From NCBI GenBank assembly GCA_030148165.1, contig JASBTZ010000017.1, positions 1 through 44,394 of the forward strand: a stretch of 44,394 nucleotides of DNA, in the 5' to 3' direction. Positions 1 through 44,394 of the stretch are shown one piece after another. The position numbers and the translations under genes were made by a program. The number at the start of each line of letters is the position of its first letter. The first letter of the stretch is position 1. This stretch comes from Bacteroidota bacterium. Its GTDB lineage: Bacteria; Bacteroidota; Bacteroidia; Flavobacteriales_D; Crocinitomicaceae. The notes beneath the pieces are model-generated. The model ran no database searches. It saw only the letters and a list, made by a program, of their open reading frames with translations, and was not told the origin of the DNA.

Positions 1-127
1 GGCCCATCAACCCCATAGAGGCCCATCAAACCCCTAGAGGCCCATCAACCCCCTAGAGGCCCATCAACCCCATAGAGGCCCATCAACCCCATAGAGGCCC
101 ATCAACCCCATAGAGGCCCATCAACCC
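1..127. repeat. 19-bp tandem repeat array, about 6.7 copies
   Basis: Six full copies and one partial copy of a 19-bp unit (consensus GGCCCATCAACCCCATAGA) run head to tail from the window edge. Variants differ only around the run of C and the following AT. The array touches the 3' end of the leftward gene at 121 and may continue beyond the window. The unit is not a multiple of three, so it is not a coding repeat. Confidence 0.95.
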
Positions 128-306
128 TTTTCGTCATGGTCTATATACCACGACCCGACTCGATTCCCGTTGATATCTATCACCGGCCCATCTGATACAA
201 AGGCTTCTAGATTGTCCGCAACACGGCGAAGCATTCTAGCGGCTTCATAATATTTATCTTGGCCGATAAAAATATCGCCTGAAGTTGTAAAGCTTATTTC
301 AAACAT
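121..306 (-). CDS. Small hypothetical protein, 61 aa
   Basis: I do not recognise this protein. It is 61 aa and mixed charge, with a central helical stretch (YYEAARMLRRVADNLEAF). It is the last gene of a leftward run of small genes. Its ATG is preceded by GGAG 9 nt upstream, and that Shine-Dalgarno (SD) lies inside the last codons of the upstream gene, so translation is probably coupled. The stop codon adjoins the 19-bp repeat array. Confidence 0.6.
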   Translation of the reverse strand: MFEISFTTSGDIFIGQDKYYEAARMLRRVADNLEAFVSDGPVIDINGNRVGSWYIDHDEKG

Positions 307-309
307 GGC

Positions 310-504
310 TCAAGACTCCATGCCAACGGTCTTAACTTGAGTCGCGAAATCTACCGGTGAACATACGGCAAGGAAAGGCGACTCGGTGAAAAGAGAATAG
401 GCGGCTTCCGTGCAATCTTCCCTTGATAAAAATATTTTGCTTTCGACTTCTTCAGTTAATCCTGAGGGATTCATTAGATAGATAATCAAGAGATATGCTT
501 TCAT
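310..504 (-). CDS. Small hypothetical protein, 64 aa
   Basis: Unknown 64-aa protein with a hydrophobic N-terminus (MKAYLLIIYLMNPSG) and two cysteines. The ATG follows a GGAG located 8 nt upstream, within the codons for the terminal Glu-Ser of the preceding gene. Its own end (GMES then TGA) supplies the SD of the next gene. This looks like one member of a translationally coupled leftward operon. No function is assigned. Confidence 0.6.
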   Translation of the reverse strand: MKAYLLIIYLMNPSGLTEEVESKIFLSREDCTEAAYSLFTESPFLAVCSPVDFATQVKTVGMES

Positions 505-725
505 GATTCCGACTCCTTGCTTTCAACGTTAAGAGGCATGGATTCAAGCCATCGTACAACGTCACCTGTAGCGATCCAATCTTTACGCTCTCCACTTGAG
601 TCGACTCCTTTAAACTTGTCTAGCTCAAGGTGCGCTCTGAAAGCTTGTTTCCAAGCGGCGAGGTTCTCTAGTGTGGATTCCCGCTTTGTAACATCGCTTT
701 GTAATTTCTTGATATAGTTTGTCAT
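501..725 (-). CDS. Small hypothetical protein, about 74 aa
   Basis: Unknown, charged, predicted helical protein beginning MTNYIKKLQSD. An in-frame GTG at 731 would add two residues. The ATG at 725 is preferred because GGAG lies 8 nt before it. It overlaps the next gene's start by 4 nt (ATGA). The C-terminus ends Glu-Ser-Glu-Ser, whose codons carry the SD for the downstream gene. Confidence 0.6.
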   Translation of the reverse strand: MTNYIKKLQSDVTKRESTLENLAAWKQAFRAHLELDKFKGVDSSGERKDWIATGDVVRWLESMPLNVESKESES

Positions 726-727
726 GA

Positions 728-907
728 TCACGACTCCACTTTCAGGAAGGCAAGGTGCGATTCACGCGCTACCACAAACCACAAATCAGGATTCTTTACG
801 CGACGCTTTGCAAGTTCATATTCGGCGGAATCATAACTATAGAAGTTTGCGCATACATACCACGCAGTATGTACGTCGCGACAAAGTACAATCCAACGTT
901 CTAACAT
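728..907 (-). CDS. Small hypothetical protein, 59 aa
   Basis: Unknown protein beginning MLERWIVLCRDVHTAW, rich in aromatic residues. The ATG at 907 has AGGAG about 7 nt upstream; a GTG at 910 is the alternative start. It ends Val-Glu-Ser then TGA, and the GGAGTC there serves as the SD for the next gene. It is in the same coupled leftward operon as its neighbours. Confidence 0.55.
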   Translation of the reverse strand: MLERWIVLCRDVHTAWYVCANFYSYDSAEYELAKRRVKNPDLWFVVARESHLAFLKVES

Positions 908-926
908 CACGCGACTCCTTTCAAGG

Positions 927-1052
927 CTAGGTTATTTGGTTTGCATTCAACACGGATAAAACCCTAATTAGAAAAATAATCGGCTGTACCTTATAGGCTA
1001 TTAACAATTCTATCGAGAAAAGCATTAACATTATATCAAGTTTTGCGAGCAT
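927..1052 (-). CDS. Putative 41-aa hydrophobic peptide
   Basis: A short frame starts at the ATG at 1052 (MLAKLDIMLMLFSIELLIAY...) and ends at TAG 927-929. GGAG lies 9 nt before the ATG, the same arrangement as the other genes in this operon. The sequence has one or two hydrophobic stretches, so a small membrane peptide is possible. A TATAAT lies inside the frame without a convincing -35, so this stretch might instead be a leader. Support is the SD and operon position only. Confidence 0.4.
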   Translation of the reverse strand: MLAKLDIMLMLFSIELLIAYKVQPIIFLIRVLSVLNANQIT

Positions 1053-1083
1053 GTTCTTAAACTCCAATTAGGTTAGCTTATTC

Positions 1084-1113
1084 GGGGAGACTCAAGCGGT
1101 TTCGAATCTCCCC
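1084..1113. repeat. 30-bp hairpin element, copy 1
   Basis: GGGGAGA at 1084-1090 pairs with TCTCCCC at 1107-1113. The copy at 2388-2417 differs at one base, which changes an inner G-U pair to G-C, so pairing is preserved. It lies just after the stop of the leftward gene at 1123. There is no U tract, so it is not a classical intrinsic terminator; an RNA processing or stability element is possible. The 3' half looks faintly like a tRNA T-arm. Confidence 0.7.
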
Positions 1114-1122
1114 TAGATAAGA

Positions 1123-1482
1123 TTACCTTTTGAGGAAACCGGGAATCTCGCACAGTTCTTTAACCTTAGCATCGGTCACTTGCCGTCGCACTACATCATA
1201 GTCGAAACGCTTGGATTCTTCCTGACGTCGCTTGGCGTAGGCTATGGCGTCGCGTTCCCTTACAAACTTCATTGTGTACCATGAAGCGCCGCTTGTGCGT
1301 TCAGACACTTCTACTAAGCCTTGATGATAGTCTGACTCGCTTGGCGGTTTCACTTGTCCGCGTCTTCTAAACATCTGACTCGGATTTTTGGTTTCCACAG
1401 TTTCCAGGTTCGGGTTTTCCGCTTCCACTTGAGTCTGCGCCAAAGCTTTCGCGTTTTCTAAGATTGCGTCTTTGTTTAGCAT
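1123..1482 (-). CDS. Hypothetical protein, 119 aa
   Basis: Unknown, soluble, highly charged protein. Visible features are an N-terminal helix (KDAILENAKALAQ), a basic RRRG patch near residue 41, and a lysine/arginine-rich C-terminal half (AKRRQEESKRF). AGGAG precedes the ATG with about 8 nt spacing, which supports the start. It is followed by the first copy of the 30-bp hairpin. It lies between the 278-aa gene upstream and the small-gene operon downstream. Confidence 0.65.
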   Translation of the reverse strand: MLNKDAILENAKALAQTQVEAENPNLETVETKNPSQMFRRRGQVKPPSESDYHQGLVEVSERTSGASWYTMKFVRERDAIAYAKRRQEESKRFDYDVVRRQVTDAKVKELCEIPGFLKR

Positions 1483-1513
1483 TTCTAAAGTCTCCTATTG
1501 ATTAGATTGGGGG

Positions 1514-2350
1514 TTAACAGGATTGTGATGGTAGGCTGATTTTCTCAAGGATTTTTTCAATTTCCTTTTCTATGGCATTAACTGCGCCTTCTATGGTCTC
1601 CATTGAGTCTTTGATTCGGGAGTCGTTGCTTAATCCATCTATAACGTGATATCCCTCAAGAAATTTCTTATTGCGGATTGATTTCGGCCCCACACTGTAT
1701 CCATATCCAACGCCACAAATCTTGGCGAAGTCTAAATGTTGTTCGATAATTGCGAACCATAAACGCCGCTGATTTGAACGATTCATGAGGGCATATGCTA
1801 GCCGGTCGATCTCGATTTCTTGATCTGCTTCCTTGACACAAATCAGTGCTCGCATTTGAGAGTCTCCGCCTTGCGTTATCATTAAAAGGTTAAGTTCGAC
1901 TCGGTACCCGGCAAGTTCCAGTTGCTGAATGAAAGAACAAAGTGCCGCACCATAGTTTAGATAATACCGCGCGGAGGTGACGGCATTTGCCTTAACTGTG
2001 ACAGCCAGCCTTATGACCGGGCGAATCGGTTCTGGCTCGTTGCTATACATGCAAAATTCATCACCCGCACAATAAACCGGAACGTTTGGGAAGGCCCCCG
2101 CTAGATCTAACGGAGTCGCTGGGTCGATTTCTTGCCGTTCAATTTGGTTGGCCTCTTTCAAAGCGGTTTGAAGTTCTTCGCGGCCCTCTTTCCAGCCAAA
2201 GCGTGCGAAATTGATTGCTTCTGCATAGGTTCTAGTCCCTCGGAATTCTAAATCATCGTCCTGACTCGAAGACCAGCGGCTTACGCGTTTACCGTGTTCG
2301 GCTTTGTCAAGGTACTGGCGCCAGGTCCAATTGTATTCGTAAGTCGACAT
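1514..2350 (-). CDS. Phage protein of 278 aa, DUF7192-like
   Basis: Soluble 278-aa protein. The N-terminal part has the pattern F.GT....EA..FAR.GW.EG (about residues 36-57), then P.DLAGAFPNVPVYCAGD (about 79-95). This resembles a phage family I remember as DUF7192, often encoded beside CobS/MoxR-type ATPases as here; the match is from memory. The C-terminus is a charged helix. It lies directly downstream of the AAA+ gene, separated by the second hairpin copy, so a shared pathway is plausible. The biochemical role is unknown. Confidence 0.65.
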   Translation of the reverse strand: MSTYEYNWTWRQYLDKAEHGKRVSRWSSSQDDDLEFRGTRTYAEAINFARFGWKEGREELQTALKEANQIERQEIDPATPLDLAGAFPNVPVYCAGDEFCMYSNEPEPIRPVIRLAVTVKANAVTSARYYLNYGAALCSFIQQLELAGYRVELNLLMITQGGDSQMRALICVKEADQEIEIDRLAYALMNRSNQRRLWFAIIEQHLDFAKICGVGYGYSVGPKSIRNKKFLEGYHVIDGLSNDSRIKDSMETIEGAVNAIEKEIEKILEKISLPSQSC

Positions 2351-2387
2351 TAGATTAACCTTTCTTCTAGCAGGTTGGACTTTATTC

Positions 2388-2417
2388 GGGGAGACTCAAG
2401 CGGTCTCGAATCTCCCC
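2388..2417. repeat. 30-bp hairpin element, copy 2
   Basis: Same element as at 1084-1113: GGGGAGA (2388-2394) with TCTCCCC (2411-2417), differing by one base. It lies 10 nt past the stop of the leftward AAA+ ATPase gene and before the 278-aa gene. Occurrence of both copies at gene 3' ends suggests a role in message processing or stability. Confidence 0.7.
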
Positions 2418-2427
2418 TAGGTAAAGT

Positions 2428-3660
2428 CTAGCGTCGCGCAAGTTGCTTAATCTTAGCGACCGTTTCGGAGTCTGTACCTTTCCAGATGCAAATTTCCTCG
2501 ACTTCAGATTCCGGGATTCCATCAGCGATCAGGTCCGCCCCGTTTATGCTAGCGCGTGGAGAAATAACTAGATCATAACCCAGTTCTTCACTTGCCGCGC
2601 GGTAGGCTTGAACCTTGCTAACCCATGAATCGTTTTGTGCAAGATTCCGCTCTAATTCGTCAGAATAGTCCAGGTGGACGTAACAAAAGCGATCTAGAGT
2701 CGATTTGTCTAAAGCATTGCGTCCGACATAGCGGCGAGTCGCACCATTGCCGATAGTGTTGGCGCCGCATACAAGGTAAAAATCCTTGTGTTGCTTAACC
2801 TTGCCATCCGGAAAGTCTAGATAACCATTGGAAAGAGCCGGATTGAGATAAAGAATCGCACGCGCCAAGCTTGCATCAATTTCGTCTATCAAGATCAAGC
2901 CGCCATGCTCGAAAGCTTGCCGGAATTGTGTATCAACATAGACTCCGGTTGCGGTACGATATCCGCTCATGGCGAATTCATTTTGCGGCGAACCGAGCGA
3001 ATAGAAGGGAACGCCAAGCGCTTTTGCAAGTTGTTCTGCAATGTGGCTTTTGCCGCCGCCCGCTCCGCCCGTAATGTAGACAAACTTTTTACGGACGGGA
3101 TTCGACAAAATTTTGAGGATTAGTGGAAATTTGGGGTGATACGTGCCGGGTTCAAAGACCACTTCCACGTTTCCTTCACGTGCGATTTCCAGTTTGGTTA
3201 TGGTCTTACGCGGTTCAGTCTCTTGCCGGATTAGGTCTCTAATTTGTTCGACTGTCAGACCAGCGGAAAGGGACTCAACTTTGGATTCGAGTGCCGCCAG
3301 CATTTCGATTAGTGCCGCTGAAATCTTAGCCGCACCTCCTGTAACGGACTCAGCGACAGGCTCTACAGGTGTAGGCTCTACAGGTGTAGGATCCCAGGGT
3401 GGAGACGTTGTGGCCGTGCCTGAATATGGACGTTTGTGGCTTTTCCGTTTCGTATAAGGGCGCGGCTTTGCATCAGGATCAGGATCAGTGAGTCCGTAGG
3501 TTCGATGCGCGCAAGAGCAGCACACTGTGCGTTTTCCCCATTGTGCGCCAGCGTCATGGTAGAATCGCGCTGCGTATGGAATGTGAGTTTTGCAGTGCCC
3601 GCAGTTTGAGCCGTTTTCAAACGACTGATTTTTGAAGCTTGATTTTTTTGAACTTGCCAT
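2428..3660 (-). CDS. AAA+ ATPase, MoxR/CobS type, with N-terminal zinc motif
   Basis: A 410-aa AAA+ ATPase. Walker A is GGAGGGKS (about residues 198-205) and Walker B is LILIDEID (about 255-262), followed by sensor-1-like GANT and arginine-rich segments. The layout fits the MoxR/CobS branch, which remodels protein complexes. The N-terminus has a CxxC...CCxC cluster, probably a zinc site, then a linker with a tandem PTPVEP. The start is the ATG at 3660 because AAGGAG lies 9 nt before it; an ATG at 3699 lacks a good SD. It is the first gene of the leftward operon. The target is unknown. Confidence 0.85.
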   Translation of the reverse strand: MASSKKSSFKNQSFENGSNCGHCKTHIPYAARFYHDAGAQWGKRTVCCSCAHRTYGLTDPDPDAKPRPYTKRKSHKRPYSGTATTSPPWDPTPVEPTPVEPVAESVTGGAAKISAALIEMLAALESKVESLSAGLTVEQIRDLIRQETEPRKTITKLEIAREGNVEVVFEPGTYHPKFPLILKILSNPVRKKFVYITGGAGGGKSHIAEQLAKALGVPFYSLGSPQNEFAMSGYRTATGVYVDTQFRQAFEHGGLILIDEIDASLARAILYLNPALSNGYLDFPDGKVKQHKDFYLVCGANTIGNGATRRYVGRNALDKSTLDRFCYVHLDYSDELERNLAQNDSWVSKVQAYRAASEELGYDLVISPRASINGADLIADGIPESEVEEICIWKGTDSETVAKIKQLARR

Positions 3661-3719
3661 GACGGTTTTCTCCTTAAGGGAATGAATCCAGTCCTTCATT
3701 TTCTCATTGTCTTATATAT

Positions 3720-3760
3720 GGCGTAATCACGATTCCGTGATCAAGAGAATCAATAGCTTA
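3720..3760 (-). promoter_or_regulatory. Dyad operator and weak leftward promoter
   Basis: ATCACG (3726-3731) and CGTGAT (3736-3741) form a 6-4-6 inverted repeat just upstream of the AAA+ ATPase operon. On the minus strand it lies between a TTGATC and a TATATA/TATAAG element, but that spacing is about 20 bp, so the promoter itself is weak. The dyad looks like a repressor-binding site. Confidence 0.4.
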
Positions 3761-3803
3761 AACAGGCTATTTCCGCTGTTCCTTGTGTGAATTGCCCTAA
3801 TAC

Positions 3804-3919
3804 GGGGATTAAAAATGTTTCCTCTCAGGAAAATCGATTCTTGATCCAGGCTATTTTCGCTGGGGATTAAAAATGTTTCCTCTCAGGAAAATCGATTCTT
3901 GATCCAGGCTATTCTCGCG
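3804..3919. repeat. 58-bp tandem direct repeat, two copies
   Basis: Copies at 3804-3861 and 3862-3919 are nearly identical, differing around TTTTCGCT/TTCTCGCG at the end. Each contains the small hairpin TTTCCT-CTC-AGGAAA and the string ATCGATTCTTGATC. A third partial match (CAGGCTATTTCCGCTG) precedes them near 3762. Confidence 0.93.
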
Positions 3920-4129
3920 AAGTTTAGTGTGAAATTGCGCGCTTGCCGTGAGCCGCTTTAAACTGATTCGCGCAAAAGGCGAAATGCCATAGATCGCCCT
4001 AGGATGGCCGCAGGTGCGCGAAAAATTCTCAGGTACTTCGGGTCCTAAAAACCAGATTCGCGAATTTCCCGTTTTGTTCTCGCGAGAATCTGAATCTTGC
4101 TTCTCTTAAAAAGTGTAATGGCGAAATTT

Positions 4130-4211
4130 GCGAACGATTCTCGTTTCCAGAATCATGGAAATATGAAAAAATCAAGGAAAAAATCACTTAATTGCGAATG
4201 ATTCTCGTTTC
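4130..4211. repeat. Two copies of GCGAAYGATTCTCGTTTC
   Basis: An 18-nt motif occurs at 4130-4147 (Y is C) and 4194-4211 (Y is T), 64 nt apart. Related GATTC/TTCTCG/GCGAA fragments recur through 3950-4240, so this may be a family of binding sites for one protein. Confidence 0.75.
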
Positions 4212-4331
4212 GACGAATCCTGAATCGAGAAAGGTTAACAAATTGTCCCCAATCTGAATCCGGTTTTACGGTTCTATCATGGTATATGTTCGTATAGGGT
4301 ATTTCCCTCCCCGTGCTCCCGTGTTGCGCGT

Positions 4332-4413
4332 ATTTGTAAAGGATTTCCTTTAGAAAGTCCGGATCCGATCCGATTTGTAAAGAATTTCCTTTAGAAAGTC
4401 TAGATCCGATCCG
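4332..4413. repeat. 41-bp tandem direct repeat, two copies
   Basis: Copies at 4332-4372 and 4373-4413 share ATTTGTAAAGRATTTCC, TTTAGAAAGTC and GATCCGATCCG. The copies differ at only a few positions. Confidence 0.93.
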
Positions 4414-4838
4414 AAATGCCCTTTTTCCGAGAATTGCGAGTCGTTTTTGCCTCTTTACCGCGAATCTGCCGCGAATCGGCTTGGATCAGAACGGAATCAG
4501 AACATTTCGTTGCGTATTTGTTCTTTTGTGCGGTGCGAAATGGTGATGGTGCGGTGCGAACGTAATATTGTTGCGCATTTCGCATCGTGTTACGAAAGAT
4601 TATTACGTTTTAGGATTGTTCTAAGAAATTTTATTACTTTGCGAATCGTTCGCATTTAGGAATGGCTGATTTCTGCGGTTTCCATTTCATGGTGCGATGC
4701 ACAAGGCCATGTTGCATTGCCGTTTTGTTCGTTGTGCGGCGCAATAGTTGATAACGAGTCGCATTTAGGTACGATGTTCTCGTTTTGTTTCTGTTTTGTT
4801 CTGGTATGTGGTATACCAATGTAACAATTTGTGAACGA

Positions 4839-4896
4839 TTGACAGTTTTTTGACACATTTTTGACTCGACAAATCGGTTTTGACCCTTTTTTGACA
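4839..4896 (+). repeat. Helically phased TTGAC repeats (iteron-like)
   Basis: TTGAC occurs at 4839, 4850, 4861, 4880 and 4891, with spacings of 11, 11, 19 and 11 bp. Several copies extend to TTTTTGACNC. One-turn spacing in one orientation is what a protein binding one face of the helix would use. They could also be read as stacked -35 boxes, but no matching -10 boxes follow. Confidence 0.7.
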
Positions 4897-5022
4897 CTTT
4901 TTTGATGTACGTGACATATGTTGCACTGCAATACGTACTAACATTATTACCTTTTTGACACTGTACACGCAAGAATCTTTCGATTCACGGTTTGTTCCTC
5001 GTTCTAAAAGAGAACGTTCTCG

Positions 5023-5114
5023 TTTTGTTCCCCTTTTGTTCTCGGTTTGTTCACGTTTTGTTCTTGCAACACGGAACAAACACGGAACAGAACGAGAACA
5101 AAAGGGGAACAAAA
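5023..5114. repeat. 22-bp perfect inverted repeat with 48-nt loop
   Basis: The arms at 5023-5044 and 5093-5114 are exact reverse complements built from GTTC/GAAC and TTTTG/CAAAA blocks. The loop also carries GTTTGTTC facing GAACAAAC. GAACA-type motifs continue on both sides (about 4780-5155). It could extrude a cruciform or bind a dimeric protein. Confidence 0.9.
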
Positions 5115-5350
5115 GGGGAACAAAACATGAACAGAACAGAACAGAACGCGTAAGTCATTGAAAAATAAGGAAGTTCCGTCTCGGGAGGCCCCGGGGGTAT
5201 GCCCCTTCTCGCGCAATCCTCGATTATTTTTTTATTACGGGAAAATCGAAATTTTTTTTGGAAAATTTTATAATTTGCTAGAGTTCGCCGTTTGTGTCAC
5301 GGGCCGTTTTCCACGATTTTTTTAAGATTTTTAGCGATACATCGAAGTAT

Positions 5351-5379
5351 TTGACATTTGCGGCTAAATCGTGTATAAT
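5351..5379 (+). promoter_or_regulatory. Consensus sigma70 promoter, rightward early genes
   Basis: TTGACA (5351-5356) and TATAAT (5374-5379) are both perfect, with a 17-bp spacer. Transcription should start near 5386, about 20 nt before the first rightward gene. Confidence 0.9.
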
Positions 5380-5406
5380 ACATCCTTTGTGGAGTTCCGG
5401 GCTAAT

Positions 5407-5640
5407 ATGGTTATGGATTACAAACTACTCCTAATGAAATATATGGATTATATTTTAGACTCAGAGGGCACAAACTTTGTGGATACGGAAACGCCAGACG
5501 ATGAAGAAGATTGGTGGTATCCTGCTCGGTTCACAGAAGAAGAATGGCTGGAATTAATACGGCTGAATTCTATTATTTATAGAATTAATGCCATTATGCC
5601 CCAAATTGGTGTAGAACCGGAGGGATTAGAAGATGAGTAA
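5407..5640 (+). CDS. Small acidic hypothetical protein, 77 aa
   Basis: Unknown acidic protein, first in the rightward early operon. It contains TPDDEEDWWYPARFTEEEWLE in its middle. The start is ATG 5407 (or 5413), 12 nt after GGAG; an upstream in-frame GTG at 5371 overlaps the -10 box and cannot be on the transcript. Its end overlaps the next gene by 8 nt. Acidic small early phage proteins often bind host proteins, but nothing here proves that. Confidence 0.65.
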   Translation: MVMDYKLLLMKYMDYILDSEGTNFVDTETPDDEEDWWYPARFTEEEWLELIRLNSIIYRINAIMPQIGVEPEGLEDE

Positions 5641-5818
5641 CGAACCAGATGTTATATATGTTAAAAAAATACTATATGATGGCACGATTAAAATTTTCGA
5701 CAACGGGCCGCAAGCAACTGTAGAAGGATTTAAAGATTTTATCAAAGATGACCAAGCGGAAAAATTAAATTTAGTATTTGATGACGGTAAAATTGAAGAG
5801 TGGAGGAAACGGCATTAG
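5633..5818 (+). CDS. Small hypothetical protein, 61 aa
   Basis: Unknown 61-aa protein with alternating charged and hydrophobic residues (VIYVKKILYDGTIKIFDNGP). GGAGG lies upstream of the ATG inside the preceding gene, and the two genes overlap by 8 nt, indicating coupled translation. Confidence 0.65.
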   Translation: MSNEPDVIYVKKILYDGTIKIFDNGPQATVEGFKDFIKDDQAEKLNLVFDDGKIEEWRKRH

Positions 5819-5821
5819 AAA

Positions 5822-6019
5822 ATGACAAAAAAGCCACATGAGGAAGAAATTCCTCTCCATCGTAGACCCGGAAACGAAGCTATGGACCGAAAACATGGCA
5901 CGTTTACGGAAAAAGGCGTATGGCGGCCTGATCCTGCGCCTACGAAGTCTGGAATCAAGAGAGAAGCCTGTAAATTGCCACGGAAGAAACCGGGTGCTGG
6001 AAAATGGAATATTGTGTAG
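5822..6019 (+). CDS. Small basic hypothetical protein, 65 aa
   Basis: Unknown hydrophilic protein rich in Lys, Arg and Pro, ending KPGAGKWNIV. It starts 3 nt after the previous stop. The nearest SD (TGGAGG) is about 16 nt upstream, so coupling to the preceding gene is more likely than independent initiation. An overlapping frame from 5838 was considered less likely because its composition looks random. Confidence 0.5.
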   Translation: MTKKPHEEEIPLHRRPGNEAMDRKHGTFTEKGVWRPDPAPTKSGIKREACKLPRKKPGAGKWNIV

Positions 6020-6042
6020 CCTGGAATTAAAAGGGAGTTGTG

Positions 6043-6219
6043 GTGAAAATGGACTATATCGCGGGTTTAATAAGCTACGGCTGGGATTTTATTTATTTTG
6101 AGCCAGATGAGTACGGCTGGTTGAAATTTGATGAAAAAGGCGTAGTCATGGCTTACGAAGGTGATGAAATTTGGAAAAAAGATTTAGATTCTATTAGAAA
6201 AACTCCACCAGCATTGTAG
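6043..6219 (+). CDS. Small acidic hypothetical protein, 58 aa
   Basis: The frame starts at GTG 6043 (or ATG 6049) with AAGGGAG 5 or 11 nt upstream and ends at TAG 6217-6219. The protein (MDYIAGLISYGWDFIYFEPD...) is acidic and aromatic-rich. The composition and SD support a real gene. Function unknown. Confidence 0.55.
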   Translation: MKMDYIAGLISYGWDFIYFEPDEYGWLKFDEKGVVMAYEGDEIWKKDLDSIRKTPPAL

Positions 6220-6235
6220 TAGGAGGTGATGCCCT

Positions 6236-6292
6236 ATGCCGAGTTGGGTACCAAACGACTCAATAATTAACGGAGGTAGGGTGGGAAGTTGA
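6236..6292 (+). CDS. 18-aa leader-like peptide with perfect SD
   Basis: AGGAGGTGAT, the full anti-SD complement, sits 5 nt before an ATG opening an 18-codon frame (MPSWVPNDSIINGGRVGS). Its TGA overlaps the ATG of the next gene (TGATG). A second SD (GGAGG) for that next gene lies inside the peptide. This may be a leader that feeds ribosomes into the downstream gene. Confidence 0.5.
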   Translation: MPSWVPNDSIINGGRVGS

Positions 6293-6450
6293 TGAATAAG
6301 TCTATTTTTGAGCATATGGTTGATATTTTGATTAATCAAGAAAGTGTAGAACCTGATTTTCTGAAATATTTGTATGAAAATCGCTCGGAGATGTATATTT
6401 ATGATGAAAAAGAAGATGAGTGGACACCAGACAATAGTTCACAACCATAA
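6292..6450 (+). CDS. Small acidic hypothetical protein, 52 aa
   Basis: Unknown acidic protein (MNKSIFEHMVDILINQESVE...) with GGAGGTAGGG upstream inside the 18-aa frame and a TGATG overlap. It overlaps the next gene's start by about 50 nt in another frame. The SD and overlap support it. Confidence 0.55.
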   Translation: MNKSIFEHMVDILINQESVEPDFLKYLYENRSEMYIYDEKEDEWTPDNSSQP

Positions 6451-6592
6451 GAATGGATTATTGACCGATCAGCAAGCCTATGATGCTTTGAAACACTGGT
6501 TTGCGTCTGAAGAGGGTGCCCACTACGAATATTCAGCTTATTTTTGGGGATTACGGAAAAAATTGCACGGAGTGAAGAAAAATGACTCGTGA
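6401..6592 (+). CDS. Small hypothetical protein, about 63 aa
   Basis: Unknown protein with the stretch NHKNGLLTDQQAYDALKHWF, looking like a small helical domain. Possible starts are ATG 6374, 6401, 6404 and 6416. ATG 6401 is chosen because GGAG (6387-6390) is 10 nt before it. The end overlaps the release-factor-like gene by 11 nt. Confidence 0.55.
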   Translation: MMKKKMSGHQTIVHNHKNGLLTDQQAYDALKHWFASEEGAHYEYSAYFWGLRKKLHGVKKNDS

Positions 6593-6935
6593 GTTATTAT
6601 TTTCAGTATCCAGCCGTGATTGTAAGTGGGATTATTTCCGGGGAACCGGGAAAGGCGGCCAGAAACGTAATAAAACATCATCAGCAGTACGGTGTACCCA
6701 TGAAGCCTCAGGATCGGTAGGACGGTCTGATGATACTCGTTCTCAACATAAAAATAAAGTAATAGCTTTTAAACGTATGGCTGAGACTGAAAATTTTAAA
6801 AAATGGCACAGAATTCAGGTCGCCCGCCGGATGGGGATGATCCAACAGGCTGAAGAGGCTGTTGAAAGGTCCCTACAAGCCCGAAATTTGCTCGTGGAGG
6901 GCAAAATCAAAGGTAAATGGGCTCCTATAGCCTAA
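6582..6935 (+). CDS. RF-1 domain GGQ protein, ArfB-like peptidyl-tRNA hydrolase
   Basis: A 117-aa protein with the class I release-factor catalytic motif GGQ at residues 25-27, in the context RGTGKGGQKRNKTSSAVR, then SDDTRSQHKNK and a charged helical tail. Known family: RF-1 domain proteins hydrolyse peptidyl-tRNA in the ribosomal A site. Without a codon-recognition domain the size fits ArfB/YaeJ- or PrfH-like rescue factors; the C-terminal tail (KGKWAPIA) is less basic than in ArfB. A GGAG upstream supports the ATG. The phage also encodes a tmRNA, so it may carry two rescue activities. The role in infection is inferred. Confidence 0.85.
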   Translation: MTRELLFSVSSRDCKWDYFRGTGKGGQKRNKTSSAVRCTHEASGSVGRSDDTRSQHKNKVIAFKRMAETENFKKWHRIQVARRMGMIQQAEEAVERSLQARNLLVEGKIKGKWAPIA

Positions 6936-6958
6936 TTTAAAAAAACGGAGGAAAGATA

Positions 6959-7201
6959 ATGTCTATTGCACCATCATTGTGGCGTTCGGGTCGTGCTAGA
7001 GCCCAATATGAAATAGATGAAATCCCTGAGGATGTGAGATGTCCAAATTGCGGCGGGCAGGGCGAAAAAATGGCTCAGCGCCGATTCACGGGTAGATGGT
7101 CGCTTATGCCTTGTAATATTTGTTGGGGAACTGGTAGAATAGATGATGATCTTGAAATCATGAGACCGACAGATGTCCTTACAGCCGATAGTGAAAGCTA
7201 G
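6959..7201 (+). CDS. Small zinc-finger protein, DnaJ-type CxxC pair
   Basis: An 80-aa protein with CPNCGGQGE and CNICWGTGR, a pair of CxxCxGxG-type motifs as in DnaJ zinc domains, probably binding one zinc. The gap between them (about 20 residues) is basic and aromatic. A strong SD (GGAGG) lies 9 nt before the ATG. It is probably a small adaptor or regulator; the partner is unknown. Confidence 0.7.
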   Translation: MSIAPSLWRSGRARAQYEIDEIPEDVRCPNCGGQGEKMAQRRFTGRWSLMPCNICWGTGRIDDDLEIMRPTDVLTADSES

Positions 7202-7397
7202 GATCATATTGCAGTATTTTAGAACACGTCATCCCGAGGCGTATTCTAAGATCGCCAGCATGGACCCGGAACCGAACCACGGGATGATCATCACTTGGCG
7301 TATAGCGCCCACAGAGGAAGAACGAATTATCATGTCGGATAAATGGAGAACCTTTGGCGGAAAAAGCATCAGCCATAAAGAAATATTTGATAGATAG
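7173..7397 (+). CDS. Small hypothetical protein, 74 aa
   Basis: Unknown protein overlapping the previous gene by 29 nt. Natural-looking composition: ILQYFRTRHPEAYSKI and ITWRIAPTEEERIIMSDKW. The ATG at 7173 has no clear SD; a GTG at 7191 is an alternative. It is the last rightward gene before a converging leftward unit. Confidence 0.5.
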   Translation: MSLQPIVKARIILQYFRTRHPEAYSKIASMDPEPNHGMIITWRIAPTEEERIIMSDKWRTFGGKSISHKEIFDR

Positions 7398-7404
7398 ATT
7401 TGTC

Positions 7405-7557
7405 CTACACCCATTCTTCCCAATTCAGCCATTTTACGTATTTATGGCCACAATATTTGCAAAATGAGCCGCTATAGGGCGCTTGTCCGGTAGGTGTAGG
7501 AATTTTGAATTCTTTCAAGCACTCGCAGCACTGAAATTTCGCAAAAACCCTACGCAT
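7405..7557 (-). CDS. 50-aa zinc-ribbon protein
   Basis: A leftward frame (MRRVFAKFQCCECLKEFK...) ends at TAG 7405-7407. It has a CCxC knuckle near residue 10 and CxxCG near residue 33, a compact zinc ribbon. Its ATG lies in the last unit of a 25-bp repeat and is overlapped by the TAG of the mini-ORF before it (ATGCGTAG). There is no obvious SD, so initiation may depend on coupling. Function unknown; small zinc ribbons often bind nucleic acid or RNA polymerase. Confidence 0.65.
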   Translation of the reverse strand: MRRVFAKFQCCECLKEFKIPTPTGQAPYSGSFCKYCGHKYVKWLNWEEWV

Positions 7558-7607
7558 AGTAGATGTTGTAGACCCTACGCATAGTAGATGTTGTAAACCC
7601 TACGCAT
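7547..7607 (-). repeat. 25-bp repeat of coupled mini-ORFs
   Basis: Units at 7547-7571 and 7572-7596 plus a partial at 7597-7607. On the minus strand each carries ATGCGTAG, where a TAG stop overlaps a new ATG. The frames 7607-7575 and 7582-7550 each encode the same 10-aa peptide MRRVYNIYYA. The gene at 7600-7803 enters the array and the zinc-ribbon gene at 7557 leaves it by the same 8-nt overlap. Confidence 0.85.
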
Positions 7608-7803
7608 CATCTTCGCTAGAGGATAGCACAGAATTTTTACGACGTTTTCTAGCCTCTTCAGCTATCTTTTTCATGGCCGTGTCGTTAATTTCGTCCCCGA
7701 TAAGAGCTTGTCGTGTGATCTCGTTGAGGATATCATCTTTGATAGCCCTGTCTTCATCAGCAACAGAATTTTTACGACGCTTTCTGGCTTCCAGTGTTGC
7801 CAT
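7600..7803 (-). CDS. Small basic protein with internal 10-aa repeat
   Basis: A 67-aa, highly charged protein. EARKRRKNSV occurs twice (residues 5-14 and 50-59), with matching DNA, flanking a helical middle (AIKDDILNEITRQALIGDEIND). Basic clusters suggest nucleic-acid binding. A purine-rich SD (AGAGAG) is about 8 nt before the ATG. The leader carries a TGCGC-GAAAA-GCGCA hairpin (7825-7839). Transcribed from the promoter at 7907-7935. Its TAG overlaps the first mini-ORF. Confidence 0.6.
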   Translation of the reverse strand: MATLEARKRRKNSVADEDRAIKDDILNEITRQALIGDEINDTAMKKIAEEARKRRKNSVLSSSEDDA

Positions 7804-7906
7804 TAATTGCTCTCTCTCTTTTAGTGCGCGAAAAGCGCATTATATTTATGTCCGTTGCGGAGTATACTATGACAGAAAAGGCAATATGATGTTTTATCGA
7901 GCATTA

Positions 7907-7935
7907 AATATATCATAGTTTACCGTTAATGTCAA
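7907..7935 (-). promoter_or_regulatory. Leftward sigma70 promoter
   Basis: On the minus strand TTGACA (7930-7935), 17-bp spacer, TATATT (7907-7912). The TGA stop of the 641-aa gene lies inside the -35 box. It drives the basic protein and zinc-ribbon unit. Confidence 0.85.
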
Positions 7936-9857
7936 GAGGGCCAGTTAGAATGTTCATTTGTGAATATAAACTCGATCCAGTCCAGATCAAGGGGCTTTCC
8001 GCCTCCAAACACCAGCTTTAGCTTAGAAACATCAGGACCGATCACATTAGGCCCTTGGAACGTTATTTTACTTAGCACATGCCACTTTCCTGTTGGCGGT
8101 ACAGTTATTTTTCCACTAAACACGCCATCAATATACATGCTAATTTCACCACAAGCAGCCACACCACAAGAAACCCTAAACCATGTTTGATATATGCCCG
8201 GCTTTGTGTTACATATAGGATATTCTAGCCATTCGCCGTCTTTCACCCATCCTACTTGTCGAGTACCAAAGCCATCATCTTTTATATCTACGTCATCGTT
8301 TCTATAGGTGCTATTTCCATTGTTTCCTGGTGAAGTATCAAAAAAAGCCGTGTAGTCTTCTGCTTGAATTTTTCCAGGTAAAGAAAAAGCCCCATCGGGG
8401 CATCCAGCTATAGGACCTATAGGATCATCTGGTTCAGGGCTATATGGCATTCCAGTTGGTATGTGTTCTGCTATATAGACGGCTCGTTGGGGTGTCCAAA
8501 GATGAGGCCGTGGTCCCCTACAACGGTCAGAAAATTTATGCACGCGATTATCATCATATGCTCTATAAGTACACTCTTCCCCGCATAAACCTAGAGGACA
8601 TAAATTATAACCGTTGTTTCCTCCATATGGAACTGTGCCATCTGGGTTCTTAGTGCCTGGGTCCCAAGCCACTTTATAAATTCCTATAGGTCGAGCCCAC
8701 GGAAGCGTAAGCCCTTTTTTTAGGTTTTCGTTTGTCCAATCAACTGTTCTATACCCAGAGTTGCTAGTTCTTTCTCCGAATTTGGAATACCATTGTGCTA
8801 CTGTGGCGAGAGTTAAACATTTCTTTTGAGTGACTGTGCCGGTCCATCCATTTTTAATATCTTCTACTCTTTGCCCCGCATATAAACCGCAATTTCCTGC
8901 GTCAATAAACGCGCCCTGTTCTTGCCATACGAAACTTATTTCTGGCTGGTTTATCAGAGATTCTTTTGAATAAAAATCATTTCTGCTGAGTTGTGCATCA
9001 CCGGCTGCAACTATGGCAAAAGAAAATTGCGTTTGGAATGGCCTGTCGTTTATAAACTGTGTGATATCCCATATGATGTATTGGGTTGCGCCTAGTGGAG
9101 CGGACACAGCGATCTGTTCACCCAGGGCAGGCATGGTGTTCCACGTAAGAGTGTTTTCAGACCATGAGGGGTTGCCTACGGCATCATACAACTCAATGGT
9201 CATGTCTTGTTGAATCGAGTGGGCGTAGATCCTGAGCAAAGTTGAATCTACCGGACGCCGGATGCCACTCAAATCAAATTTTAAGAAGGCGTACCTTATG
9301 AAGTCGCCATCTGTGCGGTTTTTTACTATGAGATTTGCGGAAGAACCAAAATTACTGTCGGCGTGAATTCCTCCGCGCACATAAGCGTCATCGGTTGGCG
9401 ACAACACCAAGGGCTGAATCGGCAATACGTTTGGGTTTCCATCATCACCTCCAGACGGGTGATTATTGAAATGCTCTTGCACCTCGGTATTAAGCTGGCT
9501 CAAGCCTTCAGATATGTCTCCCATACCAATATCTAGTAGGGTCAACCTATTCTCGATAGCCGCAGTTTTGTTTCTAAGCTCGACATCATTTGCCAACAAA
9601 ACGTCGATTTGTGCAGTCAGCGCATCAACAGAAGCGCTCAAACTATTTAATGAAGCTTGAATGTCGTCTAGATTTGTTGGTAGTTGATTCACACGGTTCG
9701 ACAGCGTTGTGATGTTGTTATTTAAAACTTGAATCTCGTTTTCAATTGTGGTAAGCTGCTCTTCTATTCCTGCTGCTGAATCCGCAAACTCACCAGAAAA
9801 AGAAGGGCTTACCAGAAAAACGCTAAGAAAGAAAGCTAGAAGAATCTTTTTCATCAT
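7932..9857 (-). CDS. Secreted multidomain carbohydrate-binding protein (CBM96/DNRLRE-like plus CBM6-like)
   Basis: 641 aa. A Sec signal peptide (MKKILLAFFLSVFLVSPSFS) is followed by a heptad-rich coiled coil (about 30-130) and a glycine linker. A DNRLRE/CBM96-like beta domain follows (about 152-311; DDAYVRGG, SNFGSSANL, FLKFDLSGI). Next is a cysteine-rich module of unknown type (about 318-475), then a C-terminal CBM6-like domain (about 497-635; IQAEDYT, DGEWLEYPI, TGKWH, LDLDWIEF). CBM6 and CBM96 bind polysaccharides; CBM96 is known with alginate. No catalytic domain is recognised. It has its own promoter and sits next to a PL14-like gene. ATG 9854 is an equally good start. Infected cells probably export it. 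Confidence 0.8.
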   Translation of the reverse strand: MMKKILLAFFLSVFLVSPSFSGEFADSAAGIEEQLTTIENEIQVLNNNITTLSNRVNQLPTNLDDIQASLNSLSASVDALTAQIDVLLANDVELRNKTAAIENRLTLLDIGMGDISEGLSQLNTEVQEHFNNHPSGGDDGNPNVLPIQPLVLSPTDDAYVRGGIHADSNFGSSANLIVKNRTDGDFIRYAFLKFDLSGIRRPVDSTLLRIYAHSIQQDMTIELYDAVGNPSWSENTLTWNTMPALGEQIAVSAPLGATQYIIWDITQFINDRPFQTQFSFAIVAAGDAQLSRNDFYSKESLINQPEISFVWQEQGAFIDAGNCGLYAGQRVEDIKNGWTGTVTQKKCLTLATVAQWYSKFGERTSNSGYRTVDWTNENLKKGLTLPWARPIGIYKVAWDPGTKNPDGTVPYGGNNGYNLCPLGLCGEECTYRAYDDNRVHKFSDRCRGPRPHLWTPQRAVYIAEHIPTGMPYSPEPDDPIGPIAGCPDGAFSLPGKIQAEDYTAFFDTSPGNNGNSTYRNDDVDIKDDGFGTRQVGWVKDGEWLEYPICNTKPGIYQTWFRVSCGVAACGEISMYIDGVFSGKITVPPTGKWHVLSKITFQGPNVIGPDVSKLKLVFGGGKPLDLDWIEFIFTNEHSNWPS

Positions 9858-9865
9858 CGTCTCCT

Positions 9866-9888
9866 GTGTTAACGATATATGTTAACAC
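9866..9888. promoter_or_regulatory. GTGTTAAC inverted repeat (operator)
   Basis: GTGTTAAC and GTTAACAC (8-bp arms, 7-bp spacer) overlap the -10 region and start of the promoter for the 641-aa secreted protein. A related 6-7-6 GTTAAC dyad lies at 11557-11575. The position fits a repressor site. Confidence 0.6.
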
Positions 9889-9907
9889 ATCGTGCCGCTA
9901 ATGTCAA
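9879..9907 (-). promoter_or_regulatory. Leftward sigma70 promoter for the secreted protein
   Basis: Minus strand TTGACA (9902-9907), 17-bp spacer, TAACAT (9879-9884). The -35 box contains the TGA stop of the PL14-like gene. The -35 context CTTGACATTARCGG is shared with the promoter at 7907-7935. Confidence 0.8.
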
Positions 9908-10878
9908 GACTTAGGGGCTAAAACTTTATACCCTCCAAATGTTACAGTAGAATCTCTTCGTGGTTCCCAACCGGCGGAGTTTCCACCATAAAAAATCTGC
10001 CAGGTAACGGCATTGAACCCTCTTCTGTAGGATTCCGAACCACAATACATCCTACAAGGGAAATTATCGGCCTCTACACCATTAATAAAAGTTTTGAAAA
10101 AACCATCTTTGGCATCGGCGCTTGAATTAAGCTTTGCGTGGTACGTTATTGTATTAACCACGCCGCGTGGGGGCCTTGGGAATTGGTTACCATCACCCCA
10201 TTTTATTGTTTTATCTGGATGGTAAACATAAGACACGAAATTAGGATCACCCCACATGTTTCTTCCTGACCATCCATCAGAACACGTCGGGATTGTTCCT
10301 GCTATAACTTTACTATCTTTTGTTGCTAGACCCGGCAGCTTTCCGCCTTTGTTGAAATCCCAGTTGTCATCAAACATTATATCATAACTGAATACGATTT
10401 CATCATACGCATCAGGAAGGGCCATAACACCTCCCCAGCGCACCCTAGGATCAGAGCCCTGTTTCCAGGTGATCGCTGTTCCGTTTGCTCCGTTGAAATT
10501 AGGAACATCTCTAGCTGATATGAATTCGCTTCTAGGCCACGATTGACCGGGAATTCTCTCGTCTGTTTTTGTTCCATTATAACCATAATTCCAACTAGGG
10601 AAAGAACCATCCCTGTACCATTTCCATTGTGGGTCTTGGGTCCATAGTGGGTGAAAATCGCCCTCCAATACGGTGATGAATCGTGGTTCTGGCTCGGGTT
10701 CCGGTTCTGGCTCGGGTTCCGGTTCTCCCTGTAAAATTTCTTCTATGGCGCTACGCAACATGGAGACTTCTTCTTCTAACCCGCTTAGCCTGGGTTCAAG
10801 CTCTATCAAGGTTTTTTGTTTACCTTTTTCGCTAATCGCGTCTATCAATTGATTGACGATTTCTTCAAGCGTGCTCAT
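9904..10878 (-). CDS. PL14-type polysaccharide-lyase-like protein with N-terminal coiled coil
   Basis: 324 aa from ATG 10878, which follows GGGGGA; an upstream in-frame start would lie in a terminator hairpin. Residues 1-50 are a coiled coil, 51-65 an (EP)n linker coded by an 18-bp DNA repeat, and 70-324 a beta-sheet-rich domain. That domain has GGKLPGL (178-184), a tryptophan-rich middle and YGGNSAGWEPRRDS near the end, as in alginate lyases of family PL14. There is no signal peptide. It may be a depolymerase; the catalytic residues were not verified. It sits between a terminator and the promoter of the CBM protein. Confidence 0.7.
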   Translation of the reverse strand: MSTLEEIVNQLIDAISEKGKQKTLIELEPRLSGLEEEVSMLRSAIEEILQGEPEPEPEPEPEPEPRFITVLEGDFHPLWTQDPQWKWYRDGSFPSWNYGYNGTKTDERIPGQSWPRSEFISARDVPNFNGANGTAITWKQGSDPRVRWGGVMALPDAYDEIVFSYDIMFDDNWDFNKGGKLPGLATKDSKVIAGTIPTCSDGWSGRNMWGDPNFVSYVYHPDKTIKWGDGNQFPRPPRGVVNTITYHAKLNSSADAKDGFFKTFINGVEADNFPCRMYCGSESYRRGFNAVTWQIFYGGNSAGWEPRRDSTVTFGGYKVLAPKS

Positions 10879-10891
10879 TTTTCCCCCTATT

Positions 10892-10920
10892 AAAAAGGAG
10901 GGCCGAAATTGACCCTCCTT
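10892..10920 (-). terminator. Intrinsic terminator
   Basis: Minus strand AAGGAGGG and CCCTCCTT pair around a 10-nt loop and are followed by a T run. It ends the 153-aa gene unit just before the PL14-like gene; some readthrough must feed that gene unless a promoter was missed. Confidence 0.9.
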
Positions 10921-10952
10921 CAACCCTACCAAAAAAACGTGTGCCGGCTACT

Positions 10953-11414
10953 TTACTTAGCCTTGTTGATCACGTCTGCAACAGCAGCAATCATAGCAGC
11001 AACAACGGCATCAGCCTCTACACCAGACTTTGCAGAAAGGTCAGAAACTTCGTCGATGTTCCACTGACGGTCGATTGCTAGGTCAGAGTGACGGACAGCC
11101 TGCTTACCGACCATATTGGCGGTCTCAACGGCATTCTGCATAGCTTGGAAGCAGAGCGAGTCAAATTTCTCGCCAAGCGCCCGCTGCCGATGCAAGGAAT
11201 CCATATCCGCAGTCTGGTAGATATCGTAGGTCCGCTTTTGGTTTACGTTCCAAGCGCGGGTATCACCAAAAAGCCCGGTAGATTGAGCCTCTTCGTAACC
11301 GATATCTGAATTCTCACGGACAAATTCGGTGTCGCCCCCGTGAGTGTACGCTGCGCCTGTTGCGCGACCTGCAGCAGAACCAGCATCTACACCTGCATTA
11401 GTATTTGCAGCCAT
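10953..11414 (-). CDS. Hypothetical protein, 153 aa
   Basis: Unknown soluble protein. The N-terminus is low complexity (Ala, Gly, Thr: MAANTNAGVDAGSAAGRATG). The middle has NVNQKRTYDIYQTADMDSLH, and the C-terminus is an alanine-rich helix (ADAVVAAMIAAVADVI). GAGGAG about 9 nt before the ATG supports the start. It has its own promoter, a structured leader and a strong terminator, so it is an independent, probably well expressed unit. Composition resembles minor virion proteins, but this is a guess. Confidence 0.65.
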   Translation of the reverse strand: MAANTNAGVDAGSAAGRATGAAYTHGGDTEFVRENSDIGYEEAQSTGLFGDTRAWNVNQKRTYDIYQTADMDSLHRQRALGEKFDSLCFQAMQNAVETANMVGKQAVRHSDLAIDRQWNIDEVSDLSAKSGVEADAVVAAMIAAVADVINKAK

Positions 11415-11518
11415 AGGAATATACTCCTCTTTCGTTAATAAAAGCCCTCTTAAAAAGGACTAGGCACCCTGGTTGGGAAATACCCAAATCTATACTTACC
11501 CTGCGTCTTATGCAAGGC

Positions 11519-11547
11519 ATGGTAGCAGGTGTAGCCAAAGTCGTCAA
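11519..11547 (-). promoter_or_regulatory. Leftward sigma70 promoter with hairpin leader
   Basis: Minus strand TTGACG (11542-11547), 17-bp spacer, TACCAT (11519-11524). The roughly 95-nt leader can form TTGGG-TATTT-CCCAA and AGTCC/GGGCT hairpins before the SD of the 153-aa gene. Confidence 0.7.
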
Positions 11548-11556
11548 GGGGCTTTC

Positions 11557-11575
11557 GTTAACCATATTTGTTAAT
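11557..11575. promoter_or_regulatory. GTTAAC-N7-GTTAAT dyad
   Basis: It has the same arm sequence and 7-bp spacing as the operator at 9866-9888. Here it lies about 10 bp upstream of the -35 box of the 153-aa gene promoter, a position more typical of an activator. Confidence 0.5.
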
Positions 11576-11633
11576 AAATTTTTGGGAGTTTTTAAGGGGT
11601 TAGAGATCTTTCTTAAGTTTTGGTCAGGTTCCC

Positions 11634-11669
11634 AAAATAAAATGGAGGCTTCTGTTCCCAGGTGCCTCC
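11634..11669 (-). terminator. Intrinsic terminator of the tmRNA gene
   Basis: GGAGGC (11644-11649) pairs with GCCTCC (11664-11669). On the minus strand the hairpin is followed by ATTTTATTTT. Confidence 0.85.
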
Positions 11670-11893
11670 TGACCCGTAGGAGCTTACGCAGCTAGTGCGA
11701 ACTCCTCAGAAACGAAATTATCGTTTGCATTTACTATATCAGCCTGCTGACGTGAGCGCCGTCCCGAAGTTCTCCATTCGCTTGGTCTAGCCGTCGATCC
11801 TATTTTCGCCCCCATAATATTCCTGAGTTTATGGTGGAGGCGACGGGTACTGCCCCCGTGTCCAGTCTATCTTCAGCTCACTTCATCGAACTT
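11670..11893 (-). ncRNA. ssrA: Circularly permuted (two-piece) tmRNA
   Basis: Read leftward, the acceptor half comes first: T-arm ACGGG-GGCAGTA-CCCGT (11843-11859), acceptor strand CGCCTCC, discriminator A and CCA (11832-11834). An 18-nt intervening segment follows (11814-11831). The coding half starts GGGGGCG at 11813 and continues GGATCGACGG. GGGGGCG pairs with CGCCTCC over 7 bp with one G-U. The tag frame (11728-11684) encodes ANDNFVSEEFALAA and ends TAA. Order, pairing and tag match permuted tmRNAs, which are processed into two RNAs and rescue stalled ribosomes with SmpB. The gene has its own promoter and terminator. The tag resembles alphaproteobacterial tags. Confidence 0.93.
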
Positions 11894-11899
11894 AAATTT

Positions 11900-11929
11900 A
11901 TTATATCAAATTGTAGCCCGGTTTGTCAA
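11900..11929 (-). promoter_or_regulatory. Leftward sigma70 promoter of the tmRNA gene
   Basis: Minus strand TTGACA (11924-11929), 18-bp spacer, TATAAT (11900-11905). The stop codon of the 55-aa gene lies in the -35 box. Transcription would begin near 11893, just before the acceptor half. Confidence 0.88.
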
Positions 11930-12093
11930 CAAAAATGTACGTTCGATACCCGTGATAAACCAGTTTCTTGAGCTTCTCGGATTGCTTCTTGTATGATTTC
12001 TTCAATAGCTTGCATTTCTTCTGTTGAGATGGTTCTATGGTCTTTTAATAGGATTTTGCGTATTTGATGTGCAGCCCAAATTGCATCTTTCAT
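11926..12093 (-). CDS. Small helical hypothetical protein, 55 aa
   Basis: A leftward frame begins MKDAIWAAHQIRKILLKDHR and continues as an almost fully helical, charged sequence. AGGAG lies about 9 nt before the ATG. It sits between the tRNA-Leu gene and the tmRNA gene; its TGA forms part of the tmRNA promoter. Function unknown. Confidence 0.65.
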   Translation of the reverse strand: MKDAIWAAHQIRKILLKDHRTISTEEMQAIEEIIQEAIREAQETGLSRVSNVHFC

Positions 12094-12111
12094 GTGCCGT
12101 CTCCTATAAAA

Positions 12112-12188
12112 TGGTACGCCCGGTAGGATTCGAACCTACACTGAGAGGATTTTAAGTCCGCTGCCTCTGCCTATTGGGCTACGGGCGC
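12112..12188 (-). tRNA. tRNA-Leu (anticodon UAA)
   Basis: Acceptor GCGCCCG pairs with CGGGCGT, the T-arm is GTAGG-TTCGAAT-CCTAC, and CCA is encoded. The anticodon loop is CTTAAAA, giving UAA. The variable loop is short (5 nt) although leucine tRNAs normally have a long arm, and the anticodon stem has one C-U mismatch; both are odd. Confidence 0.8.
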
Positions 12189-12198
12189 ATGCTCTAAC

Positions 12199-12273
12199 TG
12201 GTCGTGGCGGGAGGAATTGAACCCCCAACTTGCCCGTTATGAGCGGGTCGTTCTACCATTGAACTACGCCACG
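12199..12273 (-). tRNA. tRNA with anticodon CAU (Met or lysidine-type Ile)
   Basis: Acceptor CGTGGCG/CGCCACG, anticodon loop CTCATAA, T-loop TTCAATT, CCA encoded. The first pair is a normal C-G, so it is not a bacterial initiator tRNA. CAU leaves elongator Met or Ile (after lysidine modification) open. Confidence 0.88.
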
Positions 12274-12279
12274 TTGATT

Positions 12280-12353
12280 TGGCAGGGGGTGTAGGAATCG
12301 AACCCACGTAAAAAGCTTCAAAGACTTTTGTTCTACCATTGAACTAACCCCCT
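12280..12353 (-). tRNA. tRNA-Gln (anticodon UUG)
   Basis: Acceptor AGGGGGT/ACCCCCT, anticodon arm AAAGT-CTTTGAA-GCTTT, T-loop TTCGATT, discriminator G, CCA encoded. Confidence 0.9.
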
Positions 12354-12357
12354 ATTC

Positions 12358-12452
12358 TGGCGGAAGGGGAGGGATTCGAACCCCCACGCTTTTTAAGGCT
12401 TACCGGGTTCAAGCCGGCGTCCGTTACCCAGGTTCTTTCGGATTACCCTTCC
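12358..12452 (-). tRNA. tRNA-Ser (anticodon UGA)
   Basis: 95 nt with a long variable arm as expected for serine. Acceptor GGAAGGG/CCCTTCC, anticodon arm GCCGG-CTTGAAC-CCGGT, discriminator G, CCA encoded. Confidence 0.9.
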
Positions 12453-12457
12453 TTGAA

Positions 12458-12534
12458 TGGTACTCGCGGTAGGATTCGAACCTACACTGGGCTGCCTCTA
12501 AAACAGGTGTCTCTGCCAATTGGACTACGCGAGC
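12458..12534 (-). tRNA. tRNA, probably Leu (anticodon UAG)
   Basis: Acceptor GCTCGCG/CGCGAGT and T-arm GTAGG-TTCGAAT-CCTAC are clear and CCA is encoded. The anticodon arm is irregular: CTGT-TTTAGAG-GCAG gives UAG with four pairs, leaving two extra bases; an alternative fold would read UUU (Lys). Its T-arm and variable-loop end match those of the UAA tRNA at 12112, which favours Leu. Confidence 0.65.
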
Positions 12535-12539
12535 TTAAC

Positions 12540-13055
12540 TTAATCCATAAATCCTCTTGCCCACATGTCTGCCGCAAAGCTGGCTGCAAGAGCGTTTGGT
12601 TTGAACTCGGGGGAATATCCTCCTGTCATACCCATAACATAGCCTCTTGCTTCTGCTAGCGCGGTGTGGCTTTCAGCATCTTCTTTGCTATTGATATCAA
12701 TATGGATTTCCCATTCTCGATCTTCAATAACATCCTTTAACTCTTCGTATGCTTCTAACACATAGGTTACTTCTTGCATTAATCGCATTCGCAGGTTAGC
12801 GATCTTACCACTACGAATAACTTTGCCATAATCAGGAAGCTTGTTGATGGCGCCAAATACCCTGCTGCCGTGGTACACGATATCATCCCCTTCACCACTG
12901 GCGCGTCTTACACAAACCACCGTTGCATAGTTGGCCCACACTTCCCCTTTAGATTCTCTACGGGTAGAATCACAACCAAACATTATAACACTCTTAGGGT
13001 GACTGCTTCGTATGTGTTCCTTTATTTCTTCTAGTGGCACATTCCATTTTAACAT
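12540..13055 (-). CDS. RNase H-like protein, YkuK/DUF458 family
   Basis: 171 aa. An early strand ends in an acidic motif (VIMFGCDSTRRES), a following strand is ATVVCVRRA, and a late segment is EIHIDINSKEDAESHTALAEARGYVMGM then KPNALAASFAADMWARG. This order fits the YkuK (DUF458) family of predicted RNase H-fold nucleases, with acidic residues in CDST and HIDIN as candidate metal ligands. It lies inside the tRNA cluster and overlaps the upstream 57-aa gene by 7 nt. Action on tRNA is only a guess from context. Confidence 0.7.
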   Translation of the reverse strand: MLKWNVPLEEIKEHIRSSHPKSVIMFGCDSTRRESKGEVWANYATVVCVRRASGEGDDIVYHGSRVFGAINKLPDYGKVIRSGKIANLRMRLMQEVTYVLEAYEELKDVIEDREWEIHIDINSKEDAESHTALAEARGYVMGMTGGYSPEFKPNALAASFAADMWARGFMD

Positions 13056-13222
13056 AACCCTGTCCTAACTTTTAAAGAATCTACTTCTTTACGCCATAAT
13101 TCTATTTGATTGGCCATAAACTGCATACCAAACTGCCACGGTTCTCTGCCTTTTCTTAGATCTTTTGAATACTGTTCTAACCAATATTCATAGTTTTTTT
13201 CGGCTTCTTCGAGTTTATTCAT
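13049..13222 (-). CDS. Small hypothetical protein, 57 aa
   Basis: A leftward frame starts MNKLEEAEKNYEYWLEQYSK and ends Gly-Leu-Cys. It is charged and helical. Its last codons contain the ATG of the YkuK-like gene. The SD is weak (GGGG about 6 nt upstream). Composition and coupling suggest a real gene. Function unknown. Confidence 0.6.
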   Translation of the reverse strand: MNKLEEAEKNYEYWLEQYSKDLRKGREPWQFGMQFMANQIELWRKEVDSLKVRTGLC

Positions 13223-13267
13223 ACTAACCCCACATCAACCAACTTGGTGCCTCCGCGAAAACTTAAC

Positions 13268-13343
13268 TGGTGCTCCCGGTAGGGCTCGAACCTACTTTTC
13301 ACGGTTTACAAGACCGGATTTTACCATGTTAAACTACAGGAGC
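13268..13343 (-). tRNA. tRNA-Thr (anticodon UGU)
   Basis: Acceptor GCTCCTG/CGGGAGC, anticodon loop CTTGTAA, T-arm GTAGG-TTCGAGC-CCTAC, CCA encoded. Confidence 0.9.
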
Positions 13344-13381
13344 ATTATATCAGACAATGTCGCAAAAAGCAAATAAAATTT

Positions 13382-13458
13382 TGGTGGAGAGGATGGGAAT
13401 CGAACCCACCGCACGAAGCTTGCAAAGCTTTGTCGCCCCCCTTGGAACATGCCTCCCC
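13382..13458 (-). tRNA. tRNA-Ala (anticodon UGC)
   Basis: Acceptor GGGGAGG/CCTCTCC, anticodon arm AAGC-TTTGCAA-GCTT, T-loop TTCGATT, CCA encoded. The D-loop is G-rich (CCAAGGGGGC). Confidence 0.85.
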
Positions 13459-13464
13459 AAATAT

Positions 13465-13551
13465 TTATTTAAATTTTTTATTTATCCACTTTTTGTGATC
13501 TTTTAGTTTGGTGGCGCATTGGTTCATATAGCATTCCTTAGTCCAAGGCAT
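13465..13551 (-). CDS. Possible 28-aa cysteine-containing peptide
   Basis: The frame MPWTKECYMNQCATKLKDHK... starts at ATG 13551 with AAGGTGAT about 7 nt upstream. The same frame stays open back to 13668 and adds CPWDCIFYEGRLQGDC, which looks protein-like, but the only ATG there lies inside the tRNA-Trp gene. A longer product from an alternative start is possible. Confidence 0.4.
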   Translation of the reverse strand: MPWTKECYMNQCATKLKDHKKWINKKFK

Positions 13552-13607
13552 TCTACAATCACCTTGTAGCCGACCTTCATAAAAAATACAATCCCAAGGG
13601 CATGGAT

Positions 13608-13682
13608 TGGCAGGAGTACAAGGATTCGAACCCTGGGTTTTGGTTTTGGAGACCAACGTGTTCGCCACTACACCACACTCCT
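13608..13682 (-). tRNA. tRNA-Trp (anticodon CCA)
   Basis: Acceptor AGGAGTG/TACTCCT, anticodon arm TTGGT-CTCCAAA-ACCAA, T-loop TTCGAAT, discriminator G, CCA encoded. Confidence 0.92.
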
Positions 13683-13699
13683 ATACTTGCATTATATTA

Positions 13700-13777
13700 T
13701 GGTCGGGGTAGAAGGATTCGAACCCTCGGCCTGACGGCCCCAAACCGCCCGCTCTGACCAGACTGAGCTACACCCCG
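13700..13777 (-). tRNA. tRNA-Pro (anticodon UGG)
   Basis: Acceptor CGGGGTG/TACCCCG, anticodon arm GGCGG-TTTGGGG-CCGTC, T-loop TTCGAAT, CCA encoded. It starts only about 6 nt after a terminator, so tRNA expression relies on readthrough or on processing of a longer transcript. Confidence 0.92.
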
Positions 13778-13782
13778 ATATT

Positions 13783-13805
13783 AAAAAAGGCCCCATTTAG
13801 GAGCC
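13783..13805 (-). terminator. Intrinsic terminator before the tRNA cluster
   Basis: Minus strand GGCTCC-TAAAT-GGGGCC (one G-U) followed by six T. Confidence 0.85.
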
Positions 13806-13915
13806 CTATGAAAGAAATCCTTAGGAATAACCCCTGAGGGGGCACTGTGCATGAGGCTTATCAGGGCCAAGTCCTCAGGGGAACAATTTGATCAAAGCGC
13901 GACTCGTCTTCAATG
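13783..13915 (-). ncRNA. Putative small RNA, about 130 nt
   Basis: A perfect promoter (13922-13950) and an intrinsic terminator (13783-13805) bracket a stretch without a convincing gene. A 9-bp stem CCCCTGAGG/CCTCAGGGG (13873-13881 with 13831-13839) encloses a loop that can fold further. I cannot assign a known RNA class. Confidence 0.6.
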
Positions 13916-13921
13916 GTAGGT

Positions 13922-13950
13922 ATTATACAGGATATAAGAGAATGTGTCAA
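13922..13950 (-). promoter_or_regulatory. Perfect consensus leftward sigma70 promoter
   Basis: Minus strand TTGACA (13945-13950), 17-bp spacer, TATAAT (13922-13927). Confidence 0.92.
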
Positions 13951-13993
13951 GGGAAAAATGGCGGATGAAGATTTTTTCGTACAGAGCCGCCAT

Positions 13994-14029
13994 AAAAAAA
14001 GAAGCGAAAAGGCACCGTCGAGGTGCCTT
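13994..14029 (-). terminator. Intrinsic terminator
   Basis: Minus strand AAGGCACC-TCGAC-GGTGCCTT, then TTCGCTTC and seven T. Confidence 0.85.
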
Positions 14030-14138
14030 CTGCCCGCCGTCTGCGACGACGCCTGCTCTCAATTGAGCCTAGAAATATACTAAAGGGCCAAGAAACAACC
14101 CACATGACCCTTTTCGTAAACGCCTTGCCTATTCACGC
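13994..14138 (-). ncRNA. Putative small RNA, about 145 nt
   Basis: Bracketed by the promoter at 14145-14173 and the terminator at 13994-14029. A 9-bp stem AAAGGGTCA/TGGCCCTTT and a short CTC-AATT-GAG hairpin can form. Only an 18-codon GTG frame lacking an SD was seen, so a non-coding product is more likely. Confidence 0.6.
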
Positions 14139-14144
14139 AGGTAT

Positions 14145-14173
14145 ATTTTATCACTTTTAAGCCTTTATGTCAA
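14145..14173 (-). promoter_or_regulatory. Leftward sigma70 promoter
   Basis: Minus strand TTGACA (14168-14173), 17-bp spacer, TAAAAT (14145-14150). It diverges from the rightward promoter at 14253-14281. Confidence 0.85.
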
Positions 14174-14252
14174 GGGGTTTATGAATATTTTTTGCTAATA
14201 AACTGTTTTGTGGTACTTTGTTTTCTTTTTTTGCCTTCAAAGCAACCCCCGC

Positions 14253-14281
14253 TTGACTTCATATTGTGTTTCTGGTATGAT
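14253..14281 (+). promoter_or_regulatory. Rightward sigma70 promoter, packaging/late side
   Basis: TTGACT (14253-14258), 17-bp spacer, TATGAT (14276-14281). Transcription from about 14288 reaches the SD at 14300 and the TTG-start gene at 14311. Confidence 0.8.
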
Positions 14282-14310
14282 GAATAACAAAATATATTTG
14301 GAGCAGAGCT

Positions 14311-14451
14311 TTGGCAAAAATAATCGCGCATAGGTCGAACCCGGTTGCTAAGATTTTGAGGCGTCTTTCTGCTCAGAGGACCATTAATCGCAAGCGACAA
14401 TTAAAAGCGGGGTATACCAAGCATAAAGGTGTTGTCAATGAAAATAATTGA
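14311..14451 (+). CDS. 46-aa basic protein, NPVAK/GYxKHKG type (DUF7230-like)
   Basis: Starts at TTG 14311 with GGAG 7 nt upstream, just behind a good promoter. The product MAKIIAHRSNPVAKILRR... ends GYTKHKGVVNENN and is very basic. NPVAK near the N-terminus and GY.KHK near the C-terminus recall a short conserved family that I remember as DUF7230; this is from memory. Its role is unknown; ribosome or RNA binding would fit the charge. A weak likeness to the ArfA rescue peptide was noted and not accepted. Confidence 0.6.
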   Translation: MAKIIAHRSNPVAKILRRLSAQRTINRKRQLKAGYTKHKGVVNENN

Positions 14452-14551
14452 CGCAAAAACGGGAAAAACAATGAGACTAGACCTACTGGCCCTTTTTCTT
14501 GGTGGCATTTTAATCATAGGCTGGGCTATAATTGCGGGGTTTAAATTATAA
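14438..14551 (+). CDS. 37-aa single-span membrane peptide
   Basis: MKIIDAKTGKTMRLD followed by one transmembrane segment (LLALFLGGILIIGWAIIAG). AAGGTG lies about 7 nt before the ATG. It overlaps the basic gene upstream by 14 nt and the next gene by one base (TAATG). Holin or another lysis helper is possible by size and topology, but unproven. Confidence 0.55.
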   Translation: MKIIDAKTGKTMRLDLLALFLGGILIIGWAIIAGFKL

Positions 14552-14784
14552 TGAGAACCGATGTAGTTTTACGAAGATGGCTGGCAAGTTGCCCCGGTCC
14601 TGTGTATGGATGGAGCCCTGAAGAATGTTTTGAGCTTATTCAAGTTATAGTCGGGGAAGAACACAGCACCGACGATATTCGTGAAGCCCTTAACAGACTA
14701 GGTTATATACCACAATATAGAAATAACGCAGATGGTGAATCCTACTATTGTTTGCAACTGCCAGACGTGACGTGGAAAAGATAA
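14551..14784 (+). CDS. Hypothetical protein, 77 aa
   Basis: Soluble 77-aa protein with SPEECFELIQVIVGEEHSTD and REALNRLGYIPQYR, a helix arrangement that could be a small winged-helix fold, followed by a short strand. Coupled to the membrane peptide by TAATG. Function unknown. Confidence 0.6.
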   Translation: MRTDVVLRRWLASCPGPVYGWSPEECFELIQVIVGEEHSTDDIREALNRLGYIPQYRNNADGESYYCLQLPDVTWKR

Positions 14785-14847
14785 CAAAGAATAAAATAAT
14801 ATCCTACACCACAGGAGACTATAAGACGAAGACGGGAGTTAAGGAAA

Positions 14848-15090
14848 ATGGCCAATAATGAAAGCCCTTGGGCACCGGTCAAATGGGCACCGGCCAAATT
14901 GGCACCGGTCAAATGGACACTTTATGGTGTAACCCAAGAAGACGAGAAAACTTGGTTAGGCGATTTCGAATCCGAAAAAGAAATTTCTGGTATAGCGAGC
15001 TTCTTCGCTAATAATCCCCATTTCGAACATTTAGAAATTTTTGAAGGCAATGATTTTAAATATGCAGTTATGCGTATTGTTGGGAGATAA
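14848..15090 (+). CDS. 80-aa protein with N-terminal WAPVK repeats
   Basis: The N-terminus contains three pentads (WAPVK, WAPAK, LAPVK) coded by a 15-bp DNA repeat at about 14869-14913. The remainder is an alpha/beta domain of unknown type (TLYGVTQEDEKTWLGDFESE...). AAGGA precedes the ATG. Repeat number may vary between relatives. Confidence 0.6.
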   Translation: MANNESPWAPVKWAPAKLAPVKWTLYGVTQEDEKTWLGDFESEKEISGIASFFANNPHFEHLEIFEGNDFKYAVMRIVGR

Positions 15091-15092
15091 AC

Positions 15093-15299
15093 ATGACTGG
15101 CACCACCTTGGTAGAAGAATGGAAGAAAATTTATCTCATGTCTCTTTCTAAACACGGCATCGAACATCTTGCAGCCAAAATGGCTAATGTGGGAATGAGC
15201 AAAGTATTATATTTTCGAAGTAAAGACGAAGATTTTAGAGACGCAGAAACCAAAGCAAAAAATGAATATAGAAGCAAGAAAGGGACAATTCGATGGTAG
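15093..15299 (+). CDS. Small HTH protein resembling terminase small-subunit N-termini
   Basis: 68 aa: LMSLSKHGIEHLAAKMANVGMSKV then a charged helix (SKDEDFRDAETKAKNEY). This matches the helix-turn-helix portion of the protein at 22854 (KTLAKTGMVTPSAKAAGY, then DPEFAAAWEEA). It is encoded just upstream of the large terminase, where a small terminase subunit normally lies, but it lacks the rest of such a protein. Either a minimal small subunit or a regulator. Confidence 0.55.
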   Translation: MTGTTLVEEWKKIYLMSLSKHGIEHLAAKMANVGMSKVLYFRSKDEDFRDAETKAKNEYRSKKGTIRW

Positions 15300-15358
15300 A
15301 ATTAGCAGCCACTATTCTTGTTATCGTGTTTTTTGTGTACATATGGGGCGGTATCTGA
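15293..15358 (+). CDS. 21-aa membrane peptide
   Basis: ATG 15293 overlaps the previous stop (CGATGGTAG). Product MVELAATILVIVFFVYIWGGI is a single transmembrane helix. AAGGGA lies about 7 nt upstream. Small but consistent with the other mini-genes here. Confidence 0.45.
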   Translation: MVELAATILVIVFFVYIWGGI

Positions 15359-15365
15359 TTAAAAA

Positions 15366-18026
15366 ATGGCTTATGGAGTTCTTAGTGCCGAAGACGCTTC
15401 AAAACTAGCAAGAAAGCAAGGATTGGCCCCAGGTGATATAGTTGAGAAGAAGACTTGTCCTCCCTTTGAGGATGGGTCCGTGCTTGAGTGGCATTTGGAG
15501 GTAATCGATGACTACTACAATACGATCTGGAAACCTTATAGAGTACATCCAGATGGCGAGAGAGATCCAGTCTCCTGGGCGCCCTTACCCGGAAGCCAAT
15601 TCGCGTTCTTCCAATGCCCAATCTTTGAATGTCTCTACGAAGGAACAAGAGGACCAGGAAAAACAATCTCACTTATTATGGACTTCGCTAAAGACGTTGG
15701 AAGAGGGCACGGAAAAAGATGGAGAGGAATTCTCTTTCGAAGACAGTTTGGTGACCTTGATGATGTCGTTAGAAAAATTGAGGGCGAATTCGAGAAAATT
15801 TTCGGAGAACAAGACAAAGGGGGAAACTGGAAAGGAGGAACCTGGAGATTCTTGAGATCCAAATCAGAATATATGGTTGAATGGCAAACGGGTGAGAATC
15901 TTTTATTACGTCATATGAAAGACGTGCAAGATTATGAAGAATATCACGGACACGAATACCCTTGGATTGGTTGGGAAGAGCTTACTCAATGGGTTGACCC
16001 AGACGCTTATCTCGCTATGTTTTCTTGTTGCCGCCCAACCGGTTCTGGTGTTCCTACTCGCGTTCGGGCCACTACTAATCCATCCGGTCCTGGGCACAAT
16101 TGGGTTAAAAAAAGATTTAAGTTACCAGATCATCGAGCTAAGATCATCAAGACCCCAGGAGAAAAACCAAGAGTGGCCATTTATGGAGCCCTAAGAGAAA
16201 ATTTCATAGTTCTTCATAGCGATCCAGATTATGATATGAATGTTAGGGTCGGAGCCAGAAATGCTGCCCAGGAAGCCGCATGGATGGAAGGCGACTGGAA
16301 CGTTACGGCAGGAGGAATGATTGACGACTTGTGGAATCCCAACATCCACATCATACCAACCTTTCCCTCATCGGCTATACCTAGAGGATGGCACAAGTCC
16401 CGCGCTTATGACCACGGGCAAGCACGCCCTTTCTCTGTGGGGTGGTGGCTTGAATCAAACGGAGAGCCTATCCAGTGGGAAGGTCGCCGCATTGGGTCCG
16501 TCCGGGGAGACCTCATCTTATGGAAAGAGTGGTACGGGACAACCGGCGAGGTTAACGAGGGCATTAGACTGTCCGCTCGTAAAATAGCTAGAGGCATTTT
16601 AGATAGAGAAGAGGATTGGGGCCTATATGGACAAGTTCATCCCGGCCCAGCAGACACCGAAATATGGAATTTGGATCAAAGAGGCACCGGACGCTCCCCT
16701 GCGGAAGATATGGCTGATGAAGGAGTCCATTGGGAGCCAGCCTCAAAAACTAAAGGTAGTAGAAGACGAGGATGGGAGTTACTTAGAGATAATTTACGTG
16801 GAGCGATACCGCATCCCGATGGAACAAGAGAAGAACCTGGAATCTTCATATGCGACTGCAATAGAGACTGGATCGAGTTGGTGCCACCGATGCCATGTGA
16901 CGAGATCGACCCAGATGATATTCCAAAAAACTATGAGGATCACAGCGCCGATATGTGTTTTACGTCTGATACGGAAGTTTTAACAGAACGAGGATGGTTA
17001 CCTTGGCCAGAGGCTAGGGAAAACGATATTTTTGCTACAATAAACCCAGATACAGAAGCTCTAGAATACCAAAAAGCGTTTGAAATAGTCAGTCTCCCTT
17101 GGGATGGAAATATTGTATTATTTGATAATAAAACTCAACTTGCAGTTACTCCAAATCATTGGATGGCTATACGTAGTCGTTCTGAAAAATATTCAGATTT
17201 TACTTTAAAACAGGCCAGAGATATTACAATTTGGGATAAAATTATTTGTGCTCCTAAAACATGGCAAGGTAAAGATTCTCTTAATCTTCCGTTTGATTGT
17301 AATGACGGTGATTTGGCAGAACTGATTGGGTGGTGGGTTGCGGATGGTTGGTTGCGTAAACTAAATGAGAAATCTCCATTTCAAAGAGACATAGGTATTT
17401 CACAGCATAATTTGAAAGGTCGTGAAGTTTTAGAAGAACTATTGGATAAGACACCTTGGAGATGGAGTTATCGCAATGGTTCTTATATAACTACTAATAA
17501 AGATTTATATGAGTTTTTACGAAACGGATACACTTCTGCTGCTGATAAACACGTTCCTAATTGTATTAAACAAGCGTCTCCGTATTTGATTCAACGTTTT
17601 ATGAATGGGTATATTTCTGGTGATGGTTGGTTTAGAAAAAATGGAACGCGTTGTAGTGCTACAGTTAGTAAAAAATTAGCTGATGATTTACAAGAACTAT
17701 ATGTTAAACTTGGTCGTGCTTCTTCTCAGCGTGTTAGGAAAGCTAAACCAAGTTATAGTATTAAAGGTAGAGATGGTAAATTAATTACAGGAACCAACAC
17801 TCAAGACCAATTTTGGGTTGAAGAATGGGCTATTACTACAGCTATGTTGCGAGATAGCTCTAATAAACCTAATTTTAGACATGAACATTATAAAGGCATG
17901 GTGTACTGTGCCCAAGTGCCAAACGGAACGCTAGTAGTTCGTCGTAACGGACGAGTAAGTGTTACTGGTAATACACGTTACCGTTTAGCATGGGATAGTG
18001 GCAAACTATGGAGAAGGGAGTTTTAA
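15366..18026 (+). CDS. terL: Terminase large subunit containing an intein
   Basis: 886-aa precursor. The packaging ATPase has Walker A GTRGPGKT (residues 93-100), a Walker B-like YPWIGWEE (about 198-205) and, at the C-terminal nuclease end, DHSADM...TRYRLAW. A 339-aa intein (residues 531-869) splits that motif; splicing joins DHSADM to TRYRLAW, giving a mature protein of about 547 aa, normal for TerL. TerL drives DNA into proheads and cuts it. No strong SD is visible; the gene follows the 21-aa peptide by 7 nt. Confidence 0.92.
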   Translation: MAYGVLSAEDASKLARKQGLAPGDIVEKKTCPPFEDGSVLEWHLEVIDDYYNTIWKPYRVHPDGERDPVSWAPLPGSQFAFFQCPIFECLYEGTRGPGKTISLIMDFAKDVGRGHGKRWRGILFRRQFGDLDDVVRKIEGEFEKIFGEQDKGGNWKGGTWRFLRSKSEYMVEWQTGENLLLRHMKDVQDYEEYHGHEYPWIGWEELTQWVDPDAYLAMFSCCRPTGSGVPTRVRATTNPSGPGHNWVKKRFKLPDHRAKIIKTPGEKPRVAIYGALRENFIVLHSDPDYDMNVRVGARNAAQEAAWMEGDWNVTAGGMIDDLWNPNIHIIPTFPSSAIPRGWHKSRAYDHGQARPFSVGWWLESNGEPIQWEGRRIGSVRGDLILWKEWYGTTGEVNEGIRLSARKIARGILDREEDWGLYGQVHPGPADTEIWNLDQRGTGRSPAEDMADEGVHWEPASKTKGSRRRGWELLRDNLRGAIPHPDGTREEPGIFICDCNRDWIELVPPMPCDEIDPDDIPKNYEDHSADMCFTSDTEVLTERGWLPWPEARENDIFATINPDTEALEYQKAFEIVSLPWDGNIVLFDNKTQLAVTPNHWMAIRSRSEKYSDFTLKQARDITIWDKIICAPKTWQGKDSLNLPFDCNDGDLAELIGWWVADGWLRKLNEKSPFQRDIGISQHNLKGREVLEELLDKTPWRWSYRNGSYITTNKDLYEFLRNGYTSAADKHVPNCIKQASPYLIQRFMNGYISGDGWFRKNGTRCSATVSKKLADDLQELYVKLGRASSQRVRKAKPSYSIKGRDGKLITGTNTQDQFWVEEWAITTAMLRDSSNKPNFRHEHYKGMVYCAQVPNGTLVVRRNGRVSVTGNTRYRLAWDSGKLWRREF
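16956..17972 (+). mobile_element. Intein with LAGLIDADG homing endonuclease domain
   Basis: Begins at Cys (CFTSDTEVLTERGW, block A) and ends VPNGTLVVRRNGRVSVTGN before Thr. The usual penultimate His is Gly, a variant known in some inteins. Two LAGLIDADG-like helices, LAELIGWWVADGW and LIQRFMNGYISGDGW, mark a homing endonuclease with both acidic residues kept. The DNA is visibly more AT-rich than the flanking terminase, as expected for recent transfer. Confidence 0.9.
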
Positions 18027-18028
18027 AA

Positions 18029-18211
18029 ATGAACATTCCGCCAGACGTATACGCCAATATTGTTAAACAAAGACCCATTAAGAAAATCTCTCATAATGAC
18101 GCCCAAGGTAAAGCACAACCAACTCAAGGAAGAGTAATAAATGGTCCGGTTAACGATCCAAAACCTGAAGGCAGAGCCATTGATGAGTCAGAATTTATGA
18201 ATATCGAATAG
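18029..18211 (+). CDS. Hypothetical protein, 60 aa
   Basis: Hydrophilic, probably disordered protein starting MNIPPDVYANIVKQRPIKK. AAGGGAG lies upstream of ATG 18029; an earlier in-frame ATG at 18008 overlaps terL. It sits between terL and portal. Function unknown. Confidence 0.6.
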   Translation: MNIPPDVYANIVKQRPIKKISHNDAQGKAQPTQGRVINGPVNDPKPEGRAIDESEFMNIE

Positions 18212-18276
18212 TGTGTAGTCTTAATTGGAGGACTCTTTGGTCATTACAGCGGAGAATTTTGGCGGCTAAAACCCCC

Positions 18277-18305
18277 TTGACTAAAGAATCCATTAAATGT
18301 ACTAT
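18277..18305 (+). promoter_or_regulatory. Rightward sigma70 promoter before portal
   Basis: TTGACT (18277-18282), 17-bp spacer, TACTAT (18300-18305), in an AT-rich 160-bp gap. Confidence 0.7.
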
Positions 18306-18375
18306 AAATTTGGGAAAAAACAGCAAAAATTCCTAAAATTTTCCTATAATTTATTAAAAAAGAGGAAAACTCCGA

Positions 18376-19953
18376 GTGCCAACAGATAAATTTGCAGGAA
18401 AAGATCCTGAATCTCCCGCTACTACTTCGTTTGCATGGGATACGATGATTTCTAAATGGGAAATGATCGACACCCTACTGGCTGGAACCGAATCCATGCG
18501 GAAAGCCGGGATGACTTACCTTCCAATTCACGAAGCGGAGAGCCGTTTGAACTATTTGGAACGGCTTAATAAATGCACCCTTTTGAATATGCTCGAAATT
18601 ACGCTAGATTCTCTTGTAGGTAGACCTTTTTCTGATCCGGTCGAATTAAATTCGGATATGCCAGATAGCATTAGAGATTTAATGGAAGATGTTGATCTAC
18701 AAGGAAATGATATCACTGTATTTGCAAGAGATTGGTTCAGACAGGGATTGGCTAAAGGGTTCTGTCATGTTCTCATAGATTTTCCTCGTATTCCTGATGA
18801 GGATTTTGGGACCAGAACGCTTGAAGACGATTTGAAAGAGGGGCGTAGGCCATATTGGATTCTTGTTAAACCAGAAGATTTAATTTTCGCAGCCGCTGAT
18901 TTCGTTCAAGGTAAAGACGGGGTAATGCGAGAAACTCTCACTCATGTACGCATTCATGAGGTCGCTGTTGAACAAGCTGGATTTGCTGAAGTTTTTAAAG
19001 AACGCATCAGAGTATTAGAGCCAGGGTTCTTTTGGTTATTCGAAAAAGAAGAAAAGTCTAGGAAAAATCAAAAAGATAGATGGGTTTTAATAGATCAAGG
19101 CGAAACAGGTCTGCCTGTTATTCCTTTGGTCACCTTTTATGCGGATAGGGCGGATCTTATGTTGGCTAAACCGCCTCTTGAAGATTTAGCCCATCTTAAT
19201 ATACGTCATTGGCAATCAACTTCAGATCAGATTTCTGTTTTAACCGTAGCTAGGTTCCCAATGTTGGCTGTGGCGGGCGCTGTTGAACAACCCGGTGCAG
19301 AGATGGCTATTGGTCCTAAACAATTACTTGGGACCAAGGACCCTAACGGAAAATTTTATTACGTGGAACACACGGGCAAGTCCATTGGTGCCGGTCGGCA
19401 AGATCTTATGGACCTTGAGGATGAAATGGCCCATTATGGTGCTCAGTTCCTTAAGAGGAAGACCGGTAATGAGACCGCCACTGCTAGAGCATTGGATTCA
19501 GCTGAAGCTACCAGCCCTCTACAGGATTATACTGTGCGATTTATGGATGCTGTTTCTAATGCTCTGAATCTCATGGCCATGTGGATTGGGGAAGAAACAG
19601 GCGGCTCTATTTCTATGAGTACCGATTTTGGGCCTGAAGTTGCAGAGAATGCCGATATTGAAGCTCTTACTGATGCTCGTAAGCGTCGTGATATTAGCCG
19701 TATTTCTTGGATTGAAGAAATGCAGCGCCGTGGTGCTCTTGCAGACGACTTTGACGCTGACGAAGACCTACAACGTATCCGAGATGAGGATGTTAGACTT
19801 ACTGCTGGCACCGTTATCATGGATAGTGAAAAGATTAATGATGAGGAAGTGCTGCTATCTAATCGCAATATGACGTTGACGCAAAATGCGCCAGCGCAAA
19901 ATCCTAGTGGCGGGACAACACAAACCTCCCAAACACAGGCCACTCAAGGATAA
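18376..19953 (+). CDS. Portal protein, DUF4055 family
   Basis: 525 aa. The domain order fits DUF4055 portals: an N-terminal helical part (NYLERLNKCTLLNMLEITLDSLVGRPF), the strand-rich PYWILVKPEDLI section, then LNIRHWQSTSDQISVLTVARFPMLAVAG and an acidic helical C-terminus with a Gln/Thr tail. Starts at GTG with AGAGGA about 9 nt upstream. The portal forms the dodecameric ring at one capsid vertex and docks TerL. Confidence 0.85.
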   Translation: MPTDKFAGKDPESPATTSFAWDTMISKWEMIDTLLAGTESMRKAGMTYLPIHEAESRLNYLERLNKCTLLNMLEITLDSLVGRPFSDPVELNSDMPDSIRDLMEDVDLQGNDITVFARDWFRQGLAKGFCHVLIDFPRIPDEDFGTRTLEDDLKEGRRPYWILVKPEDLIFAAADFVQGKDGVMRETLTHVRIHEVAVEQAGFAEVFKERIRVLEPGFFWLFEKEEKSRKNQKDRWVLIDQGETGLPVIPLVTFYADRADLMLAKPPLEDLAHLNIRHWQSTSDQISVLTVARFPMLAVAGAVEQPGAEMAIGPKQLLGTKDPNGKFYYVEHTGKSIGAGRQDLMDLEDEMAHYGAQFLKRKTGNETATARALDSAEATSPLQDYTVRFMDAVSNALNLMAMWIGEETGGSISMSTDFGPEVAENADIEALTDARKRRDISRISWIEEMQRRGALADDFDADEDLQRIRDEDVRLTAGTVIMDSEKINDEEVLLSNRNMTLTQNAPAQNPSGGTTQTSQTQATQG

Positions 19954-19966
19954 ATAGGAGATAAAA

Positions 19967-20299
19967 ATGTCTGAACAAGAAGAAGATAATGTAGTGTTTC
20001 TTAATATGCAACAGGGTGATATGGTCAAAATTGCTTCTTCTGTTCTAGAAGCGACACACAATGACGAGATTCAATGTTTGTTCTTCACAGCTATTGATAG
20101 TAACGGTATTCTCAAAATGGGACGTGCTGGAGGATTTAGAAATCTTCAAGATTTTCTACTTCTACTTGGCGGATTTGATGTTCAAAAAGACTATGTTATG
20201 ACCAAGATGGCCCTTTTAGAAGAGGACGATTTTGAAACGGAGACGTATGAGGGCGAAGAGTATGACGACGAATACGATGAAGAGTATGACGAAGAATAG
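19967..20299 (+). CDS. Hypothetical protein with acidic C-terminus, 110 aa
   Basis: A small alpha/beta domain (FLNMQQGDMVKIASSVLEAT...) followed by a run of Asp/Glu/Tyr (EYDDEYDEEYDEE). AGGAG precedes the ATG. Acidic tails occur on DNA-mimic or chaperone-like phage proteins. Its end overlaps the next gene by 14 nt. Function unknown. Confidence 0.65.
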   Translation: MSEQEEDNVVFLNMQQGDMVKIASSVLEATHNDEIQCLFFTAIDSNGILKMGRAGGFRNLQDFLLLLGGFDVQKDYVMTKMALLEEDDFETETYEGEEYDDEYDEEYDEE

Positions 20300-20795
20300 G
20301 TTGCCCCCACATGGTTTCCGACAATTACTTGGGAGAGCCCCTGGTTTTGATATGAAAGGTCAAGGGGCTCCGGTCGAGCTAGAATATGATGAGAGCCTCT
20401 ATGCCACTCTTGTTAAAGTTCAGAGAAAGGTCAATAATCAAATAGAGTATCGTTCAGATGATGGTGATTATTGGGACCATGACCCTGAAATTAAGACTTG
20501 GAAGGGCTGGCTCACCGGCAAACTATATATGCGCAGGTATGGTGATTGTGAAGACTACGCCTTGGTGAAGTACCAGGAACTAGTCAAAGAGGGCGTTCCT
20601 AAGGAAGCATTACGGCTGGTCCTTTGTAGTTACAAAACAACTTATCATCTGGTTTTAGCAGTCACAACTAAAAAAGGCATTTTCATATTAGATAATCGTA
20701 TGAGCCCTGTGTACTGGATGGAGAGGGGCGAAAAATTTCTCTATAATTGGATCATGTGGTCTGTTCCAGGGCAGTTCTTATGGGAGTCAGTGTAA
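20286..20795 (+). CDS. Transglutaminase-like cysteine peptidase (BTLCP family)
   Basis: About 169 aa from ATG 20286 (20277 also possible). The catalytic pattern is clear: GDCEDYALVKYQEL (Cys about 88), TTYHLVLAV (His about 121) and FILDNR (Asp about 136). This is the bacterial transglutaminase-like cysteine proteinase family, often found in Alphaproteobacteria. Its place between portal and capsid genes suggests a role in virion assembly or cell-wall entry, but the substrate cannot be read from sequence. Confidence 0.75.
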   Translation: MTKNRLPPHGFRQLLGRAPGFDMKGQGAPVELEYDESLYATLVKVQRKVNNQIEYRSDDGDYWDHDPEIKTWKGWLTGKLYMRRYGDCEDYALVKYQELVKEGVPKEALRLVLCSYKTTYHLVLAVTTKKGIFILDNRMSPVYWMERGEKFLYNWIMWSVPGQFLWESV

Positions 20796-20805
20796 CAGAG
20801 GGGGC

Positions 20806-20834
20806 TTGCAATTTAAATAGCTTTGTGGTATACT
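20806..20834 (+). promoter_or_regulatory. Rightward promoter of nrdJ
   Basis: TTGCAA (20806-20811), 17-bp spacer, TATACT (20829-20834), about 40 bp before the nrdJ start. Confidence 0.65.
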
Positions 20835-20872
20835 GATTTCTTTGTTAATTAAGAACGCCTTGGAGAAAATTC

Positions 20873-22666
20873 ATGCTACAAACTGTAGACGCGGTAGAAG
20901 CCGCCAACCCCCCTATATCTCTTGTTACTACCCCTAAAGGAAATTCTAGTCACGGCCCCCAAACAGAACTAGGCGACTTGATTCATAGGATCAAATATCG
21001 TTCTGAACGAGAAAGTTTCAGAGATGCTATGAATCGTGTTGCTTCGTCATTGACAGATGATGATGAGCACTTTCATGCTTTTCGTGATTCCTTACTTAAT
21101 ATGCGTTTTATGCCAGCGGGCAGAATTCAAGCCGCTATAGGAACCACCAAAGCGGTAACTCCCTACAATTGTTTTGTATCCGGCACGATAGAAGATAGCT
21201 TTGTGGATGGCCACGGCTGCATAATGGATCGTGCTCGCGAAGCTGCCGCTACTATGCGCATGGGCGGTGGAATAGGGTATGATTTTTCAACTCTACGTCC
21301 ACGAGGCGAACTAATCAAGAAATTGATGTCTCATTCCTCTGGTGCTGTTTCCTTCATGGAGATTTTCGATGCTGTTTGTAAATGTGTGGCAAGCTCTGGA
21401 CACAGACGTGGAGCCCAGATGGGGGTCTTGCGTATTGATCACCCCGATATCGAAGAATTTATTCATGTTAAACAAAATGAACACAAACTTAACGGATTTA
21501 ATATTTCCATCGCCATCACCGACGAATTCATGGAATGCGTGGTTAGCGGAAGACCATTTGCTTTAACATGGGGAGGGCGTGTATATAGAGAAGTTGATGC
21601 TCTAACATTATGGGAGCAGATTATGCGTTCTACGTGGGATCATGCTGAACCCGGTGTTATTTTTATTGATTCCATGAACTCTATGAATAACTTGTACTAT
21701 TGTGAAAAGATTTGTGCGACCAATCCGTGTAGCGAGCAGCCTCTACCACCTTACGGCGCTTGTCTTTTGGGTTCTTTGAATCTAACGCGTTTTATTTCTA
21801 AGCAAGGCACGCGCTGGGACTTCGATTGGGATCAATTGGTAGAGGATATCTCCGTAGCTGTGCGTGCAATGGATAATGTTGTAGATGTTGCGCGTTATCC
21901 TCTGTATGAGCAAGAGAAAGAAGCCAAGAACAAACGTAGAATGGGTTTAGGCGTCACTGGATTAGCAAATGCTGGTGAAGCTCTCGGTTATTCATATGGT
22001 AGTGGAGAATTTTTAGATTTTGAGCGCCAAGTCATGAATTTGATCACAAATGAATCATATAAGGCCAGTGCGCTCTTAGCTAAAGAAAAAGGCGCGTTTC
22101 CCATGTATAACGAGACGTTGTATCTTGCAGGACGCTTTGTTAATAGCGGAGCATTGAATGATGAAACTCTTGATCATATTGCTAGATACGGCTTGCGGAA
22201 TTCTCACCTCATTTCTGTGGCTCCTACTGGTACTATCAGTATGTCCGCTGATAATGTTAGCTCCGGTATTGAGCCTGTTTTTGCCTATGAGGAGGATCGA
22301 ACTATCAATCTACCGGAAGGGCCGGGACAGTATCATGTTGAAGATTACGGTTCCAAGTTTTTTGGTGTCAAAGGAAGAACCGCTGAAAAAGTCACCGTTG
22401 AACAACATTTAGCTGTTTTGGCTACCGCACAGTATTTTACTGATTCTGCGGTCTCCAAAACTTGTAATGTTCCTTCTAACACAGAATGGAAGGACTTCAA
22501 AGAAATCTACCTGAAAGCGTGGCAATTAGGATGTAAAGGTCTTTCTACTTTTCAAGTGGGCGGCAAGAGAGCAGGCATTAGAAATTCGAAAGACGAAGAA
22601 CAGGTAGACGAGCCCTCTAGCTTCTGTTATATTGATAGTGTCACAGGGCGAAAAGAGTGCGAGTAA
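20873..22666 (+). CDS. nrdJ: Class II (B12-dependent) ribonucleotide reductase
   Basis: 597 aa. Active-site motif NPCSEQPLPPYGAC (about 284-297) with the Cys/Glu pair, first redox Cys in TPYNC (100), and PTGTISMSADNVSSGIEP. The C-terminal pair CYIDSVTGRKECE is the reducing motif typical of class II enzymes. It converts ribonucleotides to deoxyribonucleotides using adenosylcobalamin, without oxygen. It has its own promoter and sits amid head genes rather than in a nucleotide-metabolism cluster. The host or medium must supply B12. Confidence 0.9.
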   Translation: MLQTVDAVEAANPPISLVTTPKGNSSHGPQTELGDLIHRIKYRSERESFRDAMNRVASSLTDDDEHFHAFRDSLLNMRFMPAGRIQAAIGTTKAVTPYNCFVSGTIEDSFVDGHGCIMDRAREAAATMRMGGGIGYDFSTLRPRGELIKKLMSHSSGAVSFMEIFDAVCKCVASSGHRRGAQMGVLRIDHPDIEEFIHVKQNEHKLNGFNISIAITDEFMECVVSGRPFALTWGGRVYREVDALTLWEQIMRSTWDHAEPGVIFIDSMNSMNNLYYCEKICATNPCSEQPLPPYGACLLGSLNLTRFISKQGTRWDFDWDQLVEDISVAVRAMDNVVDVARYPLYEQEKEAKNKRRMGLGVTGLANAGEALGYSYGSGEFLDFERQVMNLITNESYKASALLAKEKGAFPMYNETLYLAGRFVNSGALNDETLDHIARYGLRNSHLISVAPTGTISMSADNVSSGIEPVFAYEEDRTINLPEGPGQYHVEDYGSKFFGVKGRTAEKVTVEQHLAVLATAQYFTDSAVSKTCNVPSNTEWKDFKEIYLKAWQLGCKGLSTFQVGGKRAGIRNSKDEEQVDEPSSFCYIDSVTGRKECE

Positions 22667-22852
22667 GTGGCGCGTATAACTAAAAATCTTAGACTTAAGA
22701 CTCGGCCAAAGCGTCCTATGACGGCTGAAAGAAAAGCATTATGGGACGCTTCGCATGAGCAAAAAGCAGACAGCCGACGAAACACAAGTGATGAGAACGT
22801 CATCAAGCGGGAGAAAACTACCGAAACCGAAGACCAAATTAGTAGGAACTAA
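22667..22852 (+). CDS. Small basic protein, 61 aa
   Basis: GTG start abuts the nrdJ stop (TAAGTGG). The product MARITKNLRLKTRPKRPMTAE... is very basic then polar, probably disordered. No clear SD, so coupling to nrdJ is assumed. It ends 1 nt before the start chosen for the next gene. Confidence 0.45.
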   Translation: MARITKNLRLKTRPKRPMTAERKALWDASHEQKADSRRNTSDENVIKREKTTETEDQISRN

Positions 22853-22853
22853 C

Positions 22854-23402
22854 GTGGCTTTAGAGAATCAACGTAAAATAGCTAATAAAAGAAAGAAAAT
22901 ATTTCTTAAAACTTTGGCTAAAACTGGTATGGTTACACCTTCAGCTAAAGCCGCCGGCTATGCCGATTCTCAAATGGTTAATAGATATAGACGAGAAGAT
23001 CCTGAATTTGCTGCTGCGTGGGAAGAGGCTGAAGCTGCCGGAATTGATAGATGGGAGGAAGAAGCTACCCGTAGAGCTTTTGAAGGTGTTGAAAAAGGCG
23101 TATATTTTAGGGGCGAGCGTGTGGATACTGAAAAGCAGTATTCAGATGGACTCGCCCAATTCATGTTAAAAGCAAAACGTCCAGAAATTTACGGAGAGAG
23201 GAAACAGGTGGATGTCAACGTCGGAGGACGGGCGACCATTGCCGTACTCCCTATGGCTGGCAATGATGCAAGCGAATGGGAACGAATTGCCCAAGAAGTC
23301 AACGACACCAACAAAAGAGCCCTCGAAAAAGAAAAAGAAGAAGCAAAAATTATTGACGCGGAGTATGAAGACGTAACACCAAGTAAAGTAAAAAGGGTGT
23401 GA
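22854..23402 (+). CDS. terS: Terminase small subunit-like protein
   Basis: About 182 aa from GTG 22854, which has TAGGA upstream; an ATG at 22755 would add 33 polar residues but lacks an SD. The order is an HTH (FLKTLAKTGMVTPSAKAAGYADSQMVNRYRREDPEFAAAWEEA), a helical region, then LAQFMLKAKRPEIYGERKQVDV, the hallmark end of one small-terminase family. It should recognise the packaging site. Unusually it is 5 kb downstream of terL; a shorter HTH relative lies right before terL. Confidence 0.7.
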   Translation: MALENQRKIANKRKKIFLKTLAKTGMVTPSAKAAGYADSQMVNRYRREDPEFAAAWEEAEAAGIDRWEEEATRRAFEGVEKGVYFRGERVDTEKQYSDGLAQFMLKAKRPEIYGERKQVDVNVGGRATIAVLPMAGNDASEWERIAQEVNDTNKRALEKEKEEAKIIDAEYEDVTPSKVKRV

Positions 23403-23403
23403 T

Positions 23404-23826
23404 ATGTGGCCATTATTTAGTTGGTTAGTTAAACCAAAATATTCTTGGAGTGTTTTCGCTGCCGCCTGTTGTTTAGGAGTTTTTATCGGGACTGCTATAG
23501 CTGAACCTGATGAAAAGGAAATCGGCCCTCCTATACCTTTAATAACTACTCCTGGTTGTGCGCCTCATGCTGTATTAAAAGAACAACTTAAGAAAAACTA
23601 TAAAGAAATACCCGTGGCAATTGGTGTTTCCCAAACAAATCTTCTTGTGACTATTTATGCAAGTAGCCTGAAAGACGGTAATTTTACTGTAGTTATCACA
23701 AAACCAGGATCAGAAAGTTCATGTATTGTGGGTGCTGGAACCCGATTCAACTTTATTTTGGCCCCGTTTGGGTATGATGCAAAACATGAAATAGATGGTT
23801 CAGACCATCAATGGCAATCCCCTTGA
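23404..23826 (+). CDS. Membrane-anchored or secreted protein, 140 aa
   Basis: N-terminal hydrophobic segment (VFAAACCLGVFIGTAIA) then a small domain: CAPHAVLKEQLKKNYKEIPV, TIYASSLKDGNFTVVITKP and SSCIVGAGTRF. This resembles a family widespread in Alphaproteobacteria and their phages (pattern C....L...Y.E....G, ...T...P.G..C....G). Function unknown. The start overlaps the previous stop region (GTGATATG). The stop lies within the next promoter's -35 box. Confidence 0.65.
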   Translation: MWPLFSWLVKPKYSWSVFAAACCLGVFIGTAIAEPDEKEIGPPIPLITTPGCAPHAVLKEQLKKNYKEIPVAIGVSQTNLLVTIYASSLKDGNFTVVITKPGSESSCIVGAGTRFNFILAPFGYDAKHEIDGSDHQWQSP

Positions 23827-23850
23827 CAAGTTAGGAAAATAGTGTATTCT
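23823..23850 (+). promoter_or_regulatory. Rightward sigma70 promoter before scaffold
   Basis: TTGACA (23823-23828), 16-bp spacer, TATTCT (23845-23850). The upstream gene's TGA is inside the -35 box. Confidence 0.7.
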
Positions 23851-23894
23851 AATACTATGAAAAACCTCAGCCAATAACTTTTGGAGTTTAAGAG

Positions 23895-24764
23895 ATGCCA
23901 GAATTTGATTTTGAGAAGTACAATACTGTCGAAATTGACAGCTTTGAAGATACAGTGCCCGGTAAATATCGTGGTCTCTATGAGCGAGCATCTGATGATA
24001 ACGGAAATGAAGTTTATCAGATTTCAGGAGATGTACGTAACATCGTTAACGATTATATCGGCACTAGTAAGGCGCTTGATAAAGCCCGTGCAGATAAGAA
24101 AAATGCGAGTGATGAATCTGCCGGTCGTCGTAAAACCATTCAAGCTTTTGAAGATTTTGCCTCTTCTCTTGGTTTAGAAGTAGGAGATGATGGCGTTGTA
24201 GCGGCCCTTCAATCTCATGTTGAAGATCTTGTTGGTCAGGTTAAGGGCGGTCAAGAAATGCGCGTTAATCTAGATAAGATCAAGCAGGATTATGAGAAGA
24301 AACAGGCAGAAGCCTTAGCGGTTAAAGATAGAGAAATTAAAGATCGTGATGCTGCCTTGGAGCGCCATCTTATTTCTGATGTTGCCACCCGAGAAATTGC
24401 TAATGCTAAAGGCAAAGTTAAGGTTCTTATGCCGCACGTTAAAAGCCAATGTAAGGTAGTTCGTGACGAAAATGGTGATTATGCGGTGCGTGTTGTAGAT
24501 TCTCAAGGCGATTTTCGTTCAAATGGCGCCGGTGGCTGGATGAATGTCTCTGATTTGGTGGCAGAAGTTAAGACAGACCCAGATTTTGCTGCCAACTTTG
24601 AAAGCGATACCCAGCTTGGTGGCACTGGAAAGAGGCCTACGGACCGTAAATCTAATCCTCTTCCACGTCAAACTGGCGAAGACAGGTCCGCTAATCAGAA
24701 AATTGCGGCAGGTCTTGATCGTCTTGTTCAATCTGGTGGAAAAAGGGCCGGTATTGGCAGCTAA
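23895..24764 (+). CDS. Capsid scaffolding protein
   Basis: 289 aa, acidic and helical, with a long charged coiled coil in the middle (KIKQDYEKKQAEALAVKDREIKDRDAALE as separate heptads) and a basic glycine-rich tail (VQSGGKRAGIGS). Length, composition and position immediately before the major capsid gene fit a scaffold. GGAG precedes the ATG. No protease motif seen. Confidence 0.75.
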   Translation: MPEFDFEKYNTVEIDSFEDTVPGKYRGLYERASDDNGNEVYQISGDVRNIVNDYIGTSKALDKARADKKNASDESAGRRKTIQAFEDFASSLGLEVGDDGVVAALQSHVEDLVGQVKGGQEMRVNLDKIKQDYEKKQAEALAVKDREIKDRDAALERHLISDVATREIANAKGKVKVLMPHVKSQCKVVRDENGDYAVRVVDSQGDFRSNGAGGWMNVSDLVAEVKTDPDFAANFESDTQLGGTGKRPTDRKSNPLPRQTGEDRSANQKIAAGLDRLVQSGGKRAGIGS

Positions 24765-24922
24765 TGGTAGATTTAGCTAACGTAAAAAGATTTCTACTTG
24801 ATCAACCAGAGATGTATCATCAACAATACTATGATACGTCTCTGGGTAAAGTAGTTGATGACCCTGATTGTAGGTGTCGTAAGTGTAATAAAAAAGTACT
24901 TAAGTACGAAAACCGCAATTAG
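24764..24922 (+). CDS. 52-aa protein with CRCRKC motif
   Basis: Begins MVDLANVKRFLLDQPEMYHQ, with three cysteines (CRCRKC) near the end that could bind metal. Coupled to the scaffold gene by TAATG. Lies between scaffold and capsid. Function unknown. Confidence 0.6.
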   Translation: MVDLANVKRFLLDQPEMYHQQYYDTSLGKVVDDPDCRCRKCNKKVLKYENRN

Positions 24923-24935
24923 AGTCAAAAGTCGG

Positions 24936-24964
24936 TTGACAAGGTTATCAAACTTTGTTAATCT
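24936..24964 (+). promoter_or_regulatory. Promoter and long leader of the major capsid gene
   Basis: TTGACA (24936-24941), 17-bp spacer, TAATCT (24959-24964); a TATAAT 4 bp further has too long a spacer. It is followed by a leader of about 170 nt with short complementary segments (GGTTTCGGAACC) and no convincing frame. Confidence 0.7.
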
Positions 24965-25144
24965 TATAATTGAATTTGGTTCGGACAGGACAAGCGGAGA
25001 GATTCTGATTGTCCAAGGTCCTCAAGGATTTGGTCCTCTAAGGGTGATCCGATACGGGACCGTTATCAAAGACGGCGAGATGCCGTGCCTTGGTTTCGGA
25101 ACCGTATTACTAACATTAACCCTATATAATGGAGGGCTTTTAAT

Positions 25145-26104
25145 ATGCCTACAGTTACGCTTACAGAGTCAGCAAAGTTGGCTCAAGACGAACTGGTGGC
25201 AGGCGTGATCGAAAACATCATCACTGTCAACCGTATGTTCGAAATCCTACCTTTCGATGGTATCGAAGGTAACGCTCTTGCGTACAATCGTGAAAACGCG
25301 CTTGGCCCTGTGGCCCGTACCGGCGTTGGTGACACTGACGGTGTTATCGGCACTGGTGGTTCTAATGCCGCTCGTCAGGCGGCGAAAGATCCCGCAACCT
25401 TCACCCAGGTTACTAGTACGCTAACCACAATCATGGGTGACGCCGAAATTAACGGCCTTATCCAGGTTACTCGTTCCGGCGACGGTAACGACCAGACTGC
25501 CGTACAGATCGCTTCTAAGGCGAAGTCTGCTGGTCGTCAGTATCAACAGGACTTCATCACCGGTGACGGCACCGATTTCTCATTCCCCGGCCTTCAGTCT
25601 CTTTGTGTTGCTGCTCAAGCCGCTAATACCGGTGCGAACGGCGGCGCCTTGAGCTTTGCCTTCATGGATGAGATGATGGACTTGGTTGTGGACAAGGACG
25701 GTCAGGTTGACTACATGATCTTCCCTGCTCGCACCCTTCGCTCATATTACGCACTGCTGCGTGCCCTTGGTGGTGCGTCTATCGGTGACGTTGTTGAGCT
25801 TCCTTCTGGTACTCAGGTTCCTGCTTATCGCGGCGTTCCTATCTTCCGCAACGACTACCTGCCTGTTAACCAGGTAAAGGGTTCTGGAATGGACCAGACT
25901 ACTATTTATGCTGGTACTTTCGATGATGGTTCTCGTCAGCACGGTATTGCTGGTCTGACCGCTTCTGAGATGGCTGGTATTCAGGTAGTTGATGTTGGTG
26001 AATCCGAAACCAAGGACGAACGCATTTGGCGTGTTAAGTGGTATGCCGGTCTGGCTCTGTTCTCTGAAAAGGGACTAGCCTGTGCCGATGGTATTACTGA
26101 CTAA
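25145..26104 (+). CDS. Major capsid protein, HK97-like
   Basis: 319 aa with MCP-like layout: N-terminal helix (SAKLAQDELVAGVIENII), an E-loop-like section with NRENALGPVART, a spine helix region (QIASKAKSAGRQYQQDFITGD) and a C-terminal P-domain strand (ERIWRVKWYAGLALFSEKGLA). Strong SD (GGAGG). Codons are mostly C- or T-ended optimal forms, as expected for the most abundant virion protein. A possible hairpin (GGGGG 26116-26120 with CCCCC 26138-26142) follows the gene. Confidence 0.85.
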   Translation: MPTVTLTESAKLAQDELVAGVIENIITVNRMFEILPFDGIEGNALAYNRENALGPVARTGVGDTDGVIGTGGSNAARQAAKDPATFTQVTSTLTTIMGDAEINGLIQVTRSGDGNDQTAVQIASKAKSAGRQYQQDFITGDGTDFSFPGLQSLCVAAQAANTGANGGALSFAFMDEMMDLVVDKDGQVDYMIFPARTLRSYYALLRALGGASIGDVVELPSGTQVPAYRGVPIFRNDYLPVNQVKGSGMDQTTIYAGTFDDGSRQHGIAGLTASEMAGIQVVDVGESETKDERIWRVKWYAGLALFSEKGLACADGITD

Positions 26105-26171
26105 CATAGGTTAACGGGGGTGAGCCTGACGGGATTGCCCCCAATCCTATAAACCTTGGAAGGAAACGCAA

Positions 26172-26762
26172 ATGGCGGAATTCTTAGTACAACTGCCTGA
26201 ACAAACCGGGTTTACCCTTGAACAGGGTAAGAACGCCGTTATTGTATCTGCTAATAATGCTGCTGATGCACGTATTATGGCTCGGCGGGTGTCTAATGTA
26301 GATGTTGCTGATTGGGCTAATGCCACAGTCACTACTCTAGCTGCCGCTTCTGATATGTTAGGTTGGCGTTTTCGTTGCCAAATCATTACTCCTGCTGGTG
26401 TAGTTCTTAATGACATCACTTATACCGGTATTGCTTCTGATACTTTGGATGATATGGGAGCAGGTCTTGCAGCATTATTTAATGTTCCTTATACTGCATC
26501 ATATAATGCCACCACTCAGGTTATTATTTTAGCTACCGGTGCTGCTGTAGATGATCTTGGGGATCATGAAGTACGTGTTGGTATGTTCCCCCCACAAAGC
26601 ACAAGCGACAATGATGATCTTCGTCTTAATACTGAGATTAATGGTGTGGCTGGTGCCGTTGCTTCCGTTACAGATCAAGGTGTAGCTTCTGCTAATCTTG
26701 AAGTTACTCTTGCGGCGGATGCTTGGGTTGTTCCAAGTGTTCCTGTATTAATTAAAGCTTAA
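26172..26762 (+). CDS. Virion protein, paralogue A, 196 aa
   Basis: Begins MAEFLVQLPEQTGFTLEQG; beta-rich with alanine-rich segments. The next gene repeats the same frame of motifs (LV..P.QTG.TL, VSANNAADA, ADWANATVT, a GTG-rich C-terminus). Position right after the capsid suggests a decoration or head protein. SD GGAAGGA. Not recognised from a named family. Confidence 0.65.
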   Translation: MAEFLVQLPEQTGFTLEQGKNAVIVSANNAADARIMARRVSNVDVADWANATVTTLAAASDMLGWRFRCQIITPAGVVLNDITYTGIASDTLDDMGAGLAALFNVPYTASYNATTQVIILATGAAVDDLGDHEVRVGMFPPQSTSDNDDLRLNTEINGVAGAVASVTDQGVASANLEVTLAADAWVVPSVPVLIKA

Positions 26763-26774
26763 AAGGAGGCTAAA

Positions 26775-27617
26775 ATGCCTGCATATTTAGTAGAAATGCC
26801 AGTACAAACCGGACTTACCCTACATGGGCATCACGGTGCGAATAAAATGGTGGTGTTTGCGGCTACTTCGGCTGATGCCCTGGCTGCTGCTGAAGGCCAT
26901 TTTCCTGGTCTTGCTGGCTGGGTAGCTAATGCTACTGCCACAGAAATTGTAGCTGGCACAAATCTTGCTGGATACACTTTCACAGTTAATATTACTGGTG
27001 CTGCTGGTCAAACAGTGGACCCTATTTCTGTATCTGCTCTAGGCGGTGCAGGAAATGACGCTATTCAAGCAACTCCTGATCCCGCTATTAACGCTGGCGG
27101 CACGGGTTACGCTACAAACGATATTCTTACTGTTGCGGGCGGAACTTTTACCAGGGCTGCTACTTTGCGTGTTACCGGACAAACCGGTGGTGTTATTGAT
27201 ACCGTAGAAGTTGTTGACCCAGGTGAGTATACTGTTGCTCCTACATTAACCGCAAACGCTGTGACCGGAGGAACTGGAACAAGTGCCACAGTTGATCTTG
27301 TGATGGCTGGTGCAAATTCTTACGAAGTATTCCTAGGACAATTAGTTGGTTTGCTTAATGCCCAGACTGACATTGCTAACGCCGCTGTTGACTTTAGTGA
27401 TGGAGGCGCTGGTACAAGACTTCTAACTCTATCTTCTGTTGCTGATGGCAACGGTGATGCCACTGTATCTTTGTTCTGGGGTAAAGAAGGTGCAAATGTT
27501 GCTGGATTGTCTGGCACAGTTACACATCAAGGTATTGCTGGCGCAGTCCTTAGTGTAGCTATTCCTGCTGTAGGATCTCTTGTTCTACCAAGTGCAGTTA
27601 CGCCGGTATCCGGTTAA
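26775..27617 (+). CDS. Virion protein, paralogue B with inserted domain, 280 aa
   Basis: Paralogue of the 26172 gene, with an extra domain at about residues 85-180. That insert has the pattern GGTGYATNDILTVAGGT ... VDTVEVVDPGEYTVAPTL ... GGTGTSATV, a beta module seen in many phage structural proteins. AGGAGG precedes the ATG. After it lies a 7-bp hairpin, ATTAAGG/CCTTAAT (27625-27648). Likely a head decoration protein with a surface domain. Confidence 0.65.
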   Translation: MPAYLVEMPVQTGLTLHGHHGANKMVVFAATSADALAAAEGHFPGLAGWVANATATEIVAGTNLAGYTFTVNITGAAGQTVDPISVSALGGAGNDAIQATPDPAINAGGTGYATNDILTVAGGTFTRAATLRVTGQTGGVIDTVEVVDPGEYTVAPTLTANAVTGGTGTSATVDLVMAGANSYEVFLGQLVGLLNAQTDIANAAVDFSDGGAGTRLLTLSSVADGNGDATVSLFWGKEGANVAGLSGTVTHQGIAGAVLSVAIPAVGSLVLPSAVTPVSG

Positions 27618-27676
27618 TAAAAAAATTAAGGGTTATAAAATCCTTAATACCCTAACTATAATTTAGGAGAATGACG

Positions 27677-28333
27677 ATGGAAAGCACAGTTTTTGTATTA
27701 GCGGGCCATTATGCAGGCAAAACGGTTAAACTTAATGGCCACCAGTTTGTAGACGGTATGTGTGAAATATGGTGTCCAGGTGATGTTACGCCCTTTGTGA
27801 AACGATCTCTGGCGTCTTACCAAGCATATCCAGAAAGATCACTTGAATTAGAACAAGCGCAGAAGAGGGATGCAGAAAATGGCCTTCGGGATAATTCTAA
27901 CACCCGTCCCTGGAGTAGGGAGCCAGCAGAGGTTTCTAGTTTCAACCAGCCGTCCAGCGGTAGGTTTACCAAGGAAACCACAGATGACAGGCTCTCAAAT
28001 GATGATACCATCCAGAGGGACGCCGGGAGCATTTCCAAAAGGAACGGACGCGAGGACGCCAGGGTTCCCGAGGTCACGTCGGAGATTAATTACAGGTTAA
28101 AGGAAGTTATAGAGAGTCTGGACCCTAACGAAAACGACCACTGGACAAGCGAGGGGCTACCTAGTATAGAAGCTGTTCAAGCCGGATATGGACCAAATGT
28201 AACCCGAGAGGATATTACGGTTTCCGGTGAAGGATGGAATAAGGAAAAGGCTCTTGAAAAACAGGTCGAAAATGATGCTCCTAAAAGTAGGGGTCGTGGA
28301 CGACCTAAGAAAACCCAAGAAGTCACTGGCTGA
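27677..28333 (+). CDS. Hypothetical protein with C-terminal AT-hook, 218 aa
   Basis: A folded N-terminal part (STVFVLAGHYAGKTVKLNGH) is followed by a long charged, probably disordered region and a final GRGRPKK, an AT-hook-like DNA minor-groove motif. ATG 27677 is preferred over 27671 because of spacing to AGGAG. A disordered, DNA-binding head protein is plausible. Confidence 0.6.
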   Translation: MESTVFVLAGHYAGKTVKLNGHQFVDGMCEIWCPGDVTPFVKRSLASYQAYPERSLELEQAQKRDAENGLRDNSNTRPWSREPAEVSSFNQPSSGRFTKETTDDRLSNDDTIQRDAGSISKRNGREDARVPEVTSEINYRLKEVIESLDPNENDHWTSEGLPSIEAVQAGYGPNVTREDITVSGEGWNKEKALEKQVENDAPKSRGRGRPKKTQEVTG

Positions 28334-28390
28334 GGTGACATCAAGGTAGGGGAGTAGGGGGTGGGATGCCTCCTACTACTCCAAAGAGGG

Positions 28391-28419
28391 TTGCGACGAC
28401 GACTTAAAACAGGTACAAT
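28391..28419 (+). promoter_or_regulatory. Rightward promoter-like site
   Basis: TTGCGA (28391-28396), 17-bp spacer, TACAAT (28414-28419). An 8-bp hairpin (GTAGGGGG/CCTCCTAC) lies just upstream. Confidence 0.55.
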
Positions 28420-28456
28420 AGATTAGATTTAACAAGGCTCCATAGGAGGAAATATT

Positions 28457-28723
28457 ATGGCTGTTGTTGCACACGTTGTTTGGAAGACTGTTGATCCTGG
28501 CGATAGTCAGTATGATGGCGTTGTTGGTTGTGTTCTTGCAATTGACGATACTGTAGATACTACTGCTGCTTTGATCCAAGCGCGGGCGGTTACGGTTCTA
28601 AACGCTAACGGTTTCGCTCTACCTACCGGTTATTTTAATAATAATCGCTTAGCTACCGTATATGACGCTGCTGCTGATGTTACTGTTTTTGAGGGCAGCA
28701 TTCCGTTTGAGCTTATTGCCTAA
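28457..28723 (+). CDS. Small virion-type protein, 88 aa
   Basis: Begins MAVVAHVVWKTVDPGDSQYDG; beta-rich with alanine-rich stretches, similar in style to other small head proteins. A strong SD (AGGAGG) is present. Function unknown. Confidence 0.6.
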   Translation: MAVVAHVVWKTVDPGDSQYDGVVGCVLAIDDTVDTTAALIQARAVTVLNANGFALPTGYFNNNRLATVYDAAADVTVFEGSIPFELIA

Positions 28724-28735
28724 TAGGAGGTTCCT

Positions 28736-28912
28736 ATGGGGCAGAAAGTTTTTGGTACTACACGTAAGACGGGCGAGTATTTTAAGCAAGTTTCGACTCA
28801 AAACGCTCGCCCTTCTACTAAGAAGTCAAAACCCGGCTCACTAGCTGTGTTCGGTACAAGCTCACAATTTAAGGGCATCGGACGCGGTAAAAAAGGTGAT
28901 CCTAGAAAGTAA
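28736..28912 (+). CDS. Basic 58-aa protein
   Basis: MGQKVFGTTRKTGEYFKQVS..., ending GRGKKGDPRK. Basic and glycine/serine-rich, probably disordered. AGGAGG 6 nt before the ATG. Next to a similar low-complexity gene. Function unknown. Confidence 0.6.
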   Translation: MGQKVFGTTRKTGEYFKQVSTQNARPSTKKSKPGSLAVFGTSSQFKGIGRGKKGDPRK

Positions 28913-28926
28913 AGGATGATATAAAA

Positions 28927-29136
28927 ATGGCAAGCATTCCTACTTCGACTGGTTCTAAGAGCGCGGCAGGCGATCTAGCTAGTAGCGCTGCTAATCAGAA
29001 GAGCATGTCTGGTATGAATCGTACCGGTCCTTCAAGCAAGAATGTTACCACCGGAGCTAAGCGTCAAGCTAACCCCGCTGGTGGTATTCGTAGCGTAGGA
29101 CAAATGCCTACTGGTCCCGACCAGGGTACTGGCTGA
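28927..29136 (+). CDS. Low-complexity 69-aa protein
   Basis: Rich in Ser, Gly, Ala and Asn (MASIPTSTGSKSAAGDLASS...), ending GPDQGTG. AAGGA precedes the ATG. Probably an unstructured virion or assembly protein. Confidence 0.55.
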   Translation: MASIPTSTGSKSAAGDLASSAANQKSMSGMNRTGPSSKNVTTGAKRQANPAGGIRSVGQMPTGPDQGTG

Positions 29137-29156
29137 TATAGGGGAGTTAATCCCCT

Positions 29157-29789
29157 ATGGCCTTCGTAGTTGAAGACGGCACGGGTTTATCTACAGCAAC
29201 TTCGTATATTTCGGAGGCGTTTGCTGATACCCATCATTCAGACCGAAATAACACCAAATGGGATGATTTTACATCTATCGAAAAGCAAGCAGCGCTTATC
29301 CGCGCCACAGATTACGTGGATAAGCGTTTTTCTTTGCGGTTTATAGGGTTTGCTCAAAAACGAGAACAAGCCCTAGAATGGCCTAGGCTTGACGCATTTG
29401 ATAGAAGCGGTTTTGCTTATTCAGGTGATCGTGCCATTCCTGCTGAGCTTCAAAAAGCTATAGCAGAATACGCCCTTCGTGCAGCAATTTGCGGCGTGTT
29501 GGCGCCTGATCCTATTTTACCCGTACCAAAACAAAGCATGGAGAGTGGAGCCGATGATGATAGATTAGCAACACAATCTGGCGCAGTAATTAGGAAAAAA
29601 GAGCGTATTGGCCCTGTTGAAGAAGAAACCTGGTACGAAACGGCTGCTTCTCAATCTTCAAAAGCAGGAGCACGAGCCGTTCAGTCTAGCCTTGTGGATG
29701 ATTTTCAAATTCCTGCATACCCTGAAGCTGATCTATGGATTGAAGAGCTACTGAAGCCTGCATTTGGTGGTACTCTTGTAAGAGCTTAA
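29157..29789 (+). CDS. Head-tail connector, DnaT-like family
   Basis: 210 aa beginning with VVEDGTGLSTATSYISEAFADTHH, then IEKQAALIRATDYVDKRF and ALEWPRLDA. This is the signature of the family annotated as DnaT-like ssDNA-binding protein, which in phages serves as head-tail adaptor. The C-terminal half is helical with an acidic end. Position after head genes agrees. Confidence 0.75.
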   Translation: MAFVVEDGTGLSTATSYISEAFADTHHSDRNNTKWDDFTSIEKQAALIRATDYVDKRFSLRFIGFAQKREQALEWPRLDAFDRSGFAYSGDRAIPAELQKAIAEYALRAAICGVLAPDPILPVPKQSMESGADDDRLATQSGAVIRKKERIGPVEEETWYETAASQSSKAGARAVQSSLVDDFQIPAYPEADLWIEELLKPAFGGTLVRA

Positions 29790-29791
29790 AT

Positions 29792-30451
29792 ATGGCTCTT
29801 ATATTTTCCCCGTCTGTTCCTTCTACAGGGACTAATTTCATCCGACATTTCTTTAGCCTTCACCAAAAAGTACACATGCGTCGGTTAGATATGATATTAA
29901 GAGGTGAGGTAAATATAGATAATTTAAATTCAGATATTTTAGTTTTTACTCATTTTATGTATCATTTAGATCGTATGCAAGATATATGGGATTTTCAGTC
30001 TTGTCATACCGTAGTACCCATGCGCGACCCTTTAGCTTCTATGATAACTTTTTCTGGATATACATCACAGGAACAGCAACAAGCACTACGAATAGAACGA
30101 AAAATGGAGGAATATTACAGAGCTTTAGAGCTTCAAGAATATCGTCCCGTCATATATGTTCCAGTAGACTTATATTCGGAAAGAACATTTGAAGAACGAA
30201 AAAAACTTTTAGTAGAAGCATCAAATGATTTAGTATCAGAGGCAGATTGTATTAAGTGGGCTGAAGAATGGCCAGTACATAATACCAGAGGCGATTATGG
30301 TCCTAAACGTTGGTATCAAGCCGGGGATATAGAAAAAGTTAAAGCTCATTTAGAAGTAGATGGGCGGTGGAAACAACTAAAACAAAACGAGAACAAAGTG
30401 AGGCCCTATCTAGAACAACTAGGGTACAAGGAGTTAATGTGGTATGACTAA
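29792..30451 (+). CDS. Sulfotransferase-like P-loop protein
   Basis: 219 aa. IFSPSVPSTGTNFIRHFF matches the 5'-phosphosulfate-binding loop (PxSGTT-like). VVPMRDPLASMITFSGY matches the second PAPS contact (RDP...S). A late segment, HNTRGDYGPKRWY, is reminiscent of the C-terminal loop. Substrate unknown; a carbohydrate or protein on virion or host surface is possible. The gene is AT-rich compared with its neighbours and lies between connector and tail genes, a moron-like position. Confidence 0.55.
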   Translation: MALIFSPSVPSTGTNFIRHFFSLHQKVHMRRLDMILRGEVNIDNLNSDILVFTHFMYHLDRMQDIWDFQSCHTVVPMRDPLASMITFSGYTSQEQQQALRIERKMEEYYRALELQEYRPVIYVPVDLYSERTFEERKKLLVEASNDLVSEADCIKWAEEWPVHNTRGDYGPKRWYQAGDIEKVKAHLEVDGRWKQLKQNENKVRPYLEQLGYKELMWYD

Positions 30452-30875
30452 AATTGATGTAAGCTTTCATCTAGAAGAACAGAATGACGGATATAATCAA
30501 TGGAATGTTGCTCTATCACATATACCAGTTAGAACAGCTTACATACGGAATCATAGTCCTGTTTTTAAAATAAACCGAAGCAGAACAAACGCAATAAAGA
30601 TACGAGATGCTGATGATATCCCTCTTGAATTGCCTCTAGTTCTTGTATCACCTTATAATTCGTCAGAATTCCCTGGAGAAATTAATTTATTTGAATTTAA
30701 GCATCCTGAAGAATGTGTATATTTTTTTGGTAGTAATAGAATGGATATGAATAAACAGCAACTTGGAAACAGAAAACCGAATTATTCTATTTGGATTCCT
30801 ACCAGCGAAGATTACACTATGTATGCTTGGACAGCCATGACATTAACTCTTTATCACAGGAATTATTGGAAATGA
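30444..30875 (+). CDS. SPOUT-like protein, paralogue 1, 143 aa
   Basis: Carries LVLVSPYNS, then FKHPEECVYFFGSNRMDM and WIPTSEDYTMYAWTAMTLTLY. The order resembles SPOUT RNA methyltransferases (motif F.HPE...FG.E..GL followed by IP....N.A.A..L). Here the helix near FG has no conserved Glu, so activity is uncertain. Overlaps both neighbours by a few bases; forms an operon with the sulfotransferase-like gene and paralogue 2. Confidence 0.45.
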   Translation: MTKIDVSFHLEEQNDGYNQWNVALSHIPVRTAYIRNHSPVFKINRSRTNAIKIRDADDIPLELPLVLVSPYNSSEFPGEINLFEFKHPEECVYFFGSNRMDMNKQQLGNRKPNYSIWIPTSEDYTMYAWTAMTLTLYHRNYWK

Positions 30876-31309
30876 CCTGGGGAATAGTACATATGTATGA
30901 CCCTAGGTTCACGAATCTTTGGGATTATTTAGTTACAGAAGCCCAAATTCCTATGTCATGGATTTATCCTACCTGGAGCGGTGATAACGGAAACGTAGAT
31001 ACGCCTTGGCGCACCCATATTAATTGCGTAGCAGAGGATTTACCCGGCCCTTTCGTGGTGTTAAGTCCTCAGGATGGTCATAATGTTAAAGGGGAACATT
31101 CTCTATACAATTTTTCACATCCAGAAGAATGTTTTTATATATTCGGTTCGGACAGACACAATATGTCTTTGGATGATGATGCTTTGAAACTTGATAAAAG
31201 AGATGATGTTATAAAAGTATATATTCCTGATATAGGGAAAAACATGTATTCTGTAGAATGCGCTTGTATGACTATGTATGATCGGAGATATAAGAAATGG
31301 CAATTGTAG
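30872..31309 (+). CDS. SPOUT-like protein, paralogue 2, 145 aa
   Basis: Paralogue of the previous protein: VVLSPQDGHNV, YNFSHPEECFYIFGSDRHNM and YIPDIGKNMYSVECACMTMY. Starts at ATG 30872 overlapping the previous stop (ATGA). Two diverged copies in a row could form a heterodimer, since SPOUT proteins work as dimers. The target is not predictable from sequence. Confidence 0.45.
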   Translation: MTWGIVHMYDPRFTNLWDYLVTEAQIPMSWIYPTWSGDNGNVDTPWRTHINCVAEDLPGPFVVLSPQDGHNVKGEHSLYNFSHPEECFYIFGSDRHNMSLDDDALKLDKRDDVIKVYIPDIGKNMYSVECACMTMYDRRYKKWQL

Positions 31310-34300
31310 ATGGTCGTACAACGCTGGCTACAGGTGACTCAGGAGATCTTTTTGATGATTTTGCTGTTTCTGTTGGCGCGGCTGACACAGACACTACAAT
31401 TGAAGGAACTGGTTCCACCGCTGATACTAATGACAACTCCTCTCTTTGGCAAGGGTTAATGTGGGATAATGGATCTGATGTTGATCTATCAGGGAACCAT
31501 CTGTTCTTTTGGTTTAATCATGCGGCTTCGGGTTTGGTAGAAGAGTTTGTATTTCGGGCCACAGCCAATTCCGGGCAAAGCGACTGGGTACAAAAACGTA
31601 TAGCCGTTCCTAACCCCGGTAGATCAACTAGAACATATTCCGGCGGCTGGGTTCAAATTGTTGTATCTGTTGATAAGTTATTTAGCGAACCGGATCTAAT
31701 GAATGGTTCGCCCCCAACAGCAGGAACCGCTAGATGGTGGGGCCTTGGTGCTCGTCTAATTACCACCGCCATGCCTAAGAAACAGGATAACATCTTTCTT
31801 GATCGTTCATACAGACTTCCCGCAAATACACCAGGAATACGAGTTGAAGGAACTAATGGTGGCGCCCCTTGGACATGGCAAGATATACTTGATTGGTCTA
31901 TTACTAATCAGAACGGGCTAGTACAGGAAGTTAACGGCGTGTTAATGGTTAATGCTCCGATTCAATTTGGAGATAGCGCCGGCACGTCTAGCACTCAGTT
32001 CTCTGATGCCACAGGTAAAATTATTCAGTTCACCGATGACTATTTTATTGATGATGGCTTTTTTGGCATTACTATTGCAGGAAACGGTACGGGGACAACA
32101 GATATTGATTTCGGCACTGTAGTTGGTACTGGAGATGATAGGCAAGGCGCCGGCGGCGGGGTGTTTAGATCAGCTAGAAAATCTTTCTTTCTTGATGCTG
32201 AGACTGATATCGCAGATATTGATACCTTTAATTGTTACGGTGTTACTTTTCAGGGAGCCGGAATAACTCAATTTTCAAGCTCAACTAAGACAGATGTGAT
32301 TGGTTGTACATTCATTAACTGTGAAGAAATTCAACCGAATGATGCAGAGTTTTTGAATAATTCTATTATTGCGCCACGAGGGCGTGGGCTTGAAATGTTG
32401 TCCACCCACAATATCAAACAGTGCAACTTTATTGCTGGGAACAAAACACAAACTGTTGAAGAATTTGGTACGCCTACTGCTTCAGCTAATGCGGCGCCAG
32501 GAAACCCTTACACGTTCTCTCATACTGTTGCTGCTAGTAGCACTGATGTTGCACTATTGGTTTTTGTTGGGTTTGTGGATGGCGCCACCCCTTCTGATAG
32601 AATTTGGTCTGTTACTTATAATAGTGAAGAGATGACACAAATCGGATCGGCTTATAATTATGGCCCTGATCTTCACGTTTCAGCTTGGATACTCTATAAT
32701 CCGACTGAAGGTTCTGCACAAACAGTATCAATTAGTTTAGAAAATTCGGTTGATAATATAGCTGTAAAAGCGATTAATGTTCGTGGTACTCCTGTACTTG
32801 GTAGGATTTTTACGGCAGCATCAGCTGGTGACGCGGTGACGACCTTTAACAACTCTATTACGGCTTTAACTGAAGACGCATATTCTGTTGATTTTGTTTA
32901 TTTATCATCGTCCACTCCAGGTGGAACCGGCACGGCGGATGGTAACAATACAGAAACAGATGATGCTGCTGTAGGCACTGAAGCGACTTACTTTGTTTCT
33001 GAAATAACTGGGGCCTTGCAAGGTACACGACAACATGATTGGTCATGGACCGGATCGGCGGATTACGCCCAACTTATTGTCCTGTTTGAGGAACAAATCA
33101 CCGAGCATCACATCCATCACAATAACATCGGTGATAATACTGTTACCTATGAAGGCATGAAGTTCTTTGGTTTTGGTGCGGCTGGTGCCCCGAAATGGCA
33201 CGGAGAGAACAGTGAATCTGGTGCAGATATTACTATTGCGGCGCAGGAAGGATCTAATCCTGGTGCCACTGAATTTGAAAACACAGGATCACCTACTGCT
33301 GGTACTGTAGCCGTCACAAACGCTGTAACTGTGAGAGTTCAAGGCGTAACTGAAGGCGCTGCTGTATCTGTTCTTGCCAACGAGACGGTAGGAACTCAAC
33401 GAGCTGGCGATATAATTATGGAGAAGCTAGCCGATTCTACCGGTGTTGCTCAAATAACAGATTTTAATTATGAAGGGGCTTTCGATCCATCTGGGCTGGA
33501 TGTTGTAGTTAAAGCTCGACAAGCAGGTTTACCCAACGGAGCAAAAGTTAGTGATAATGGTACGTTCACTGATTTTACACCTGAAGTCAATTCATCAGCA
33601 CTTGGTTTTGGGGCCGGTTTCGGCGGTACAAGTGAATATCTAAGTAGAGGCGGTGATCTTACCGGCATTTCTGACAGCGCTGTAGGGACTTTAAGTTTTT
33701 GGTTTAAACGAAACGCAACCGGAACACAGCAAGTCATTATGCAAGACGATAATGCTACCTCTAGATTCTTATGTGAATTTACCGCCGGTAATGATATTAG
33801 ATTAGTTGGTAGAAATACTTCTGGAACTATTGTATTAGATATAGAAACCACTACAGCTATCACAGATACAACCAGTTGGCACCATTGTTTAATCGCTTGG
33901 AACTTAACTACTTCTAACACATCATTTATCTATATTGATGGAGCTGAAGACACTACCAGAACAACACACACCTCCTCGTCAACTCTAGATCTGACTACTA
34001 ATGTCACAGATTGGGGTGTTGGAGATCGTCCTGATGGATCTGGAAATAACTTTAATGGTGAGTTGGCAGAGTTTTGGTTCACTACCACGTATCTTGATCC
34101 TACTGTTGCTAAAAACCGTCGAGAATTTTACACTGTTAATGGATTACCGGCATATGTTGGTGCAAACGGGGCACAACCTACTGGTACAGCGGCACTTATT
34201 TATCTAGGTGGTACAAGTAGATTCACCACTTGGCAAACAAACCGTGGATCTGGTGGTGGTTTTACTGAAAATGGCACATTAACGGATGCTGGTAATGTAA

Positions 34301-34740
34301 CCGACGTAAATATGTACCCAACAACTCCTGTTATTGACCAAGACAGTTTCTATATCGGTCATGCAGAACAATTTGCTGGAATTAAACTAGATCTAGTGGT
34401 TGCTGCGGGTGGTAGTCCTACAATTACCCCTCAATACTGGAATGGCGCTTGGGTCAATCTTAGCGGAGTAGTTGATAATACTTCTAATCTTACAACCACA
34501 GGCACTAATAAAATTACTTGGACCTTACCTGGGGATTGGGCTGAATCTACAGAAGACGGAGCCAATATGTTCTGGATGAGACTATTATTTGACGCTGGTA
34601 CTATGACCACTAATCCAGAAGTAAGAAAGATTAGCGTAAATGTTAATAGATATCTACCATTTACCCAAGATCGTACTATAACTTCTAGCGGGTTAACTGT
34701 TGTGGCTACTTGGGTTAGAGATACTGTGGGCTCTTTCTAA
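31297..34740 (+). CDS. Large tail/fibre protein with LamG-like domain, 1147 aa
   Basis: Thr/Ser/Gly-rich beta protein. The middle looks like a beta-helix (short strands around IDTFNCYGVTFQGAGI...). A concanavalin/LamG-like domain lies around residues 770-930 (VGTLSFWFKRNATGTQQVIM, SWHHCLIAWNLT, GELAEFWFTTTYL), a carbohydrate-binding fold common on phage fibres. The last 30 residues (LPFTQDRTITSSGLTV...) resemble the C-terminus of the next protein. ATG 31297 overlaps the previous gene. Confidence 0.75.
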   Translation: MAIVDGRTTLATGDSGDLFDDFAVSVGAADTDTTIEGTGSTADTNDNSSLWQGLMWDNGSDVDLSGNHLFFWFNHAASGLVEEFVFRATANSGQSDWVQKRIAVPNPGRSTRTYSGGWVQIVVSVDKLFSEPDLMNGSPPTAGTARWWGLGARLITTAMPKKQDNIFLDRSYRLPANTPGIRVEGTNGGAPWTWQDILDWSITNQNGLVQEVNGVLMVNAPIQFGDSAGTSSTQFSDATGKIIQFTDDYFIDDGFFGITIAGNGTGTTDIDFGTVVGTGDDRQGAGGGVFRSARKSFFLDAETDIADIDTFNCYGVTFQGAGITQFSSSTKTDVIGCTFINCEEIQPNDAEFLNNSIIAPRGRGLEMLSTHNIKQCNFIAGNKTQTVEEFGTPTASANAAPGNPYTFSHTVAASSTDVALLVFVGFVDGATPSDRIWSVTYNSEEMTQIGSAYNYGPDLHVSAWILYNPTEGSAQTVSISLENSVDNIAVKAINVRGTPVLGRIFTAASAGDAVTTFNNSITALTEDAYSVDFVYLSSSTPGGTGTADGNNTETDDAAVGTEATYFVSEITGALQGTRQHDWSWTGSADYAQLIVLFEEQITEHHIHHNNIGDNTVTYEGMKFFGFGAAGAPKWHGENSESGADITIAAQEGSNPGATEFENTGSPTAGTVAVTNAVTVRVQGVTEGAAVSVLANETVGTQRAGDIIMEKLADSTGVAQITDFNYEGAFDPSGLDVVVKARQAGLPNGAKVSDNGTFTDFTPEVNSSALGFGAGFGGTSEYLSRGGDLTGISDSAVGTLSFWFKRNATGTQQVIMQDDNATSRFLCEFTAGNDIRLVGRNTSGTIVLDIETTTAITDTTSWHHCLIAWNLTTSNTSFIYIDGAEDTTRTTHTSSSTLDLTTNVTDWGVGDRPDGSGNNFNGELAEFWFTTTYLDPTVAKNRREFYTVNGLPAYVGANGAQPTGTAALIYLGGTSRFTTWQTNRGSGGGFTENGTLTDAGNVTDVNMYPTTPVIDQDSFYIGHAEQFAGIKLDLVVAAGGSPTITPQYWNGAWVNLSGVVDNTSNLTTTGTNKITWTLPGDWAESTEDGANMFWMRLLFDAGTMTTNPEVRKISVNVNRYLPFTQDRTITSSGLTVVATWVRDTVGSF

Positions 34741-34809
34741 GGGTTGCAGAACCTATATTCGTATGATACATTTATTAAGGATATTCTTATTGAGCGAGGG
34801 TAAATAATA

Positions 34810-37329
34810 ATGACTACAATTAGTATCTTAGGGGGCGACTTCGAAATCTTATTTGAAGACGAAACCGTTGGGGGCAATGCCGTAGCTGGCATGAAAATGG
34901 TGCGCAGAGCTTCAGGAGCCGGTGCTACTGTTTATACTACAAATCAACTATATTCAGCTATTGCTGAGCAAACAGATGAATTTATAGCAATGGGCTTTCA
35001 GAACCCTATGCTTCCTGTTACGCCAAATGCGTATACTATGGAAAACAAATTCTTTATTCCTAGATCTTCAACTGAATTCTTGGAACAGGGTGCCATTAGT
35101 GCTGATTGGACTGTTGCTTCTGGTGAAGGCGTATATCGTAAGGTTTATACAACCGTTACTACTGCTCCTGTAGCTGCCGATATTGGTCGTCAGGTAACAG
35201 AAGCTACCTCTTTAGACACAGGTACTCTTCTCGATTTTGAAGTAGAGCCTGATGGAACTACAGTAGTATGGATTCGCCCTGATGCAGCGGGGGACACTTT
35301 TGCCCTCTCAACTCAGTTAACCACTACTGGTGATGGTGGTACCATGAGCGTTACTGGCTCTGGCGCAGCTACTTCTGGGCAGACCCTATATAGCTCAATT
35401 CAGGCTATTGGTTCTGTGCCTACTGCTACTGAAGTTTATCTTTTTCAGAATCGCTTCAAGATGACTGATAGTACAGGTGGTTTCCAGTGGTGGGCAACCG
35501 ATCCAACCGTGTCACTTGGTATTATCGACATTCTTATTCGAGTTCTTAATGCCGGTGTGTCCATAGCTGATGGTGACGTGGAGGTTTTTGCACGTAGATA
35601 TACCTCGCTGTACGATAACTTCCGACTTAACGTTGCGGCTGGTGGTCGTTCAGCGCTACCGCTCGCGTCTAGCCCAGATATTAACAACACCACAGGATAT
35701 TGGGCCGCTAACTGGGATGCTGGTACTGGTACAGCCATGCTAGTTGGTGATGTTCTTTCTAATACTTTCGCTGGTAAAACTGGTGGCCGTTATGTTGTCA
35801 CCTCTGTTACTGATGGTGGAGCTACTGGCTCTTTTGAATACTACACCACTGGTGACCTAACAGAATTTGCAGATAATGATACTTTTACTAGTGCAAATCG
35901 TAATGGAACTATTATGGGTGCCCCTACAGCAAATTTGGGTGGTCCTACTGATACAGCTTCTGGTGAAGGTGGAACAGTTACCATTGCTTTTGGTACTAGA
36001 ACTTCTGACCATGATGGTGATGGCACGGCTGAACCATATTCAATTGAAGTAAATGCTCAGTCAAATGTTTCGGCTGCTAAAGTATATGAACGTATTAAGT
36101 ACGTTACCCGTCGTGGTGCTGATGAAGCTATCCTATTCGGTGCAGGTGTTAATGTACCAGGTGAAAGCTATCGTGGTTTAGAAGTACAGGCTCAATATGA
36201 TAATCCGGTGGGCGCTTTCACTGAAGGTGATGATGTAACTGGTGCTGCTGGTTATACAGCTAGGGTTATTTCTGTAAACACTACAGATACATATGTAATG
36301 TTGACCGATCAGCAAACTTCATTAGATAGTCTTAATGATAACGACACTTTAACTGATGAATCAGCCGATACTGTTGATGTTATGGGTGCTCCAGACGTAT
36401 TTACTTCCCCAAAAGCCTCACCGCTTGGTACATTCACAGGTACACAGATCTTCGGTGCTAGAGGTGTTTTGTTCTCAAATCCGGCATCAGCCGATACTCA
36501 GAACTATCTTCTAACCGATGATAATGGTGTGCTAAGAACACCACCTAACACGGTTAACTTTACTGTTACTAATACTGTTGCCGGCGACCGTGTGCTTGTA
36601 GCCCGAGACACTGGTACTTCTGGTGTGATCAATAAGGATCAATTCGGCGGTCTAGCGGCTCCTGGTGTTGACTTTAATGGTTTGACTGATTTGATTATTC
36701 GTGTTGCCGGTACTCTTGATTCGGAGGTTCCCTCTTCAGGATTTGTGCGTGTAGTAGATACCGGACTACAGCAAGAACATCATTACGTATATGATAGCTT
36801 AAATCTTGTTGATGAAGAGTTTAATCTAAGAAATGTAAATGAAGGTACAGGCATAACTACCGCTTCTACTACTCAGATAATTGACACTACAGCCACATTC
36901 TTAACTGCTCCTGTGGTAGAAGTAGGAATGCTAGTACGAAATACTTTCGCTGGCAAGACAACTCACGTCTGGGAAGTTACAAATGTTGTAAGCACTACAA
37001 CTCTTGATGTTAAGGCCCTTTATGGTCCTTTAGATGCTACACAGGACTGGGACATTGGTGATACTTATGAGATTAATCATTTGATTGGAGATCATACTAT
37101 TCCTGGTGACTACAGTGCAGCAGATAATGTCTATGATTTAATTCTTGATATAGAAGCTACAGGGACTTCTGAATTCAACAGTTTTGTTAAAACAGCTGCT
37201 ATGGATTTCGGTACGGTGGTTAATGTACGCCAAGGTAAAATTATTCTTCCATTTACTCAGAACCAAACCGTGGGCGACAGTGGTGCTACTGTGACAACTG
37301 TTCGTACTCCTGATACCATTGCGGTATGA
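34810..37329 (+). CDS. Large tail structural protein, 839 aa
   Basis: Beta-rich Thr/Ala/Gly protein. Contains the repeated module DTTATFLTAP...GM.VRNTFAG...DVW.VTNV, also recognised in the 263-aa protein at 38168 (ATFITNNVTRGSFVINF). Ends LPFTQNQTVGDSGATVTTV, parallel to the end of the previous protein. A strong SD is not obvious, but the start follows a purine-rich GAGCGAGGG. Probably a virion tail or baseplate protein. Confidence 0.7.
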   Translation: MTTISILGGDFEILFEDETVGGNAVAGMKMVRRASGAGATVYTTNQLYSAIAEQTDEFIAMGFQNPMLPVTPNAYTMENKFFIPRSSTEFLEQGAISADWTVASGEGVYRKVYTTVTTAPVAADIGRQVTEATSLDTGTLLDFEVEPDGTTVVWIRPDAAGDTFALSTQLTTTGDGGTMSVTGSGAATSGQTLYSSIQAIGSVPTATEVYLFQNRFKMTDSTGGFQWWATDPTVSLGIIDILIRVLNAGVSIADGDVEVFARRYTSLYDNFRLNVAAGGRSALPLASSPDINNTTGYWAANWDAGTGTAMLVGDVLSNTFAGKTGGRYVVTSVTDGGATGSFEYYTTGDLTEFADNDTFTSANRNGTIMGAPTANLGGPTDTASGEGGTVTIAFGTRTSDHDGDGTAEPYSIEVNAQSNVSAAKVYERIKYVTRRGADEAILFGAGVNVPGESYRGLEVQAQYDNPVGAFTEGDDVTGAAGYTARVISVNTTDTYVMLTDQQTSLDSLNDNDTLTDESADTVDVMGAPDVFTSPKASPLGTFTGTQIFGARGVLFSNPASADTQNYLLTDDNGVLRTPPNTVNFTVTNTVAGDRVLVARDTGTSGVINKDQFGGLAAPGVDFNGLTDLIIRVAGTLDSEVPSSGFVRVVDTGLQQEHHYVYDSLNLVDEEFNLRNVNEGTGITTASTTQIIDTTATFLTAPVVEVGMLVRNTFAGKTTHVWEVTNVVSTTTLDVKALYGPLDATQDWDIGDTYEINHLIGDHTIPGDYSAADNVYDLILDIEATGTSEFNSFVKTAAMDFGTVVNVRQGKIILPFTQNQTVGDSGATVTTVRTPDTIAV

Positions 37330-37433
37330 TTAAAAAAGTTTGTAATAATTGTGGGAGGGCCTTATCAAACTTACAACCTCTTTCTGTCACTGAAAACCTT
37401 AGAAAGAGTAATAAGTATGAAGGACAAAAATAA
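37326..37433 (+). CDS. 35-aa peptide with CxxC
   Basis: ATG 37326 overlaps the previous stop (ATGA). MIKKVCNNCGRALSNLQPLS has one CxxCG knuckle, then a charged tail. Overlaps the next start. Modest support. Confidence 0.4.
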   Translation: MIKKVCNNCGRALSNLQPLSVTENLRKSNKYEGQK

Positions 37434-37608
37434 AGAACTAGCTGCCCGGCTTAGAAAATGGTACGCCGGGGGAGAAAAAGGTCTTTTAACTCTTTGTGAG
37501 ATAGAAGGCGCTCCCCCGGCAGTAATAGCCCAAGCTAAAAATTGGTATAAAAAAGGCTACGCCAGGTTTGATGCTATAGTAAAGGAGTTGGAGAAAGACG
37601 ATGAGTAA
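37417..37608 (+). CDS. Small helical protein, 63 aa
   Basis: Starts at ATG 37417 (MKDKNKELAARLRKWYAGGEK...). An earlier GTG at 37351 has a poor context. Helical, with KNWYKKGYARF. Function unknown. Overlaps the next gene by 8 nt. Confidence 0.55.
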   Translation: MKDKNKELAARLRKWYAGGEKGLLTLCEIEGAPPAVIAQAKNWYKKGYARFDAIVKELEKDDE

Positions 37609-38164
37609 AATAGGTACACGACAAGATAATATAGGCAAGGAAGGAATTGATTCTATTCGTATTGATGGTATGCCTATTAATTCTCTTCCTATGGTTCCAT
37701 TGGCTCATGCTAAACTTCAATGGCCAGAAGTTAGAAAAACTCAAAGACAAAATAAAATAAACAACATTAAGGCCAAGTATCCTACTCAAAGAGTTTCTTA
37801 TTTAGAAAGCCGTATCAAGGAGTGCAACGAAAATATCGTCCGTATCCAAAAGATGATCGGAGATAATCAACAACTGATGCAAGAATACACGGGTCTCATT
37901 GCTCTTTGCGATATTAGAGAGAAGGAAATAGCCAGAATTCCTGAAGATGCCCCGGACAGAGAAGATCGTATTAAAGAGTGGATGCAGCGAGTCCCGCCTT
38001 ATAACATTGATGCTATGCGTCAGCAAGTTAAACAGTTTCAAGAATCAATTGATAGAGCAACGGAGGTTATAGCTCAAGAATACAAAAGCATCGCAGAATT
38101 CAATGAAGTTCTTGGGTTGTGTAAACAGCGTGATCTTGAGTTAAGAAATCTCGGGGAAGAGTAG
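37601..38164 (+). CDS. Coiled-coil protein, 187 aa
   Basis: An N-terminal polar segment is followed by two long charged helices (YLESRIKECNENIVRIQKMIGDN; IDRATEVIAQEYKSIAEFNEV), probably a coiled-coil hairpin. Lies between tail genes; may be an assembly chaperone or connector. The ATG overlaps the previous gene end. Confidence 0.6.
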   Translation: MSKIGTRQDNIGKEGIDSIRIDGMPINSLPMVPLAHAKLQWPEVRKTQRQNKINNIKAKYPTQRVSYLESRIKECNENIVRIQKMIGDNQQLMQEYTGLIALCDIREKEIARIPEDAPDREDRIKEWMQRVPPYNIDAMRQQVKQFQESIDRATEVIAQEYKSIAEFNEVLGLCKQRDLELRNLGEE

Positions 38165-38167
38165 TGC

Positions 38168-38959
38168 GTGCCAGAACGTTCAGACATAGTATTCGAGCTT
38201 GCTGACAGCCCTAGAATTGCAGAACTAGCGGTTGGCGCACCGGATCTAACTATTCAGGATTTTGTAGACACCATACGTGTGTTTGAAGATGAATTTACAG
38301 CCATGTCTTTTGAGAAGCTAGCTAATGCTTCTGGAAAAGACAACCTTGGCGGTGGAAAGCTTGTGGGCATTACGCTCGCTTTGCAAAATCTACAATTAGC
38401 CGCTGAACCGAATCGTACTCCTGCTGAAACTGGTACTGTTACTACAGCTAGTTCTCCTCCAGATGGTAGAAACCGTATTGACCTTATTGATACTTCTGCT
38501 ACATTTATAACCAATAATGTAACTCGTGGGTCGTTTGTTATAAATTTTTCAGATCAGAGCATAGCCGATGTACGTGAAGTAATAAGCGAAAATCAAGTTA
38601 GAACACAAACTTTAGTAAATGGCACAGATAATAGTTTTGAAATAGGAGATGTTTATCAGGTTTTTAACATTGATCAGGTTCGTGTAGACGGTGGAAACTT
38701 GGTGGCTGTTAATGATTTACAGGCTGTTATTTCAGCCATATCCCCAACAGCATTTACCCAGTTTATTATTGTGGCAGACACTTCAGCCGCTTTGTTACAG
38801 CCTGCAGATCTAACTATTATTAAACAAATGTTGGCTGGTAATGCTACTATTACGGGCGACGGTCCTTGGAGCATAACGGTATTTGATGAAGACGGGGTTA
38901 CGCCGCTTGAAACATTTAGCATAACAGCAGATAAAAAGATCAGAACAAGGACTACATAA
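38168..38959 (+). CDS. Tail-associated structural protein, 263 aa
   Basis: GTG start at 38168. An N-terminal part (DIVFELADSPRIAELAVG...) precedes a beta module with DTSATFITNNVTRGSFV, shared with the 839-aa protein, then a strand-rich C-terminus (WSITVFDEDGVTPLETFSI), a pattern common near the end of phage neck and fibre proteins. Function inferred only from position. Confidence 0.6.
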   Translation: MPERSDIVFELADSPRIAELAVGAPDLTIQDFVDTIRVFEDEFTAMSFEKLANASGKDNLGGGKLVGITLALQNLQLAAEPNRTPAETGTVTTASSPPDGRNRIDLIDTSATFITNNVTRGSFVINFSDQSIADVREVISENQVRTQTLVNGTDNSFEIGDVYQVFNIDQVRVDGGNLVAVNDLQAVISAISPTAFTQFIIVADTSAALLQPADLTIIKQMLAGNATITGDGPWSITVFDEDGVTPLETFSITADKKIRTRTT

Positions 38960-39102
38960 TGGCAGACCCTCCTAGCTTATTCCCCCTCTATACAGAACAG
39001 ATAGAGCCTGGCACCGGTGGGGGCGGAACGGTTTTAGCCGATAATATTATTGTTATAGTAGATAACGGTCCTGAAATTGTATTAGATGTAGAGGACCAAT
39101 AA
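38959..39102 (+). CDS. 47-aa acidic peptide
   Basis: MADPPSLFPLYTEQIEPGTG..., ending VLDVEDQ. Coupled by TAATG to the previous gene. Beta-strand-like end. Small virion or assembly peptide; unknown. Confidence 0.5.
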   Translation: MADPPSLFPLYTEQIEPGTGGGGTVLADNIIVIVDNGPEIVLDVEDQ

Positions 39103-39122
39103 TATCCAAAAGGAGATAAAGA

Positions 39123-39896
39123 ATGGCTGAAATTGCTCTTAAAGTGGGGTCGGTTTCCGCTAATCCCGAACAATATCAAGACGGCGATATCGTTGCTGCA
39201 TTCAATTCGCGGATGATTCGCTGTACCCATGCGCAAAATATTTGCCATGTTAAACAGGCTGGCGGGGGAAGGAATGCTCATCGTTCAGACGCACATGTTG
39301 CACGAGATTGGTTTGAAAACACTCATCAGTATCGTTTTGAACGTGTGAGTCGCACCGAGATCAAACGCATTACACTTGCCGACATGAGCGAAGTAACAAT
39401 CAACGACACGCCTCAACTTATTGATGGCAAAATGCAGCACATGGATGTTGAACGATATATACAGAGACGTTTAGCTCACGAAGGACACAAAATTTTCGGC
39501 ACGGACGGAGCGGAGGTTTGGTATGGTGGGCGAACTGATGTAAGTAACGCAAAGCTCGATCTCGTGTGGGCTGCCATTGAAAGCAAGACGGCGTTTCTTG
39601 AGGCTAACCATACGAAATGGCCTGCGGGTGGCCGAGATTTAATGACAATGTTGTTTCTCCCAGTAAACGACTTCTCGGACACAGATTCTGAGTCTTATGT
39701 TGCATCAGAATACGATCTCACCGATCCCGATAATCCTGTAGTTGTTAGAAAACGCAAGAGGTTCATTAACTGGCGTTCTATTGTTACAGCACAGCAAGAA
39801 GCAAACGTTGATAATAAGTCATTACCGGTGGATTTACGTGATATCGTGAACAGAGTAAATCCGAATCTGATCGTACAAGTAAAACCGGACGTATAA
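39123..39896 (+). CDS. Structural protein, 257 aa
   Basis: Soluble alpha/beta protein (MAEIALKVGSVSANPEQYQDGD...), with cysteines near residues 34-41 and an acidic loop (VNDFSDTDSESYVASEYD). AGGAG precedes the ATG. Position among tail genes suggests a virion protein. I do not recognise the family. Confidence 0.6.
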   Translation: MAEIALKVGSVSANPEQYQDGDIVAAFNSRMIRCTHAQNICHVKQAGGGRNAHRSDAHVARDWFENTHQYRFERVSRTEIKRITLADMSEVTINDTPQLIDGKMQHMDVERYIQRRLAHEGHKIFGTDGAEVWYGGRTDVSNAKLDLVWAAIESKTAFLEANHTKWPAGGRDLMTMLFLPVNDFSDTDSESYVASEYDLTDPDNPVVVRKRKRFINWRSIVTAQQEANVDNKSLPVDLRDIVNRVNPNLIVQVKPDV

Positions 39897-39897
39897 A

Positions 39898-42201
39898 GTG
39901 GCCACAATCACAACCTCCATTGGAACTAGATCCGCCGAAAACGTAGATATAAGTAGCGTTTCTGGTACTGGTCCTTACACTGTAACATTAGCTTCAGCAC
40001 CAACCACCACTAATATTGGTGACACACTCACTGATGAAGCGGTCACTCCAAATTCTTATTTAATTACTGGTATTTCTGGTTCAGATCTTACTGTTACGGA
40101 TAGTTTTGGCGCAGGCACGGCCCCGAGTGCTGCTGGATCTTCGCAGGCTACTACTATTCGGTCCTATTCCAGCATAACAAACTGGGAAGCCGACTTAGAC
40201 GACACGGGCCTTTATACAGCCGCCGACGATGCGGTGGGCGAGTGCTACAACGACAGCGCGTTCGATGAAGATGTAGATGTTAACGGCGGCGGTACGATTG
40301 GCTTAACTAGCACGACGCTAAGTGTTGCTTCTGGCGAACGCCATGACGGGACGGCTGGGACCGGGGCCAGGATTGTCCGTACAGGGTCAACGATAAACAC
40401 ACCGACCCTAAACGCCAATAGAAATCCAACCTACATAGAATGGATTGAAATTGACGCGAACGGGCAAGGATCAGGCCAGAATTTCAAAATTGGTGAGGTT
40501 GGTTGTTATGGGCGGAATTTAGTCTGCCACGGTAATAATATCATTTCTGCGCAGTTTGGCAAATTCATGCACTGTGCTATTAACAGTCATACAAAATTTG
40601 GCGTGTTAAATTGCATTTGTTATGATTTTACCAACACAACAGATTTCCAGACAGACGGTATGTTTGGCAATCAATTTGGCGTAGAGGTGTTGAATTGTAC
40701 ATTTTATGGGATCGCTTGCACAGGCGCTTCCGCGAATGCAAGAGGTCTAGCTTCGGGTGGGGCAAATTCTAATAGGTGGCAAAATAATGTTGTGGGTGGC
40801 GTCACGGCTAACGGAACGGCTGTTGATTATGACTCAAATGGGGCCGGAACGAACGACCACAACGCTTCCGAAGACGGCACTCAGTCCGGTACAGGCAGCA
40901 TCCAAGTCACGATCAGTAACGAGTTCGTCTCCACAACAGGCGGCTCCGAAGACCTACACCTCAAGTCCGGTGCAGATTGCATAGACGCCGGTACAGATCT
41001 CGTTGCGACTCCAGCCGGAGTAAACATCGACATCAACGGATCAAATCGTGATGCGTTTACTGCAACCACGTGGGATATCGGTGCGCATCAGTTTAATCTA
41101 ACTGCTAGTATTGGTACTACTTCTCGGGATTACAGTACGATCACTGCGTGGGAAGCGGATCTCGATGATACGACGATCTATGGGGGCGGGGCCAACGCAG
41201 TCGGCGAGTGCTACAACGACAGCGCGTTCGATGAAGATATTCGGGTTGATGGTGGAACAACCATTGGACTTTCACATATCACATTGACGGTTCCGATTGG
41301 TGAACGGCACGATGGCACCGCCGGAACTGGTGCGAGAATCGTAAGATCAGGCCCGGGCGTTACTAGCACCATCGATCTCGCGAATACGAATATTGATAAG
41401 GATTTCGAGTGGCTTGAAGTAGATGGAAACGGACAACAAATAAACAGCGGTCGCAGCCAGTTTAACGGCTTTCATACAGGCTCTATATTCGCTATATCTA
41501 ACGTTCTCGGACATGACATAAAGGCGAACATAGTCGGCGCTCCCGGAATCGTGTTCGTCCGTTTCTTCGGCAAGGCCGGCACTCATTGCAAAAACTCCAT
41601 ATTCTACGATGCAGACCAGGTCTTTACGGGGGCCGGCGGCAGTATCGCTGGACTGGCTAGGTCCGGCGGCGACGGAAAGTTCTACAACGTCACGGTCCAC
41701 GACATCGTTACGGCTTCTAGCAACGGAAATGCGGATTGTGTTCTTGGTGCTGATGTGTCCGGGTTTGCCGCACAAAATGTCATTGCAACCGACCCTTCTG
41801 TGAGCGGTGGCTCGGGAACGGCAAGCTGCTTTAATCCGTCAAGTTACATCACAGCAGTTGTTGATCACAACCTATCATCCGACGCCACCGCCTCCGGTAC
41901 GGGGTCGCTCACCAACAAAGCCGCCGCAAATCAATTTGTATCCACCACGGGCGGTTCTGAAGATCTACACCTCAAATCCGGCGCAGACGCCATAAATGCC
42001 GGGACGGACCTCGGCACCACGCCTACGGGTGTCAACATCGACATCGACGGCAGGGACCGGGACGCCGAGGGGGATATCTGGGATATGGGTGCGGATGAGT
42101 TTGTATCTATTGGAAGCCTTGTTCATAGGCTTGCTGGGGAAGGCGGCGGAATTGCTGGTAAAGGTGGACTCGCTGGTATACATGGAGGTTTAGCGGGATG
42201 A
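39898..42201 (+). CDS. Duplicated beta-helix fibre/spike-like protein, 767 aa
   Basis: Contains two tandem copies of a beta-helix-like module, about residues 87-410 and 413-735. Each has AVGECYNDSAFDED, GERHDGTAGTGARIVR and GGSEDLHLKSGAD, with near-identical DNA. It ends in a glycine-rich tail (GGGIAGKGGLAGIHGG). GC content and C-ended codons are higher than in neighbours, so it may be imported. GTG start. Likely a tail spike or fibre contacting host glycans. Confidence 0.7.
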   Translation: MATITTSIGTRSAENVDISSVSGTGPYTVTLASAPTTTNIGDTLTDEAVTPNSYLITGISGSDLTVTDSFGAGTAPSAAGSSQATTIRSYSSITNWEADLDDTGLYTAADDAVGECYNDSAFDEDVDVNGGGTIGLTSTTLSVASGERHDGTAGTGARIVRTGSTINTPTLNANRNPTYIEWIEIDANGQGSGQNFKIGEVGCYGRNLVCHGNNIISAQFGKFMHCAINSHTKFGVLNCICYDFTNTTDFQTDGMFGNQFGVEVLNCTFYGIACTGASANARGLASGGANSNRWQNNVVGGVTANGTAVDYDSNGAGTNDHNASEDGTQSGTGSIQVTISNEFVSTTGGSEDLHLKSGADCIDAGTDLVATPAGVNIDINGSNRDAFTATTWDIGAHQFNLTASIGTTSRDYSTITAWEADLDDTTIYGGGANAVGECYNDSAFDEDIRVDGGTTIGLSHITLTVPIGERHDGTAGTGARIVRSGPGVTSTIDLANTNIDKDFEWLEVDGNGQQINSGRSQFNGFHTGSIFAISNVLGHDIKANIVGAPGIVFVRFFGKAGTHCKNSIFYDADQVFTGAGGSIAGLARSGGDGKFYNVTVHDIVTASSNGNADCVLGADVSGFAAQNVIATDPSVSGGSGTASCFNPSSYITAVVDHNLSSDATASGTGSLTNKAAANQFVSTTGGSEDLHLKSGADAINAGTDLGTTPTGVNIDIDGRDRDAEGDIWDMGADEFVSIGSLVHRLAGEGGGIAGKGGLAGIHGGLAG

Positions 42202-43268
42202 CTGATTATACTTTAGGTGATACATTTGACATAAAATTTACTACCAGAGCGTTTTCTACTGGCGTTCCTACTACGCTCGCGGGCACACCGTCAGTAGCAG
42301 CGTATCCCGATAACTCTGTTACCGAAATCACTACGGGCATCACGCTATCAGTTGATTTCGATGCCAGAACAGGACTAAACAACGTGCGGATCGTAGCAAC
42401 TGGAGGCAACGGCTATGCTTCCGGCTCTACCTATTCCTTAGTAATTACTGCTGGCACAGTTGGTGGAACTTCAGTTGTAGGTGAAGTAGTTGGTGAATTT
42501 ACGCTTGGTCGTAGTGCTGCGGCTGTGGATCTAGCTAACGGCACAGACGGGCTCGGCGCAATTAAAGGTCAAACCGCTGCGATTGAAACAGATACACAAG
42601 ACATTCAAGGACGTTTGCCGGCTACTCTTGTAGGTGGAAGAATTGATTCTAACATTGGTGCTATTTCAGGTGATGTTCCTGCGGCAGATAATCTTGAATT
42701 AGATTATGATGGAACCGGATATAACAAATCTACTAGTACTATAGGAACCTGTACTACTAATACAGATATGAGAGGCACAGATAATGCTGCGCTCGCTTCT
42801 GTGGCTACCGAGGCTAGACTTTCTGAATTGGATGCAGCAAATCTACCTACAGACATTGATGCTATTCTTGTAGACACAGGAACCACACTTCCAGGCGCAC
42901 TTGTAACAATTCAATCAGATACAGATGATATACAAACTAGACTTCCGGCTACTCTTATAAATGGTAGAATGAACAGTGATGTAGAGGCTATCAATGACAA
43001 TACCCTAGCAGCGGTAAGATTGGCATTAACTATGGGAAGTATAGTTACCGGTCAAGCACAAGCCGGAACGTTATCTATAACTCAAATGACTACGGATCTA
43101 ACTGAAGCCACCACAGATCATTATGTAGGAAGAGTAATTATTTGGACTTCTGGTGCTCTTAAAGATCAAGCCACAGATATAACAGCATATAGTGGGTCTG
43201 GAGGATTATTAACCTACACCTCCGTAACCGAACCTCCTATTGCAAACGACACGTTTATTATAATATAA
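42198..43268 (+). CDS. Tail fibre-like protein, 356 aa
   Basis: Beta-rich, repetitive (TDTQDIQGRLPATLVGGRID; SDTDDIQTRLPATLINGRMN), suggesting two fibre repeats of about 115 residues. The N-terminal part (LGDTFDIKFTTRAFSTGVPT) resembles baseplate Ig-like proteins. Overlaps the previous stop by 4 nt. Confidence 0.65.
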   Translation: MTDYTLGDTFDIKFTTRAFSTGVPTTLAGTPSVAAYPDNSVTEITTGITLSVDFDARTGLNNVRIVATGGNGYASGSTYSLVITAGTVGGTSVVGEVVGEFTLGRSAAAVDLANGTDGLGAIKGQTAAIETDTQDIQGRLPATLVGGRIDSNIGAISGDVPAADNLELDYDGTGYNKSTSTIGTCTTNTDMRGTDNAALASVATEARLSELDAANLPTDIDAILVDTGTTLPGALVTIQSDTDDIQTRLPATLINGRMNSDVEAINDNTLAAVRLALTMGSIVTGQAQAGTLSITQMTTDLTEATTDHYVGRVIIWTSGALKDQATDITAYSGSGGLLTYTSVTEPPIANDTFIII

Positions 43269-43435
43269 TGGCACAGGTAACAAGATTAGGGTTATATGGC
43301 GGTCCTAGACCTGCATATGGTTCTTTTGTAGGAAAGCAAGAAGTTAAAACCAATCTTTTAGGCTTTGAAGTTGAGGCAGATGTGGAACCTGTTGAAATAA
43401 GACTAGAAGATGATATTGAGGTTAGGATTATTTAA
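43268..43435 (+). CDS. Small conserved phage protein, 55 aa
   Basis: MAQVTRLGLYGGPRPAYGSF then an acidic tail. This resembles a short protein (GLYGGPR.PYG.F) seen in several phage tail regions as I remember it. Coupled to the previous gene by TAATG. Role unknown. Confidence 0.65.
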   Translation: MAQVTRLGLYGGPRPAYGSFVGKQEVKTNLLGFEVEADVEPVEIRLEDDIEVRII

Positions 43436-43437
43436 AA

Positions 43438-43806
43438 TTGGCTAAAATCGACCAAACTAGTAATAGCACTAAAACTATTTGTTGGGCTAGAGGTGACTTC
43501 GACCCTAAAGTATTTACTATTGTAGATGCTAGTGGTAATGCTTTAGATATTTCAGGCTCAACTTTCATTCTATCAGTAGATTCTAGAAAAAATCCGACCG
43601 ATATTACAACTCAGCAATTTACTGCGGCTGGATCTTTTGTTACCGATGGTACAGATGGTAAGATACAATTTCAACCAGCAAATGCAACAGAAACAGATAT
43701 AGCTCCTGATAGATATTTTTATGATATTGAAGAAACTTTAGGAACAGGACAGAAAAGAACACTAATAAAAGCCGCTGCCCTTATTATTCAGGACATTACG
43801 AAATAA
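43438..43806 (+). CDS. Baseplate-like protein, BppU N-terminal type, 122 aa
   Basis: TTG start. ICWARGDFDPKVFTIVDASGNALDISGSTFILSVDSRKNP fits the Ig-like N-terminal domain of baseplate upper proteins (BppU). Ends with YFYDIEETLG and ALIIQDITK. Likely a tail-tip or fibre adaptor. Confidence 0.65.
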   Translation: MAKIDQTSNSTKTICWARGDFDPKVFTIVDASGNALDISGSTFILSVDSRKNPTDITTQQFTAAGSFVTDGTDGKIQFQPANATETDIAPDRYFYDIEETLGTGQKRTLIKAAALIIQDITK

Positions 43807-44199
43807 ATGGCCATTAATTATACAAATATGCGGGCTGTAGCTAAACGGCTAATAGATGCCAACGGTAGAGATATTCAAGTTACTCGCCGGTCGCGCACAC
43901 CTGTTGATCCCGCTGAACCGTGGAGAGCGAGTGTGGCGACTACAACTTCTCTAACAGTGAAAGGGGTGATCCTATTCGCAGACTTGGAACAGGTGGATAA
44001 TGTGACTATTGAACGTGATGATAAAATCGCATTTATTTCTGCTGAAGCTGTAGAAGATTTTAATGTTACAGCACTTTTAGAAGACTACGATAATGTTGTT
44101 GATGGCACTGATACCTTCAACATTATCAATAAAAATGTTATAGAACCTGGGCCTGTGGGGGATTCACGGGTACTTTACGTACTGCAATTGAGGAAATAA
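43807..44199 (+). CDS. Neck/head-closure-type protein, 130 aa
   Basis: MAINYTNMRAVAKRLIDANGRDIQVTRR..., with a strand-rich middle (LTVKGVILFADLEQVDNVTIERDDKIAFISA) and ending VLYVLQLRK. This layout matches head-tail joining proteins that precede the tail terminator. Starts directly after the previous stop. Confidence 0.6.
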   Translation: MAINYTNMRAVAKRLIDANGRDIQVTRRSRTPVDPAEPWRASVATTTSLTVKGVILFADLEQVDNVTIERDDKIAFISAEAVEDFNVTALLEDYDNVVDGTDTFNIINKNVIEPGPVGDSRVLYVLQLRK

Positions 44200-44394
44200 A
44201 TGCCAATTTCAACTATTACGGCAGGTAGAGACGCTATTTACGGGCAATTTACTACGGCTTGGAATGCCCAAACCCCACCTGTTCCTACTCTTTTTTATGA
44301 CGATAAAGAGTTCGATATTCCAGACGGTAATACTTCTTGGGCTTTCATAATGGTAAGGCACACAGCCAGTAATCAAGCCACCCTTGGAGAAGTA
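44200..44394 (+). CDS. Tail terminator-like protein (DUF4128-like), partial
   Basis: Only the first 65 codons are present: MPISTITAGRDAIYGQFTTAW then PTLFYDDKEFDIPDGNTSWAF. The start and short helix-strand pattern fit the DUF4128/tail completion group. The gene continues beyond the right edge. TAAATG spacing from the previous gene. Confidence 0.6.
   Translation, partial: MPISTITAGRDAIYGQFTTAWNAQTPPVPTLFYDDKEFDIPDGNTSWAFIMVRHTASNQATLGEV

Follow-up and report, generated by a model that had tools for sequence, protein, structure and literature searches.

The window, meaning the whole stretch of 44,394 nucleotides analysed, carries on its minus strand a complete circularly permuted (two-piece) tmRNA gene of the alphaproteobacterial type (Table 1). 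A covariance-model search with Rfam matched the alpha_tmRNA model RF01849 with 124.6 bits (E 1.1e-33, gathering score 50) and the tmRNA_permuted model RF04321 with 112.9 bits (E 2.2e-21, gathering score 47). The order of parts is permuted, running from the T arm through the acceptor 3' strand, the CCA, a spacer and the acceptor 5' strand to the tag. All seven acceptor pairs are standard, the third being the G-U pair of alanine identity, and the tag frame is present with its resume codon and stop, the encoded peptide ending in ALAA. The stop codon lies 26 nt from the AACAGAA motif, and the predicted fold energy of the whole tmRNA has a z of -2.24 against shuffles. ARAGORN, run on the window, did not report the gene.

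The first-pass annotation had proposed such a permuted tmRNA, with the Rfam alphaproteobacterial model as its check, and had read an encoded CCA ending at 11832, an 18-nt spacer and then GGGGGCG; the model match lies above the gathering score, and each of these elements is found in the sequence. The acceptor pairing, described there as nearly perfect, is more fully the seven-pair stem with its G-U given above. The position proposed, 11684..11890, has the right site, on the minus strand, with an end that falls short, as the Rfam match reaches 11641. Of the promoter and terminator also claimed for the gene, the promoter stands as a full consensus match, from a scan of the region that returned 11 promoter-like sites (5.2 expected), two of them matching at 12/12 positions. 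A transcription start near 11893 is plausible, since the promoter match ends at 11900 and 11893 is the first base of the RF04321 match. The supposed terminator hairpin is instead part of the RNA, because it corresponds to the 3' element conserved in that family model, alpha tmRNA; the terminator scan, whose loop limit was 8, made no call there.

Table 1. Features of the tmRNA gene and its phage surroundings, in positions of the window.
Feature	Position	Strand	Basis
Protein of 117 aa with RF-1 domain (GGQ)	6582..6935	+	PF00472 62.5 bits, cut-off 35; phrog_3122 E 5.9e-28
alpha_tmRNA match, whole, with upstream flank and 3' hairpin	11641..11933	-	RF01849
3' element, hairpin GGAGGC...AACAGAA...GCCTCC	11641..11672	-	aligned to RF01849 3' end
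Permuted tmRNA core	11684..11893	-	RF04321
Tag frame ANDNFVSEEFALAA and stop	11684..11728	-	sequence reading
Acceptor 5' strand GGGGGCG, inferred 5' end of coding piece	11807..11813	-	
Intervening segment of 18 nt separating the halves	11814..11831	-	excision from mature RNA inferred
Discriminator A and encoded CCA (ACCA)	11832..11835	-	sequence reading; CCA at 11834-11832
Acceptor 3' strand CGCCTCC	11836..11842	-	7/7 pairs with 11807-11813
Sigma-70 type promoter, TTGACA-N18-TATAAT with extended TG	11900..11929	-	12/12 consensus match only
tRNA cluster (Leu, Met, Gln, Leu, Thr, Ala, Trp, Pro), upstream of tmRNA	12112..13777	-	ARAGORN, 8 tRNAs
Possible Ser-like tRNA with long variable arm	12358..12451	-	sequence reading, tRNA-like T-arm repeat
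Head, packaging and tail region (terminase large, portal, class II-like RNR, scaffold, major head protein, connectors)	15366..44394	+	right end open

Comparative support for the stems comes from an alignment of 36 permuted tRNA-like domains, drawn from the window, from phage-collection and IMG/VR loci and from three bacterial loci. Base pairing holds in 99.3% of the cells of the two stems (shuffles, 80.2%), and the covariation score is 0.469, against 0.095. The acceptor stem is paired throughout (100%), two of its seven pairs changing on both sides, as do three of the five T-stem pairs. The third pair is G-U in all 36 rows, an invariance that is partly built in by a row-picking motif favouring GGGG; as this motif favours CCACC as well, the constancy of the outer acceptor pairs is also partly built in. 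A chance match was ruled out by the E-values together with the covariation.

The surroundings are those of a phage, as had been recognised from the first. The major head protein (MCP) shares 74.0% identity with its counterpart in Stenotrophomonas phage Bhz59, the portal 55.7% with that of Bordetella phage CN2 and the RNR 64.5% with that of PaMx28; by the homology of its head genes, the phage is YuA-like, probably one of the Mesyanzhinovviridae. Its genome is incomplete here, since the window is an entire contig and ORFs run off the right end. No integrase was found among the 40 window ORFs scanned with PHROGs, and no riboswitch is listed in the window at the Rfam gathering score. A search for SmpB, suggested by the first-pass annotation, likewise yielded none in the 44,394 bp of this incomplete phage genome. 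At the left end of the contig (1-133), a 19-bp repeat runs head-to-tail and likely marks an assembly break.

Seven of the eight tRNAs of the cluster also score above the Rfam gathering score. The candidate at 12358-12451, which sequence reading suggests to be a further Ser-type tRNA of the cluster, folds no better than shuffles and is listed by neither ARAGORN nor Rfam. A Ribonuclease H-like protein (12540-13055, minus strand; PF04308, 59.9 bits) is encoded within the cluster. Upstream of it, two minus-strand stretches (13950-13787 and 14173-14007) have sigma-70 matches at 12 and 11 of 12 positions and terminator-like hairpins; considered as possible small RNAs, they match no Rfam family above gathering and have fold z values of -0.91 and -2.46. 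Adjoining the tmRNA on its other side (7932-10932, minus strand) are two genes whose products have domains for carbohydrate binding (CBM96, CBM6) and of the polysaccharide lyase 14 family, possibly depolymerase or tail parts. The terminase large subunit (15366-18026, plus strand; 886 aa) contains a LAGLIDADG-like domain at residues 744-797, and its insert has RNR and thymidylate synthase family matches in between, as expected of an intein.

Another gene that touches on ribosome rescue is that of the 117-aa RF-1 domain protein. PF00472 covers residues 7-69, the GGQ motif is present and the codon-recognition domain is missing, giving an ArfB-like short form; the C-terminus reads as mildly basic, the ArfB criterion being a basic tail that enters the mRNA channel. 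The protein could be a second ribosome-rescue or release factor. Its best phage match (48.2%) is in mycobacteriophage Nanosmite, which has the RF-1 protein and tRNAs and, in the 34 kb seen, no annotated tmRNA. Among 138 loci of other viral tmRNAs, taken from partial records, one weak RF-1 hit (E 0.002, 32 residues) was obtained, and 46 loci of relatives gave none; the pairing of tmRNA and RF-1 protein is therefore not general there.

The first-pass annotation knew phage tmRNAs as one-piece molecules, a view that does not hold. One survey reports tmRNA in 402 of 18,146 phage genomes; of the 133 unique structures, ARAGORN classed 53 as two-piece, 50 of which came from marine or aquatic samples, and a two-piece tmRNA is described in phage Melnitz (PMC9004378). 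The available text of a second source counts 79 unique bacteriophage sequences among 97,179 tmRNA sequences (PMC11915505), and that of a third lists ten phages with ssrA (PMC4131195). Since permuted phage tmRNAs are already in the literature, the window gene is not a first.

Additional cases were found among sequence records. BLAST of the tmRNA gene against phage records returned eight, and all five of those searched with RF04321 matched, including Rhodobacter phage RcRudolph (103.6 bits), Erythrobacter phage vB_EliS-L02 (91.9 bits) and Mesorhizobium phage Cp1R7A-A1 (99.3 bits). None of these three records has a tmRNA annotation at the matched stretch; in RcRudolph (OP009285, about 49133-49421), a hypothetical protein, RCRUDOLPH_61, is annotated over the permuted tmRNA. 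A fourth of the five matching records, MT836065, is an unverified faecal clone. Scanning IMG/VR for a tag pattern brought up at least 120 stretches, and 106 of 120 match a model of the tRNA-like domain; RF04321 matched all 38 IMG/VR records to which it was applied, 36 of them over the cut-off. Three IMG/VR loci (L015, L016, L017) and their copies are shortened forms with 14-aa tags, missing some 40-50 nt of the segment that separates the tRNA-like part from the tag in the window gene.

Among relatives of the window phage, the gene is rare. No permuted tmRNA was found in 12 related isolates, nor was the permuted form, the only one sought, found in 42 IMG/VR records that encode a relative of the head protein, many of these records being fragments. 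Relatives of the 171-aa neighbour gene in IMG/VR yielded 12 pattern-matching stretches, none of them confirmed. In the available text of one paper retrieved for this phage group (PMC13222311), tmRNA is mentioned solely in the reference list. The permuted gene is thus not generally needed by such phages, and what the window adds to the known cases is a group in which none of these isolates or IMG/VR relatives carries it.

The tags of viral and bacterial genes were compared. They were read for the window and 79 of 129 non-bacterial R1-hit loci, alongside bacterial genes, with 4 of 158 rows (two bacterial; two phage, L159 and L162) skipped for want of a readable boundary or tag. A 14-aa tag occurs in 55 of 80 viral rows, under a viral tag pattern that limits length to at most 14 aa, and, in a probable misreading, in 1 of 78 alphaproteobacterial rows. 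The first-pass annotation had called the window tag alphaproteobacterial-like but longer (VSEEF); the tag itself is as described, and its length is unremarkable for a phage. The 14-aa EE[FY]A pattern is found in nine viral stretches, and the exact phage-type tag in no stretch of the bacterial genomes; a looser pattern that includes the EE[FY]A one, applied to 84,980 genomes, gave three stretches, all encoding 13 aa (Parvularcula twice, Aquisalinus once). The nearest viral tag, ANDNFASEEFALAA (locus L224), is one residue off that of the window. Additionally, the signature TGGAG after TCGAC is present in 33 of 78 viral rows, the window included, versus 0 of 76 bacterial rows. A short stretch after the tag does not discriminate, as lengths under 60 nt occur in 34 of 76 bacterial rows as well as in 75 of the 76 viral ones.

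Trees separate the same two sets of genes. Over 154 rows, the viral and bacterial labels change twice, against a mean of 51.3 when shuffled, and they also change twice in a GC-matched tree (35 bacterial and 73 viral rows). Without the tag, a single label change remains (99/87), and the window falls inside an all-viral set of 76 rows at 100/97. The last tree leaves out eight bacterial rows whose tags were doubtful and takes in one further row (L342); the labels change twice, the only misfit being the faecal clone MT836065, whose gene groups with viruses in the no-tag tree and with bacteria in this one. Here the window falls to the viral side of a 99/87 split, but its branch is long and attaches close to that split, and an alternative topology that groups the window with the bacterial rows is not rejected (p-AU 0.509). 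Tag and acceptor patterns were the main means of choosing the viral set, the tag scan supplying at least 120 stretches, and the trees cover alphaproteobacterial genes other than the lowest-scoring matches (L342 excepted), leaving betaproteobacterial and cyanobacterial genes aside. Within this sampling, there is fair evidence that the permuted tmRNAs of phages form a lineage separate from the alphaproteobacterial ones, and weaker evidence that the window tmRNA belongs to it. A separate lineage with its own tags would raise the direct question of whether phages choose the proteins that are degraded during infection.

As to function, we infer from the gene anatomy that the phage tmRNA probably serves in ribosome rescue and product tagging during infection, in dependence on host SmpB. 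ClpXP, alanyl-tRNA synthetase, SmpB and the processing enzymes have established roles in tmRNA function. The host RNA polymerase would transcribe the gene, and tRNA-processing enzymes would excise the spacer, leaving two base-paired pieces that the host alanyl-tRNA synthetase could charge by way of the G-U third pair. Host SmpB and EF-Tu would then deliver the tmRNA to ribosomes that have stalled on broken mRNA during infection, where the tag ANDNFVSEEFALAA would be added and the product removed by the host protease ClpXP. In concert with the clustered tRNAs, and possibly the RF-1 protein, the tmRNA may keep ribosomes working as host genes shut down. Use of host SmpB is consistent with its absence from all 50 tmRNA-phage records searched. 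This reading is supported by the like gene carried by RcRudolph, vB_EliS-L02 and Cp1R7A-A1, isolated phages of alphaproteobacteria, as well as by the tRNA genes on the strand of the tmRNA, the intact ALAA tag, the full promoter match, the covariance-model scores and the conserved stem pairing; against it count the one-piece tmRNA of the genome bin to which the contig was assigned and the absence of the gene from the isolates and IMG/VR relatives searched.

It is unlikely that the charged or SmpB-bound tmRNA mainly competes with the host tmRNA or, through its own tag, alters protein degradation. A parallel would be phage DS6A, whose tmRNA consists of little beyond the tRNA-like domain; according to the accessible text of the same source, a molecule similar to this form strongly inhibits tmRNA, perhaps by titrating SmpB (PMC4131195). 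The phage-like tag, whose 14-aa pattern recurs in viruses and has no 14-aa match in bacterial genomes, would also fit such a role. However, unlike DS6A, the window gene keeps a full tag frame, a resume codon and a 3' domain, all needless for a pure decoy.

That the gene is a recently captured host gene or an integration relic, functionless in the phage, seems quite improbable. Its absence from all 12 isolates and all 42 IMG/VR relatives does imply that it was gained in the lineage of the window, and ssrA is often used by integrating phages, as stated in the accessible part of PMC11915505. Nevertheless, the gene is intact, with promoter and tag present, no integrase accompanies it among the scanned ORFs, and it is unlike the bacterial genes sampled, scoring 124.6 bits with RF01849 versus 195-313 bits in chromosomal ssrA among the matches listed. 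The preferred reading remains SmpB-dependent rescue and tagging.

Within a genome bin of 18 contigs and 3.5 Mb, the window is contig 12 and holds the only RF01849 match; contig 14 of the bin carries a one-piece tmRNA (RF00023, 142.1 bits) with smpB close by. This second gene (L002, 1501-1903) has an unusual tag, DNTSFNLAA, with Asp first. An identity of the window tmRNA with the one-piece tmRNA of the bin's host was ruled out, the latter being a separate gene on another contig. No 16S was found in the bin, so its identity rests on T9SS sorting domains above the cut-off in two of four bin proteins scanned, which we take to indicate Bacteroidota.

Several comparisons set the window apart from its bin. 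Shine-Dalgarno-like 4-mers precede 21 of 32 window genes versus 2 of 67 bin genes (Fisher p 1.5e-11, with starts crudely called as the first ATG), a sharp difference that makes misbinning likely. GC content is 43.9% in the window versus 39.4-41.3% in five bin stretches. Tetranucleotide correlations with four bin stretches are 0.02-0.23 for the first 20 kb and 0.34-0.51 for the second, versus 0.48-0.69 for the bin stretches among themselves. Of 395 genomes in the class, two carry the portal, one being that of the window and the other having it on a stretch of 68.9% GC, and among 150 genomes of the bin's family a permuted tmRNA above the cut-off occurs in one, that of the window itself, with one more, weak match. 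The contig is probably misbinned, and the host is likely a member of the Pseudomonadota, more specifically an alphaproteobacterium. Thus, although the contig was binned with that genome and smpB is present there, it is very improbable that the phage truly infects the Bacteroidota-like bin host, so that a permuted tmRNA of foreign origin would enter a cell that has a one-piece form, given the differences in Shine-Dalgarno use, in the tetranucleotides of the first 20 kb and in the distribution of portal and permuted tmRNA, the sigma-70 promoter matches in the window, and an MCP and portal nearest to those of phages of Pseudomonadota. The tag had initially been taken as a clue to the host, to be followed by comparison with the host's ssrA; the clue is complicated by the one-piece ssrA of what is probably a misbin. 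A phage contig in a bin can in this way make a genome seem to have two tmRNA forms.

A broader scenario can be put forward only tentatively. Phages of Alphaproteobacteria and their neighbours may share a separate tmRNA lineage, marked by a private tag of 14 residues (ANDN[F]xxEE[FY]ALAA and kin) and handed from phage to phage, not freshly captured from hosts; the YuA-like phage may have joined this tmRNA to tRNAs and RF-1 as a portable two-tier rescue kit, much as Alice-type mycobacteriophages would have done independently. The presence of RF-1 protein and tmRNA in one genome suggests that ribosome rescue is worth doubling for some phages.

Among known systems, phage Melnitz (MZ577095) likewise bears a permuted tmRNA of the alphaproteobacterial type with no smpB found, and its tag reads ANDNYVPVDYALAA; it is a T4-like myophage with a glutamine riboswitch reported beside ssrA, whereas the window phage is YuA-like (PMC9004378). 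RcRudolph, vB_EliS-L02 and Cp1R7A-A1 have the RF04321 match in common with the window, but theirs is a longer gene with a longer spacer, in different phages. The chromosomal ssrA of Alphaproteobacteria has the same architecture and matches the same model, RF01849, over the cut-off in 174 of 190 sampled genomes, with the higher scores noted above. Mycobacteriophage Alice (Bixzunavirus) resembles the window phage in combining a tmRNA, annotated as such, with tRNAs and a small protein of the RF-1 type, and the RF-1 proteins of the Alice group are 44.6-45.5% identical to that of the window (Alice 45.5%). Alice is, however, an unrelated actinobacterial phage, and its tmRNA is presumably one-piece.
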